A DNA stretch of 63,014 bases from Paramagnetospirillum kuznetsovii. GTDB taxonomy: Bacteria > Pseudomonadota > Alphaproteobacteria > Rhodospirillales > Magnetospirillaceae. The stretch's first letter is position 1, and every line of letters starts with the position of its first letter. The notes under the pieces were generated by a model, which searched no databases, was not told the origin of the DNA, and saw only the letters and a program-made list of their open reading frames with translations. Below are positions 1 to 63,014 of the stretch, piece after piece. Location: contig NZ_PGTO01000019.1 of NCBI RefSeq assembly GCF_003284725.1, positions 1 to 63,014 on the forward strand, written 5' to 3'. The position numbers were made by a program, and so were the translations under genes.

Positions 1-221
1 CCTCACCACCGCATTTCCTTGCGAAAACGCCGCAGCGAGGCGCGGGTTGTAGTCCCTTCCATACATACCGTCAAGCCCTTCCGCGTCATATTTCCTTCGC
101 AATCGCAAAAAGGTTTCGGACTCCATGGACAAACCGCCTTGATCGGGCAATTTGAGTTGCGCCCCTGGGGGCCCGGCTGCCATAACCGCCCCTGGACACA
201 AGCGCGGGACGAGCGAGAGCA
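1..221. other. Window edge without a supported gene
   Basis: Short overlapping frames exist on both strands, but none has a recognisable protein, a good ribosome binding site or a consistent coding pattern. It probably holds the leader and promoter of the M23 peptidase gene that starts at 222. Confidence 0.4.
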
Positions 222-1610
222 TTGGCCGGACACGTCACAGCCAAACTGAAGCGCAGCCTGAAAGCCCTGGCCCTGGTCATCCTGGTCGGCGCGGCCGGTC
301 TATTCGCCGCCCGGCCCTTCGTGCCGAGCTTTTCCCCCTTTGGCGATGAAGAGCCGCTGCACGCCCCGTCCTCCCTCTATATGGATCTGGATAACGAGGG
401 GAAGATTCACGCCACCGCCGAACTGTCCGACAGCGAGATCGAGGACCGTGCCCGCCGCCCGGTTGATTACCTGGTCCGGGTCGGCTCTGGCGACAAGCTG
501 AGCGACCTGCTTGGCCGGGCAGGCGTGGTGGGCCCCGACGCGGTCCAGGCCATCGACGCCCTGATCAGCATCTTCGATCCGCGCAACCTCAAGGCCGGGC
601 AGAAGGTCACCGTCACCTTCGCCCCCGCCCCCCATGGTTTCGGCGAGGGCGAATTTCAGCAGATCAGTCTGGCCGCCGATCCGGTGCGCGACGTCTTTGC
701 CCGACGCGACGAGGCGAGCGGACGCTTCAAGCCCCATCAGGACGTCCGCCCCGTCACCAAGCAGGTGGCCCATTATTCCGGGTCCATCAAGTCCAGCCTG
801 TACGAGAGCGCGTCGTCGGCGGGCGTGCCCGCCCAGGTGATCATCAATATGATCAAGGCGCTGAGCTACGACGTCGATTTCCAGCGCGATATCCAGAGCG
901 GCGACACCTTCGAAGTCATGTTCGAGGGCTGGTACGACACCAAGGGGAAGTTGGTCCGCAACGGCGAATTGCTCTATGCCGGTCTCGACCTGTCGGGCGC
1001 CGAGATTCAGCTTTATCGCTACGACGACGGCCACGGCAACAACGACTTCTTCAATGCCAAGGGCGAAAGCGCCAAGAAGGCCCTGCTGAAGACCCCGGTG
1101 GATGGCGCCAAGATCACCTCGGGGTTCGGCATGCGCAACCACCCCATCCTGGGCTATTCCAAGATGCACAAGGGCATCGATTTCGGCGTGCCGCCCGGCA
1201 CCCCCATCCAGGCCGCCGGAGATGGCAGCGTGGAAATGGCCGGCCCCAACGGCGCCTATGGCAATTACGTGCGCATCCGCCACGGCAGCGGTTTCGCCAC
1301 CGCCTATGCCCATATGAGCCGCGTCGCGCCCGGCGTTCACACCGGCCGCCGGGTCATGCAGGGCCAGATCATCGGCTTCGTCGGCTCCACCGGCCGTTCC
1401 ACCGGACCGCATCTTCACTACGAGGTGCTGCAGGGCAATACCCAGGTCAATCCCATGAGCATCAAGGTTCCCACCGGCGTTAAACTGGCGGGCAAGGACT
1501 TGGAGCGCTTCCAGGCCCACAAGCGGCAGTCGGACCTGATCATGGCGCAGATTCCCTCGGCCACCCATGTGGCGTCCAATGCCGTGGGGAAGCTGGGCGG
1601 CCGGAATTGA
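222..1610 (+). CDS. M23 family metallopeptidase (NlpD/OapA-like)
   Basis: Probable envelope peptidoglycan endopeptidase of 462 residues. An N-terminal hydrophobic segment (about residues 12-31) anchors or exports it. Residues 80-135 resemble a LysM/OapA-like module (VRVGSGDKLSDLLGRAG). The C-terminal peptidase M23 domain (about 296-410) keeps the zinc site: H316 and D320 in MHKGIDFG and the HLH of residues 397-399, with H364 in the AYAH motif. The protein therefore looks catalytically competent, unlike the degenerate NlpD/EnvC activators. The only start giving the full membrane segment is TTG at 222, with a weak upstream purine stretch. It stands alone; the next gene is on the other strand. 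A dispersed hairpin repeat follows the stop. Family is certain; substrate bond and cellular role are inferred. Confidence 0.85.
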   Translation: MAGHVTAKLKRSLKALALVILVGAAGLFAARPFVPSFSPFGDEEPLHAPSSLYMDLDNEGKIHATAELSDSEIEDRARRPVDYLVRVGSGDKLSDLLGRAGVVGPDAVQAIDALISIFDPRNLKAGQKVTVTFAPAPHGFGEGEFQQISLAADPVRDVFARRDEASGRFKPHQDVRPVTKQVAHYSGSIKSSLYESASSAGVPAQVIINMIKALSYDVDFQRDIQSGDTFEVMFEGWYDTKGKLVRNGELLYAGLDLSGAEIQLYRYDDGHGNNDFFNAKGESAKKALLKTPVDGAKITSGFGMRNHPILGYSKMHKGIDFGVPPGTPIQAAGDGSVEMAGPNGAYGNYVRIRHGSGFATAYAHMSRVAPGVHTGRRVMQGQIIGFVGSTGRSTGPHLHYEVLQGNTQVNPMSIKVPTGVKLAGKDLERFQAHKRQSDLIMAQIPSATHVASNAVGKLGGRN

Positions 1611-1611
1611 T

Positions 1612-1662
1612 ACTGCTCGCTCCGAGAATAGCGCCCCATCTGGAGCGCGGGCGTCTCGCCCG
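1612..1662. repeat. Dispersed hairpin repeat, copy 1 (partial)
   Basis: Directly after the M23 gene. It contains the ACTGCTCGCT block and a GC-rich inverted repeat (GCGGGCGTCTCGCCCG). The same blocks recur near 27354-27430 and 53776-53855. Confidence 0.6.
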
Positions 1663-1695
1663 TCTGTCGGTCATATCAACCGACGCGCGGCACGA

Positions 1696-3327
1696 CTAAG
1701 CCTTCCGATTTGCCTTGGACGGCAATTCTGGGTGACTGAGATCGCACATGACGCCCGGCCCGTTGATGAGGGAGAATCCCGCCTCCACCAGCTTGGCGAT
1801 CAGCGGCCGCCGCCGCACGCCCCAGACATAGGTGGCGACCTTGGCCTTCTTGGCCTCCAGCCGAAAGACCTCCAGCCGGGCGAACAGGTCATCGTCTCCC
1901 ACTCGCTCGTCATCGGCCAGTTCGGCAAGATCCACCCCCACCGCCCGCAGATGCGACAAGGCCGGAATCATATCCACCGCCGTCAGCGGAAGTCGCGCCA
2001 TGACATCGCAGCCGATCTTCTCCAAGGGCTCGAAGACCCGGCGCAAGACATGAGCCGGGATTCCCGGGGTCAGGCCGAACACTTCGATCTTCAGGAATTT
2101 TCGGCGGGCTTCCACCGGGCAATCCTCGAACGGAATGCGGATGACATCGCGCCATTTCGGCGACAGGGACATCCAGTTGACCGGCAGGGTCAGGCCGATC
2201 TTCTGCCGGGAATAAAACAGACTTTTCAACTCGCGCGCCGTCTGGGTGACGGTAAAGCGATCGAGGGTCAGCGCCTCGATGGGTTGGAGGCCGTCATAGG
2301 CATGCACGCCTTCAAGGGTCGGCGTATTGTCCTTGTCCGAACGGATGACCCGAGCATGAAAGGCGCCGATGGCGCGGCGGCCGGTCACCCAGGTGGGGGT
2401 CCAGACCAAGGTCAAGGCGGTGTCCGGCGTCAATGCCGATCCTCCCCTCCCTTCAATGCGCATGACCTGCTCGGGGGCTTTTTCCTTGCGCTCCTTGCTC
2501 ATGTCGAGCACTCGACGCTCGGCGTCGGCCCCTCGCTTGGCCGTCGAGGACGGCGAAGCGCGTTCCTCCGTTATCAACCAATCGGGCTCGGCCATTTTGG
2601 CGCGTTCACCGCCTGAAATAGCATAGCCCTTCTTTTTCTCGCGCGCCGCTTCCGCCTCCATTCGGGCGGCGTCCTCGGGCGTCATCAGGGACGACAACTG
2701 GGCCCGATAGGGCGCAGCCATGCCACCCGCCGCCCCCATGGCCGCCAATCCCTCGGCCAGCGCCGCCCCCGCCCTGGCCAGGGCGTGGTCGATGGCCTCG
2801 CGGTCCATTTCGCCGCCGTCGGTCAAGGCATCATCCAGGGGAAGATTGGCGGCCAGCACCTGCGGCCGCCGACCGTCGATCACCGCGTCGCCGAATAAGT
2901 GGGCGGATATATCGCGGGCGATGGCGGCAACCATGGTTCGGGTTTCCGAACGCGATGCATTGGGAAGCGCCAGGCAGGCAATCTCTGCGTCCAGACGGGT
3001 AAAGATATCCTTTTCCGCGTTCACATGGCGGCGGATGATGGATTCAACGGCCACTTCCACCAGACCGCCGAGCCGCTCCCATTTGGCTCCCACGGCGCTA
3101 CGGAAATCCGATAGGGAAAACACATGCAGATGCGGCTGCGGCAGGATGTCGCCGTCCCTGATCTCAACCAGCTCGCCTGCGAATGCATCCACGTTGAGGA
3201 AGCCCGTCCGCTTGGCCTTGGGCAGGGGCGGCCGAACATGGCCGGACCGTCTGCCATCGGCGGCGGACACCTCATGCGATAACCCCAAGCGACGGCGAAT
3301 ACTTTCCCACAGTTGGCCAACACGCAT
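1696..3327 (-). CDS. Hypothetical protein with degenerate GGDEF-like and EAL-like domains
   Basis: 543 residues from the chosen ATG at 3327, which has GGAG eight bases upstream; a GTG at 3372 would add 15 residues. There is no membrane segment. Residues about 75-160 follow the pattern of a GGDEF domain, but the active-site loop is RLDAEIACLALP where RxGGDEFAxLLP is expected. The last 200 residues follow an EAL layout (substrate strand, helix, then KVATYVWGV and GFSLINGPG near the end), but the EAL, DDFGTG and catalytic acidic motifs are absent. A Lys/Glu-rich linker (230-300) separates the two. If the match is right this is a catalytically dead c-di-GMP-related scaffold or receptor. The domain assignment rests on pattern only, so the function is unproven. 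Confidence 0.6.
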   Translation of the reverse strand: MRVGQLWESIRRRLGLSHEVSAADGRRSGHVRPPLPKAKRTGFLNVDAFAGELVEIRDGDILPQPHLHVFSLSDFRSAVGAKWERLGGLVEVAVESIIRRHVNAEKDIFTRLDAEIACLALPNASRSETRTMVAAIARDISAHLFGDAVIDGRRPQVLAANLPLDDALTDGGEMDREAIDHALARAGAALAEGLAAMGAAGGMAAPYRAQLSSLMTPEDAARMEAEAAREKKKGYAISGGERAKMAEPDWLITEERASPSSTAKRGADAERRVLDMSKERKEKAPEQVMRIEGRGGSALTPDTALTLVWTPTWVTGRRAIGAFHARVIRSDKDNTPTLEGVHAYDGLQPIEALTLDRFTVTQTARELKSLFYSRQKIGLTLPVNWMSLSPKWRDVIRIPFEDCPVEARRKFLKIEVFGLTPGIPAHVLRRVFEPLEKIGCDVMARLPLTAVDMIPALSHLRAVGVDLAELADDERVGDDDLFARLEVFRLEAKKAKVATYVWGVRRRPLIAKLVEAGFSLINGPGVMCDLSHPELPSKANRKA

Positions 3328-3825
3328 ATGGCCTACTCCATCCTCCCGAACCCACCACGGAGCATACTCCACTTCGTTATATGGGCACGTGTCTCCCTGT
3401 TTTCAGGGGGAGGAACACAAATGACCCGTCTTAGCGGAGCCAAAGCAATACGAAAGCATATAGCATCCATTGACGGCCATGTACGAATGGATCTTATACA
3501 TAAGGCATGAACGCATCCGCCATTACGGCCTATGGAGCGGGATTGCCAATGTCATAAAACCGCAACATCACAAGCGCGAACCGCCCGACACCTTCGGACC
3601 AGTCAACACGACCAAGCCACAACATATTGTTATAACATGTTTTTATCTAGGCACGGCGCCATTCGACCGTCTCGATCGTCAAATCAAGCCATCACAATGC
3701 GATGCAATGGCACCCTTCATTTCACTATTTCGTTACTTTGTGCATTTTTGCATTTATTGACTTTGACGGATGTTTTCTGAGAGGCTTATGGACGGTCGAA
3801 CGCACAGAATGGTGCCGAGGGAATC
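3328..3825. other. AT-richer intergenic region between divergent genes
   Basis: About 500 bases with lower GC than the flanks and no believable gene. It must carry the divergent promoters of the GGDEF/EAL-like protein and the hemerythrin. A perfect palindrome TGTTATAACA lies at 3628-3637 inside an AT-rich patch and could be an operator. Confidence 0.4.
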
Positions 3826-4263
3826 ATGAAGCTCGAATGGTCTCCATCCTTCGCAATCGGACATAAGTCCATCGATGACGACCATCGGCGGCTGTTCGAA
3901 TTCGTCAACGAGTTCGTCTCCACCCAGAATTTGGATTCCGCCCGCCAGACGGTCATACGCCTGCATGACTACGCCAAGGGACATTTCGGCCGCGAGGAGG
4001 CCATCCTGGCGGCGGCGGGGGCGCCCGACCTGCCCTCCCACCGCAAGGAGCACGAGAAGCTGGCCAGCGCCATCCACTCGCTGCTGCTGTCCCATCTGGT
4101 GCCGGATAAGGCGCCGTCGGAAAAGGACGTCATCCAAAAAGTGGCCGCCTTATTGGAAAACTGGATTTTTCATCATGTCCTGGTCAACGACATGAAGCAG
4201 AAGGCCACCGTCAAGCAATTGACCGAACGCATCAATTCGTCGCGGAAGCAGGCGGCGGGGTAA
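3826..4263 (+). CDS. Bacteriohemerythrin
   Basis: A 145-residue single-domain hemerythrin, a soluble non-haem di-iron protein that reversibly binds O2 and probably serves in oxygen sensing, delivery or scavenging. All seven expected iron ligands can be placed: H20 in the IDDDH box, H53 and E57 in HFGREE, H72 and H76 in HRKEH, and H117 and D122 in FHHVLVND. The length is typical for stand-alone bacterial hemerythrins. It is monocistronic and converges with clpB 19 bases downstream. Hemerythrins are unusually numerous in magnetotactic bacteria, which live at the oxic-anoxic boundary; a link to aerotaxis here is inference only. Confidence 0.93.
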   Translation: MKLEWSPSFAIGHKSIDDDHRRLFEFVNEFVSTQNLDSARQTVIRLHDYAKGHFGREEAILAAAGAPDLPSHRKEHEKLASAIHSLLLSHLVPDKAPSEKDVIQKVAALLENWIFHHVLVNDMKQKATVKQLTERINSSRKQAAG

Positions 4264-4282
4264 GGCCCCCACCGCCCTCCCC

Positions 4283-6874
<2,592 letters not shown>

Positions 6875-6950
6875 TTTGCCCTCGATCTTGAGCGGCGGGA
6901 AAGCGGCGCCACCATGGCCGCCGCCCTCCCCGTCTGAGTGTTGCAGATTG

Positions 6951-6978
6951 ATATGGCGTAAATTCCCAAACCCGCAAG
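6951..6978 (-). promoter_or_regulatory. Putative sigma-32 (RpoH) promoter of clpB
   Basis: Read on the minus strand, CTTGCG is followed after 14 bases by CGCCATAT. This matches 4 of 6 and 7 of 8 positions of the RpoH consensus CTTGAA / CCCCATNT, with spacing in the accepted range, and lies about 75 bases upstream of the clpB start. Transcription start not known. Confidence 0.5.
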
Positions 6979-7144
6979 CGGCACGCGACGGAGGAAATCA
7001 AGGGGATACGAGAGACCTATGTATCCGCCACCTTTGAATTGGGTAGATTCCGCCGCTGAGCTCATTTTTCGGCTTCGGCTGAATTTCGCTGGTCCTGGTC
7101 AGGTTAAGGCTTGGCCATACCTGCAAATGAAAGAGATCCGAGCG

Positions 7145-7855
7145 ATGGCCAGTTCACGTCAATGCTGCGATTGCGATGCGTGGGAATCCGGGCGGCGCCA
7201 GCCCATGCGCGACACAATCGGCGCCCGCTGCCCGTTTCCCGCGCTCGCCACCCGATTCTCGCTGCCACGCGGGCAGAACATCTTCCATCAGGGCGACGCG
7301 GTGGCGGGACTTTACAGTCTTGCCAGTGGAATGGTGGCGCAGGAAAGGGTGGATGCCGACGGCTGTCTCACCATCTTGCGGATCTTGCAGCCCGGGGCGC
7401 TGTTTCCCTGCTCTGGCCTGCTGGGAGATGGACCGCACGAGACCGCTGCCCGCGCCCTGACCGATATAAGCGGGTGCTTCGTTCCCATGGAGCGCCTGAT
7501 ACCTGCCTTGCGCGACGATCCCGACATCACGCTGGCCTTGCTGCGCATGAGCGCGGCCGAACTTCGCGAAGACGAGCAAATGATCTTCCGGCTGTGCAGT
7601 TCCGACCTGCCCCAGCGCGTGCTGGGGGCGCTGATGACCTGGGCCGACGAGATGGGAGCCCCCCAGGACAATGGCGACATCACCGTCACCCTGCCGGTTT
7701 CCTGGCGCGACGTGGCGGCCATGGTGGGAACCGGCCCGGAAGTGATTTCCCGCCTGCTGCGGCGGCTGTCCAAAGCCGGTCACATTTCCTTCCAAGGCCG
7801 GAAGGTCACCCTGCACCCCGCCGCCACCAAGCGGACGACTCCGACCTATTGCTGA
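7145..7855 (+). CDS. Crp/Fnr family transcriptional regulator with N-terminal cysteines
   Basis: 236 residues from the ATG at 7145; an upstream in-frame extension to 7019 looks non-coding. A cyclic-nucleotide-binding-type domain (about 30-140) is followed by a dimerisation helix and a winged helix. The recognition helix holds EVISR (E-x-x-S-R), the Fnr-type determinant for TTGAT-N4-ATCAA sites. The N-terminus carries C7, C8 and C10 (QCCDC), then C29, and C111 aligns with the central cluster cysteine of Fnr. This suggests a [4Fe-4S] oxygen sensor, although the C10-C29 gap is longer than in classical Fnr. It converges with, and overlaps by ten bases, the histidine kinase gene on the other strand. 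Target genes are unknown. Confidence 0.85.
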   Translation: MASSRQCCDCDAWESGRRQPMRDTIGARCPFPALATRFSLPRGQNIFHQGDAVAGLYSLASGMVAQERVDADGCLTILRILQPGALFPCSGLLGDGPHETAARALTDISGCFVPMERLIPALRDDPDITLALLRMSAAELREDEQMIFRLCSSDLPQRVLGALMTWADEMGAPQDNGDITVTLPVSWRDVAAMVGTGPEVISRLLRRLSKAGHISFQGRKVTLHPAATKRTTPTYC

Positions 7856-9942
7856 GGGGCGTGTGCGTTGACGGCGGGAAGGACGACGCTGAAGGCCGAG
7901 CCCTCGCCGGGAACCGACTCGATGGCGATGCGACCGCCGTGATGCTCCACCACCTTCTTGCAGATGGCGAGACCGATGCCGGTCCCTTCATATTCGCCCC
8001 GTCGGTGCAGGCGCTGGAAAATCAGGAAGATGCGGTCGAAGAACTGCGGATCGATGCCGATTCCGTTATCGGCGACCTTGATCTCCCAGCCGCCGTCGGC
8101 CGGTGCGACGGAAAGACGGATGACGGGCGGGCGCTCGGGATCGCGATACTTGACCGCATTGCCGATCAAATTCTGAAACAGCCGCGACAATTCGTCGCCA
8201 TCGCCCCAGACCGAGGGCAATGGGTCCGGCGGCAGGATGATTTCCGCCCTCGCCTCGTCGATCTTGACCGACAGCGCCCTGACGGCGCGATCGAAAACCT
8301 TGCCCAAGGGTATGGCCGACATGGGTTTGGTGATGCGGCCGATGCGGGAGTATTCCAGCAGATCGAGAACCAACCGATCCATGCGCTTGGCCCCATCGCG
8401 GGCAAAGCCGATGAATTCCAGCGCTTCCTCGCCCAATTGACTGCCGTAGCGGCGCTGAAGCAGGTCCACATAGGAACTGACCATGCGCAACGGCTCGCGC
8501 AGGTCGTGGGACGCCACATAGGCGAACTGCTCCAATTCCGTATTGGACCTGATCAGCTCCTCCGCCTTGGCCTTCAGGTCCAGTTCCGCCGTCTTGCGTT
8601 GGGTGATGTCCTTGATGGTTCCGACCAGCCGACAAGGCTTGCCGCTGTCGTCGCATTCGATCTTGCCCAGTCCCGCCACCCAGCGACAGGCGCCGTCACT
8701 GCGCCGCAGGATCGGATATTCCTGATCGAAGTCATGTTCTCCGTTCAAGATTCCATTCAGGTATTCGGCCATCCTCCATCGGGCGCCGGGCTCGACGAGA
8801 CTGAGCCAGCCCATGGCGGTCCGCTGGAATGACTGATCGATGCCGAATATGTCGTCCAGGATGGCCGAGCTTTCCCAATGATCATTCGTGAAGTCGAAGA
8901 TGTAATAGCCGAGCCTCGCCACCTGTTGGGCCTGGAGCAGATTGGCCTCGCTGACCTTGAGACGGGCCAGAGTCTCGCTCTCGGCGTGATAGCGGCGCAG
9001 CAGCAAGACAAACAGAGTGGTCAGCCCGATGATGCCGAAGGCGACGATGGAGACCATCCGGACGCTCTGCTGCCGCCACGGCGCCATGATCCTGTCGAGC
9101 GGAATGGCCGCCAGCACCACGAGATCATAGTGCTTCAGCCGCCGGAAACTGGTGATCCGCTCCACCCCGTCCAGGGGCGAAACCGTGACATTGGAGGCGA
9201 AGACCTTGCCCTCGGCCATGGCGGGAAAGACAGTCCGGTTGTCCACCTTGGAGCCCACCGCACCTTCGCGGAATGGATGACGGACCAGTATGGTGCCGTC
9301 GCCGCGCTGCACATTGACGACTCCGCGATCACCGACCCCCAGCGTCTCGAAAAGTTCCACCACGGTCCGGGGGTCCACATTGGCCGCGATCACGCCGGCG
9401 AAGCGGCCATCGGCATAATCGAGCCGTCGGGCCAGGATCAGGGTCTGGCGTTCCAGGATCATCCCCACGACCGGTTCGGTGACATAGGCCTGATCCGTGG
9501 GCGTTGCCCGCAGCGCCTGGAAATACTGCCTGTTCTCGATGGTCTTGTCGGGGGCGGGAAAGACGCCCGCATGCATGCGGAACCGGCCGCTTTGGTCGGC
9601 CATGAACAAACTGGGGATGGTGTGCTGGGCGCGCCCGAGATCGCGCAGCAACTGCCAACCGTCGTAATCGGCCGCCAGCCGGTTCCAATCGTGGTCACGG
9701 GTGAACAGCGGCGTCGCGACTTTGACGGCGGCATCGGCGCTGTCGTAAAGGTGTTCGATATGCTCGGCCGCCAGATCGGCCATGGATTGGACGCGAAGCC
9801 GGGCCTGCTCCATGCCCTCGGCGAGATCCCTGGCAACCGTGGCCCGGACCCAGCCCGCCACCAGGATGACGACGCCCCCCCAGATCCACAGTGGCCACCA
9901 TCGGCGAAGGCCGTCTGTCATGATGCCCCGATGCATTGACAT
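7846..9942 (-). CDS. Sensor histidine kinase with dCACHE and PAS domains
   Basis: 698 residues from an ATG at 9942 preceded by a GGGG stretch; an in-frame extension to 10092 overlaps the argG terminator and is unlikely. An N-terminal membrane helix is followed by a periplasmic double-CACHE sensor (about 35-285), a second membrane helix, a PAS/PAC domain (about 330-450), a short coiled coil, a dimerisation domain with phospho-acceptor SHDLREPL, and an HATPase_c domain with the N box NLIGNAVKY and glycine-rich GTGIGLAIC. The SHDLREPL/N box form is typical of phytochrome-like and orphan kinases. No response regulator is adjacent, so the partner is unknown. It likely senses a small periplasmic ligand. 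Confidence 0.88.
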   Translation of the reverse strand: MSMHRGIMTDGLRRWWPLWIWGGVVILVAGWVRATVARDLAEGMEQARLRVQSMADLAAEHIEHLYDSADAAVKVATPLFTRDHDWNRLAADYDGWQLLRDLGRAQHTIPSLFMADQSGRFRMHAGVFPAPDKTIENRQYFQALRATPTDQAYVTEPVVGMILERQTLILARRLDYADGRFAGVIAANVDPRTVVELFETLGVGDRGVVNVQRGDGTILVRHPFREGAVGSKVDNRTVFPAMAEGKVFASNVTVSPLDGVERITSFRRLKHYDLVVLAAIPLDRIMAPWRQQSVRMVSIVAFGIIGLTTLFVLLLRRYHAESETLARLKVSEANLLQAQQVARLGYYIFDFTNDHWESSAILDDIFGIDQSFQRTAMGWLSLVEPGARWRMAEYLNGILNGEHDFDQEYPILRRSDGACRWVAGLGKIECDDSGKPCRLVGTIKDITQRKTAELDLKAKAEELIRSNTELEQFAYVASHDLREPLRMVSSYVDLLQRRYGSQLGEEALEFIGFARDGAKRMDRLVLDLLEYSRIGRITKPMSAIPLGKVFDRAVRALSVKIDEARAEIILPPDPLPSVWGDGDELSRLFQNLIGNAVKYRDPERPPVIRLSVAPADGGWEIKVADNGIGIDPQFFDRIFLIFQRLHRRGEYEGTGIGLAICKKVVEHHGGRIAIESVPGEGSAFSVVLPAVNAHAPQQ

Positions 9943-10054
9943 GGAATCCCCGCAAGGCCGGTGACGCAGGGCGTCTTTGGCCCAATTCCCTAACCGATAG
10001 TATAAGTATCCCCGTGCCGCCGCAAACCTGTATTTTATTGGACCTGAAATACGA

Positions 10055-10080
10055 AAAGGCCCCGCCGGGACGGGGCCTTT
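10055..10080 (-). terminator. Rho-independent terminator of argG
   Basis: A GC-rich stem (GGCCCCG/CGGGGCC extended by AAA/TTT) with a six-base loop, A/T-rich on both sides. It lies directly after the argG stop and upstream of the histidine kinase start, so it should separate the two transcripts. Confidence 0.8.
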
Positions 10081-10104
10081 CCTTTTTTCCATATGGCCGC
10101 CTGC

Positions 10105-11319
10105 CTAGCCGCGGGCCATCTTGGCCAGTCGCATGCGCAGGGCGTTCAGCTTGATGAAGCCCTGGGCGTCGCGCTGGTCATAGACGCTGTCCGCCTCGAA
10201 GGTGACGTAGTCGAGACGATAGAGCGAACGCGGCGACTTGCGTCCCACCACCGAGGCCACACCCTTGTAGAGCTTGAGCCGCACGGTGCCGGTGACATTC
10301 TCGCTGACCTTATCGATCATGGTCTGGATGGCGATGCGTTCCGGGCTGAACCAGAAGCCGTTATAGATCAGCTCGGCATAGCGCGGCATCAATTCGTCCT
10401 TCAGATGCCCCTCGCCACGATCAAGCGTCAGGCTCTCCATGGCGCGGTGCGCCACGATCAGGACAGAACCGCCCGGGGTCTCGTAGACGCCGCGGCTCTT
10501 CATGCCCACGAAGCGGTTCTCCACCAGGTCGAGGCGGCCGATGCCGTTGGCGCCGCCCAATTGGTTAAGCTTGGTCAACAGAGTGGCTGGGCTCATGCGC
10601 ACGCCGTCGATGGCCACCGCGTCGCCCTTCTCGAACTCGATTTCCACATAGGTGGGCTGATCCGGCGCCTTTTCCGGGCTGACCGAACGGGTATACATAT
10701 CCTCGTTGGGCTCGACCCACGGGTCTTCCAGCGCCTTGCCCTCATAGGAGATGTGCAGCAGGTTGGCGTCGGTGGAATAAGGCGCCTCGCCGCGCTTATC
10801 CTTGGCGATGGGAATCTGGTGCTTCTCGGCGAAGTCCAGCAGCGCGGTGCGCGAGTTCAGATTCCACAGCCGCCAGGGGGCGATGACCTTGATGTCGGGC
10901 TTAAGCGCGTAATAGCCCATCTCGAAGCGGACCTGATCGTTGCCCTTGCCGGTGGCCCCGTGGGACACCGCGTCGGCGCCGACCAGATTGGCGATCTCGA
11001 TCTGGCGCTTGGAGATCAGCGGCCGGGCGATGGAGGTGCCCAGCAGATAGACGCCTTCATACAGCGCGTTGGCGCGGAACATGGGGAAGACGAAGTCGCG
11101 GACGAATTCCTCGCGCAGGTCGTCGATGAAGATGTTCTCGTCCTTGATGCCCATCATCTGGGCTTTCTTGCGGGCGGGCTCCAGCTCCTCTCCCTGGCCG
11201 AGATCGGCGGTGAAGGTCACCACCTCGCACTGATATTGGTCTTGCAGCCAGCGCAGGATGATGGAGGTGTCGAGACCGCCGGAATAGGCCAGAACGACCT
11301 TCTTGACTTCGCCCTTCAT
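10105..11319 (-). CDS. argG: Argininosuccinate synthase
   Basis: 404 residues, the standard length. Joins citrulline and aspartate with ATP to form argininosuccinate, the penultimate step of arginine synthesis, in the cytoplasm. The N-terminal ATP pyrophosphatase P-loop [11 protein letters not shown] is at residues 8-18, and the family motifs for citrulline and aspartate binding follow ([32 protein letters not shown]). The start is ATG at 11319 with GGAAAGG upstream; a longer frame to 11412 lies in the leader. A terminator follows. argJ of the same pathway lies 41 kb away at 52.0 kb. Confidence 0.98.
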
Positions 11320-11454
11320 GGCAGACGCCTTTCCGAGATGGGGAGAATTTGGCGGCGCAGTATAGGCATTGCCGCGCCGGGAGCAAGCATGACTCTTCCC
11401 TCTTTCGCGCAAGGCCGGACCGAGTCACTCTGTCCTATCCGGGAGAGAGGCCAT

Positions 11455-12057
11455 ATGAACGAAGATCAGTCCCATCTGAAGGAGGCCGCCGCCAGGGCCG
11501 AACGCCTGTTCGAGGTCACAGGCGCCAAGGGCGGCGCGGAGCCCCCGGCGCGCGATCTGGAAGAACGGGTCGAAGAGGTCCGGCGCGGCTTGTCCTATTG
11601 GCTGTGGCGGCTGTCCGGGCGCCCGGCCGCCAAGCCGGAAGCTTCCTTGGGCGGCAGCGGCGCCATGGCCCGCATGGCCCGGACGGTCGACAACTACGCC
11701 CAGGATCTGGAAAGAGCGCGCGAACACATCGCAACCCTGGAAGCGCGACTTGCCGAGAAGGATCGCGGCGCCGAACTGGTCGCCGCCGCCGAGACCCGGG
11801 CCAGGGAGGCGGCAGGGCGCGCCGCCGAGGCCGAGCACGCGCTGGCGCTGGCCAATTCCCGCATCGAAATCCAAAAGGACGCCCTGGAGATCACCAAGGC
11901 GGCCGCCAAATCCGGCACCGTCGCCGACACCAAGTTCCGCGAGGCCAAGCGCGCCTTTGCCCGCATGTACCATCCCGACAGCGGAACGGACCCGGCCAGA
12001 CAGCGGCTGTTTTCCGAATTCTGGCCAGTGCTGGAGCGGATCGAGCGGGAGAACTGA
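11455..12057 (+). CDS. Coiled-coil protein with C-terminal J-domain-like segment
   Basis: 200 residues. An amphipathic N-terminus and an Arg/Ala/Glu-rich helix (about 75-155) predict a long coiled coil. The last 45 residues contain FREAKRAFARMYHPDSG followed by FSEFWPVLERI, which follows helices II-III of a J domain including the HPD tripeptide that stimulates DnaK ATPase. ATG at 11455 follows GAGAGAGG. It converges with rlmN, two bases apart. I do not recognise a named family; a specialised Hsp70 co-chaperone or a decayed J domain is the likeliest reading. Confidence 0.7.
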   Translation: MNEDQSHLKEAAARAERLFEVTGAKGGAEPPARDLEERVEEVRRGLSYWLWRLSGRPAAKPEASLGGSGAMARMARTVDNYAQDLERAREHIATLEARLAEKDRGAELVAAAETRAREAAGRAAEAEHALALANSRIEIQKDALEITKAAAKSGTVADTKFREAKRAFARMYHPDSGTDPARQRLFSEFWPVLERIEREN

Positions 12058-12059
12058 GG

Positions 12060-13187
12060 CTAGCCGCCGTGATGCTCGTCCTCGATCCCGGCCGCCGCCC
12101 GTGCCTTGGCGCGCCCAGCCTTCTCGCGCAGGCTTTCCGAGCGTAGCTGGCCGCAGGCGGCCAGGATGTCGCGGCCCCTGGGCATGCGGATGGGGGCGGA
12201 ATAGCCGTTGTCCTGCAAGATGTCGGAGAAGGCCTTGACCGTCTTCATGTCCGAGGTCTCGAACTCCGAGCCGGGCCAGGGATTGAACGGAATCAGGTTG
12301 AACTTGGCGGGCAAGCCCTTGATCAGCTTCAGCAGGGCGCGGGCGTCGGCCGCCGAATCGTTGACGCCCTTCAGCATGATGTATTCGAAGGTGATGCGCC
12401 GGGCATTGGAGGCGCCGGGATAATCGCGGCAGGCCTGGATCAAGTCCTTGAGCGGATACTTCTTGTTGATGGGCATAATGCGGTCGCGGATCTCGTCGGT
12501 GACCGCGTGCAGCGAGATGGCGAGATTGACGCCGAGGCGCGCGCCGCATTCCTTCATCATGGGCACCACCCCGGAGGTGGACAGGGTGATGCGGCGCTTG
12601 GAAATGCCGATGCCCTCGCCGTCCATGAGGATTTCCAGGGCGGTGGCGACGTTCTCGAAATTATAGAGCGGCTCGCCCATGCCCATGACCACGATGTTGG
12701 ACAACATGCGCTTGGAATCATCCGGCGTCGGCCATTCGCCATAGGCGTCGCGGCCGGCCATGAACTGGCCGATGATCTCGGCGGCGGTCAGGTTGCGCAC
12801 CAGTAGCTGGGTGCCGGTATGGCAAAACTTGCAGGTCAGCGTGCAGCCCACCTGGGTGGAAATACAGACGGAGCCCCGGTCTTCGTCCAGATCCGGGATG
12901 AAGACGGTTTCCGCCTCGTTGCCGTCGTCGAACTTCAGCAGCCACTTGCGGGTGCCGTCCGCCGACAGCATCTCGCGCTCGGTCTTGGGGCGGCGCACTT
13001 GGAAATGCTCGGCCAGCTTGGCCTGCATCACCTTGGAAATGGAGGACATGGCGGCAAAATCGGTTTCGCCGCGATTATACATCCAATGCCAAAGCTGCTT
13101 GGCGCGGAACGGCTTTTCGCCGATAGCCTCCATCTCGGCGGCAAGCTGCGCCCGAGACAGGCCGATCAAATTGGTTTTGGTATCCAT
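12060..13187 (-). CDS. rlmN: Dual-specificity RNA methyltransferase RlmN
   Basis: 375 residues. Radical-SAM enzyme that adds a C2 methyl to A2503 of 23S rRNA and A37 of some tRNAs. The radical-SAM cluster motif CTLTCKFC lies near residues 113-120, the SAM-binding GMGEPLYNF motif follows, and the C-terminal region carries the conserved cysteine segment. Start at the [11 protein letters not shown] methionine (13187); the longer frame upstream runs into the promoter of the divergent permease gene. It is divergent from the TauE/SafE gene. Confidence 0.95.
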
Positions 13188-13295
13188 GACGCAGACAGAT
13201 AAGGTCGCGGCGGCAAAGAAGCAATGGTTTGCTCCGCCACAATCTCGACACAATCGGCGCCCAGGGTACGGCACCGTCCCAACGGAGGCCCCGCC

Positions 13296-14198
13296 ATGAG
13301 CATCTATCTTCCCATAGCCGAGCAATCGGTCGAGATTTGGGAGCTGGTCGGCATCGGCGGCGGGATCGGTGTTCTGTCGGGCATCTTCGGCGTCGGCGGC
13401 GGCTTCTTGCTGACCCCGCTGCTGATCCTGCTGGGCATTCCCCCGGCGGTGGCGGTGGCGTCCGGCGCCAATCAGGTGATGGGCTCGTCGGTATCGGGCG
13501 TCTTCGCCCATTGGCGACGGCGCAATGTGGACATCAAGATGTCCATCTTCCTGCTGATCGGCGGCTTCGCGGGCTCCGGGGCCGGAGTCTGGCTGTTCGC
13601 CCTGCTGAAAAAACTGGGCCAAATCGATCTCGTCATCAGCCTCAGCTATGTAGGCGTGCTGGGCAGCGTCGGCCTGATGATGCTGATCGAGACCCTGTCA
13701 TCCATCCATGGCAGCAATTCCGGCAAGGTGATGGGAAAGCTGCACCCGCACCATTCCTGGCACGGCCTGCCCTTGCGGCTGCGCTTTCCGCGCTCCGGCC
13801 TCTATATCAGCGCCATGCTGCCCATCGGGGTCGGCGTCATCGGCGGCGTTCTCGCCGCCGTCATGGGAGTCGGCGGCGGCTTCATCCTGGTGCCGCTGAT
13901 GATCTATGTGCTGGGCATGCCGACGGCCGTGGTGGTGGGAACCTCGCTGTTCCAGATGATCTTCGTCACCGCCAATGTCACCTTGCTGCAAGCCATCACC
14001 ACCCATACCGTCGATGTCCCGCTGGCCATGATCCTGCTGGCGGGCGGCGCGGTGGGCGCCCAGGTCGGGGCGCGGTTGGGCGGAAACCTGCCCGCGGAAC
14101 GACTCCGCCTGTTGTTGGCGCTGATCGTGCTGTTGGTCTGCGGCCAGATGGCTCTTGGCCTTTTCCTGCCTCCGACCGAGACCTATTCCCTGGGCTGA
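13296..14198 (+). CDS. TauE/SafE family sulfite/anion exporter permease
   Basis: 300 residues. Inner-membrane permease with about eight hydrophobic helices in two homologous halves, each with the family motif: [15 protein letters not shown] near residue 30 and [15 protein letters not shown] near 190. The central loop (about 135-165) is His-rich (HPHHSWHG). Start ATG at 13296 has GGAGG six bases upstream. Members export sulfite, sulfoacetate or related organosulfur anions; the substrate here is not evident. Expressed alone; a histidine kinase gene follows 48 bases later. Confidence 0.88.
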
Positions 14199-14246
14199 CC
14201 CTTCCGACATTGCACGGAACCCATCTTCGGTGTAGCGGTAGGTGGC

Positions 14247-16724
14247 GTGCTGGACTTTGTGGATGGGAAGATGATCCGGCCTTGCCGCCGCCCGAAAGGC
14301 GTGATGATCGCCTGCGCCGTTGCCCTGGCATGCTTGCTGGCGTCATTGCCGAGTCGGGCGTCACCGCTTGTCCTGACCAATGGAGTCGAGAGGATCGACC
14401 TGGGCGGCCATTGGGATGTCCTGCGCGACGAGACCGGCTCTCTGACCATCGACGACATGGCGCGGCCCGAGGTCGCCGCGGGCTTCAAGCCGTTGGCGGG
14501 GAATCTTCTCGCCGGGTTTGATCGCTCGGCGTTCTGGCTGCGTTTCACGGTCTCGCGCGATCCGGCGTCTCGACGGCTATGGCTGCTGGAAGTGGACATG
14601 CCCTATCTCGACCATGTCGCCTTGTTCAGTCCCGATAACCAGGGCGGATACACGACGATCCTGACCGGCGACCATACCCCGTTCTCCACGAGGCCGGTGC
14701 CCTACCGCGATTTTGTCTTCAGGCTGGACATAACGCCCCAGCCCCGGACCCACTATCTGCGCGTCGAGACCGTCGGCAACGCGGCGGTCGACGCCCGATT
14801 GTGGTCCAGCGACGGATTCGCCGTGGCGGCGACCACGGATTCTTTGTTGCTGGGCATTGTTAATGGCGCCACAATCATAATTACACTCATGGCGTTATTT
14901 CAATACACCTTGAGCAAGGATCGACTATACCTGTACTTCTGTGCCTATGCGTTGCTTTCACAATTAATGCACATGTCCATCAGTGGGTATGTCTCACAAT
15001 TTATCTTCAGAGACAGCCCTCTTCTCTCTGATGCGTTTAGCGAATTCATAAGCTGCACATGCCTAAGCCTTGGCGCCATTTTCTCAGCCAGGGCCGTCGA
15101 CGTAAAACACTCGTTTCCACGTCTGTACAAAATATACCTCGGCACCGCAGTCGCCGCCGCGCTCGCAACAGCCGATGCAGCATTACCCACAAACATATCC
15201 ATAACCATACCGCTATTGGCTTGCGCGGAATTAATCAGCATTGTGACGACATTTATTGCGGCGACCATGTATTACGATGGAGTAAATGCATCGAAATATT
15301 ATGCGGCGGCGTTCTTCGTGAGCGCTATTTCCATTTCGATCGTCATCCTCGACGTCCTCGGGATAAAGACCGCCATTCCGCCAAGCAGCCTGATGCCGCA
15401 GGCCTTGGCGGTGCCCCATGTGTTGCTGTTGGCCTTGGGTCTGTTTCAGCGTTCGGCGGGCATCGGCGCCACCCGCCTCGAGACGGTTCGCCGCAACGAA
15501 CGCGAATTGGAGCGCCGGGTCGCCCAACGCACGGCGGAGCTGGCGGAGACGAATACCGCCCTGGCCGCGGAGGTGGTGGTGCGTCGGACCGCCGAGGACC
15601 GCCTGCGGGCAAGTGAAGGGCAAGTTCGCGCCATTCTCGATGCGGCGCCATTCCCCATGATGGTGGCCAGCTATCCGGAAGGCCGCTTCATGTTCATCAA
15701 CCAGCCAGCCTCGGAATTGCTGAACATCGCCCCTGAAATGGCCGGTGATCATCTGACCAAGGACTATTACGCCGACCCCGAGGAACGGCGGCATTTCCTG
15801 TGGAAGCTTCGCGAGACGGGGTGCGTGCTGGGCGCCGAGTTGCAGATCCGCCGCAACCCCGACGAGACACGCTGGGTCTTGTTGTCCGCCGTGCGCTTTA
15901 CCTATTTCAATCAGGATGCCGTCCTTGTCTGCATGAACGACATTTCCACCCGCAAGCGATTGGAAGAATCGCTGCGGCTGGCCAGTCTGCGCTCTGAAGC
16001 AGCGCTGGAAGCAGGCAACCAATCCATGCGCGAACAGCGCAATTTCTTGTCCATGGTCTCCCACGAATTTCGCGTGCCGCTTGCCATCATCGAGGCCTCG
16101 TCCCAGTTGATGGGGATTTACGGCAGAGGCAATGCGGACGCCGAGGATGAAGTCGCCAAGATTGGGCGCGCCGTGCGGCGCATGGCCGATCTGATCGATG
16201 TCTGCCTCGCCGATGACCGCCTCGACTCCACCACCATGTCCCTGCGGATCGCCGAGTTCGACCTTGCCAGGGTGCTGACGGAGATGTGCGACGACAAACG
16301 CCGATTCGCGGGCAACCGCCCTCTGTCCATCAGCGTGGGGAATCCCGCCACCTTGGAGGCGGACGCGACCTTGCTGCGCGTCGCTTTTTCCAACCTGGTG
16401 GACAATGCCCTGAAATTCTCGCCGCCCAACACTCCGGTGGATATTCGCGTCGCGGGCGATTCCGAGGGGATCATGGTCAGCGTCTCCGACAAGGGACCGG
16501 GCATTTCGCTGGAAGACCAGCCGAGAGTCTTCGAGAAGTTCTTTCGATCAACCAAGGCCGATCGCATTCGCGGCGCCGGCCTCGGACTATTCATCGTGCG
16601 AAGGGTCATCGATCTTCACGGCGGCAGCATCGCCATCGACAGTCTACCGGGGCGCGGCGCGACCTTTGTCGTGTGGCTGCCCGTCAAACCACCAAATCTC
16701 AATGCAACAAATACGACACCTTGA
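14247..16724 (+). CDS. 7TM-DISM sensor histidine kinase with PAS domain
   Basis: 825 residues. A signal peptide is followed by a periplasmic 7TMR-DISM extracellular domain (about 40-185), a seven-helix membrane module (about 195-400), a coiled coil (405-450), a PAS domain (about 455-580), HisKA with MVSHEFRVPL, and HATPase_c with NLVDNALKF and GAGLGLFIV. 7TMR-DISM proteins generally sense carbohydrates or other small ligands. It is followed after 61 bases by a response regulator, its likely partner. The start is GTG at 14247 or ATG at 14271. The stretch 14860-15330 encoding the membrane helices is visibly AT-richer and uses ATA/TTA codons rare elsewhere in the window. Confidence 0.88.
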   Translation: MLDFVDGKMIRPCRRPKGVMIACAVALACLLASLPSRASPLVLTNGVERIDLGGHWDVLRDETGSLTIDDMARPEVAAGFKPLAGNLLAGFDRSAFWLRFTVSRDPASRRLWLLEVDMPYLDHVALFSPDNQGGYTTILTGDHTPFSTRPVPYRDFVFRLDITPQPRTHYLRVETVGNAAVDARLWSSDGFAVAATTDSLLLGIVNGATIIITLMALFQYTLSKDRLYLYFCAYALLSQLMHMSISGYVSQFIFRDSPLLSDAFSEFISCTCLSLGAIFSARAVDVKHSFPRLYKIYLGTAVAAALATADAALPTNISITIPLLACAELISIVTTFIAATMYYDGVNASKYYAAAFFVSAISISIVILDVLGIKTAIPPSSLMPQALAVPHVLLLALGLFQRSAGIGATRLETVRRNERELERRVAQRTAELAETNTALAAEVVVRRTAEDRLRASEGQVRAILDAAPFPMMVASYPEGRFMFINQPASELLNIAPEMAGDHLTKDYYADPEERRHFLWKLRETGCVLGAELQIRRNPDETRWVLLSAVRFTYFNQDAVLVCMNDISTRKRLEESLRLASLRSEAALEAGNQSMREQRNFLSMVSHEFRVPLAIIEASSQLMGIYGRGNADAEDEVAKIGRAVRRMADLIDVCLADDRLDSTTMSLRIAEFDLARVLTEMCDDKRRFAGNRPLSISVGNPATLEADATLLRVAFSNLVDNALKFSPPNTPVDIRVAGDSEGIMVSVSDKGPGISLEDQPRVFEKFFRSTKADRIRGAGLGLFIVRRVIDLHGGSIAIDSLPGRGATFVVWLPVKPPNLNATNTTP

Positions 16725-16785
16725 TTATTCTCCACTGCTTTATGCTAAGGTCATATCGCGCAACGAACTCTTATAATGGTCACTC

Positions 16786-17508
16786 ATGATCAACATTATC
16801 GTCGTCGAGGATGATCCCGACCTTTGCGGGTCCATCGTCAGATACCTGACCCTGGTCGGAATGAATGTGAAGCGGGCCGGTTCCGGTGTGGAACTGGACA
16901 CCCTGCTGGCGACCATGACCCCCGACCTGTTGGTTCTCGATGTCAATCTGCCGGGCGAGGACGGGTTCTCCATCGCCGCCCGCCTGCGCTCCAGTTCCAA
17001 GATGGGCATCGTCATGCTGACCGCCCGCAGCCAGTTGGACGACCGCGTCTTGGGTCTGACCGCCGGTGCCGACGCCTATCTGGTCAAGCCGGTGCAGTTC
17101 CGTGAACTGGAAGCGGTGATCCACAGCCTGACGCGACGCTTGCGCGACGCCCAACAGGAAGACAAGACCGAGCCCCGCGAGGAAGGCCATCATGTGTGGA
17201 GCTTCGATAGCGCCACATGGTCGCTGATCACGCCCAACGGCCATTCGGTGTCCTTGACCAACGCCGAATACCGGGTTCTGCAAACCCTGACCACCGATCC
17301 CGGCGCCTCGGTCACCCGAGAAGAAATCGCCGCCTCGCTGGGCAAGACGGTGGGCGGTTACGACGACCGCAGTATCGATGCGGTGATGGCGCGGCTGCGC
17401 CGCAAGGTCAATGCCGCCGCCGGAGAGAATTTGCCCATCCGCGCCGTTCGATCCGTGGGATATGTATTCGCGGCGCAAGTGGAATTCCGCGCCCGCGCCG
17501 ACGCCTGA
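16786..17508 (+). CDS. OmpR/PhoB-family response regulator
   Basis: 240 residues. Receiver domain (1-120) with acidic pocket E8-D9-D10, phospho-acceptor D52 (LLVLDVNLPGEDG), the threonine of MLTAR and the lysine of LVKPV. A winged-helix Trans_reg_C domain (about 140-235) ends with the typical IRAVRSVGYVF strand. Cognate to the kinase immediately upstream. The next genes are a TetR regulator and the type I secretion operon on the same strand, so control of adhesin export is plausible but unproven. Confidence 0.93.
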   Translation: MINIIVVEDDPDLCGSIVRYLTLVGMNVKRAGSGVELDTLLATMTPDLLVLDVNLPGEDGFSIAARLRSSSKMGIVMLTARSQLDDRVLGLTAGADAYLVKPVQFRELEAVIHSLTRRLRDAQQEDKTEPREEGHHVWSFDSATWSLITPNGHSVSLTNAEYRVLQTLTTDPGASVTREEIAASLGKTVGGYDDRSIDAVMARLRRKVNAAAGENLPIRAVRSVGYVFAAQVEFRARADA

Positions 17509-17545
17509 CCCCTTCACGACTCCCCCCCCCAGGATTTCACCGACC

Positions 17546-18151
17546 ATGGCCCGCACCATCGGCTCTCACGGCCCCAAGACCATGGAGGCCATCCGCAAGG
17601 CGGGCTTGAAGCTGATCTACGAACACGGCTTCGAGGCCATGAGCCTGCGCCAACTGGCCTCGGAGGTGGGGATTCAGGTCGGCTCGCTCTACAACCACAT
17701 CACCACCAAGGAAGACCTGCTCTACGACCTCATCAAGGCCCATATGGACGACCTGTTCGCCCAGTTCGACGAGGTCAGGGCCGAGGGCAGGGACAAGGGC
17801 CCGGTGGAGCGCATGCGCGATTTCATCGCCTTCCACGTGACCTATCACATCTTGCGCAAGCGCGAGGTCTTCATCGGCTATTCCGAACTGCGCAGTCTGG
17901 AGCCCAATCATTACGAAGAGATCGTCGCCCTGCGCCGCCAATACGAACGCCATCTCATCGACATCCTGCGCCAGGGCGAGGCCCTGGACCTGTTCAGATG
18001 CGGCGACGCCAGCGTCGCCGCCTATGGCATCCTGAGCATGCTGACCGGTGTCTGTACCTGGTTCCGCCCCCATGGCCGCCTGAGCAAGGAACAGGTCATT
18101 TCCACCTATTCCGATCTGGTGCTCAACGGCCTGATGCCGCCATCGCGCTAA
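17546..18151 (+). CDS. TetR/AcrR family transcriptional regulator
   Basis: 201 residues from the ATG at 17546; the upstream in-frame extension overlaps the response regulator and is not used. An N-terminal helix-turn-helix (about 12-58; MSLRQLASEVGIQVGSLYNHITTKEDLL) is followed by an all-helical ligand and dimer domain resembling the TetR_C_33 type. It starts 37 bases after the response regulator. The spacing of 103 bases to the tolC-like gene leaves room for an operator, so it may repress the secretion operon. Ligand unknown. Confidence 0.9.
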   Translation: MARTIGSHGPKTMEAIRKAGLKLIYEHGFEAMSLRQLASEVGIQVGSLYNHITTKEDLLYDLIKAHMDDLFAQFDEVRAEGRDKGPVERMRDFIAFHVTYHILRKREVFIGYSELRSLEPNHYEEIVALRRQYERHLIDILRQGEALDLFRCGDASVAAYGILSMLTGVCTWFRPHGRLSKEQVISTYSDLVLNGLMPPSR

Positions 18152-18254
18152 AGGGGAAATCCCCCACTTGGCGAGGCTTCCTTTGCCATAACTTTAGAAT
18201 GTCTGTTGAATAGACTGAAATACATGATAAAAATGATCTCCTACAGGAGGTCTC
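18152..18254 (+). promoter_or_regulatory. AT-rich leader of the type I secretion operon
   Basis: An AT-rich stretch (18185-18238) ends in a strong AGGAGG ribosome binding site at 18244-18249, six bases before a GTG start. Likely the promoter and operator region of the tolC-like gene and downstream transporter genes; exact -35/-10 boxes cannot be assigned with confidence. Confidence 0.45.
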
Positions 18255-19742
18255 GTGTCGGCTCATCGCTCCATCAGGCACATCGTCAGTACGGCAATCA
18301 CGGCTGCAACGCTTGCGGCGTGCTCGATCACGCCCCCTGATCTGGGCGAAATCCGCCAGGAGCTGAGCCGTCACGCCGAAACGCTTCCGCAAGAGATTTT
18401 GCAGCGTCCGCTGACGGTGGAAGACGCCATCGCCCTGGCGGTGGCCCACAATCTGGACAATCGGGTCAAGGTGTTGGAAGAGGTTCTGGCCGCCGGAAAG
18501 GCCGACCTATCCCTGTTCGCCCTGCTGCCCGAACTGGCCGCCAAGGGCGGCTGGAGCAAGCGCAATCCCAAGAAGCTGACCACGTCGCGCGACACCTCCA
18601 CCGGCGCCACCGCCGATTACAGCGTCGGCGAGGACGCCATCAGCCGCACCGGCGACCTGACCGCGTCGTGGAACCTGATGGATTTCGGCATCGCCATGAT
18701 CCGCGCCGAACAGGAAGAAGACCGCGTCAAGCTGCTGCTGGAAAAGCGCCGCCGCGCCTTGCACCTGCTGGTTCAGGATGTCCAGGCCTCCTACTGGAAG
18801 GCGGTCATCAACGAATACGCCGAGAAGAAGTACAATTCGCTGGAACGCCGACTGGTCAAATCGGTCGAGGACGCCGAGACCGCCGAGCGCACCAAGGTGG
18901 GCGACCCCATGCAGATGCTGGCCCATCAGCGCGCCATCGTCGACACCATGCGCCAGATCGCCGAATTGCAGCGCCAGACCTCGACGGCGCGGGCCGATCT
19001 GGCCGGATATATGGGCGTGCAGTCGGTGATCAGCTTCAAGCTGGCCGAATTGCAGGACGATTCCTTCCTGACCGTGGCCGATCCCACCGAAACCATCGAG
19101 AACCTGGAAATCATCGCGCTGGGCAATCGCCCCGAGCTGCGGGGCGAGGAAGCCCAGTTCCGCATCGATGTCCAGGAAGTCCGCACCGAATTGCTGAAGT
19201 CGCTGCCCGGCATCGGCCCCTTCATGGGCGGCCATTACGATTCCAACACCTTCATCAAATACAACGCCTGGGCCGATGCTGGCCTCCACATGGCGTATAA
19301 TCTGGTGGATATGCTCAGCACGCCCAAGCGTATCGGCCAGGCCAAGAACGTGGCCGAAGTCACCCGCGCCCGGCGGCTGGCCCTGGGCATGACGGTGGTG
19401 ACCCAGGTGCATGTGTCCGATTTGCAATATCGCCACGCCCTCAAGGAATACCGCCTGACCGAGCATATGGCGGGGATCGACCGGCGCATCAGCGGGCTGG
19501 CCTCCAAGTCCAAGCAAGCGGGCAGCGGCAGCGCCATGGAGGAAATCAAGGCCGAGGCCTCGGGCATGTTGTCCACGCTGCGGCGCTTCATCCTGTATTC
19601 GGACCTGCAAGGCGCCAAGGCACGTCTCAACTCCGCCCTGGGCATCGATCCGGCACTGCCGCCGGACCCCGCCGCCACCCCCGCGCCGACGCCGGACGCG
19701 GCACCGGAAACCGCCACCGATGCCGCCCCGTCCACCAGCTGA
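18255..19742 (+). CDS. TolC-family outer membrane efflux lipoprotein
   Basis: 495 residues. Outer-membrane channel of a type I secretion system. The GTG start is fixed by AGGAGG. The signal peptide ends in the lipobox LAAC with lipidated C23. Two outer-membrane-efflux repeats (about 55-250 and 270-470) are rich in long helices. The C-terminus is Pro/Ala-rich. The gene overlaps the ABC exporter gene by 23 bases, so translation is coupled. The cargo is probably the RTX protein encoded three genes on. Confidence 0.85.
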   Translation: MSAHRSIRHIVSTAITAATLAACSITPPDLGEIRQELSRHAETLPQEILQRPLTVEDAIALAVAHNLDNRVKVLEEVLAAGKADLSLFALLPELAAKGGWSKRNPKKLTTSRDTSTGATADYSVGEDAISRTGDLTASWNLMDFGIAMIRAEQEEDRVKLLLEKRRRALHLLVQDVQASYWKAVINEYAEKKYNSLERRLVKSVEDAETAERTKVGDPMQMLAHQRAIVDTMRQIAELQRQTSTARADLAGYMGVQSVISFKLAELQDDSFLTVADPTETIENLEIIALGNRPELRGEEAQFRIDVQEVRTELLKSLPGIGPFMGGHYDSNTFIKYNAWADAGLHMAYNLVDMLSTPKRIGQAKNVAEVTRARRLALGMTVVTQVHVSDLQYRHALKEYRLTEHMAGIDRRISGLASKSKQAGSGSAMEEIKAEASGMLSTLRRFILYSDLQGAKARLNSALGIDPALPPDPAATPAPTPDAAPETATDAAPSTS

Positions 19743-21756
19743 CCCGGGAGATCGCGCCTCTGGGGATCGCGATGGGGAGGCCAAGGCCATCTCGGCCTGC
19801 CTGCGGGCGCTCGGCCATTCCGTCGCCGCCAGCGCGCTGAAGGATTCCCACCGCATGGCCCGGGCCGACGCCGCCGGGTCGCCCTGGGTCGTCGCGCTGT
19901 CGCGCTACGGCTTCGCCGCCCATGTGGAGGAGGCGGTCAACCCAGCCAAACTGTCGGCCGATCTGTTCCCCTGCGTCCTGCTCGGCCCCACCGAGCCCCG
20001 CGCACTATCCGTTCCGCCCCGCGACGGCGAAGCGGCGACGGTGCTGTTCATCCGGCCGCGCCTGGACAAGGATGCCGCCACCCTGCCCACCTCGTGGCCC
20101 GCCCTGCTGTCGTCCTGGCGGCCCATGGTGGTGCGGGCCGGATTGGCGGGCATGCTGGCCAATGTGCTGGCCCTGGCCGGTCCCATCTTCTCGGCCCAGG
20201 TCTATGATCGGGTTCTGCCCCACGGCGTGCTGGATTCCCTGGCCGCCATGGCCGTCATGTTCCTGGCCGCCGCCCTGTTCGAACAGGTGTTCCGCCGCCT
20301 GCGCGCCCTGTTCGTCGAGGACGCCCTGCACGAGGGCAATGTGCGCCTTGCCATGGACATGCACCGCCGCATCCTGGAAACCCGCTTCGAGGGGGCGGCC
20401 GCGCCCTCCGGCCATCTGATGCGGCTGTTGCAGGACTTCGATTCCATCCGTGACGGCTTCGGCGCGGCGGCGGTCTCGCTGCTGGCCGACCTGCCCTTCA
20501 TGCTGCTGTTCCTGGCCGGGCTGTTCCTGTGCGACCCACTGATCGCCGTCGCCATCCTGGGCCTCAACCTGCTGGCCAGCCTGTCGACCATCCTGGCCAT
20601 TCATCGCCAACGCCTGCTGTACAAGGAACTCTCCCGCGCCGCCACCCACCGCGCCCAGGCGGCGCAGGAGACCTTCTTCGATCCCGAGACGGTGCGCCGG
20701 GTCGGGGCATCGGCCTATCTTCAGGCCCGCTTCCGCCAGGGCACCGTGCTGTACGCCGCCGCGGCGCGGGCCATCCGCATGCTGTCGGCGGCGCGCGGCA
20801 ATGTCTCCATGTTGGCCCAGAACATGGCCATGCTGCTGGCCGTCGGCCTGGGCGCATGGCGCGCCGTCGAGGGCGGCATGAGCGCGGGCGTCATCCTGGC
20901 CGCGACCATGCTGGCGACCCGCTTCACCGGCGCCACCATGCAGCTGATCTCGGTGATCCCCCAGACCCAGGCGGCCATCGCCGCCCTGGAAGCGTTGCGC
21001 AGCGTCACCGGGCGCCCCACCGAGCGGCCCGAGGGATCGAGCCTGATTCATCGTCCGGTCGCCCAAGGCGCGCTGATCGTCGATGGCGTCACCGCCCGCT
21101 ATCCCGGCGCCACCCATCCCACCTTGGAGGGTATCGGCCTTGGCATCGAGCCGGGCGGGCGCCTTGCCGTGGTGGGGCCGTCGGGTTCGGGCAAGACCAC
21201 CCTGGAAAAGGTGATGTCGGGCATCATCCGTCCCACCGTCGGCCGGGTCATGCTGGACGGCGTGGACATCGCCCTGATCGATCCCGCCGACCTGCGCCGC
21301 CACATCGCCGTCTGCCCCCAGAATCCGCCACTCTATTCCGGCACGCTGCGCAGCAATCTGTCGTTCGACGGCCAGGTGTCCGACGAGGACATGATCCAGA
21401 TGATGAACGCCTTGGGCGCGGGCGGCGTCATGCCCATGGGCATGGGACTGGACTTCGAGGTGATCGAGGGCGGCCGCAACCTGTCGGGCGGCCAGCGCCA
21501 GATCGTCGCCCTGGCCCGCGCCCTGCTGCGGCGCGCCGCCGTCACCATCCTGGACGAGCCCACCGCCCAGTTGGACGAGGCCACCGAGAAACGCGCCATC
21601 GCCGGTATCCATCAGTCGGTGGGCAACCGGACCCTGATCGTCATCTCGCACCGCCCCGCCGTCACCTTGCTGGCGGCGCGGATCGCCACCGTCGAACGCG
21701 GCAGGCTGGCGCGGCTGGACCAGCGCCCCCCCACTCCCACCAAGGCAGGTCCGTGA
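19720..21756 (+). CDS. Type I secretion ABC transporter (HlyB/LapB-like)
   Basis: 678 residues. An N-terminal region (about 20-130) resembles the C39-like domain of LapB/HlyB-type exporters but lacks the catalytic cysteine, as in RTX exporters that do not cleave their cargo. Membrane domain about 140-420. The ATPase domain has Walker [10 protein letters not shown], signature LSGGQRQ and Walker B VTILDEP, with an H-loop in ISHRPA. Inner-membrane energiser of the secretion system; its stop overlaps the start of the HlyD gene (TGATG). Confidence 0.93.
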
Positions 21757-23159
21757 TGGCGAGGCGCGGCAAGACGACGGAGTTGGACGGCTTTCGCAGC
21801 CCCATCCACGGCATCGCGCCGAAGCTGACGCCGCCCTCGGCCTCGTGGCTTCTCCTATGGGCCACCGTCGCCTTCGTCGGCATGTTCGTCGCCGCCGGAG
21901 TGCTTGAACTGGACGAGGTGGTGACGGTCCCCGCCCGCATCGAGCCGTCGGGTCAGGTCCGCCACGTGCAGCATTTCGAGGGCGGCACCATCCGCGAGGT
22001 GCTGGTCCACGAAGGCGCCTTCGTCGGCATCGGCGACGTGCTGGTCCGCCTCGTCAATTCCCAGGGCGCCGGGGATCTGGCCGACAAGCGCGCTCGCTGG
22101 GCCGCCTTCCAGGCCCGCTCGGCCCGCCTCAAGGCTGACCTGGACGGCGTCCGCGACATCGCCTGGCCCAAGGGCATCGAGATCGACGCCGAGACCAAGC
22201 GGCGCGAGACCAGCATCCACGCCGAACGCCTGTCCCACCGCTTGCAGCAGGTCGCCGTCATCCAGCGCGAGATCGAGCGCCGCCAGCGCGAGGTGGTCGA
22301 GATCGAGACCAAGTCCACCGGCCTGACCCGCGCCCAGGCCAAGGGGGTCGAGGAAATGAAGATCAAGAAGAAGGCCTATGACGCGGGCGTCGTCGGCAAT
22401 CAGGAGATCATCAAGCTGGAACGCGAGCAACTGATGCTCGACACCGAGGTCTCCACCTCGCGCGACACCATCGCGCGCCTGCGTGCCCAGCAGCGGGAAG
22501 CCGACGCCAAGCTGTCGGAATTCGAGAAGGGCTGGCGCACCGGCGTGCTGGACGATATCGGCAAGGTGGAAGCCGAGATCGCCGCCCTGAAGGCCACCAT
22601 GGAGGTGGCCTCCGACCGCGAATCCCGCTCCGAGGTGCGCTCGCCGGTCAGAGGCGTGGTCAAGATGTCGGCCATCACCAGCGTGGGCCAGGTGGCGCGG
22701 CCCGGCGACACCTTGATGGATATCGTGCCGCTGGACGACGCCCTGGTGGTGGAAGCCAAGGTGCCGCCCCAGGATATCGGCCAGTTGCGCGAAGGCCTGC
22801 CCGCCTCCATCCGCCTGTCGGCCTACGACCAGTTCCGCTATGGCCACCTGAGCGGCCGGGTGATGATGGTGGGCGCCGATTCCATCGAGGAAACCAAGGG
22901 CGCCACCCAGACCACCTATTACAAGGTGCTGATCCATTCCGACAAATCGGTGCTGACCGATTCCAAGGGGGGGGAGTTCCCGGTCCGCTCCGGCATGGCG
23001 GGGACCGCCTCCATCGTCATAGGGCGCAAATCCATCCTTCGTATGGTTTTCGACCCCTTGCTCCGCAATGAAATGATTTTTTCACTGAATTCGTTCAAAG
23101 TGGTCTTTCCGGGTGGACGCAGCCTTACGCCCACCGGCCGGAGTGCGCCCCAAGAATAG
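21756..23159 (+). CDS. HlyD-family type I secretion periplasmic adaptor
   Basis: 467 residues. A short cytoplasmic N-terminus and one membrane helix (about 30-50) are followed by a lipoyl-like half motif (HFEGGTIREVLVHEGAFVGIGDVLVRL), a long coiled-coil hairpin (about 110-285), the second lipoyl half (VRSPVRGVVKM) and a beta-barrel. Bridges the ABC exporter and the TolC protein. The start overlaps the exporter stop by one base, and the gene ends nine bases before the RTX gene, so all four genes appear to be one operon. Confidence 0.93.
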   Translation: MARRGKTTELDGFRSPIHGIAPKLTPPSASWLLLWATVAFVGMFVAAGVLELDEVVTVPARIEPSGQVRHVQHFEGGTIREVLVHEGAFVGIGDVLVRLVNSQGAGDLADKRARWAAFQARSARLKADLDGVRDIAWPKGIEIDAETKRRETSIHAERLSHRLQQVAVIQREIERRQREVVEIETKSTGLTRAQAKGVEEMKIKKKAYDAGVVGNQEIIKLEREQLMLDTEVSTSRDTIARLRAQQREADAKLSEFEKGWRTGVLDDIGKVEAEIAALKATMEVASDRESRSEVRSPVRGVVKMSAITSVGQVARPGDTLMDIVPLDDALVVEAKVPPQDIGQLREGLPASIRLSAYDQFRYGHLSGRVMMVGADSIEETKGATQTTYYKVLIHSDKSVLTDSKGGEFPVRSGMAGTASIVIGRKSILRMVFDPLLRNEMIFSLNSFKVVFPGGRSLTPTGRSAPQE

Positions 23160-23168
23160 GTTCGCGCC

Positions 23169-26100
23169 ATGCATGTAAGCCCGACGACCATTCCCGCCGC
23201 CAAGTCCATCGCGACCCCCGTCGCCGATGCCGTTGCGCCCGCTTCTGACGGCGGCAAGCCCGTCGTCGTCATCGGCAAGGTGCTGACCGTCCAGGGCGAG
23301 GCCTGGGTCATCCACAACGGCCAGAAGATCCCCGCCAAGGTCGATATGGGCCTGACCCAGGGCGATTCGGTCGAGACCGCCCAGGGCGGCCAGATTTCCA
23401 TGGTGTTCGCCGACCGCTCCACCTTCGCCTTGAAGGACAAGGGGCTGGTGGGGCTGGATGACTTCGCCTACGACCCCGCCACCAAGACCGGCCACGAGAC
23501 CTTCCTGGTGGCCCAGGGCGGCTTCAACTTCGTGTCGGGCGACATCGCCAAGACCCAGCCCGACGCCGCCCGCCTCGCCACCCCCGTCATGACCATGGGC
23601 ATTCGCGGCACCACCGTGGCCGGCGCGGTTGCCGCCGACGGCAATACCTCGGTCGCCCTGCTGCCCGATCCCGGCTCGAATTTCGTCGGCGAGGTCACCG
23701 TCGGCAGAACCGGCGGCGGCGGCGAAACCTTCACCATCAATTCAGCCGGGTCCGGCATCGTCGGCGCCGGAGCCGGTGGGACATGGTCGGTGGCCGCCAA
23801 TGCCGCCGCCGCCGTGGCCACCGCCGCCCCGGCCGCCGTGGCGCCGCCCGCCGCGCCTCCCGCGCTGCCCGCCACCCCGGCCGCCGTCGGCGGCGCCGGA
23901 GCGGCCCCCACCGGGGCCGGAGCCGCCGCGGCAGCCGCGCCCGCCGCCCCGGCGGCGGCGCCCGTTCAGACCGCCGCGCCGCAACCTCCCGCCGCGACGG
24001 CCGCCCCCGAGCCGCCGCCGCTGCCACCGGCACCGGAGCCCGCCAAGGTCGCGGCACCGCCGGAACCGCCGCAGCCGCCCAAGGCCCCGGAACCGCCGCC
24101 GGTCCTGGCCCAGCCGCCCGCGCCTTCGCCAGCTCCCCCGCCGCTACCGCCCGGCGCGCCAGTGATCGACAACACGACCCATGCCGCCTCGACCGACCAT
24201 GTGGGCGGCGGAACGGCCGGTCACGTCACCGCCCATGACCCGGCGGGCGGAACCTTAAGATATGCCCTTCAGGGCGGCACCCTGTCGGTAACCGGATCGG
24301 GCACCCTGTCGACCCAGGCCACCAGCCACGGCACCATCGCGGTCAATACGGCGACCGGCGACATAACCTTCACCCCCAATTCCGGGGCTGCCGCCATGGT
24401 GGTGGGGGCCACCGCCCACGAAGATGCCACCGTGATCGTGACCAGCAGCGCCAGCGGGAAATCGGCGCTCGCTTCGATCTCGGCGGACATCACCGGGACC
24501 AACGATACGCCCAGCATTACCGGCAGCGTGAGTCTGAGCGGCGGCACCGTGGACACCACCAAGACCATCGCCATTTCGACCCTGGTGGGCAATGCCGTTG
24601 ACCCCGATACCGGCGAAACCACCTTGCTGACCGTGACCGGAACCGTGACCGCCCTGCACGGTACCGCCGGCATCAGCGGCAGCGACGTCATCTATACCCC
24701 CGACAGCGGCTATACCGGCGCCGACACCCTGACCTATTCCGTCGCCGACAGTCATGGCGCCACCGTCACCGACACCGCCAGCCTGACCATCGCGTCGGCG
24801 CCCGCCCCGCTGGCCCAGTCGGGGGCCACCCTCAGCGTCACCTCGGCGGCGACCCTGAGCGACAGCGACCTGACCGGCTTCAGCGGCATCACCACCCTGA
24901 CCTTCGGCACCTTCGCGGGAACCCAGGGCGCGACAATGGGAGCGGGCGCGGAGGCGTCGGGCATCGCCATCGTCGATGCCTCCGCCGCCCCCGGAACAGT
25001 GAAAATCGATGCGTCAAGCTACAGCCAGGCCGTGACCATCACCACCGGCAGCGGCAGCGACACCCTGACCGGCGGATCGGGCAATGACACGCTGTCCGGC
25101 GGCGCCGGTCTTGATTCCTTCATCGGCGGCGCCGGGAATGATGTGATCCACGTGGTCCACAGCAACGACCCCTTGATCGACGGTGGCCTGGGAGCGGCCG
25201 ATGTCCTGTCGATCGACGCCACCAACTTTGACGACATCAATTATGCCGACAACCAAATCACCAATGTCGAGATCATCAACATCACCAATGCGACCTCGGC
25301 GGGCGGATGGTTCAAGGTCGATAACCAGACCGAGGGCTTCACCATCAATGTGACCAGCACCCAGAATGTCACCATCGAAGGAAGCGCAGGCAACGACGTC
25401 ATCAATGGCGGCAATGCCGGTGAATATCTGTGGGGCTATTACGGCGATGACATCATCGCGGGCGGCGGCGGCAACAACACCATCGACGGCGACAGCGGCA
25501 CCGACATCGCGACCTATGACGCCATGACCTCGGGCGTCACCGCCACCATCACCGGCAGCGCCATCTCGGTGGTCCATGACACGTCCAATACCGACACCAT
25601 CAGCAATGTGGAAATCCTGGTTGGCAGCACCCACAACGATTCGTTTTCCACCAACGGAACTGCGGCCGGAACCATCATCGGCGACGGCGGTACCGATTCC
25701 TTTACCCTGACTGGCACCGTCACGGCGAACCAGATCATCGACGCCACCGGCGGCAACGGTACCCTGACCATGTCCATCGCCGACCGTTCGGCCGCATCCG
25801 TCATCACCGATGTCGCCTGGAACGGCAGCGATATCGCCATGACCACCTCGGGCGGCGGCACCATCACCCTGGTCGGCAATGCCGCCAACACCATCGTCGG
25901 CAGCCAGGGCCACACCGAGATCATCGTCGACGCCAGCGGCGCCAACACGGCCGGGCAAGGCTATATGGTGGTGGGAAACAGCTCGGATACGGTGTTGGTC
26001 GGCAATACCGGCGACGACACCCTGGTCTGGCATTCCAGCGGCGTCACCAGCAGCAGCATGGACGGTATCAGCGGCAGCGACACCGCCAATTTCCGCGCCG

Positions 26101-27326
26101 CCACCACCGCCATCACCGCCAGCCTGATCAACGGCAGCGGCACCGCCACCATCGGCGGCACCTCGACCATCACGCTGAGCAACATGGACGCCATCGAGGG
26201 CGGCAGCGGCAACGACAGCCTGACCGGCGACGGATGGCTGCAGGGCGGCGGCGGCGACAACACCCTGACCGGCTATTCCGGGGCGGGCACCGCGTCGTAC
26301 CAGGACCAGCTCTACGCCGTCACCGTGGACCTGACCAACGGAACCGCCACCCATGGCTCGGGCGGAACCAATACCGACACACTGAGCGGCCTGTTCAGCG
26401 TCGTCGGTTCCGACTTCAACGACACCATTACCGGCAGCGCCGGTAACGACACCATCACCGGCGGCATCGGTGCGGACCATCTGACCGGCAACGGCGGTGC
26501 CGATCTGTTCGTCTATACCGACCCATCCCAATCCCTGAACGCGTTGACGAGCCGCGACACAATCACCGATTTCGCGACGGGGACCGACCATATCCGGCTG
26601 TCGCTGAGCGGCACCCATGTGGACGTCTCGACCTTCGACGATTCGGCCGCGACCTATAACTTGGGCCAAGCGGGGCTGGCGGGCGGCGGCGTCGTGGGCG
26701 ACGGCTTCTATTCCAGCCTCGACGACGCCTTGTACATCTATGTGCACGGAAACAGCACGGCCATCGGAACCGATGGCGGCTATGTCATCGGCAGCACCAA
26801 CGCCATCGCGGCCTCGGATCTGCAATTCGTGATTACCGGCACCAGCGGCGCCGACACCCTGGTGGGCGGCGCGGGCAACGACACCATCTCGGGCGCGGCA
26901 GGCGACGACACCCTGACCGCGGGCAAGGGCGGCAGTTCCCTGACCGGTGGCGATGGCGCCGATGTCTTCGGCCTCAACAATTCCAGCGGCGTCGTCAGTT
27001 CCACCATCACCGACTATGCCAGCGGCACCGACAGCCTGTCGCTGTCCAACGCCCAGTTCGGCCTGGGCAGCAGCGGAACCCTGACCGATGGTGGTACCGG
27101 GAATTACGCGGAAAGCGCCAGCGCCATGACCGGCACCGCCCAGAACTTCTCGGGCGGCACCGCCACTGTCGCCGGTATCGTCGCCATCGACAACGGCTCC
27201 AATACCGAGGTGTGGTACACCGCCGACATCCACGCCGCCGACACTACCAATTCCCATCAGGTGGCGACGCTGAACAACGTCAACACCACGGCGCTGGACA
27301 GCACCCAGTTCCACCTGACGGTATAA
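23169..27326 (+). CDS. FecR-domain, cadherin-like and RTX repeat protein, probable secreted adhesin
   Basis: 1385 residues. An N-terminal FecR-type domain (about 38-180; VIGKVLTVQGEAWV...FADRSTFALKD...MTMGIRGTT) is followed by an Ala/Pro-rich linker (about 210-332), cadherin/VCBS-like domains (about 335-565) and blocks of calcium-binding RTX nonapeptides GGxGxDxxx near 624-660, 737-777, 1088-1120 and 1224-1268. No signal peptide; the C-terminus ends FHLTV, as expected for an uncleaved type I secretion signal. The transporter genes directly upstream are the obvious export route. Likely a cell-surface or biofilm adhesin, related in architecture to LapA/BapA but much shorter. Long low-complexity repeats make this gene prone to assembly errors. 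Confidence 0.88.
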   Translation: MHVSPTTIPAAKSIATPVADAVAPASDGGKPVVVIGKVLTVQGEAWVIHNGQKIPAKVDMGLTQGDSVETAQGGQISMVFADRSTFALKDKGLVGLDDFAYDPATKTGHETFLVAQGGFNFVSGDIAKTQPDAARLATPVMTMGIRGTTVAGAVAADGNTSVALLPDPGSNFVGEVTVGRTGGGGETFTINSAGSGIVGAGAGGTWSVAANAAAAVATAAPAAVAPPAAPPALPATPAAVGGAGAAPTGAGAAAAAAPAAPAAAPVQTAAPQPPAATAAPEPPPLPPAPEPAKVAAPPEPPQPPKAPEPPPVLAQPPAPSPAPPPLPPGAPVIDNTTHAASTDHVGGGTAGHVTAHDPAGGTLRYALQGGTLSVTGSGTLSTQATSHGTIAVNTATGDITFTPNSGAAAMVVGATAHEDATVIVTSSASGKSALASISADITGTNDTPSITGSVSLSGGTVDTTKTIAISTLVGNAVDPDTGETTLLTVTGTVTALHGTAGISGSDVIYTPDSGYTGADTLTYSVADSHGATVTDTASLTIASAPAPLAQSGATLSVTSAATLSDSDLTGFSGITTLTFGTFAGTQGATMGAGAEASGIAIVDASAAPGTVKIDASSYSQAVTITTGSGSDTLTGGSGNDTLSGGAGLDSFIGGAGNDVIHVVHSNDPLIDGGLGAADVLSIDATNFDDINYADNQITNVEIINITNATSAGGWFKVDNQTEGFTINVTSTQNVTIEGSAGNDVINGGNAGEYLWGYYGDDIIAGGGGNNTIDGDSGTDIATYDAMTSGVTATITGSAISVVHDTSNTDTISNVEILVGSTHNDSFSTNGTAAGTIIGDGGTDSFTLTGTVTANQIIDATGGNGTLTMSIADRSAASVITDVAWNGSDIAMTTSGGGTITLVGNAANTIVGSQGHTEIIVDASGANTAGQGYMVVGNSSDTVLVGNTGDDTLVWHSSGVTSSSMDGISGSDTANFRAATTAITASLINGSGTATIGGTSTITLSNMDAIEGGSGNDSLTGDGWLQGGGGDNTLTGYSGAGTASYQDQLYAVTVDLTNGTATHGSGGTNTDTLSGLFSVVGSDFNDTITGSAGNDTITGGIGADHLTGNGGADLFVYTDPSQSLNALTSRDTITDFATGTDHIRLSLSGTHVDVSTFDDSAATYNLGQAGLAGGGVVGDGFYSSLDDALYIYVHGNSTAIGTDGGYVIGSTNAIAASDLQFVITGTSGADTLVGGAGNDTISGAAGDDTLTAGKGGSSLTGGDGADVFGLNNSSGVVSSTITDYASGTDSLSLSNAQFGLGSSGTLTDGGTGNYAESASAMTGTAQNFSGGTATVAGIVAIDNGSNTEVWYTADIHAADTTNSHQVATLNNVNTTALDSTQFHLTV

Positions 27327-27353
27327 TACCGTTCGTCCAATCAGGTGACTCGT

Positions 27354-27430
27354 GCGGGCGAGACGCCCGCGCTCCGACTGGCACGCCATACTTGGAGCGC
27401 GGCCGTCCCGGCCGCATAGCACAAGAGTCC
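27354..27430. repeat. Dispersed hairpin repeat, copy 2
   Basis: Downstream of the RTX gene. Two adjacent inverted repeats, GCGGGCGAGACGCCCGC and GCGGCCGTCCCGGCCGC, are separated by about 20 bases and followed by AAGAGTC. Nearly the same pair recurs at 53776-53855; the first half recurs in inverted orientation at 1642-1662. Confidence 0.75.
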
Positions 27431-27469
27431 TTTCATCGACCGAGCGGTATGGGTGGAACCGCTTCAGGC

Positions 27470-28174
27470 CTAAGCGACTTTCTTCAAATCACCGCGCAAG
27501 ACACGGCCTTCATGGACCGCCTTGGCCATGATGACGATCATGTCCACCACGTCCTCGAAGTCGTCCATCCGGTCGGTATTGACGGTGATGTCGAATTCCG
27601 AGGCGTCGGACAGGCGGGAATGGAAGACCTCCCACACGAACTTGCCCCGGCGGTGATTGACATCGCGCGCCTGGACGAGCAATTCGGCTTCCTTGCCGTG
27701 TCCCCCGGCGGCGAGCCGCTTGGCGCAGGCTTCCGGTGTTCCGGCGATGCGGACCCGAAGGGCGCATTCATCGGCCAGGATCACATGGGCGCCGCGCCCG
27801 ACGATGACGCCGCCCAGGCGTCCCAGGCTCATCACCACCTTGACCAGGGTGTCGCGATAGGCATCGGGGCTGATGTCCTTGCCCGAGAACAGGCGATACA
27901 GCCACATGTCCTTGGAGCGCCCGAATCCCTCGTCCAGCAATTGGATGATGGCCGGGTCGTCCTGAAGGCGGGCCGCCACTTGGCGCAGCAGGTCTTCGTC
28001 GTAAAGGGGTAGGTTGAGGCGCTGGCACAGCCGGGTGGCGATCACATCGCCGCCAGAGCCGAAATCACGGGACAGGGTAATGACCGGTTGCCGAGGGCGG
28101 AGATGGTCGCCCTGGCGTGGCACTGTCGCCACTTCGGCCAATGCGGAGATTACGGTAAGGATGCTGGTTGTCAT
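27470..28174 (-). CDS. Cytidylate kinase-like family protein
   Basis: 234 residues. The cytidylate-kinase-like fold begins near residue 30 with ITLSRDFGSGGDVIA, in which the P-loop is of the relaxed SRDFGSGG type seen in this family rather than GxxxxGKS. The core continues with LYDEDLL, VIVGRGAHVIL and the lid-like RVNH/R segment. Usually annotated from the fold only; no substrate has been established for these proteins. It stands alone, convergent with the RTX gene and 106 bases from the chemoreceptor gene. Confidence 0.8.
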   Translation of the reverse strand: MTTSILTVISALAEVATVPRQGDHLRPRQPVITLSRDFGSGGDVIATRLCQRLNLPLYDEDLLRQVAARLQDDPAIIQLLDEGFGRSKDMWLYRLFSGKDISPDAYRDTLVKVVMSLGRLGGVIVGRGAHVILADECALRVRIAGTPEACAKRLAAGGHGKEAELLVQARDVNHRRGKFVWEVFHSRLSDASEFDITVNTDRMDDFEDVVDMIVIMAKAVHEGRVLRGDLKKVA

Positions 28175-28280
28175 GGCGCTCTCCCATCGGACGCGTCCTA
28201 CGACACCATACTACGCCTCGCGCCGCCGGATCGCACCCCCCTCGGTGAGCAGGCCGGACCCCGCGAAAACGCGGCCGCCT

Positions 28281-29699
28281 TTAGATGCGATAGCCGAACC
28301 GCAGACCACCCCAGTGGCGCCCCTGGACGAAAATGGGGGCCGATACGTCCTTCATCATGACGTATTTGCCGCCGCCCATGTCGCGCCGATAGGTCTGGAG
28401 CAGGAAGGGCTTGGTATTGCGTCCGGCCGACAGTCCGGTGCGATCGTTGAAGATGCGACGGTTGCGGCAATTGGCGTTATTCCACACCGGGTCCGGTCCC
28501 TGGGGATGCGACACCTTGTTGATATGGGTGCCGATATAGCCGTTGCGATCGCAAGCCACGCAGAACGCCACCCGCTCGTCGAAGGCGAGATTGGGTTCCT
28601 GAAACTGGGGCAGAACCTCGTCGGTGAAGACGACCCACTTGGTCATATGCTGCTGCGGATTGGTATTGGCGATGGGGACATAGGTCTCGTCGAACAGGTC
28701 GTTCATGGTGATGCGGCCCTTGGCCACGGCATCCTCGAACGCCTGGGAAATCCGGCTGGCGGTATCGCTCACCGTCTCGATGAAGGGCGTGTCGGCGGTG
28801 CGGAAGCCCGAAGCGGCGATATAGCACATCAGCTCTTCCGAATTTCCCAACAGCGAGGTAATGCGCTCGTCGGCCTTCAGAAGGCTCTCGGAGGTCATGG
28901 CCACGCCTTCGAAGAACTTGTCGATCTCGCCCATGACGTCCTGGCATTGGGACATGGACTGGGACGCCGCTTGGGAAATATCGCCGACCTTGCTTTCCAC
29001 CGAGTCTATGGCCTGGCCGAAGACCGAGACCGCATTGTTGATGACGCCGACGCCAGCGCCGACGGTGTCGGCCATCTTCAGGGTGTCGGTGGAGGTCTCG
29101 ATCAGGGTGGTGACCGAGCCCGAGAGGTTCTGAACGGTGTTATCGATGCCGGTGGTCACGTCGGCGGTCTGGCGCGCCAAGGTCTTGACCTCGGTGGCCA
29201 CCACCGCGAAGCCCTTTCCGGCATCACCGGCCCGCGCCGCTTCGATGGTGGCGTTCAAGGCCAGCAGATTGGTTTGACGCGCGATCTTCTGGATGTTGCG
29301 CGACATGGAACTGACCTCGCCCAGCGCGCCTTCAAGGCCCTCCAGCTGCTCCTCGATGCCTTGAACGGCACTGACCAGCGTATTGACCCCCGACAGGGCG
29401 GTGTCGATGGTACGCAGCGAATCGGCCGATTGTTGCCCCGCCTGTAGGGTCAGTTCGCGGGTCTCCTGCCCGGCCGTGTCAATCAGCCCGATGGTATCCG
29501 CCATGGCATGGGCGACGGATTTCAGATGAGAGAACAGCTGTTCTTGATGTTTGACGAACCGCGTCAGCCCCTCCATGGTGCCGGCGATATCGGCGACCTC
29601 CAGGCTCAGACTATCGATTCGCTTCAGCACTTCCGTCGCGAAGGAATCAGCATCCTCCTGCGACGGGGAACCCCCACCGTCCCGACCTTGCATCGTCAT
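28281..29699 (-). CDS. Soluble methyl-accepting chemotaxis protein
   Basis: 472 residues with no membrane segment. A long coiled-coil signalling domain occupies about 20-275, with the hairpin tip carrying [30 protein letters not shown], split here as [11 protein letters not shown] and [12 protein letters not shown], the CheA/CheW contact. The C-terminal region (about 300-472) is a distinct sensor-like domain containing [16 protein letters not shown] and ending [10 protein letters not shown], as in PilJ/McpB-like cytoplasmic receptors. A cytoplasmic receptor could monitor redox or metabolic state. It follows a 120-base spacer from a small Cys protein gene. Confidence 0.92.
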
Positions 29700-29819
29700 T
29701 GTCTCCCGGACATCCGCTCTTTTCGGAGACGCTTCTTACGAGCGCCTTACTGCTTTATTGCAATAAAACCCATCGCCGCCCCATACGTCAATGGGATTAC
29801 CTACACCAAATGTTATGGA

Positions 29820-30029
29820 TTACCCCACCGATTTAGGTAGGCCGTCCGTCTGCCTATGCTCCGGGTCGGCCGCTTGATCCTTATCGGGCGCGGCTTTGCG
29901 GTTTTTACTGGGATTGGAGAAGCGGAATCGTCCGGCGAGGACACAGCCCTTCATGCCGGGATCGCAGGGGCGGCCGACAACTTTGCCGCAATGACCATTC
30001 GCCTCATGCACACATCCCCATCCGCTCAT
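29820..30029 (-). CDS. Small Cys-containing conserved protein
   Basis: 69 residues. The first half carries four cysteines in CVHEANGHC...CDPGMKGC followed by VLAGRFRFS; the tail is Lys/Asp/Pro-rich and probably disordered. The spacing is suited to a metal or Fe-S site. GGAGG lies six bases before the ATG at 30029 and its first G belongs to the stop codon of the acidic-repeat gene, so translation is coupled to it. Similar short proteins are, to my recollection, common in Rhodospirillales as hypothetical proteins; function unknown. Confidence 0.6.
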   Translation of the reverse strand: MSGWGCVHEANGHCGKVVGRPCDPGMKGCVLAGRFRFSNPSKNRKAAPDKDQAADPEHRQTDGLPKSVG

Positions 30030-30039
30030 GACCGGCCTC

Positions 30040-31971
<1,932 letters not shown>

Positions 31972-32000
31972 TTTTGGGAATTGCCCCTGGGACTAGGCCG

Positions 32001-32834
32001 TCATAGTGCCATGTTGTCCACAGCCCGCGCCAGGGCACAAAAGCCCTCGACCGGGATCTCCTCGGCGCGGGCGGTGCCCGAAATTCCGGCAACCGCCAGC
32101 AGTGCTTCCGCGTTGCCCAACTGCTTTAGGCTGGAACGCAACATCTTGCGGCGCTGCCCGAAGGCGGCGGCGGTCACCCGTTCCAGAGTCTGGAAGCGCG
32201 CCGGAGCCAGGGGCTGCGGCCGGGGCACGATTTCCACCACCGTCGAGGTGACCGTCGGCGGCGGCGTGAACGCCCGCCGGTCCACGTTGAACAGGGGACG
32301 GACCTCGCACAGCCACTGGGTGATGACCGATAGCCGACCGTAATGGGAGGATCGCGGAGCGGCGGCAAGGCGGTCGACGACTTCCTTCTGAAACATCAGG
32401 ACGAAGCGCTCAAACTCCGCCGCGCGGCGCAGCCATGCCAGCAACAGAACGGTGGAAATATTATAGGGCAGATTGGCGACAATCTTGCGCGGGGCTTCCC
32501 CCAGGGTGGCGGCATCCACCGCCATGGCATCGGCCGCCAATATTTCCAGGCGACCGGGATAGGCTTCGGCGATTTCGTTTTGAATGGCGATGGCCCGGTC
32601 GTCGCGTTCGATGGCGATGACCTGCCGCGCCCCGGCATCGAGCAGCGCGCGGGTCAGACCACCGGGACCGGGACCGATCTCGATCACCGTGCCAATGGAC
32701 AGATCGCCTGCCGCCCGGGCGATCCGGCCGGTCAGATTGAGATCGAACAGAAAATGCTGGCCCAGGGATTTGCGCGCGTCGAGCCCATGGCGTGCGATGA
32801 CGTCGCGCAGGGGAGGCAGCGGATCGGCGCTCAC
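32001..32834 (-). CDS. rsmA: 16S rRNA (adenine1518/1519-N6)-dimethyltransferase RsmA
   Basis: 277 residues. Dimethylates two adjacent adenines in the 3' hairpin of 16S rRNA late in 30S assembly. SAM-binding motif I VIEIGPGPGGLT near 50-61, D-x-x-x-x-D region IAIERDD, catalytic NLPYNIS near 120, and the C-terminal helical domain. The ATG overlaps the pdxA stop by four bases (ATGA). The order pdxA-rsmA after surA/lptD is the classic proteobacterial arrangement. Confidence 0.97.
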   Translation of the reverse strand: MSADPLPPLRDVIARHGLDARKSLGQHFLFDLNLTGRIARAAGDLSIGTVIEIGPGPGGLTRALLDAGARQVIAIERDDRAIAIQNEIAEAYPGRLEILAADAMAVDAATLGEAPRKIVANLPYNISTVLLLAWLRRAAEFERFVLMFQKEVVDRLAAAPRSSHYGRLSVITQWLCEVRPLFNVDRRAFTPPPTVTSTVVEIVPRPQPLAPARFQTLERVTAAAFGQRRKMLRSSLKQLGNAEALLAVAGISGTARAEEIPVEGFCALARAVDNMAL

Positions 32835-33847
32835 GACGTCTTGGCCCGATTGGCGGCGATTTCTCCCGCCATGACCATGGCCGCCATCAGACTTTCCGGG
32901 CTTGCCGTGCCGGTTCCGGCCAGTTCGAAGGCGGTCCCGTGATCGGGCGAGGTCCGAACGAAGGGCAGGCCCAGGGTGATATTGACGCCGTGGTCGAAAT
33001 CCACGGTCTTGATGGGGATCAGCGCCTGATCATGATACATGCACAAAGCGGCATCGTAGCCTTGGCGGGCACGGGCATGGAACATGGTGTCCGCGGGCAG
33101 CGGCCCCACGGCATCGATTCCGGCCCGGCGCAAGTCCTCCACCGCCGGACCGACGATCTCCAAGTCTTCCCGGCCCATGGCGCCGCCCTCTCCCGCGTGG
33201 GGGTTCAAGCCCGCCACGGCGAGACGGGGAGAGGCGATGCCGAAGTCCCGCTGAAGCGCGGCGGCCGTTACGCGCCCGACCTCCACGATATCGCCCCTGG
33301 TCAAACCGCGAACCGCTTCGGCCAAACTCACATGGATGCTGACCGGAACCACGCGCAAGCCGGTGCAGGCCAACATCATCACCTCCCGCAGGCTTGGCTC
33401 TCCCGCCAGGCTGGCGAGGAATTCCGTATGGCCGGGAAAGGCGAAGCCGCCGTCCTGCATGACCTTCTTATGGATCGGATTGGTGACCACGGCCCCGGTC
33501 TCGCCGGATCTCGCCAAGTCCACCGCCCGGGCGATGGAGGCCTGGACCGCCGCCACGTTGTCGCGATGGGGATGGCCGGGCTCCACCGGCCGGGGCAAAT
33601 CCAAACGCAGCACCGGCAGCGCCCGATGAAACACCGGGACGGCTTCGCCCACTGACTGAATTTCTTGTACCGGCACGGCAAGGTTCAACCGCTCGGCCAG
33701 ACTCCGCAGTCGATGGGGATCGTCGATGAGCAGAAATGGAGGGCTGGACTCGGTTCGCGCCAACCAAGCCATCAGGCTTATCTCGCCGCCGATCCCGGCC
33801 GGCTCGCCCATGGTCACCCCAAGCGGCGGCCCATTGCCAATGGCCAC
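32831..33847 (-). CDS. pdxA: 4-hydroxythreonine-4-phosphate dehydrogenase
   Basis: 338 residues from a GTG at 33847, one base after the surA stop; a longer frame to 33925 runs inside surA. NAD-dependent oxidation and decarboxylation of 4-phosphohydroxythreonine in pyridoxal phosphate synthesis. Family motifs: GVTMGEPAGIG at the N-terminus, HIHVSL/metal-binding His segment, the Lys-containing TNPIHK motif, and FHARARQGYDAALCMYHDQ with GLPFVRTSPDHGTAF near the C-terminus, which contribute metal and NAD contacts. Confidence 0.96.
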   Translation of the reverse strand: MAIGNGPPLGVTMGEPAGIGGEISLMAWLARTESSPPFLLIDDPHRLRSLAERLNLAVPVQEIQSVGEAVPVFHRALPVLRLDLPRPVEPGHPHRDNVAAVQASIARAVDLARSGETGAVVTNPIHKKVMQDGGFAFPGHTEFLASLAGEPSLREVMMLACTGLRVVPVSIHVSLAEAVRGLTRGDIVEVGRVTAAALQRDFGIASPRLAVAGLNPHAGEGGAMGREDLEIVGPAVEDLRRAGIDAVGPLPADTMFHARARQGYDAALCMYHDQALIPIKTVDFDHGVNITLGLPFVRTSPDHGTAFELAGTGTASPESLMAAMVMAGEIAANRAKTS

Positions 33848-33848
33848 G

Positions 33849-35156
33849 CTACAGCCTGAAATCGACGAATGCGGCCCGCCGCAGGTCACGAAGATAGCGC
33901 TTGCCTTGAAGATCGACCTTCTCATCCTCGATCTGGCGACGAATGACGTCGCGGGACGGCACTCCCCCGGCTGCTCCCAATGAGGTACGCGAGCACACCA
34001 TCAACACCAACAATCCCTCGGGAGCCTCTTGGGGGGCGCTGGCCTTGTTGGTGGGCAGCCCCTCGACCGCAGTCCTGACCGTGGGCGGCAGTTCGGACTT
34101 GCGTCCGTTGTCCAGCCGGGCCGCTTTGTCCGACCCCATCTTACGGCCGAATTCCTCGAATTCGCGGCAGCTCTTGAGCGGCGCTGTGAGATCGAGGGCC
34201 TTCGCCTTCAACTGATCCCGGCTGACAGCGGCCCCCACCTGATAGGGAAAGGTGATTTGCAGGATGTTCATGGTCTCGTCGTCGGAATGCTGCGAGCCCG
34301 CGACGCGCTTGTCGATGACCGCCACAATGTTGAAGCCGGTTCCGACCCGAATAAGAGGGCTGACATCACCCTTGCCCATGGTGGCGATGGCCGTTCGAAT
34401 CTCTTCGTCGAGATTGCTATCGACCACCCAGCCCAGCATTCCCCCTTGTCCGGCGCTGGCGCTTTGGGAGAATTGTCGCGCCAGGGCGGAGAATGGGGCA
34501 CCGGCCTTGAGTTGCTCCATCAAGCGTTCACCGAGTCGGCGCGCTTCTTCCTCCTGCGCGGGCGAATCGACGTTCAGAAATATTTCCGCCAATTGATATT
34601 CGGGGTGGCCGACCTGCTGCCTGATCAGTTCAAGACGATCACTGATCTCGTCCTCGCCGATCTTGATATTGGACTGAATGACACGGCTGATCAGCTTCAG
34701 CCAAGCAAGATCCGCCCTCAGCTGATCGCGCACCACGTCGGTATCGACGCCAGCCTTGCTGAGGGATCCCAACAGCCCACCCGGCGGCATGCGGTTCTGT
34801 CGCTCGATATTGGCGATGCTGCGATTCACCTCGTCGCCGCCCACCGACACCTTGAGCCGGGCCGCTTCCTGCATTTGAATCCGCTCATCGACCATTTTCC
34901 GCAGAACCTGCGGAACGGCCCGGCGACGGTTTTCGATGGAATCCGGAAGATTGGACATCACGATGGCCAGTTTGAGCCGCGCTTCCAAATCGTGAATGGA
35001 AATCATCTCGTCGTTCACGACAGCAGCGATGCGATCAACTTCCTGGGCCTCGGCATACCTGCCCATGCCCAGCGAAGTAAGGCAGACGATGGTGACGACG
35101 ATGAAACGAGCCAACATCCCGGCAATCCCCTTCGACCTTCCGGCAAGCGAAAACAC
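33849..35156 (-). CDS. surA: Periplasmic chaperone/peptidyl-prolyl isomerase SurA
   Basis: 435 residues with a signal peptide (about 14-38). An N-terminal SurA chaperone domain (VDRIAAVVNDEMISIHDLEARL) is followed by parvulin-type PPIase domains; the first (about 175-280) has YQLAEIFLNV and GGMLGWV, the second is weaker. Escorts unfolded outer-membrane proteins such as LptD, whose gene lies 19 bases upstream in the same operon. Confidence 0.93.
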   Translation of the reverse strand: MFSLAGRSKGIAGMLARFIVVTIVCLTSLGMGRYAEAQEVDRIAAVVNDEMISIHDLEARLKLAIVMSNLPDSIENRRRAVPQVLRKMVDERIQMQEAARLKVSVGGDEVNRSIANIERQNRMPPGGLLGSLSKAGVDTDVVRDQLRADLAWLKLISRVIQSNIKIGEDEISDRLELIRQQVGHPEYQLAEIFLNVDSPAQEEEARRLGERLMEQLKAGAPFSALARQFSQSASAGQGGMLGWVVDSNLDEEIRTAIATMGKGDVSPLIRVGTGFNIVAVIDKRVAGSQHSDDETMNILQITFPYQVGAAVSRDQLKAKALDLTAPLKSCREFEEFGRKMGSDKAARLDNGRKSELPPTVRTAVEGLPTNKASAPQEAPEGLLVLMVCSRTSLGAAGGVPSRDVIRRQIEDEKVDLQGKRYLRDLRRAAFVDFRL

Positions 35157-35175
35157 GCCAGCCGAAGGCGGTTAA

Positions 35176-37944
35176 TCAGAACAGACCCAAAGGCGCTTCG
35201 CCCAAGGTCTTCAGCACAATGGTGAGCATCGCGTTATAGCCCGACAGCAGACCCGGCGCATTGGAATAATATCGGTTCATCGTCGCCATGATGGCAAAGC
35301 ACTCGTCATTATACGTCGTGTTCGCCGTCCAGTTCAACGTGCCGCCATTATCCCCGAGATCCTGAGCCAATGACGCTGTCGCCACCCAATATTTCGACAG
35401 GGCGGAGCTTACCCCATAGTTAATATATTGCCGTCTCGGATAGATCTGGCCAGCAGTGTTGGATGAAGTGGACAGATAGCCATAGGTGGTCGCAAAACTC
35501 AGCATGGGCGGCCCGATGGAAATGCTCGATTCGTTGCGGCGCAACGCCAGACTTTCCTTGTCCAGTCGGACGCGGCTGTTCAGGGCCAGAAATCCGGTGG
35601 GGGCCACGTCAACCCGTCCAAGGTAGTCGGACAAGGTATCGGTGAAGCCACTGGTGGAACTGAACGTATTGTCCACCTTGCGCCGCCAGCCCTGCGCGGC
35701 CTGAAGCCCCAGGCGCCCGCCGACGGCAGGAAAGCCGCTCCACCGCAGTCCGTAGCCGCCGCGCAGGCCGCCCTCGATCCGGTCAAGCCCAACCAACCGA
35801 TTGGGGCGCATGACATTGGTTTCATCCAGTTCGAAGGCCAGCGAATCCTCGTTGGGGATCTTGTCCGAATTGCCGCCGCCAGGGCTCATGGCAACAATCG
35901 CCATGGGCTCGACCACCTGCGACATCCATGTGCCCGGACGGGAGAAGGGATAACGCCATTCCAGCGACGCCTCGGGGATGGCACGACCGGCGGTGGCCGT
36001 TCCCGCGTAATTCGTCAGGTTCTGACTGCGATAGCCGTCGCCCCGAACGCTGGTGTTCAAGGTCATCACCTGCCCGTCGGGCGTGGTCATGGGCAGATGC
36101 CATCCCGTCTGCTGCGAGATGCGCTGCGCCACCGGCCCCTTGGTCCGGGTGTATGAGAGGAAATCGCTGTCGAAGCTCCAGTAGCTGCCCGCCCAGCCGG
36201 GATCGCTCACGGCACGGTGGATCATATGCGGCAAGACCACCGGCGACTTCGTGCCGTCGCCCGAAAGGCGCTCGCCCTGGAACGACATGGTCTCCGCCAT
36301 GGCGTAATTGCGCCGACCGAATCCTTCCACATAGGGACGCGTCAATCGCCAGGGGCGGTCATTGTCGGTTCGAACGCGGTAAAGATCGCGATACGTCCGA
36401 TCGGACTGGTATTGGGCCTGCCAACCGGCCCGCCAAGTACGATCGAGATCGACCAAGCCCTTGGACTCCACATGGCCCCGGATATCGCCACTTCCCTTGT
36501 CGGCGGTAATGCTGGCGACGGTCTTGGCCTCGCCGTAAACGCCGCGCCAGCGATGCTCGCCCAGCAGGTGAAGATGCTGCATGGCCGAGGTGGCCAGATT
36601 GTCGGGGTCGGTCTTGACGGCGGAAATGGCGTCGGTTTGCGGCAGCATGAACCGGGGAACCAGGGTGACATCCTCTTGGTCCGACATCACGAAGAAATAC
36701 GGAGTCGTGAAGGATGGCCCAAGGGAGCTGTTATAGCCCACGGTGGGAGCCAAGAAGCCGCTCTTGCGCTTTACCGTGGGATCCGGATGGGACAGATAGG
36801 GCGTGTAGAGAACGGGGACACCGGCAAGCTCGATCCAAGCGTCGCGATATTCGATCTGCGCCTCGGCCTGATTATGGGTCACCCGCTGGGCCTTGGCCTG
36901 CCAGATGGGCGTTCGTCCGGGATTGTCCCGGCAGGGTTCGCAGGCCGTATAGACGGCGCGATCGAAATCGGTGCGATCGCCGCCGACGCGTTGTCCCGAT
37001 TGGGCGGCCAAGCGCGAATTATCGGCAAGAATAACGCGCATATTGGCGGCGACGCCGCTCTTGAAGTCACCGGTCAATTCGAAATAATCGGCAAAGGTCA
37101 CTTCGCCGGTGGGCTCGGTCAAGACGACGTTGCCCGACGCCCCCATGACATCCTGCTTAAGATTGTAGGACACCACATCGGCGCTGATGGTCCGACCGCT
37201 TTGGATCATCTCCACCCGCCCCTTGGCGGTGACCACGTTGAATTCGCGATCATAGATGACCTGATCGGCCTCCATGTGGACCGGCGGGTCTTCGCCTTCC
37301 TCGCGGCGCTGTGCCTTGTGGAGAGCCTGTGGAATGATTCTGGGCGGCCGCCGCATGCCCACCGCATCCCCATCGATATCGGCGGGCTGCACCGCCACCG
37401 ACACGCCGCGACGACGAACGGGCGAACCGGCCTCGTCGGCGGAGGTGGGAGAAACCGAGGCACGCAGACGGGATGGCGCCGCCTGGGACGGTAGCGCGAC
37501 TCCAGCCGGAGCGGCGGGGCTTGGCCCAGCCATGGTCGATGGAGCGGGAGCACTGCGCGGCCGAGGCGCCGTTACCGGCTCATCCTCGCCCCAAGCCTGC
37601 CCCCAGCCTCCGACTTCCGGAAAGGCTTGCCCTCCGGCCTCGTCCAACGGCGCGACGGACCGCACCGCCTCCACCGGAGCGGAGGACGGGGCGAGTGGGC
37701 CGCTGGGGCGAGTGGGCAAAGCCGCCGCGGGCGGCGGAGCCCGATATCCAGGAAGAGGGGGCGAAGAACGGGGAGGCAAGCGCGAAGCAGCGGGTGGCGG
37801 AACCTCGTCCTCGCCCCAGGCCTGGCCCCAGCCGCCGACCTCGGGAAAGGCGGCGCCGTTTACCGCTTCGGCACGAGCAAGCCCCGACAAGGCCGTCGAG
37901 GAGGCCAGCAGGGTCAGCAGGAAGAGTTGGCGGGATCGCGACAC
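35176..37944 (-). CDS. lptD: LPS-assembly outer membrane protein LptD
   Basis: 922 residues. A signal peptide is followed by an unusual Pro/Ala-rich extension (about 25-210) that contains two copies of AFPEVGGWGQAWGEDE, then the periplasmic OstA/LptA-like jellyroll (about 215-330; VHMEADQVIYDREFNVVTAKG), then the C-terminal beta-barrel (about 330-922). LptD inserts LPS into the outer leaflet together with LptE. Longer than E. coli LptD because of the N-terminal extension. Lies 16 bases after lptF and 19 before surA. Confidence 0.93.
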   Translation of the reverse strand: MSRSRQLFLLTLLASSTALSGLARAEAVNGAAFPEVGGWGQAWGEDEVPPPAASRLPPRSSPPLPGYRAPPPAAALPTRPSGPLAPSSAPVEAVRSVAPLDEAGGQAFPEVGGWGQAWGEDEPVTAPRPRSAPAPSTMAGPSPAAPAGVALPSQAAPSRLRASVSPTSADEAGSPVRRRGVSVAVQPADIDGDAVGMRRPPRIIPQALHKAQRREEGEDPPVHMEADQVIYDREFNVVTAKGRVEMIQSGRTISADVVSYNLKQDVMGASGNVVLTEPTGEVTFADYFELTGDFKSGVAANMRVILADNSRLAAQSGQRVGGDRTDFDRAVYTACEPCRDNPGRTPIWQAKAQRVTHNQAEAQIEYRDAWIELAGVPVLYTPYLSHPDPTVKRKSGFLAPTVGYNSSLGPSFTTPYFFVMSDQEDVTLVPRFMLPQTDAISAVKTDPDNLATSAMQHLHLLGEHRWRGVYGEAKTVASITADKGSGDIRGHVESKGLVDLDRTWRAGWQAQYQSDRTYRDLYRVRTDNDRPWRLTRPYVEGFGRRNYAMAETMSFQGERLSGDGTKSPVVLPHMIHRAVSDPGWAGSYWSFDSDFLSYTRTKGPVAQRISQQTGWHLPMTTPDGQVMTLNTSVRGDGYRSQNLTNYAGTATAGRAIPEASLEWRYPFSRPGTWMSQVVEPMAIVAMSPGGGNSDKIPNEDSLAFELDETNVMRPNRLVGLDRIEGGLRGGYGLRWSGFPAVGGRLGLQAAQGWRRKVDNTFSSTSGFTDTLSDYLGRVDVAPTGFLALNSRVRLDKESLALRRNESSISIGPPMLSFATTYGYLSTSSNTAGQIYPRRQYINYGVSSALSKYWVATASLAQDLGDNGGTLNWTANTTYNDECFAIMATMNRYYSNAPGLLSGYNAMLTIVLKTLGEAPLGLF

Positions 37945-37960
37945 GTTGTCCTCGGCCGGT

Positions 37961-39100
37961 TCAGGCGGAATCGCCGACCGTGGCGGGCGCTCGGCGGCGC
38001 TGCCATGGCGGACTGGTCAAGACCCAAAGGCCGAAACCGATGGGAATGACCGCATTGAGGTAAATGGCTGGCGCCAGAGTGAGATTGCCGGTGGCCACAT
38101 TGGATATTCCCAAGGCCGCCGCCTGGACGCCCACCATCAGGCCGGTGGAGATCAGCACCTGGGCCAATTGGCCTCGGCGATCAAAGCCAGCGGTCAACAA
38201 GATACAGGCCGCCAGCAAGGCAAAGCCCAGATTATAGAGCGGCGCCGTAAGGCGGGAGTGCATCTCGACCTTGAAACGCCGGTATTCCTGGGGGCCGACA
38301 TCGCCTTCCGAAATGGAGAGCAATTCCATGGTGCCGCGTTCGCGGGCATCGCGGAACCGGTCGCGCTTGGCGCCGGTGGCCGTGGCGAAATCGACGGTGT
38401 AGCTGTCGAAATACAGCAGCGACAGCTTACCCGTCCCAGGCGTCACCTCCTGCCGATTGCCGTTGATCATCAAGACACGAGGCCCCGTCTCGGTATAGAC
38501 CAGCGCACCCTTCTCCGCCATCAGGGTGACCGCCCGATTGGGCGAGCGCTTGTCGTGAACCAGCAACCCCAGCAACTCGCCGGCGGGCGAGCGCGACCGC
38601 ACATAGATGGTCAGGCCGTCGCCGAATTTGTTGAACATCCCTTCTTGCAGCAACACGTTGGAAATGTCGTTGCGAATGGTCCAGTGCATTTCGTGAAAAT
38701 CGCGCACCGTCACCGGAATGATCCAGCAGCTCAGCAGATAGCCCAACGCGGTGGTCACCAAGCCCAGCACCATGGCCGGCCGCGCCAGCGCCAGATGGCT
38801 GAGGCCCGCGGCGCGCAACACCACCAGTTCTCGGTCCGCGATGAGCTTGTTGTAGGTGAAAAGCACCACCGCGAAAAGTGAAATCGGGATGATCACCACC
38901 AGGAAACCCGGCATCAGCAGCATGGTCAGCTTGAGGAACGACCCGATGCTCAACCCCTTGTTGACGATCATTTCCACAAAGCGCAGCGACTGCGTCAGCC
39001 ATAGGACGCAGGTCAGCGCGATGGAGACGAACAGCATCCCCACCACCATTTGCCGCAGTATGTATCGCGTAATTCCCGACATCGCCGGGATTATAGACAT
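37961..39100 (-). CDS. lptF: LPS export ABC transporter permease LptF
   Basis: 379 residues. Inner-membrane permease of the LptB2FG LPS extractor. Three membrane helices (about 15-110) are followed by a periplasmic beta-jellyroll domain (about 130-260) and three more helices. Motifs CVLWLTQSLRFVE and ADRELVVLRAAGLS favour LptF over LptG. The ATG at 39100 has GGAG upstream; GTG at 39103 is also possible. In many alphaproteobacteria lptG lies between lptF and lptD; here lptD follows directly. Confidence 0.88.
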   Translation of the reverse strand: MSIIPAMSGITRYILRQMVVGMLFVSIALTCVLWLTQSLRFVEMIVNKGLSIGSFLKLTMLLMPGFLVVIIPISLFAVVLFTYNKLIADRELVVLRAAGLSHLALARPAMVLGLVTTALGYLLSCWIIPVTVRDFHEMHWTIRNDISNVLLQEGMFNKFGDGLTIYVRSRSPAGELLGLLVHDKRSPNRAVTLMAEKGALVYTETGPRVLMINGNRQEVTPGTGKLSLLYFDSYTVDFATATGAKRDRFRDARERGTMELLSISEGDVGPQEYRRFKVEMHSRLTAPLYNLGFALLAACILLTAGFDRRGQLAQVLISTGLMVGVQAAALGISNVATGNLTLAPAIYLNAVIPIGFGLWVLTSPPWQRRRAPATVGDSA

Positions 39101-39144
39101 CACCTTTGGCTCCGAACAGCGAAAGGTGAGCCCCCGACCGCCGA

Positions 39145-40548
39145 TCAGGACAGGATTTTTCCGGGGTTCATCAGACCCCGCGGATCCATGGCGGATTTCA
39201 GCCTGCGCATCAGGTCCAGGTCCAGGGCGGGCTTGTAATGTGCCAATTCCGCCACCTTCAGTCGGCCGATGCCGTGCTCGGCGGAAATGGAGCCCTCCAT
39301 CTCCGTCACGATATCATGGACGATGCGGTTCATGCGGTCCCATTGGGCCAGAAAGACCTGCTTGTCGGCGCTTTCCGGCTGGGTCAGGTTGAAATGGGTG
39401 TTGCCGTCGCCCAGATGGCCGAACGGCACCACCCGAACGCCGGGCATGGCCGCTTCCACCGCCCGGGTGCATCGGCGGATCATCTCGGGCACAAGCGAGG
39501 TCGCCACCGCCACGTCGTGCTTGATGGAGCCGCCTTCCTTCTTTTGCGCCTCGGGAATGGCTTCGCGGATGCGCCACAGGGCGCGGCGCTGTTCCACGCT
39601 GTCGGCCAGCACCGCGTCCACCGCGAGGCCTTCGCCCAGGGCCTCGGCCAGCATCTCTTCCAGCGCGTGCCGCAGGCCGCCGGGCCGCGATGACGACAGT
39701 TCCAGCAGCAGATACCAGGGATGGGCGGCCTCGAAAGGATCGCGCACCCCCGGCACATGCCGCGCCCCCAGTTCCAGACCGATACGGGGAATCAATTCGC
39801 AGCCGGTGACGGCGTCGCCGCTGGCGCGCCGGGCGCGGGCCAGCAGCACCAGGGCGGCATCCAGATCCGTCAGGGCGATCAGGGCGGTCTGAATCTCGGT
39901 CGGCTGGGGAAACAGCTTCAACACGGCGGCGGTGACGATGCCCAGTGTTCCTTCCGCCCCGATGAACAGATGCTGGAGCGCGTAGCCGGTATTGTCCTTG
40001 CGCAGCCTCTTCAGCCCGTTCCAGACGCGCCCATCGGGCAGCACCACTTCCAGGCCCAGCACCAGATCGCGGGTATTGCCGTAACGCAGCACATTGGTGC
40101 CACCGGCATTGGTGGAGATATTGCCGCCGATGCGGCATGACCCCTCCGCCCCCAGGCTGAGGGGAAACAGGCAGCCGACCTCGGCCGCCGCCTGTTGCAG
40201 ATTGACCAGCACGCAACCAGCCTCGGCGGTGAGCGTGAAGTCAATGGGATCAATCCGGCGGATGCGGTTGAGCCGCTCGGTGGAAATCACCACGGAACCT
40301 CCGTCCTCCGACGGCACGCCGCCGCCGCACAGCCCGGTATTGCCACCCTGGGGCACCATGGAAATCCCAGCCGCCGCGCAGGCCTTGACCACCTCGGCCA
40401 CCTGTTCGGTGGAGCCCGGCCGCACCACCGCCTGGGCGGCGCCGCGATACAGGCCGCGCTCCTCCACCAGATAGGGCGCGAGATCGGCAGCGTCCGTCAG
40501 CACATTGGTGGGGCCGACGATTCCGGCGAGTTGCTTGAGGAGGGTCAT
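39145..40548 (-). CDS. FAD-linked oxidoreductase (GlcD/D-2-hydroxyacid dehydrogenase type)
   Basis: 467 residues. The FAD-binding PCMH domain (about 35-215) includes VVPQGGNTGLCGGG-type contacts (MVPQGGNTGLCGG), CRIGGNISTNAGG and YGNTRDLVLGLEVVLPDG; the FAD-oxidase C domain follows (about 215-465) with the metal/substrate motifs PFGHLGDGNTHFN and SAEHGIG. Members oxidise D-lactate, D-2-hydroxyglutarate or glycolate; the exact substrate is not visible. The ATG overlaps the tsaC stop (ATGA). Confidence 0.92.
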   Translation of the reverse strand: MTLLKQLAGIVGPTNVLTDAADLAPYLVEERGLYRGAAQAVVRPGSTEQVAEVVKACAAAGISMVPQGGNTGLCGGGVPSEDGGSVVISTERLNRIRRIDPIDFTLTAEAGCVLVNLQQAAAEVGCLFPLSLGAEGSCRIGGNISTNAGGTNVLRYGNTRDLVLGLEVVLPDGRVWNGLKRLRKDNTGYALQHLFIGAEGTLGIVTAAVLKLFPQPTEIQTALIALTDLDAALVLLARARRASGDAVTGCELIPRIGLELGARHVPGVRDPFEAAHPWYLLLELSSSRPGGLRHALEEMLAEALGEGLAVDAVLADSVEQRRALWRIREAIPEAQKKEGGSIKHDVAVATSLVPEMIRRCTRAVEAAMPGVRVVPFGHLGDGNTHFNLTQPESADKQVFLAQWDRMNRIVHDIVTEMEGSISAEHGIGRLKVAELAHYKPALDLDLMRRLKSAMDPRGLMNPGKILS

Positions 40549-41501
40549 GACGTCCCCCTCGGCGCCGCCGCCCGCCGCAGCCGATCATTGATGGCCAGCC
40601 CCAGCCCGTATTCGGGGATGGGCGACACCGCGATGCCCGACAGGCCGGGCCTGTCCATGGCGCGGAGCATGGCGAACAGATTGGCCGCCGCCTCTTCCAG
40701 ATCGCCCGAGGGCGACAGATTGAGCGTCGCCGCCACCGGTCCGAAACCCAGCAAGGCCCAGCCCGCCTCCACCGCCTGCGCGTTCAGTCGCACCGGAGCC
40801 GACGGCGCGTAATGGCTTTCCAACTGCCCCGGCGAGCGCGGCGCGTCGGGGCTGTCGGCGGCATGGGGCAGGACGAGGCCGAGCACCGCTTCCAGCGTCT
40901 CCACCTCCACCCCGCCGGGACGCAGCAGGGCGGGCCGGTCGCCCGACAGATCGACCACCGTGGACTCGACGCCCACCCGGCACGGCCCGCCGTCGAGGAT
41001 CAGGGAAACCCGTTCACCCAGGCACGCGGCCACGTGTTGAGCCGTGGTGGGGCTGACCGCACCCGATCGGTTGGCGGACGGCGCCGCCAGCGGGCGTCCG
41101 GCCGCTTCGATCAGCGCCAGCGCCACCGGATGGTCGGGCATGCGCACCGCGATGGAGTCGAGCCCGGCGCTGGCCAGCAGCGAGACCTTCGAATCGGCGC
41201 GGCGCGGCAGCACCAGGGTCAGCGGCCCCGGCCAGAAGCGCGCCGCCAGCCGATGGGCGTCGGGATTGAGTTCCACCAGGCTTTCGGCCTGCTCCATCGA
41301 GGCCACATGGGCGATCAGCGGGTTGAAGCTGGGACGGCCCTTGGCCTCGAAGATGGCGGCCACGGCGCGGTCGCAGGTGGCGTCGCCGCCCAGCCCATAG
41401 ACCGTCTCGGTGGGAAAGGCCACCAGACGGCCGTCCCGCAGAGCCTCGGCGGCCTCGGCGACGGCGTCGGGGGTGGCGGCAAGAATCTTGGAGTCAGGCA
41501 A
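40545..41501 (-). CDS. L-threonylcarbamoyladenylate synthase (Sua5/YwlC type)
   Basis: 318 residues. Makes threonylcarbamoyl-AMP from threonine, bicarbonate and ATP for the t6A37 modification of ANN-decoding tRNAs. YrdC/SUA5 domain (about 10-200) with FPTETVYGLGGDA, KGRPSFNPLIAHV and SANRSGAVSPTTAQHV, followed by the extra C-terminal Sua5 domain that separates the Sua5 type from the shorter TsaC. Placed between a YcgN-like gene (3-base gap) and the FAD oxidase (overlap). Confidence 0.95.
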   Translation of the reverse strand: MPDSKILAATPDAVAEAAEALRDGRLVAFPTETVYGLGGDATCDRAVAAIFEAKGRPSFNPLIAHVASMEQAESLVELNPDAHRLAARFWPGPLTLVLPRRADSKVSLLASAGLDSIAVRMPDHPVALALIEAAGRPLAAPSANRSGAVSPTTAQHVAACLGERVSLILDGGPCRVGVESTVVDLSGDRPALLRPGGVEVETLEAVLGLVLPHAADSPDAPRSPGQLESHYAPSAPVRLNAQAVEAGWALLGFGPVAATLNLSPSGDLEEAAANLFAMLRAMDRPGLSGIAVSPIPEYGLGLAINDRLRRAAAPRGTS

Positions 41502-41504
41502 CGT

Positions 41505-41966
41505 CTACTCCGGCCACGTCACGATGTGGTAGTCCAGCAGATCGGCCTTGGACTCGGTGATCACCCGGCCGCGCACCGATATCCCGGCGCGGTGCACCGT
41601 ATCGGGGTCACCCGAAACCAGCGGATGCCACCATGCCAGCGGCCTGCCTTCCGCCAGCAGCCGATAGGCGCAGGTGGAGGGCAGCCAGTCGATATGCTTC
41701 AAGACCGTGGCCGACAATTCGACGCAGTCGGGCACGTCGTCCCAGCGCTGAGCGTATTTCTTGCACTTGGCGGTGCCGATATTGAGCAGACGGCAGGCGA
41801 CCTCGGTGTAGTGCACCTGGCCGGTATCGGCGTCCTCTACCTTGTGCAGGCAGCAGCGGCCGCAGCCGTCGCACAGGCTTTCCCATTGCGGCCGGGTCAT
41901 GGCCGACAGCGGCGTGGCGTGCCAGAACGGCGGTTCGGTCTTGGGGGCGGGGGAACTGGCGGACAT
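41505..41966 (-). CDS. YcgN family cysteine-cluster protein (UPF0260)
   Basis: 153 residues. The N-terminal half has the family cysteine cluster (CDGCGRCCLHKVED), further Cys in ACRLLN and KCKKYAQR, and the C-terminal part has STCAYRLLAEGRPLAWWHPLVSGD, typical of UPF0260 and the zinc/iron-chelating CxxCxxCC group, cited here in pieces (STCAYRLLAEG; LAWWHPLVSG). Function unknown. First gene of the minus-strand array. Confidence 0.9.
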   Translation of the reverse strand: MSASSPAPKTEPPFWHATPLSAMTRPQWESLCDGCGRCCLHKVEDADTGQVHYTEVACRLLNIGTAKCKKYAQRWDDVPDCVELSATVLKHIDWLPSTCAYRLLAEGRPLAWWHPLVSGDPDTVHRAGISVRGRVITESKADLLDYHIVTWPE

Positions 41967-42041
41967 GGCCTCAACCTCGTTACGCCCCGGCGGCTTGGGG
42001 CCAAGCCATAATGGCCGAAATCCCGCCCAAGGTGGTAGTGG

Positions 42042-43361
42042 TTAGCGTCGATCGATCAGATGAACGAATGATCCAGCCAGCCGACCGCTCGTCAGGCCGG
42101 CGGTGCCCAGCCCGGTGCCGCCGGCATCCTGGATGCGGAACAGCGGCGCGCCGTCTTCCCGCAGCACGGTGGCGTAGTGGAATTCGTGACCGCGAAAGCC
42201 ACCCCCCGCCGCGCCCAGCGGCCCATCGGCGCACAGGCTGGCGCGGCGATAGCCGAGATGAATCCTGCGCTGGGCGAAGGAGGTTTCCACCCCCAACAGC
42301 CCGGCCATGGCATGACCGACGCCCTGGGCATCCACCAGCGTCCGGCCCAGCACCATATAGCCGCCGCATTCGCCGAACACCGAGGCGCCGCGCTGGGCGG
42401 CGGCGCGCAACCCGTCGAGGAAGACGGCATTGCTCGCCAATCGCCCGGCATGCAGTTCGGGATAGCCGCCGGGCAGATAGACGGCGTCGGCCGAGGAATC
42501 GGGCGCCTGATCGGCCAGCGGCGAGAAGGGCAGAATTTCCGCTCCCGCCTGCCGCCATCCGTCCAGCAGGGCGGCGTAGACGAAGGCGAAGGCCGGATCG
42601 GCGGCGACGGCGATGCGATGGCCCAGCGGCGGCAGCACCGGGGCTGCGCGCTCGCTCCTAATGCGTGACGGCACCGCCAAATCGGTCAAGGCCTCGATAT
42701 CAAGATGGCGGCCCACCAGATCTGCGGCATCGTCGAGGAAGGCGGCGAGATCGGGGCGTTCGCAGGCCTGGACCAGCCCCAGATGGCGCGACGGCATCTC
42801 AAGCCTGGCGTCGGGCGGCAGGAAGCCCAGCAGGCGAATGCGGGGACAGGCCACCCGGCAGGCCTCGGCGATGGCCGCCTTGTGGCGCTCGCCCACCACC
42901 CGGTTGAACACCACGCCGAGCACCGAGACATCGGGACGCAGCGCGGCGAAACCGGCCAGAACGGCGGCGGCCGAGCCGGTCATTCCGCGCCCGTCGATCA
43001 CCAGCACCACCGGCCAGCCGGTCAGTTGGGCCAGATCGGCGGTGCTGCCGTCGGGCTGGCCCACCGGCACGAAGGCGCCGTCGAACAGGCCCATGACGCC
43101 CTCGCAGATCACCAGATCGGCGTCTTCCGAAAGGGTTCCGGCCAGGGCGGCCACCGTCTCGGGCCGCATGGCCCAGCTGTCCAGGTTGAAGCAGGCCCGG
43201 CCCGAGGCGGCGGCGTGAAAGGCGGGGTCGATGTAATCCGGCCCCACCTTGGCCGAGGCCACGCGCATGCCTTGCTTGGCCAGCAGGCGCAGCAGCCCCA
43301 GGGTCAGCGATGTCTTGCCGCTGCCCGAACTGGGGGCGGCGATAATGAGTCCCTTAGCCAA
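42042..43361 (-). CDS. cobB: Cobyrinate a,c-diamide synthase
   Basis: 439 residues. Glutamine-dependent amidation of the a and c side chains of (hydrogeno)cobyrinate. N-terminal dethiobiotin-synthetase-like ATPase (IIAAPSSGSGKTSLTLGLL; KVGPDYIDPAFH) and C-terminal class I glutamine amidotransferase (about 245-435) with nucleophile in FGECGGYMVLG and a His in EFHYATV. The start is TTG at 43361, overlapping the end of the SCO gene by eight bases, with a purine-rich GAAGAAG upstream. Confidence 0.95.
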   Translation of the reverse strand: MAKGLIIAAPSSGSGKTSLTLGLLRLLAKQGMRVASAKVGPDYIDPAFHAAASGRACFNLDSWAMRPETVAALAGTLSEDADLVICEGVMGLFDGAFVPVGQPDGSTADLAQLTGWPVVLVIDGRGMTGSAAAVLAGFAALRPDVSVLGVVFNRVVGERHKAAIAEACRVACPRIRLLGFLPPDARLEMPSRHLGLVQACERPDLAAFLDDAADLVGRHLDIEALTDLAVPSRIRSERAAPVLPPLGHRIAVAADPAFAFVYAALLDGWRQAGAEILPFSPLADQAPDSSADAVYLPGGYPELHAGRLASNAVFLDGLRAAAQRGASVFGECGGYMVLGRTLVDAQGVGHAMAGLLGVETSFAQRRIHLGYRRASLCADGPLGAAGGGFRGHEFHYATVLREDGAPLFRIQDAGGTGLGTAGLTSGRLAGSFVHLIDRR

Positions 43362-43956
43362 TATGCTTCTTCAGCCCGGCGACCAGATCATCCACCGAAA
43401 TGCCATGAGTGAAATGGGCGACGAAACGCCCGTCCGGCCCCATCAGATACAAGATGGCAGAGTGATCGACCGTATAGCTGTCGGGCGAATCGCCCTTGAC
43501 CTTGGCGGCGTAGACCTTGAACTCCTTGGCCACCTTGGCGATATCCTCGGGCGATCCGGACAGCCCCTGGATGGCGGGGTTGAAGGCTTCCACATAGCTC
43601 TTCATCACCGCGGGCGTGTCGCGTTCCGGGTCGATGGTCACGAAGATGGGAACCAGCTTCTTGCCAAAGCTCGGCCCCAGCTTGTCCAGCGCCCCAGCCA
43701 CCGTGGACAAGGTGGTGGGGCAGACATCGGGGCAATAGGTATAGCCGAAGAAGATCAGCATATAGCGATTGCGGAAATCCCGGTCCGACACCGTCTTGCC
43801 GGTCTGGTCGGTCAGGGTGAAGGGGCCGCCGATGGCGGGGATGGACTTGCCGTCGCTGGTGGATTGGCCGCTCCACACCACGATGCGGACACCGATGACG
43901 ACGAAGGCCACCACGATGACGCCGACCACGGCGAGCAGGGTGCGGGAAAATTTCAT
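43354..43956 (-). CDS. SCO family copper chaperone
   Basis: 200 residues. An N-terminal membrane anchor (about 6-28) is followed by a thioredoxin-like domain facing the periplasm with the copper-binding motif YTYCPDVCPT (C-x3-C) and the distal His in VDHSAILYLMGPDG. Members deliver Cu to the CuA site of cytochrome oxidase or reduce its cysteines. Sits between cobB and a DsbD_2/SafE-like membrane protein, so it is an insertion in a cobalamin cluster by function. Confidence 0.93.
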   Translation of the reverse strand: MKFSRTLLAVVGVIVVAFVVIGVRIVVWSGQSTSDGKSIPAIGGPFTLTDQTGKTVSDRDFRNRYMLIFFGYTYCPDVCPTTLSTVAGALDKLGPSFGKKLVPIFVTIDPERDTPAVMKSYVEAFNPAIQGLSGSPEDIAKVAKEFKVYAAKVKGDSPDSYTVDHSAILYLMGPDGRFVAHFTHGISVDDLVAGLKKHIG

Positions 43957-43972
43957 GCGTCCATCTCCGTCC

Positions 43973-44725
43973 TTAACCGGCGAGCAACTGCCAGGCCATG
44001 AAGGCCAGCACCGCCGCGTTCAACACCAACAAGACCGGCGCCAGCCGCAACAGCGGCGCCCGCCAGCGCAGGATGGCGGCATGGCCGACGGCGCCGATCC
44101 CCACCAGCATGGGCGCCGTTCCGGCGGCGAAGGCCACCATTCCCGCCGCCCCGGCGATGGGATTGCCCGCCGCCGCCGCCGCCGCCAAGGCGGCATAGAG
44201 CAAGCCGCAGGGAATGAACCCCAGGGCCATGCCCAGCACCCAACCGCGCGGCCCGAACGGACGGGCGAACAGAGGCCTAGCCCAGCGTCCGATACTGCCC
44301 GACCACGGACTGTCGCCGGTTCCGGCTAGACCTTTCAGGGCCGGGACCGCCATGGCCGCCAGCAAAGCCGCCGCCAGCGCCAGCAACCCGGCCGCCAGCC
44401 AGCGAAACGACGCGGCGCCACCCAGTATTCCCGCGAAGCTCGCCCCCACCGCCCCCAGCGCGCCATAAGTGGTGGCGCGTCCGAGATGATAGGGCAGCAA
44501 GGCGGCGCCCGCCAGCCTTCGCATCTCGGTCATGCGCTCCAGCGGAATGGCTTCCATGCGCGCCGCCACCTGGGACAGCACGAAGGGGCCGCACATGCCC
44601 GAGCAATGGGTCAGGCTGCCCACCAGCCCGGTCAGGAACAAGCCGCCGATCAGCCCTTCCCGGCCATCGACGGAGACCCGGCAAACGGACACACCGGCAT
44701 GGAGCAGCGCCATGAATTCGCTCAC
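43973..44725 (-). CDS. DsbD_2/SafE-like membrane protein (cytochrome/copper biogenesis type)
   Basis: 250 residues from a GTG at 44725 that overlaps the cobA stop (GTGA) and has GGAG six bases upstream; ATG at 44713 is the alternative. Six membrane helices in two halves. Motifs THCSGMCGPFVLSQ near residue 30 and GFIPCGLLYAAL near 165 carry the paired Cys/Pro sites of the DsbD_2 family. Often annotated as a sulfite exporter, but with a SCO gene next door a role in copper or haem-copper oxidase assembly is the better inference. Confidence 0.82.
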   Translation of the reverse strand: MSEFMALLHAGVSVCRVSVDGREGLIGGLFLTGLVGSLTHCSGMCGPFVLSQVAARMEAIPLERMTEMRRLAGAALLPYHLGRATTYGALGAVGASFAGILGGAASFRWLAAGLLALAAALLAAMAVPALKGLAGTGDSPWSGSIGRWARPLFARPFGPRGWVLGMALGFIPCGLLYAALAAAAAAGNPIAGAAGMVAFAAGTAPMLVGIGAVGHAAILRWRAPLLRLAPVLLVLNAAVLAFMAWQLLAG

Positions 44726-45504
44726 GCCGGGCTCCACCAGTCGAGCCGGTCGCGCAAGCGCACCACGCTGCCCAGCACCAGCAAGGCGGGCGGCTTCAGC
44801 CCGGCCGTCGCCACCGCCTCGGCGACCTGCCCCAAGGTGGTTTCCAGCACGGTCTGCCGGGGCGTCGCTGCGTCGCACACCACCGCCATGGGCTCGTCGG
44901 GCCTACGCCCCGCAGCCATCAATCGCTTGGCGACCCGGTCCAGATGCTTCAATCCCATGTAGAACACCATGACCGGCGCGCCGCGTGCCAGGGCGTCCCA
45001 GTCGAATTCATCGGGCACCTCGCCGTCGGCGCCATGACCGGTGACGAAGGCCACTGCCGAATTGGTGTCCTTGGAGGTCGCCGGAATACCGGCATAGGCG
45101 AGACCGCCGATGCCCGCCGTGATGCCCGGAACGATGCGAAATTTGATCCCGGCCTGGGCCAGGGCCAAGGCCTCTTCCGGGCCGCGCCCGAACACGAAGG
45201 GATCGCCGCCCTTCAGCCGCAGCACCCGCGAACCCTGGCGGGCCAGTTCGATCAGCCGGTCGGTGATGTCGGTCTGCCTGACCGAGTCCTGGCCGCCGCG
45301 CTTGCCCATGGTCTCCACCACCGCGCCGGGGCGGACCAGGGCGAGGATGCGCGCATCCACCAGGGCGTCGCACACCACATGATCGGCATGACGCAAGCCA
45401 TGCAGGGCCAGCAGGGTCAACAGACCGGGATCCCCCGGCCCGGCCCCCGCCAGCCACACGGTGCCCGCCTCGAACGGGGCAAAGTCAAACGGCAAGTCCA
45501 ACAT
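44722..45504 (-). CDS. cobA: Uroporphyrinogen-III C-methyltransferase
   Basis: 260 residues from the ATG at 45504; the longer frame to 46365 is antisense to cbiD. SAM-dependent methylation of uroporphyrinogen III at C2 and C7 to precorrin-2, the branch point to cobalamin and sirohaem. Motifs VWLAGAGPGDPGLLTLLAL, DALV, LKGGDPFVFGRG and PGITAGIGG are those of the tetrapyrrole methylase family. Divergent from cbiD with a 72-base gap. Confidence 0.96.
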   Translation of the reverse strand: MLDLPFDFAPFEAGTVWLAGAGPGDPGLLTLLALHGLRHADHVVCDALVDARILALVRPGAVVETMGKRGGQDSVRQTDITDRLIELARQGSRVLRLKGGDPFVFGRGPEEALALAQAGIKFRIVPGITAGIGGLAYAGIPATSKDTNSAVAFVTGHGADGEVPDEFDWDALARGAPVMVFYMGLKHLDRVAKRLMAAGRRPDEPMAVVCDAATPRQTVLETTLGQVAEAVATAGLKPPALLVLGSVVRLRDRLDWWSPA

Positions 45505-45576
45505 GGGCGGCAGTATATGGATTTGGTCCCGATCGGCCTCATGTATTTTCCGTAAGAGTGCGGGTAAAGTCCGCCC

Positions 45577-46608
45577 ATGACCGAATCGCCGCTTCGCAAG
45601 GGATGGACCACCGGGGCCTGCGCCGCCGCCGCCGCCAAGGCCGCCTATGCCGCCCTGAGGGGCGAGGGCTTTCCCGATCCCGTGACCATCCAATTGCCGC
45701 GCGGCGAGACGCCGAGTTTCGCCCTGTCGCGCAAGCATCTTGAACCCTGCCGCGCCATTGCAGGGGTGATCAAGGACGCGGGCGACGACCCCGACGTCAC
45801 CCACGGCGCCGAGATCATCGCCACCGTGGAACCAGGCTCGGCCGGTTCCGGCATCACCTTCCGGGCGGGCGAGGGCGTCGGCACCGTCACCCTGCCCGGC
45901 CTGCCAATCCCGCCGGGCGAGCCCGCCATCAATCCGGGCCCGCGCCGCCAGATCACGGACAATCTGGGCGATGTCGATCTGGTGGTGACCATTTCCATTC
46001 CGGGCGGCGAGGCCCTGGCGGCCAAGACCTTGAACAGCCGCCTCGGCATCATGGGCGGGCTGTCCATCCTGGGCACCACCGGGGTAGTGATCCCCTATTC
46101 CTGTTCCGCCTGGGTCCATTCTATCCATCGCGGGGTGGACGTGGCCCGCGCCCTGGGGTTCGACCATGTGGCGGGGGTCACCGGCAAGACCTCGGAAGCC
46201 CTGGCCCGGAAGCGGTTGGGATTGTCCGACCAAGCCATCATCGACATGGGCGACATGGCGGGGGGACTGCTGAAATATCTGCGCCGCGCCCCGGTCAGGC
46301 GTCTGACCCTGGTGGGCGGCTTCGCCAAGCTGACCAAGCTGGCGGCGGGCCATCTCGACCTGCATTCCGCCGCCTCTCAGGTGGATGGCGGTTTCCTAGG
46401 CGGATTGCTGCGCGACCTGGGCTTCGCCGACCAACTTCCGCTATCGGCAACCGCCGCCCAGGCCTTGGTCCTGGCCGGTGATCTGCCGCTGGGCGATCTG
46501 GTGGCGCGTCGCGCCCGCGAGACGGCCCTGGCGGTGCTGTCGGGCGGCACCGAGATCGCGGTGATCGCCGTTGATCGCGGGGGCAAGGTAGTGGGGAAAA
46601 GTGGTTAG
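45577..46608 (+). CDS. cbiD: Cobalt-precorrin-5B C1-methyltransferase
   Basis: 343 residues. CbiD family methyltransferase of the anaerobic (early cobalt insertion) route. N-terminal LRKGWTTGACAAAAAKAA (as KGWTTGACAAAAAKAAY) and later IPGGEALAAKTLN, GLSILGTTGVV and VGGFAKLTKLAAGHLDLHS match the family. The presence of CbiD supports the cobalt-early pathway, although neighbours carry aerobic-type names. The stop overlaps the cobK start by eight bases. Confidence 0.94.
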   Translation: MTESPLRKGWTTGACAAAAAKAAYAALRGEGFPDPVTIQLPRGETPSFALSRKHLEPCRAIAGVIKDAGDDPDVTHGAEIIATVEPGSAGSGITFRAGEGVGTVTLPGLPIPPGEPAINPGPRRQITDNLGDVDLVVTISIPGGEALAAKTLNSRLGIMGGLSILGTTGVVIPYSCSAWVHSIHRGVDVARALGFDHVAGVTGKTSEALARKRLGLSDQAIIDMGDMAGGLLKYLRRAPVRRLTLVGGFAKLTKLAAGHLDLHSAASQVDGGFLGGLLRDLGFADQLPLSATAAQALVLAGDLPLGDLVARRARETALAVLSGGTEIAVIAVDRGGKVVGKSG

Positions 46609-47362
46609 AGTCCTCATCCTGGGCGGCACAACCGAGGCCGCCGCCCTGGCGCGCGCCCTGGACGGCAAGGTCGAGATCATCACCTCGCTGGCCGGTCGCG
46701 CCGGCATTCCCCATATCCCAGGCGGCGTAAGGGTTGGCGGATTCGGTGGCGCCTCCGGCCTGGAAGCCTATCTGCGGGCCGAGGGAATCGAGGCGGTGAT
46801 CGACGCCACCCATCCCTTCGCCGCCCGCATCTCGGCCCATGCACAAACCGCCTGCGCGGCGACCGGCATCCGCCGCACCACCCTGTGCCGAGCGGAATGG
46901 ACCAAGCACGCGGACGACCATTGGATCGAAGTCGGGTCCATGGCCGAGGCGGCGGAAAAACTGCCGAGCCTGGGCAAGCGCGCCTTCCTGACGGTCGGGG
47001 CGGGCGAGGCGGCCGCCTTTGCCGAGGTTGCGGGCGTCTGGTTCCTGGTCCGCCTGCTGAAGGCCGCAAGCCTGCCCCTGACGGACTACGCCGTCATCAC
47101 CGGCCGCCCGCCCTTTTCGGTGGAGGATGAAGGCGCGTTGATGGCCGGGCATCGCATCGACGTGCTGGTTACCAAGGCCTCGGGCGGTGCCGCCACTTAC
47201 GGCAAGATCGAGGCCGCCCGAACGTTGGGTCTGCCCGTCCTGATGATCCGCCGCCCACCGCCGCCCGAGGGCGAGAGCGTCGAGAGCATCGAAGCGGCGG
47301 TGGAGTGGTTAGACCTTCCCCGGCCGCAGCACATGGGTGTGGTCGGCGGCGTACAGCCGTGA
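46601..47362 (+). CDS. cobK: (Cobalt-)precorrin-6A reductase
   Basis: 253 residues from a GTG at 46601 inside the end of cbiD. NAD(P)H-dependent reduction of (cobalt-)precorrin-6A. Begins [19 protein letters not shown], with the family motif [15 protein letters not shown] near 65-80 and [25 protein letters not shown] (LVTKASGG...KIEAA) near the end. Its 3' end overlaps the convergent cobM gene by 54 bases. Confidence 0.94.
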
Positions 47363-48073
47363 ATCGGTGAAGTCGGCGCCCTCGCCCAGCACGCGGCCCA
47401 CCAGGATCAGGGCGGTGCGGGTCAGTCCCGCCGCCTTCGCCTTGTCGCGGATATCGGCCAGCGTTCCCCGGATGAAGCTCTGATCCGGCCACCCCACCCG
47501 GAAGGCCACCACCACCGGACAGTCCTCGCCGTAGAGGGGGCTCAGTTCCTTGACCACATGGGCCAGGTTGGTGACCGAGAGGTGGATGGCCAGGGTGGCG
47601 CCGCTCTTGCCCAGGGTGGTCAGATCCTCGTTGTTGGGCATGGCGGACGAGCGCACCGAGGTCCGGGTCAGGATCACCGTCTGGCTGATATCGGGCAGGG
47701 TCAGTTCGGTGGACAGCGCGGCGGCGGCGGCCGCGAAGGCGGGCACGCCCGGCGTCACGTCATAGGCGATGCCCAGCGCGTCGAGGCGGCGCATCTGTTC
47801 GGCGATGGCGCCGTAGAGCGAGGGATCGCCGGAATGGACACGGGCCACGTCCAGATTCTTGGCCTGGGCCTCGGCGATCTCGGCGATGATCTGGTCCAGA
47901 TCCAGCGGCGCGGTGTCGACGACACGGGCGCCCGGCGCCGCCTCGGCGACGATCTCGGCGGGCACCAGCGAACCGGCGTAAAGCACCACCGGGCAGGACT
48001 GGATCAGCCGCAACCCGCGCAGGGTGATCAGATCGGGGGCTCCCGGCCCGGCGCCGATGAAATGGACTTTCAT
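47309..48073 (-). CDS. cobM: Precorrin-4 C11-methyltransferase
   Basis: 254 residues from the ATG at 48073. SAM-dependent tetrapyrrole methylase. N-terminal [18 protein letters not shown], then [16 protein letters not shown] and the CobM-specific [16 protein letters not shown]-type segment. Convergent with cobK; their final 54 bases are read on both strands. A dispersed GTCA-type hairpin repeat lies just upstream of the start, between this gene and pgk. Confidence 0.95.
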
Positions 48074-48087
48074 ATCAATCCCCAAAA

Positions 48088-48148
48088 ATCGTCATGCCCG
48101 GGCGTGACCCGGGCATCCTTGCCCCCGGATCGCTCCGGGGGTGACGAT
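48088..48148. repeat. GTCA-flanked double-hairpin repeat
   Basis: Bounded by ATCGTCA and TGACGAT (inverted), with two internal stems built on GCCCGGG...CCCGGGC and CCCCCGGA...TCCGGGGG. This looks like the small dispersed palindromic elements common between genes of alphaproteobacteria. It lies between pgk and cobM and may act as a transcript-end hairpin. Confidence 0.7.
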
Positions 48149-48157
48149 GAAAAATGA

Positions 48158-49414
48158 TTAGTGGCAACCGCCACCGCCGCCGCCGCTGCCGCAGCCACAG
48201 CCGCCGCCCGACGACGGAGCCTTGTTGGGCATGATGTTCAGCGCCGCCACGCCGGGCAGCTCCTTGCCTTCCAGCCATTCCAGGAAGGCGCCACCGGCGG
48301 TGGAGACATAGGAGAACTTGTCCTCGACCCCCGCCTTGGCCAGGGCGGAGACGGTGTCGCCGCCGCCCGCCACGGTCAGCAGCTTGCCCTGTTTGGTGCG
48401 CTCCGCCGCCCATTGGGCGACGGCATTGGTGGCGGCGTCGAACGGCTTGATCTCGAAGGCGCCGAACGGGCCGTTCCACACCAGGGTCTTGCAGCCGCCC
48501 AGACGGTCGATCACCGCCTCGGCCGAGGCCGGACCGGCGTCGAGGATCATCATATCGGCGGGAACCTCGTCCACCGAGACGACCTTGGACGGCGCGTTCT
48601 CGGCGAATTCGCCCGCCACCACGGCGTCCACCGGCAGCACGATATGGCAGTGGGCGGCCTTGGCCTTTTCCAGAATCTCGCGGGCGGTGTCGGCCATTTC
48701 CTTCTCGCACAGCGACTTGCCCACCTGCTTTCCTTCCGCGAACAGGAAGGTGTTGGCCATGCCGCCGCCGATGATCAGGTAATCGACCCGGCTGACCAGA
48801 TTGCCCAGCAGCTCCAGCTTGGTGGAGACCTTGGCGCCGCCGACGATGGCGGCCACCGGCTTTTCCGGGTGTTCCAGCGCCTTGCCCAGGGCTTCCAGCT
48901 CCGCCTGCATCAGGCGACCGGCGGCGGCGGGCAGCATATGGGCGAGCCCCTCGGTGGAGGCATGCGCCCGGTGCGCCGTGGAGAAGGCGTCATTCACATA
49001 AAGGTCGCCCAGCGCCGACAGGGATTTGGCGAAGCCAAAATCGTTCTTCTCTTCCTCGGGGTGAAAGCGGACGTTTTCCAGCAAGGCGATGTCGCCGTCC
49101 TTCATGGCGGCGATGACCTTTTCGGCCTCGGGTCCGATGCAGTCGTCGGCCCAGGCCACCGGCTTGCCCACCGCCTTGGCCAGCGGCTCGACCAGAAGCT
49201 TCTGGGAATACTTCTCTTCCCGACCCTTGGGGCGGCCGAAATGGGTGAGAACGATCACCTTGGCTCCGGCGGCTGCCAACTCGGTGAGCGTGGCGGCCGA
49301 ACGGTCGATGCGGGTGGTGTCGGTGACCTTGCCGTCCTTGGACGGCACGTTGAGGTCGGCGCGCACCAGCACCCGCTTGCCTTTGACGTTGAGCTTGTCG
49401 ATGGTCAGGAACAT
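48158..49414 (-). CDS. pgk: Phosphoglycerate kinase with Gly/Cys/His-rich tail
   Basis: 418 residues. Interconverts 1,3-bisphosphoglycerate and 3-phosphoglycerate with ADP/ATP. N-terminal [11 protein letters not shown], substrate residues around RIDRS and HFGRPKG, nucleotide site [13 protein letters not shown]. The last twenty residues, after [11 protein letters not shown], are [16 protein letters not shown], a tail not part of the PGK fold, with three cysteines and a terminal His. It looks like a small metal-binding or flexible tag. gap lies 161 bases upstream on the same strand. Confidence 0.96.
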
Positions 49415-49473
49415 GGTGAAGCCTCCCTGGGTCGTTATGGCGGCAAGCTGAGGACCGCTTGCAGTCTTAATCC

Positions 49474-49560
49474 CTCGTCACCCCCGCGCAGGCGGGGGTC
49501 CATGGTGACGCCAAGAGTCCTTGGCCGACATGGATTCCCGCCTTCGCGGGAATGACGAGG
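49474..49560. repeat. GTCA-flanked double-hairpin repeat between gap and pgk
   Basis: Ends are inverted (CCTCGTCA / TGACGAGG). Two inner hairpins: CCCCCGCGCAGGCGGGGG and TTCCCGCCTTCGCGGGAA. Same general design as the element at 48088-48148 and likely to affect mRNA stability or partial termination between gap and pgk. Confidence 0.7.
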
Positions 49561-49575
49561 AATAAAGAGCCGTTC

Positions 49576-51119
<1,544 letters not shown>

Positions 51120-51962
51120 ATGAAGACGCTGTTTGCGCGCCGCTCCGTCCTTGCCCTCGCCATGGCGACGGGAATGGCCGCCAGCCCCGCTTTCGCCGCC
51201 GACCAAAAGGACACCGTGGTCGCCAATGTCAACGGCAGCGACGTGAAGCTGTCGTCCATGGCCGACTTCGCCCGCCAAATGGGTCCGCAGGCGGCGCAGG
51301 CCCCCTATGAAGTCATGCTGGAAGTGGTGATCAACAACCAGTTGGTCTACGACGCCGCCAAGAAAGACAAGATGGACGCCGACCCCGAGGTCAAGGCGGC
51401 GCTCCGCAAGGTCGAGGCCCAGTTGATCACCCAGGCCTATATGCAGAAGAAGATGCGCTCCGCCATCAGCGAAGAAGCGATCAAGGCCCGCTACGACCAG
51501 GCGGTGAAGGAGTTCGTCCCCGCCGAGGAAGTGCGCGCCCGCCATATCCTGGTGGACACCGAGGAGGCCGCCCGCTCCATCATCGCCGAACTGGGACGCG
51601 GCAGCGACTTCGCCGAACTGGCCAAGACCCGCTCCAAGGATACCGGATCGGGCATGGGCGGCGGCGATCTCGGCTACTTCACCCAAAAGGACATGGTGCC
51701 GGAATTCGCCTCGGCCGCCTTCGCCATGCGTCCCGGCGAAGTCTCGAAAGCCCCGGTGAAGAGCCAGTTCGGCTTCCACGTCATCAAGGTGGAAGACAAG
51801 CGCATGGCGACCATCCCGCCCTTCGAGCAGGCCAAGCCCGCCATCGCCAACAAGATCGCCGAAGACATTCAGCAGAAGGTGGTGATGGATCTGCGCGACA
51901 AGGCGAAGATCAAGCGCTTCAACGTGAACGGCACCCCCATGGCCGAACCCGCCAAGAAGTAA
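51120..51962 (+). CDS. Periplasmic parvulin-type peptidyl-prolyl isomerase
   Basis: 280 residues from the ATG at 51120 (AAGAAGG upstream). Signal peptide to about AFAA (residue 24). An N-terminal SurA_N-like helical part (30-130) is followed by a PpiC rotamase domain (about 138-230) with VRARHILVDTEEAA, GGDLGYFTQKDMVPEF and SQFGFHVIKV. The tail is helical and Lys-rich. Similar to PrsA/PpiC foldases of alphaproteobacteria; 64 bases upstream of argJ and perhaps cotranscribed with it. Confidence 0.92.
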   Translation: MKTLFARRSVLALAMATGMAASPAFAADQKDTVVANVNGSDVKLSSMADFARQMGPQAAQAPYEVMLEVVINNQLVYDAAKKDKMDADPEVKAALRKVEAQLITQAYMQKKMRSAISEEAIKARYDQAVKEFVPAEEVRARHILVDTEEAARSIIAELGRGSDFAELAKTRSKDTGSGMGGGDLGYFTQKDMVPEFASAAFAMRPGEVSKAPVKSQFGFHVIKVEDKRMATIPPFEQAKPAIANKIAEDIQQKVVMDLRDKAKIKRFNVNGTPMAEPAKK

Positions 51963-52026
51963 GATCGGATACAAGGGGTCTCCGGTCCGCCGGAGGCCCC
52001 ATTCTCTCGCTCAACGGAATACCACC

Positions 52027-53256
52027 ATGACCGCCGTATCGCCGCTCGCTCCCGCCCGGTTTCCTAAAATGCCGGAGGTGACGGGCGTCACCCTGGCCAG
52101 CCATGCCTGCGGCGTGCGCTATGCCGGGCGCACCGATCTCCTGCTGGTGGAGATGGTGGCGGGAACCACGGCGGCAGGCGTCTTCACCAAATCCCTGACC
52201 GCATCGGCTCCGGTGGAATGGTGTCGCCAATCCGTCGCCAAGGGCCGCGCCCGCGTCCTGGTGGTCAATTCCGGCAATGCCAATGCCTTTACCGGCTCGG
52301 TCGGCGTGGCCTCGGTCAAGCGTACCGTCGAAAAGGCGGCAAAGCTGGCCGATTGCAGGTCGTCGGAAGTCTATGTGGCCTCCACCGGCACCATCGGCGT
52401 CCGGCTGCCCGACGAAAAGATCACCGAGGCCCTGGCCGACGCCCGCGCCAAGTTGAAGGGTAATGCCTGGGCCGACGCCGCCAAGGCGATCATGACCACC
52501 GACACCTATCCCAAGGGCGCCACCCGCACCGCGACCATCGACGGCACCAAGGTGGTGATCAACGGCATCGCCAAGGGCGCCGGCATGATCGCGCCGGACA
52601 TGGCCACCATGCTGTCCTATGTCTTCACCGACGCCGCCATTCCCGCCGATGTCCTGCAAGCCCTGCTGAGCAAGGGGGTCAAGGGCTCGTTCAACGCCAT
52701 CACGGTGGACAGCGACACCTCGACCTCGGACACATTGATGCTGTTCGCCACGGGCAAGGCGGGCAATACGGTGATCAAGGACGCCAAGGACAAGCGTCTG
52801 GCGGATTTCAAGGCCAAGCTGTTCGACCTGCTGCTGGACCTGGCCCATCAGGTGGTCAAGGACGGCGAAGGCGCCACCAAATTCGTCGCCGTCAGCGTGA
52901 GCGGCGCCGCCAGCAAGCGTGCCGCCCGCGTCATCGGCATGGCCATCGCCAATTCCCCCCTGGTCAAGACCGCCATCGCAGGCGAGGACGCCAATTGGGG
53001 CCGCGTCGTCATGGCGGTGGGCAAGGCGGGCGAAAAGGCCAATCGCGACAAGCTTTCCATCCGCATGGGCGGCGTCCTGGTTGCCGACAAGGGCGAAATC
53101 GCCGAAGGCTACGACGAAGCGCCGGTGACCGCCCATTTCAAGGGCCAGAACATTTCCATCGAGGTGGATGTGGGGGTCGGCAAGGGCAAGGCCACCGTGT
53201 GGACCTGCGACCTGACCCACGCCTATATCGACATCAACGGATCCTATCGCACCTAG
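52027..53256 (+). CDS. argJ: Glutamate N-acetyltransferase / amino-acid acetyltransferase
   Basis: 409 residues. Transfers acetyl from N-acetylornithine to glutamate in the cyclic arginine pathway. The proenzyme cleaves itself before T194 in the motif MIAPDMATMLSYV, giving alpha and beta chains; the conserved TKVVINGIAKGAGMI and the beta-chain NSPLVKTAIAGEDANWGR segment (AIAGEDANWGR) are present. Whether it also uses acetyl-CoA cannot be told from sequence. Confidence 0.97.
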   Translation: MTAVSPLAPARFPKMPEVTGVTLASHACGVRYAGRTDLLLVEMVAGTTAAGVFTKSLTASAPVEWCRQSVAKGRARVLVVNSGNANAFTGSVGVASVKRTVEKAAKLADCRSSEVYVASTGTIGVRLPDEKITEALADARAKLKGNAWADAAKAIMTTDTYPKGATRTATIDGTKVVINGIAKGAGMIAPDMATMLSYVFTDAAIPADVLQALLSKGVKGSFNAITVDSDTSTSDTLMLFATGKAGNTVIKDAKDKRLADFKAKLFDLLLDLAHQVVKDGEGATKFVAVSVSGAASKRAARVIGMAIANSPLVKTAIAGEDANWGRVVMAVGKAGEKANRDKLSIRMGGVLVADKGEIAEGYDEAPVTAHFKGQNISIEVDVGVGKGKATVWTCDLTHAYIDINGSYRT

Positions 53257-53398
53257 GCATATGAATCCCGTCTTAACCTGATGCGGAAATTAGCTGTTTT
53301 TTTCCACATCCGGCGAAAAGCTGTTGAATTTCAGACCGCTTGGGCGCAAATCTATTCTCAGTTATCAAATAAGCACTAAATCGCCTTCAGGGGGCCGC

Positions 53399-53692
53399 AT
53401 GATTTTCGGACGTGTGATGGGGTGGCTGCTGATCGGAGTGTCGGTCATCATGGCCTCTGCCGACGCCGTGCTCGCCCTTGGACCGGCGGAATATGCCGGA
53501 ATCATCACCGCCGACGTGGTTACCCTTCTGGCCGGTCACACCCCCGACACCGCCGATGCGGGCCGCTCGCTGATGGACGGCATGGCCGCCCTGATCCTCG
53601 ACCTTCCCGCCTGGATCGCCGTCGGCCTGACCGGCGCCTGCCTGTCGGTGGCCTGCCGTAAGCGCCAGCGCCGCCACGCCTTCCGGCGTTAA
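53399..53692 (+). CDS. Small predicted membrane protein
   Basis: 97 residues from an ATG at 53399 preceded by CAGGGGG. One N-terminal hydrophobic segment (about 3-27, possibly an uncleaved signal) and a second at about 62-84, followed by a basic tail (CRKRQRRHAFRR). Topology would place the Arg-rich tail in the cytoplasm. Unrecognised family; composition and start signal look genuine. Confidence 0.6.
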   Translation: MIFGRVMGWLLIGVSVIMASADAVLALGPAEYAGIITADVVTLLAGHTPDTADAGRSLMDGMAALILDLPAWIAVGLTGACLSVACRKRQRRHAFRR

Positions 53693-53736
53693 GCAAAGAC
53701 CTCCCCACCCCGCGCCGCTCGTGCGGCGGAAGCACA

Positions 53737-53775
53737 GGGGTTTCGGAGAAACCCACCCGGCGTTTGATGTGATCC
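53737..53775. repeat. Hairpin plus CCCGGCGTTTGA repeat, copy 1
   Basis: GGGTTTCGGAGAAACCC hairpin followed by the block CCCGGCGTTTGA. The same arrangement occurs at about 58960-58995 with compensatory changes in the stem (GGGATTGGGAGAATCCC). Confidence 0.6.
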
Positions 53776-53855
53776 GCAGGCGGGCGAGACGTCCGCGCTC
53801 CTAACTGCTCGCTATTCTGGGAGCGCGGCCGTCCCGGCCGCTTTCCGTAAGAGTC
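53776..53855. repeat. Dispersed hairpin repeat, copy 3
   Basis: GCGGGCGAGACGTCCGC, then ACTGCTCGCT, then GCGGCCGTCCCGGCCGC and AAGAGTC, in the same order as at 27354-27430. Sits between the small membrane protein and the end of lepA. Confidence 0.75.
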
Positions 53856-53862
53856 AGCGATA

Positions 53863-55665
<1,803 letters not shown>

Positions 55666-56244
55666 CTTGGGTCATGAATCCTGAAGTTGCCGGACCATAA
55701 AGCCCCAAGCGGCTTTTGGGAAGAGAGGAGCTTCATGGCCCAGGCGACTCGCAAGACCTTGGGTGGGGCAAAGGCCCGATTGTGCTGCTTTTCGGAAATC
55801 GGACACCGACGGAAGCTACGATCCGATGTTTGAAGATCCCCAATGCAGAAGAGATCAACCGCCGTCAGCCCGACCGAGACGCCCAGGTCAATCCCCATGC
55901 CGCCCATCGCCCGAAATACCGGCTGGCAGGGCTGCCTCGCTGCTCCTGCTGTGGCGGCACCGCCAATCGGTAACGCGTTACCATGCGTGTGGCCGAGGGT
56001 AACGCCGTTGCCATTCGGAGGCAGCCGAGGAAGCACTTTTGGATTCATCGGCGGGGGCGGTGCCTCGCTTGGCCGCGACCTGGACGGCGGCCAATACGGC
56101 CCGCAGGCGTGGACGCGGCCCCAGGGGCGAGCGGTGCCCAAGGGCTTCCCACACGGGCATCGCAAGACCACTTGTCACGAGGGGGAATCTACGCTATTGA
56201 AGATGCGAGCCAGTCGCATAGCAGAAATTCTACTGGGCGTTTCA
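55666..56244. other. Gene-poor region upstream of feoA with palindromes
   Basis: Between divergent lepA and feoA. Overlapping open frames exist on both strands but none shows a recognisable domain. It contains a perfect 14-base palindrome GGTAACGCGTTACC at 55969-55982 and, 29 bases on, a related GGTAACGCCGTTGCC at 55998-56012. These may be operator sites of the feo operon or relics of a rearrangement. Confidence 0.4.
55969..56012. promoter_or_regulatory. Tandem GGTAACG palindromes
   Basis: Perfect palindrome GGTAACGCGTTACC and an imperfect copy GGTAACGCCGTTGCC, starting 29 bases apart. The spacing, close to three helical turns, would suit paired dimer binding. About 470-510 bases upstream of feoA. 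Binding protein unknown; it is not a canonical Fur box. Confidence 0.35.
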
Positions 56245-56433
56245 ATGAAGAAGATTGCCGGTTTATTGAATATGCTGGTCGGAGCCTTTGTCCTTCCCTA
56301 CATCTTTCTTGCTTTGTTACCGGCCGATGTCGACGAAGTCGCTCCTGATGTCGGAAACGGTTTTTGGGGCCGTGGGACGCTGACCGGCGTTGCTTCCCTG
56401 CCCTTTCGGTCGGATCACCGGCACCTACAGTGA
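56245..56433 (+). CDS. Possible 62-residue membrane peptide upstream of feoA
   Basis: Starts MKKIAGLLNMLVGAFVLPYI, which looks like a signal-anchor, then an acidic ADVDEVAPDVG segment. Ends 44 bases before feoA. No convincing ribosome binding site, and the frame continues open far upstream, so it may be chance. Listed because of its position at the head of the feo operon. Confidence 0.25.
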   Translation: MKKIAGLLNMLVGAFVLPYIFLALLPADVDEVAPDVGNGFWGRGTLTGVASLPFRSDHRHLQ

Positions 56434-56477
56434 AAAATATCCAGAGCCGCGATAGCATATTTCATAGGAATCATCCC

Positions 56478-56732
56478 ATGGCACAGCAGATCAGTTCCGA
56501 TATTCTCACCCTTGCCGACCTTGGTCCCGAACAGCAGGGTGAAGTCGTCAAGATTGAGACCGAGGACGGCGTTTTCAAACGCCGCATGCAGTCGCTTGGC
56601 GTCGTGGCCGGCACTCCCGTCACGCTGGATCGTGCGGCGCCGTTGGGTGATCCGCGCATCTACAGCCTGATGGGCTACAGCCTGGGCCTGCGCAACGCCG
56701 AGGCACGGCAGATCCGCATCCGCGTGAAATAA
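56478..56732 (+). CDS. feoA: Ferrous iron transport protein FeoA
   Basis: 84 residues, one SH3-like FeoA domain. Small cytoplasmic partner of FeoB. Typical features are TLADLGPEQQGEVVKIE, the central RRMQSLGVVAGTPV and the C-terminal YSLGLRNAEARQIRIR segment. Start at the MAQQIS methionine (56478), AGGAA upstream. feoB follows after 35 bases; together with the two small genes after feoB this looks like one feo operon. Confidence 0.93.
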   Translation: MAQQISSDILTLADLGPEQQGEVVKIETEDGVFKRRMQSLGVVAGTPVTLDRAAPLGDPRIYSLMGYSLGLRNAEARQIRIRVK

Positions 56733-56767
56733 TCACCCCATCGACCTCGATCCAAGGGAAGCCGCAC

Positions 56768-58879
56768 ATGAAATCCCCCGTCACCGTGGCGCTGGTGGGT
56801 AACCCCAATGCCGGTTCCACCAGTTTGTTCAATGCCCTGACGGGCGCCCAATCCGCCGTCGCCAACTATCAGCGGGTGACGACCTCCCTGAATGTGCGCG
56901 AGATCACCCATGGCGGGGTCAGCCTACGCATCGTCGATGTGCCGGGCATCTTCTCCACCTCGTCGCAATCGCCGGAGGAGAAGGTCGGCTGCGACTACAT
57001 TCACGACGAAGAACCCGACATCATCGTCAATGTACTAGATGCCGGGCATCTGGACCGCAGCCTGTTCCTGACCACCCAGCTGATCGAGACCGGGCTTCCC
57101 CGCATCACCGTACTGAACATGATGGACGAGGTCCGGCGGGCCGGTATTCGCATTGACACCACACTATTGGCGTCGGCCCTTGGGTCACCGGTGGTGGAGA
57201 CCTGCGCCCTGAAGAAGGAAGGCGTCGACGCCCTGCTGGACGCGGTGGCGGCCATGGCCTCGACGACTCCCGCCACGCCCATGCGGCTACACTATGATAG
57301 CCATCTGGAGGCGGCCATCGAGCGCGTCCAGCAGCATCTGTCCACGCTGCACCCCCAGGAGCTGAGCCCGGCACGCTCGCGCTGGCTGGCCATCAAGATG
57401 CTGGAAGGCGATGACGAGATCCTGCGCCACGAAAGCAACCATGCCGACCTGATAGGCGAAATCAAGGGCGAGCAGACCGCCCTGGCCCACGAGCATGATG
57501 AGGACACCGCCAGCCTGTTGGCCTCGGCGAGGTTCGCCTTTTCCAACGGCCTGCTGCGTGAAGCCCGTCAGCAGGAGGGGGATCCCACCGCCGGGTTCAA
57601 GCTGACCCGTATCCTCGACGACTTCTTCCTGAACCGCACCCTGGGCCTGCCGCTGCTGCTGGGTATCCTGTGGGTCATGTTCGAGGCGACCTTCAGCTTG
57701 GGCGCCATTCCCACCGACTGGATCAAGGTCGGGGTGCAACTGGCCACCGATCTGGTGGACAAGAGCCTGCCGGAGGGCATGTTCCATGATCTGGTGGTCA
57801 ACGGTGTGATGGCGGGCGTCGGCGGAACCATCGTTTTCCTGCCCAACATCGTCATTCTGTTCTTCTTCATGGCCATCCTCAGCGGCACCGGCTATCTGGC
57901 GCGCGCCAGCTTCCTGATGGACCGGGTAATGCACCATTTCGGCCTGCACGGCACCACCTTGATCCCCATGGTGGCCGGGTTCGGCTGCAATGTCCCCGCC
58001 GTCATGGCCACCCGCGTCATCACCAATAAGCGGGCGCGTCTGATCGCCATGCTGATCGCCCCGTTCATGAATTGCTCGGCCCGCCTGCCGGTGTTCATCC
58101 TGTTCGCAGGCGCTTTCTTCGCCGATATCGCCGGAACCGTGGTCTTCGCCATGTATATGCTGTCCCTGGTCGCCGCCATGGTGTCGGCGGTGTTGCTGAA
58201 CCGCATCATTCCCGGCAGCGGTGGCGACGCCTTCGTGATGGAACTGCCGCCCTATCGTCTGCCGACCCTGCATTCGGTTCTGCATCATATGTGGGATAGC
58301 GCCCAGGGCTTCGTCGCCAAGGTCACCGGCGTCATCCTGGTGGGCTCCGTCGTGATCTGGTTCCTCCAGGAATTCCCCCGCGACATCGCCTATTCCCAGG
58401 ACTTCGAGACCGTCGTCGCCGAACAGACCGCGCTTCCCGACAGCCCGGAAAAGGAAGCGGCGTTACGGACGCTGAAGAGCGCCCAGGCGCAGGAGAAGCT
58501 GGAAAAGAGCTATCTGGGGCGTTCGGCCATCGCGGTGACGCCGCTGTTCCAGCCGCTGGGCTTTTCCTGGCGGGATTCGGCGGCCATCATGACCGGCTTT
58601 GTCGCCAAGGAAGTGGTGGTGGCGACCTATGCCGTCATCTACGCCCAGGAGAAGGGGTCGGACCAGCTGACCGAGACCTTGAGGGGCGCCATGCCACCCG
58701 CAACGGCCATCGCCTTCATGATCTTCACCTTGCTCTACGCGCCTTGCCTGTCGACCATCGCCATCATCGGCAAGGAGGCGCAGAGTTGGCGTTGGGCCGG
58801 GTTCTCGGTGGTCTATTCCCTGTCCTTTGCCTGGTTGCTGGCCCTGGCCGCCGGCCGGATTGGCGGTACCTTCCTGTAG
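56768..58879 (+). CDS. feoB: Ferrous iron transporter FeoB with altered G1 motif
   Basis: 703 residues. Inner-membrane Fe(II) transporter. N-terminal G domain (1-165), helical spacer (166-270), then the membrane region with two gate motifs, GFGCNVPAVMATR and, further on, FVAKEVVVATYAVIY with YAPCLSTIAIIGKE. The G1 P-loop reads GNPNAGSTS (residues 11-19) where GNPNSGKTT/S is expected, so the phosphate-binding lysine is Ser17. The switch region is also altered (VANYQRVTTS for VGNWAGVTVE; DVPGIFST for DLPGTYSL), while G4 NMMD is kept. GTP binding may be weak or different. Its proximity to magnetosome genes suggests a dedicated copy for magnetite iron. Confidence 0.93.
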   Translation: MKSPVTVALVGNPNAGSTSLFNALTGAQSAVANYQRVTTSLNVREITHGGVSLRIVDVPGIFSTSSQSPEEKVGCDYIHDEEPDIIVNVLDAGHLDRSLFLTTQLIETGLPRITVLNMMDEVRRAGIRIDTTLLASALGSPVVETCALKKEGVDALLDAVAAMASTTPATPMRLHYDSHLEAAIERVQQHLSTLHPQELSPARSRWLAIKMLEGDDEILRHESNHADLIGEIKGEQTALAHEHDEDTASLLASARFAFSNGLLREARQQEGDPTAGFKLTRILDDFFLNRTLGLPLLLGILWVMFEATFSLGAIPTDWIKVGVQLATDLVDKSLPEGMFHDLVVNGVMAGVGGTIVFLPNIVILFFFMAILSGTGYLARASFLMDRVMHHFGLHGTTLIPMVAGFGCNVPAVMATRVITNKRARLIAMLIAPFMNCSARLPVFILFAGAFFADIAGTVVFAMYMLSLVAAMVSAVLLNRIIPGSGGDAFVMELPPYRLPTLHSVLHHMWDSAQGFVAKVTGVILVGSVVIWFLQEFPRDIAYSQDFETVVAEQTALPDSPEKEAALRTLKSAQAQEKLEKSYLGRSAIAVTPLFQPLGFSWRDSAAIMTGFVAKEVVVATYAVIYAQEKGSDQLTETLRGAMPPATAIAFMIFTLLYAPCLSTIAIIGKEAQSWRWAGFSVVYSLSFAWLLALAAGRIGGTFL

Positions 58880-58885
58880 GTCTGA

Positions 58886-59037
58886 TCCCAAGGCCCGACG
58901 AGCGAGACTCATCGGGCCTTGGTCGACCGCAAGGCTGTCGCGCCGATCAAACGGCGAAAGCCAAGGGATTGGGAGAATCCCGCCCGGCGTTTGAGGCGCC
59001 CATTGATCGGTTCCGATCAATGGGCCTTGGTCTGACC
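58886..59037. repeat. Cluster of hairpins after feoB
   Basis: Three inverted repeats: AAGGCCCGACGA/TCATCGGGCCTT (58890-58920), the GGGATTGGGAGAATCCC plus CCCGGCGTTTGA element (about 58960-58995), and a 13-base perfect stem GCCCATTGATCGG/CCGATCAATGGGC (58998-59025). The first and last are each followed by GGCCTTGGTC and GACC. No T-run follows, so termination would be partial at most; they may set different expression of feoB and the following small genes. Confidence 0.55.
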
Positions 59038-59087
59038 TGATGGCGGAGTCTTCCTCCGCCACCTCTTGATGAAAGAAGCGTGCCGCC

Positions 59088-59261
59088 ATGGCTTGGGGTT
59101 CACTCTGGGATATGGGCGCCATTACCGTCGTGGGAGCGGGGGCGGCCTTCGTGGTCATCCGTCATCTGTGGCGGATGTGGCGGCCGTCCGACGGGGCGTC
59201 ATGTGGCGGTGGATGCAGTTGCGGCGCCAAGCGAAACGGCGGCCGCGCCGATTGCGGCTGA
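59088..59261 (+). CDS. FeoB-associated Cys-rich membrane protein
   Basis: 57 residues. One membrane helix (about 10-26; AITVVGAGAAFVVIRHLWR) is followed by a Cys-rich tail CGGGCSCG and a final DCG. This is the layout of the FeoB-associated Cys-rich family (FeoC/FeoD-like) that follows feoB in many bacteria and may help gate or assemble the transporter. ATG at 59088; a GAAAGAAG purine stretch lies about ten bases upstream. Too short for routine gene finding. Part of the feo operon by position and strand. Confidence 0.75.
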   Translation: MAWGSLWDMGAITVVGAGAAFVVIRHLWRMWRPSDGASCGGGCSCGAKRNGGRADCG

Positions 59262-59283
59262 CCCCCGCCATGGGGATGCGGCA

Positions 59284-59433
59284 ATGATCTCTCGCGATCA
59301 ACTGCCCCGGAATGGCGGGCTGAAGATAGGCATTCTGCTGGGGTTGGCCGCCGTAGCCATGGGCATTATCGAAATTGTCGATAACGGCCCCGCCTTGCTG
59401 CGCGGCACCCTCGATTGGTGGCGCCGCATGTGA
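59284..59433 (+). CDS. 49-residue predicted membrane peptide
   Basis: Sequence runs MISRDQLPRNGGLKIGILLG, then a hydrophobic stretch to about residue 32, then DNGPALLRGTLDWWRRM. One membrane helix with a basic, Trp-rich end. GGGGA lies about seven bases before the ATG at 59284. Last gene of the feo operon, 22 bases after the Cys-rich gene. No family recognised; a small accessory subunit of the iron transporter is possible. Confidence 0.5.
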   Translation: MISRDQLPRNGGLKIGILLGLAAVAMGIIEIVDNGPALLRGTLDWWRRM

Positions 59434-59459
59434 CCGGAAACGCCCCACAAAAACGACGA

Positions 59460-59491
59460 CGCCGAGATGACCCCATGGAGTCATCTCGGCG
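59460..59491 (-). terminator. Terminator between feo operon and magnetosome genes
   Basis: An 11-base perfect stem (CGCCGAGATGA / TCATCTCGGCG) with a ten-base loop. On the minus strand a TTTTT run follows within about ten bases, so it should end the MamF-like transcript; on the plus strand it may also stop the feo transcript. Confidence 0.6.
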
Positions 59492-59512
59492 CGGCGGATC
59501 CGTTCAGCAGAG

Positions 59513-59848
59513 TCAGATGCGGTCAGCGATATATCCGACCAGCGGCAGCTTCCAGGCGCGGCGGAACGCCACCGAGGCCAGACCGGCAACCGACAGAACC
59601 AGAACCAGCATGGACGAGAAGCCGAAGAACCACTTTCCGATGCCGGGAATTTCCAGGACGAACATGGACAGGACCGCGATCATCCACAGCACCAGCCCTT
59701 GCTTGGCATGGAACTGAACGTATTCGTCATCCTTGTTGCGCATCAAAGGCACAAAACAAAGAATGCCGAGATAGCTGAGGGCAGCCATCACCAAGGGCTT
59801 GTAACTGGTTCCGGTTTCTTGCGACAACCCGATAGTCTGTGCGGTCAT
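59513..59848 (-). CDS. MamF/MmsF-family magnetosome membrane protein
   Basis: 111 residues, the size of MamF and MmsF. Three hydrophobic segments (about 18-36, 48-70, 78-96). Hallmarks seen are [26 protein letters not shown] and [10 protein letters not shown], which I recognise from MamF/MmsF/MmxF (DUF4870). MmsF controls size and shape of magnetite crystals in the magnetosome membrane. GAAGGAGG sits seven bases before the ATG. Eleven bases separate it from the Mms6/MamD-like gene upstream, so the two form an operon. Which of the three paralogues this is cannot be decided here. Confidence 0.85.
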
Positions 59849-59859
59849 TTCGTCCTCCT

Positions 59860-60486
59860 TCAGACGGCTTCGGCCGCAGCCGGCTCGGCATTGCGGTTCT
59901 TGTAATATTCATAAAGAGCGACGGCTCCAGCCACCCCAACCACGCCCAGCAGCACCGGCCCCCAGGCGCCCAGCCCCAGACCGAGGCCCAGGCCGACACC
60001 CTTGGCCGACAGCATGGCGCTGCTGCTGGTGGCGGCGGCGATGGGGCTGGCGGTGACCGAAGCCCCGGTGGCGGCACCCGCCGCGGCACCGGCGGCACCG
60101 GCTCCACCAGCGGCAACCATGGCCTTGCCCTTGACGCCGGTAGCGGCGACCTTGGTGGCAGCGCCGGCTCCCTTGGCAGCCATGGCCGCCTGATTGGCGC
60201 CACCGGCAGCCGTCTTGGCCCCGGCGGCTTTCATACCCGCGGCCTTGGCGGTCACAGCCTCGCGCTCGACCTCCGCCGCGGCAGCCTTGGCCGCACCGGT
60301 CTTGGCCGCGGCGCCATTGGCGGCACCGGCCTTGGCACCACCGGCCTTCATGCCGACGGCCTGCGCGGCACCCTCGCGTTCGATTTCCGGAGAAGCCGCT
60401 GCAGCCATGGCCGCACCGCCAGCTGCGGGAGCTGCGGCGTTCGCGGCGGTTCCACCAGCCATACCTGTTGCCATCTGTGCTGCCAT
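59860..60486 (-). CDS. Mms6/MamD-like magnetosome protein with Leu-Gly repeat
   Basis: 208 residues. Ala/Gly/Lys-rich low-complexity N-terminal region (1-160) with two tandem copies of an element starting E-x-E-R-E and containing GMKAxGAK (residues 34-70 and 72-110). It is followed by the signature [15 protein letters not shown] (164-177), one membrane helix (to about 192) and a short tail [16 protein letters not shown]. The Leu-Gly repeat and GAWGP are shared with Mms6, MamD (Mms7) and MmsC, proteins tightly bound to magnetite. The tail is much less acidic than the iron-binding end of Mms6, so it fits MamD-like proteins better. GAGGAG precedes the ATG. Confidence 0.85.
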
Positions 60487-60812
60487 AACCTAACTCCTCT
60501 GGGAAAGAGATAAACTCATATATGTTTTGTTGCACAAATTCATCGGCTCGACAATAGTCTTCATGCGGACAACAATACAATGGCAGAACATGTTTTTAAT
60601 AATCACTCTCAAGTCCCCACTTCAACAGCCCTCTCTTCCTGGTGTTTTATCTGAAATATGCCGGAGCGAAGGTCTTTGCTAAAGTTTTAGTGCGTAAAAT
60701 TCAGGATCTCCGGGTCGTTCATGATCAAGGCTCTGGATGTGAACTGATTTCGTCGGCAGAGATACCCGCCAGCGTAAACCGTATTGCCGCTCAACCACAG
60801 GAGACGTGATCC
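60487..60812. other. AT-rich divergent promoter region
   Basis: About 325 bases between the magnetosome operon and the vWA gene, clearly AT-richer than the flanks (for example near 60510-60600 and 60650-60710). No gene seen. It should contain divergent promoters; boxes such as ACATATATG near the magnetosome gene are suggestive but not decisive. Confidence 0.45.
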
Positions 60813-61733
60813 GTGGCCTATTCACAGGAAATCAGCCGTGACCAACGCGGTGCCTTCATCTTTCTGGTCGATCAATCCAAATCCATGAACACCACCTTCG
60901 GTGTCGATGATAACGGACAGACGATCAGCCGGGCCCAGGTGGTGGCGGATGCGCTCAACCGAACTCTTGACGAGTTGATCAACCGCTGTATGCGCGATGA
61001 AGGCGTCCGTGACTATTTCGACATCGGCGTCATCGGCTATGGGCGCACCAACCGCGCCGAGTTCTGCTGGCTGGGAAACCTTGCCGGGCGCAGCTTGGTG
61101 CCCATCTCCGAGGTGGCGGAAAACGCCGATACCATCGAGGAAGAGACCACCATCATGGTTCGCGGCCAGCCGGTGGTCGAACGGGTCGCTGTTTCCCGTT
61201 GGGTGGCGCCGGTGGCGGTGGAAAGCACCCCGATGAACGGAGCTCTGCGCTTGGCGCAGTCCATCCTGGAGCCCTGGATTTCGGCGAACCCCGGCTCATT
61301 CCCCCCGGCCGTCATCAACATTACCGACGGCATGGCCAACGACGTGGACAGCGATGAAGAGCTTTTGGCGACCGCCCGGCGGTTGACCGGGCTGAAGACC
61401 AAGGACGGCCACGTCCTGCTGATGAACTGCCATATTTCAGGCGGCGACGACGCGCCGGTGGTGTTTCCATCCAGCGCGGGCCAATTGCCAGACGACACCT
61501 ATGCACGCCTGCTGTTCGAGATGTCGAGTGAGTTGTCGGGCCGCCATCGCGCCATCATCTGCGAATTGTTCGAGCGCGACCTGAAGACCACGCCGACCCT
61601 GCGCGGCATGGCCTTCAATGCCGATGCCGTCGCGTTGGTCAAACTGCTCGATATCGGCACCCGCCCGGCCATCGTTTTCAACCAAGCCGCCGAGGATTCA
61701 TCACGTGACCGGACCACGGAGTTCGAACAGTGA
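60813..61733 (+). CDS. von Willebrand factor A domain protein (TerY-like)
   Basis: 306 residues from a GTG at 60813 (GGAG nine to twelve bases upstream). The vWA domain spans about 12-225 with a complete MIDAS: DQSKSM near 20-25, the Thr of ESTPMNGAL near 140, and D in NITDGMAND near 170. No signal peptide, so cytoplasmic. Resembles TerY-type proteins that pair with kinases and PP2C phosphatases. The stop overlaps the kinase start (GTGA), implying a fixed ratio and a complex. Divergent from the magnetosome operon. Confidence 0.85.
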   Translation: MAYSQEISRDQRGAFIFLVDQSKSMNTTFGVDDNGQTISRAQVVADALNRTLDELINRCMRDEGVRDYFDIGVIGYGRTNRAEFCWLGNLAGRSLVPISEVAENADTIEEETTIMVRGQPVVERVAVSRWVAPVAVESTPMNGALRLAQSILEPWISANPGSFPPAVINITDGMANDVDSDEELLATARRLTGLKTKDGHVLLMNCHISGGDDAPVVFPSSAGQLPDDTYARLLFEMSSELSGRHRAIICELFERDLKTTPTLRGMAFNADAVALVKLLDIGTRPAIVFNQAAEDSSRDRTTEFEQ

Positions 61734-62893
61734 CGTTTCCCGTATTGGCGGACTACAAGGCGGCGCTTTCCAACGCCAAGGCCCGGTTCGCCACTCTCCA
61801 GGTGACACCGTTCAAGGATTCCCGAGGCCATCCGCAGTTTCTCGCCGGAAACTTCGCCGGGGTGTTCCGTGTCACCGAATCCATGGGATCGCTCTTGGCG
61901 ATCAAGTGCTTCATCCGTGATCTTCCCGATCTTGAGCGCCGCTACAAGGCAATCTCCGGCTTCGTCGCGGCCAGCGGCTCGCCCTATATGGTCCCTCTCC
62001 GGTTTCACCGCGACGAACTCTACGTGACATCGTCCATCGCCAAGCACGGTGAATATCCGGTCATCAGCATGCCGTGGATCGCAGGCCGCACCATCGGCGC
62101 CGTGGTCCAGACCCTGTGCGAAAGCGACAAGCGCGGCGGCATCGCCGGCCTGAGCCGGGCCTGGGCACGGCTTTGCCTGGATCTGCTGAACCGTGGCGTG
62201 GCCCATGGCGACCTTAAACACGACAACATCCTGATCGGACCTGATGGTCGCCTGAAGCTGATCGATTACGATTCCATGTTTTTGCCCGAACTGAGCGGGT
62301 TGCCCTGCACCTTGCTCGGCAGCATCAATTTCCAGCACCCCGAGCGCGATGAGACGCATTTCGACGCGACGCTGGATCACTTCTCCATGCTGGTGATGCA
62401 ACTGTCGTTGCGGGCCTTGGTGTTCGATCCCGGCCTGTTCAAGCACTGCCACAGCGGCGAGAACCTCATCTTCACCCGCTCGGATTTCCTCAATCCGCAA
62501 GGCTCGGAACTGTTCCGGCGGCTTTCAGCCTCCGATGACCTCTACGTTCGCGATTGGGCGGCACGGCTGGCGCTGGCCTGTGGATCGAATTCCATCCGCA
62601 TACCGTCGATCAAGGCGATCCTGTCCGTGGCCTCGGGACTGGACATGAGCCCGGTAACCGGAGGTCTGAGGTGGCTTCTCTACCGGGTGTCCAGTGGAGC
62701 GCCAAATATCACTCCCAATGCCCGGCCGAAGCCTGCCGTTCCCAGTCATTCCGAGCGGACCAAGCCCGTGGCGGCCAGTCAGAACGACGATCCGATCAAT
62801 CGCCTGAGAAAGCTGAAGGGCGCCCTCGACGAGGGCCTGATCAGCCAGGCCGATTACGACGGGCAGAAGGCCAAGATCATGGAAAATTTCTGA
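61730..62893 (+). CDS. Protein-kinase-like protein with C-terminal SHOCT domain
   Basis: 387 residues from GTG at 61730. Kinase core about 25-330: K59 in LLAIKCF, catalytic loop HGDLKHDN (H159, D161, N166), and DYD (D179) in place of DFG. No clear Gly-rich loop, so activity may be altered. A Pro/Ser-rich linker (330-352) leads to a SHOCT domain (353-387; INRLRKLKGALDEGLISQADY, seen as KLKGALDEGLISQADYD), a short helical module for oligomerisation or interaction. Together with the upstream vWA protein this resembles a TerY-P type signalling module; a PP2C partner is not in the window but could lie beyond its end. Confidence 0.85.
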   Translation: MTFPVLADYKAALSNAKARFATLQVTPFKDSRGHPQFLAGNFAGVFRVTESMGSLLAIKCFIRDLPDLERRYKAISGFVAASGSPYMVPLRFHRDELYVTSSIAKHGEYPVISMPWIAGRTIGAVVQTLCESDKRGGIAGLSRAWARLCLDLLNRGVAHGDLKHDNILIGPDGRLKLIDYDSMFLPELSGLPCTLLGSINFQHPERDETHFDATLDHFSMLVMQLSLRALVFDPGLFKHCHSGENLIFTRSDFLNPQGSELFRRLSASDDLYVRDWAARLALACGSNSIRIPSIKAILSVASGLDMSPVTGGLRWLLYRVSSGAPNITPNARPKPAVPSHSERTKPVAASQNDDPINRLRKLKGALDEGLISQADYDGQKAKIMENF

Positions 62894-63014
62894 GTCCTGA
62901 CCTGCCGTGGAACTTTCATCCAGCCATGGGTAGAGTCCCGACTAAAGTTACGCCGTCTGGCGCGGGTTGAGCAATGGGGCCGGGCTCGGAGCCCCGGAGG
63001 GGCTTCGATTTCGG
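62894..63014. other. Window end, no gene seen
   Basis: Short non-coding end with a GC-rich inverted repeat around GGGCTCGGAGCCC (62983-62995). No supported reading frame. Confidence 0.3.

Follow-up and report, generated by a model that had tools for sequence, protein, structure and literature searches.

FeoB proteins are usually described as GTP-gated importers in which the role of the G domain is debated, and the G1 motif (P-loop) follows the pattern GxxxxGK[ST], in which the lysine is normally required for GTP binding. Among the magnetosome operons of strain MSR-1, two resemble the locus described here: feoAB1op and mms5op (PMC9549626, PMC7908775), the latter consisting of mms5 and mmxF and lying alongside feoAB1op as a separate operon (PMC9549626). 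Tn5 insertions in MSR-1 feoA1 and feoB1 result in weakly magnetic cells (PMC7676999), and MmxF, a Tic20-like protein of MSR-1, has been shown to localise to the magnetosome membrane and to target Mms5 and other Gly-rich proteins (PMC11628618). In AMB-1, the MIS contains mamK, D, L, J, E, I, F and Q-like genes together with mcaA and mcaB (PMC9512821). 

The window analysed in this work is the entire contig C10 (NZ_PGTO01000019.1, 63014 bp) of the Paramagnetospirillum kuznetsovii genome, which is 4.41 Mb in 69 contigs. Judged by its sequence, the block at 56478-62893 is the known, conserved feoAB1op / mms5op / vWA-kinase segment of the magnetosome island (MAI). The initial annotation had read it as feoA, feoB, a Cys-rich peptide and a small peptide converging on a MamF-like operon, itself divergent from a vWA/kinase pair, beside ordinary housekeeping genes (lepA, argJ, gap, pgk); this arrangement was confirmed, as all eight genes are open in the orientations given and Pfam identified lepA, argJ, a PPIase, GAPDH and PGK in the flank. 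The features are as follows:

53863-55665, minus strand: lepA, chromosomal neighbour (LepA_C, 169 bits)
55704-55705, no strand: breakpoint, from blastn against the lepA regions of G012 and G008 (L143, L145)
56171-56386, plus strand: remnant of a 154-aa ORF (80% identity to G009 1083151-1083364)
56478-56732, plus strand: feoA1 (PF04023, 64.6 bits)
56768-58879, plus strand: feoB1 (TIGR00437, 567.9 bits; product 95% identical to the FeoB of G159, MSR-1)
56798-56824, plus strand: feoB1 P-loop GNPNAGSTS; Ser at residue 17 (56816-56818) in place of the Lys of other FeoBs
58886-59037, no strand: REP-like hairpin repeat in the gap between feoB1 and the Cys-rich peptide gene, spotted by eye
59088-59261, plus strand: Cys-rich peptide of the FeoB-associated type, 57 aa, resembling PF12669 (FeoB-associated Cys-rich membrane protein) below cut-off (19.2 against 27 bits)
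59284-59433, plus strand: hydrophobic peptide of 49 aa, found beside feoB1 in relatives (59-98% identical)
59513-59848, minus strand: mmxF, MamF-like and Tic20-related, 111 aa (96-100% identical to the G159 copy)
59860-60486, minus strand: mms5, Ala-rich with a Gly-rich C-terminal membrane segment, 208 aa (NCBIfam scores and operon partner)
60813-61733, plus strand: vWA-domain protein (MIDAS-type motifs kept; VWA_2 below cut-off)
61730-62893, plus strand: Ser/Thr-type protein kinase with a C-terminal SHOCT-like segment (Pkinase 29.8 bits, SHOCT 23.1 bits)
62898-63014, no strand: left end of an insertion sequence (IS), inside which the contig stops (the last 120 bp of C10 are exactly the end of C38)

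The eight genes are colinear and in the same orientation in six other genomes (G001, strain PR1; G009; G010, strain SO-1; G011; G016; and G159), whose copies of the encoded proteins are 87-100% identical to those of the window. We take G159 to be MSR-1 because the 25-bp feoAB1 operator printed in PMC4506495 occurs upstream of its feoA with zero mismatches. In G159 feoA lies approximately 8 kb from mamXY, and the complete genomes G009, G011 and G016 each have two further mamF-family genes at a distance of 69-77 kb from the MamF-like gene of the block. A MamF-like match was detected in 20 of 60 genomes, the present one included; within the genus, 11 of 17 genomes have one and six have none. Together with the linkage of the vWA gene to magnetosome genes across the order (below), this distribution bears out the earlier reading of the block as magnetosome genes. 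As far as the comparison extends, the same genes do not occupy the same place in non-magnetotactic relatives: in G012, lepA adjoins another chromosomal segment.

The feoA-feoB pair is orthologous to MSR-1 feoAB1 and adjoins a mms5op-type pair, in which a MamF-like protein is encoded next to an Ala-rich protein with a Gly-rich C-terminal membrane segment. By position and by similarity to G159, the sequences identify the former as the counterpart of MmxF and the latter as that of Mms5. The 111-aa MamF-like protein matches DUF4870 only weakly (17.2 bits against a cut-off of 25); copies 96-100% identical occur across Magnetospirillum-type genomes, and paralogues 64-71% identical are encoded elsewhere in this genome (contigs C22 and C35). 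The 208-aa protein had been labelled Mms6-MamD-like; it scores below the MamD and Mms6 cut-offs and, by its length, Ala-rich N-terminus and operon, is of the Mms5 type. It does pass the NCBIfam MamG cut-off (109.9 against 100); MamG was nevertheless rejected, as the protein is twice the length of the model, pairs with mmxF and takes the mms5 position of MSR-1. Of the two small peptides, the Cys-rich one is 82-98% identical beside feoB1 in relatives, and the 49-aa one gave no meaningful Pfam match.

In the vWA protein and the kinase, VWA_2 reached 15.3 bits (cut-off 27), Pkinase 29.8 (cut-off 31.7) and SHOCT 23.1 (cut-off 27). With VWA_2 and Pkinase below cut-off, the two assignments owe more to motifs than to family scores: the vWA motif DxSxS/T/D and the kinase motifs VAIK, HGDLKxDN and DYD are conserved in the alignment. 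A search of 297 genomes of the order, the present one included, found the vWA protein at an identity of at least 60% in 30 of them and, provided that all 60 genomes searched for MamF lie within these 297, in 17 of the 20 MamF-positive genomes (missing from G019, G053 and G059) and in 0 of the 40 MamF-negative ones, of which G004, G006 and G015 have a vWA match at 35%. In all 15 genomes whose context was inspected, the vWA gene has mamX, Y, Z, H, mamF-type or mms5-type genes in its neighbourhood, those of G113 and G108 being only 28-38% identical; contig C136 of G124 (BB-1) carries the vWA/kinase pair alone. The window pair has no PP2C-like gene. Its two members have paralogues in the outer genes of a vWA - PP2C-like - kinase triad (vWA 68% and kinase approximately 55% identical in AMB-1-like genomes), which is present in full at the start of contig C17. 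From its position beside mamXY, this triad is apparently the published mag123. Its PP2C_2 score is 12.9 bits in C17 and 13.6 bits in G009, against a cut-off of 24 that is passed only in G083 (26.4); a search of the PDB gave no sequence match for the phosphatase and Pfam gave none for the C17 vWA paralogue. The vWA, kinase and phosphatase motifs are conserved across the aligned copies. The proximity of these genes to magnetosome-type genes hints that organelle formation involves a layer of phosphorylation that has received little study. In MSR-1 deletion strains the genes between the five key operons are described as dispensable, with normal magnetosomes kept or regained (PMC7908775), and this makes it less likely that the kinase modules are essential under laboratory conditions.

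The initial annotation had further proposed that the block could couple Fe(II) supply, crystal-shaping proteins and signalling, a proposal that found no clear support: in MSR-1, feoAB1op and mms5op are separate operons, and the expression data are weak either way. Under anoxia mms5 and mmxF were up, feoB1 was down and feoA1 was unchanged, and the discussion of the same report counts mms6op, feoAB1op and mms5op together among the operons with raised expression in magnetic cells (PMC9549626). The MSR-1 Fur operator is exact in G159 and has one mismatch in PR1; in the region upstream of the window feoA (55601-56500) no operator of the MSR-1 type was found, the best site having 11 mismatches.

The block was also proposed to be a separate islet and not part of the main mamAB region; such an islet could have been acquired on its own, like the AMB-1 MIS, and be unconnected to mamAB. 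The visible side does carry chromosomal lepA, argJ, pgk and gap, and lepA lies at least 0.9 Mb from the island in three complete relatives. On the right, however, an IS end begins at 62898, four bases past the kinase stop. Contigs C10 and C37 bear opposite ends of an IS of one type (right end, C37 1-77), each bordered externally by GTCC, a matching 4-bp duplication. The IS end that closes C10 also closes contig C38, where the flank is without GTCC. Beyond the IS, the start of C37 is homologous to the DNA that follows the kinase in AMB-1-like genomes and carries the next gene after the block there; its end is a repeat common to C31. The first 77 bases are common to C31 and C35 and the last 77 to C31 and C37, and in AMB-1-like G009 a two-part repeat, 99-100% identical, occupies exactly the places of these two joints. 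C31 carries a second mamE-like gene and mamV, and C35 carries mamH, mamE, mamJ, mamK and mamN with one mamF-family gene. Another mamF-family gene is at the end of C22, whose link to C35 is by gene order alone. The bridging repeat is absent from all readable contigs, those under 3 kb being read as N (15 of 20, and five more); likewise, the stretch after mamN (G009 1030.8-1036.0 kb, with MamQ) was not found on the readable contigs. We infer that the block continues through the IS to C37 and then by C31 and C35 to mamAB, the C35-C31-C37 path running through the unread repeats. The identity values agree, since the block is 87-100% identical to its colinear copies and the outlying G009 MamF-like gene (445.7 kb) is only 81% identical. 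On the IS ends, the repeat ends and synteny we set the separate islet aside as a quite unlikely explanation in favour of a place in the island itself. The case has some corrective value, as island pieces at contig ends of draft genomes can resemble islets. Judged from gene content, contig C21 is a better islet candidate than the block in the window: it carries an integrase, a second feoAB (FeoB 91%) with both small peptides, and copies of mamZ, mamX and mamH.

In this strain the feoAB1op-mms5op-vWA/kinase segment very probably forms an edge of a magnetosome island that is split over two chromosomal loci. In G012 and G008, lepA and a segment here termed X are approximately 10 bp apart; matches to the lepA side end at window position 55704 (G012) or 55705 (G008), and the X side begins at C33:6615. 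G012 has no MamF match, and G008 has its magnetosome genes on other contigs. Here the lepA|X junction is thus disrupted: feoAB1 adjoins the lepA side (C10), and mamXY, which with mamZ is at the start of C33, lies approximately 0.7 kb from X. Island genes are therefore at two loci at least. The 0.7 kb on C33 includes a piece matching the left flank of the island in G009, and the segment 56171-56386 is the remnant of the ORF that separates the vWA-phosphatase-kinase triad from feoA in G009, so the break fell between the triad and feoA. C33 and C17 overlap by 10 bp inside a REP-like hairpin element, and their gene order is AMB-1-like; an element of the type found downstream of feoB1 appears to bridge the two contigs. 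The lepA/feoA junction might instead be an assembly chimera, as the island DNA is repeat-rich and the assembly is in 69 contigs, but this is very unlikely: the independent contig C33 shows the reciprocal break, and the remnant leads on to feoA in the order seen in the AMB-1-like genome. The housekeeping flank on the lepA side is thus real but strain-specific, and the splitting of the island in this strain accounts for the ordinary chromosome beside the block. A simple insertion of the whole island between lepA and X was considered and found insufficient, as C17 and C22 run into DNA also present in relatives without MamF and so add two further chromosomal flanks.

The gene block being already known, the weightier and unexpected part of this work is the FeoB1 protein itself. 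It contains FeoB_N, Gate and FeoB_C domains (Pfam), and its N-domain as modelled by AlphaFold2 (mean pLDDT 86) has solved NFeoB structures as best matches; the P-loop, however, reads GNPNAGSTS in the alignment against GNPNSGKTS in the solved FeoB structures, and so departs from the G1 pattern (GNPNAGST), while the DxPG and NMxD motifs and the Thr of switch I are intact. Both FeoB_N matches above 100 bits in the genome are without the P-loop lysine. In a tree of 52 FeoBs, built with the lysine column still included, 20 sequences from 18 genomes are without it (S, A or V instead) and 32 have it, the 20 forming one side of a single branch with support of 100/100. By identity to FeoB1, the clade at approximately 72% or more comprises 22 sequences, and the 21 inspected, all but a second G017 copy, are without lysine; in the 50-60% class the lysine is present in 18 of 18 N-termini inspected, and in the canonical class (33-41%) in 15 of 15. 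A limited literature search found no published remark on the P-loop of magnetotactic FeoB.

Neutral decay of a dying gene copy would also remove a lysine, and the three different replacements and the long branch (0.58) leading to the lysine-less clade are what decay might leave. We consider it unlikely, as the 20 lysine-less sequences lie on one side of one branch in open frames without stops, purifying selection acts on the G domain (five comparisons gave dN/dS values of 0.06-0.24, close to 0.07-0.19 for the membrane part), and the MSR-1 insertions in feoA1 and feoB1 described above weaken magnetism. With the lysine lost, the GTP step of FeoB1 is probably altered. Tentatively, and with somewhat less than even confidence, we propose that the magnetosome FeoB1 of the Magnetospirillum group is a lysine-less 'pseudo-GTPase', the product of a single ancestral loss fixed in the clade, in which Fe(II) flow is freed from normal GTP control or gated by a different nucleotide and which serves as a high-capacity feed for magnetite. 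If so, both detectable FeoBs of this genome are of that kind and must also serve ordinary Feo uptake, if that is used. The invariant switch-I Arg36 was considered as a clade-specific compensation and rejected, as lysine-bearing sister FeoBs have it too. The FeoBs found among magnetosome-type genes in G038 (LM-1), G113 and G283 keep the lysine, which suggests that it was lost after FeoB had joined the magnetosome cluster. In G070, where one FeoB is lysine-less and another lysine-bearing, the stretches inspected carry no magnetosome gene, so the loss is not shown to be confined to MTB. With an MSR-1 member that affects magnetosome formation, the lysine-less clade amounts to a natural experiment on whether Fe(II) transport by FeoB needs normal GTP binding.

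From the families to which they belong, FeoA1 and FeoB1 with the two small membrane peptides would import Fe(II), in the case of FeoB1 with a probably altered GTP step. By orthology to the MSR-1 protein, MmxF would help to bring Mms5 and further Gly-rich proteins into the magnetosome membrane. The vWA/kinase pair may act as a protein-phosphorylation switch in the magnetosome pathway.

Compared with the systems described previously, the block is like the AMB-1 MIS in that magnetosome genes appear away from mamAB on the visible sequence, and unlike it in gene content and in being joined to the island core by contig ends. Its vWA and kinase genes are paralogous to the outer genes of the three-gene operon beside mamXY, apparently mag123, from which the pair differs in having no PP2C-like gene. 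The mms5 operon (mms5-mmxF) of MSR-1 has the same gene pair, orientation and domain make-up, with small Ala/Gly-rich indels setting the length of Mms5 apart. The MSR-1 feoAB1 operon has a Fur operator where the window has the remnant of an AMB-1-type ORF; its feoA1-feoB1 pair is orthologous (FeoB 95%), its neighbours are the same, and its FeoB1 is likewise without the P-loop lysine.

On the basis of its gene content, contig C21 of the P. kuznetsovii genome (stretches L131/L132) is a candidate for a true magnetosome islet, encoding within 517-18528 a phage-type integrase, copies of mamZ, mamX and mamH, a second feoA-feoB-Cys-rich-small peptide set and a protoglobin chemoreceptor. Hairpin-rich REP-like elements (CCAAGG...CCTTGG) occur repeatedly in the island intergenic regions of this genome:
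Window 58886-59037, REP-like repeat element
Starts of contigs C33 and C17, REP-like repeat elements

The Mms5-type protein (window 59860-60486) scores over the cut-off of the NCBIfam MamG model, and it is therefore expected to be misnamed MamG by automatic annotation.

Among the relatives, one of two BB-1 contigs (G124 C136 and C166; L215, L216) carries the vWA/kinase pair, and on the other mms5op is adjoined by a partial vWA match (120/306 residues). In the relative G005 the block appears to be cut off inside mmxF (C19, L059:10420-10650), the match covering 77/111 residues with no mms5 or vWA match downstream within that stretch.

The published feoAB1 Fur operator of MSR-1 was found neither upstream of feoA in the window nor near feoA at the AMB-1-like locus, and was located at two sites:
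MSR-1 (G159), C1 ~2448.0 kb (L214:3050), exact match
PR1, L052:4170, 1 mismatch
This distribution suggests that the strains may differ in iron control of feoAB1.
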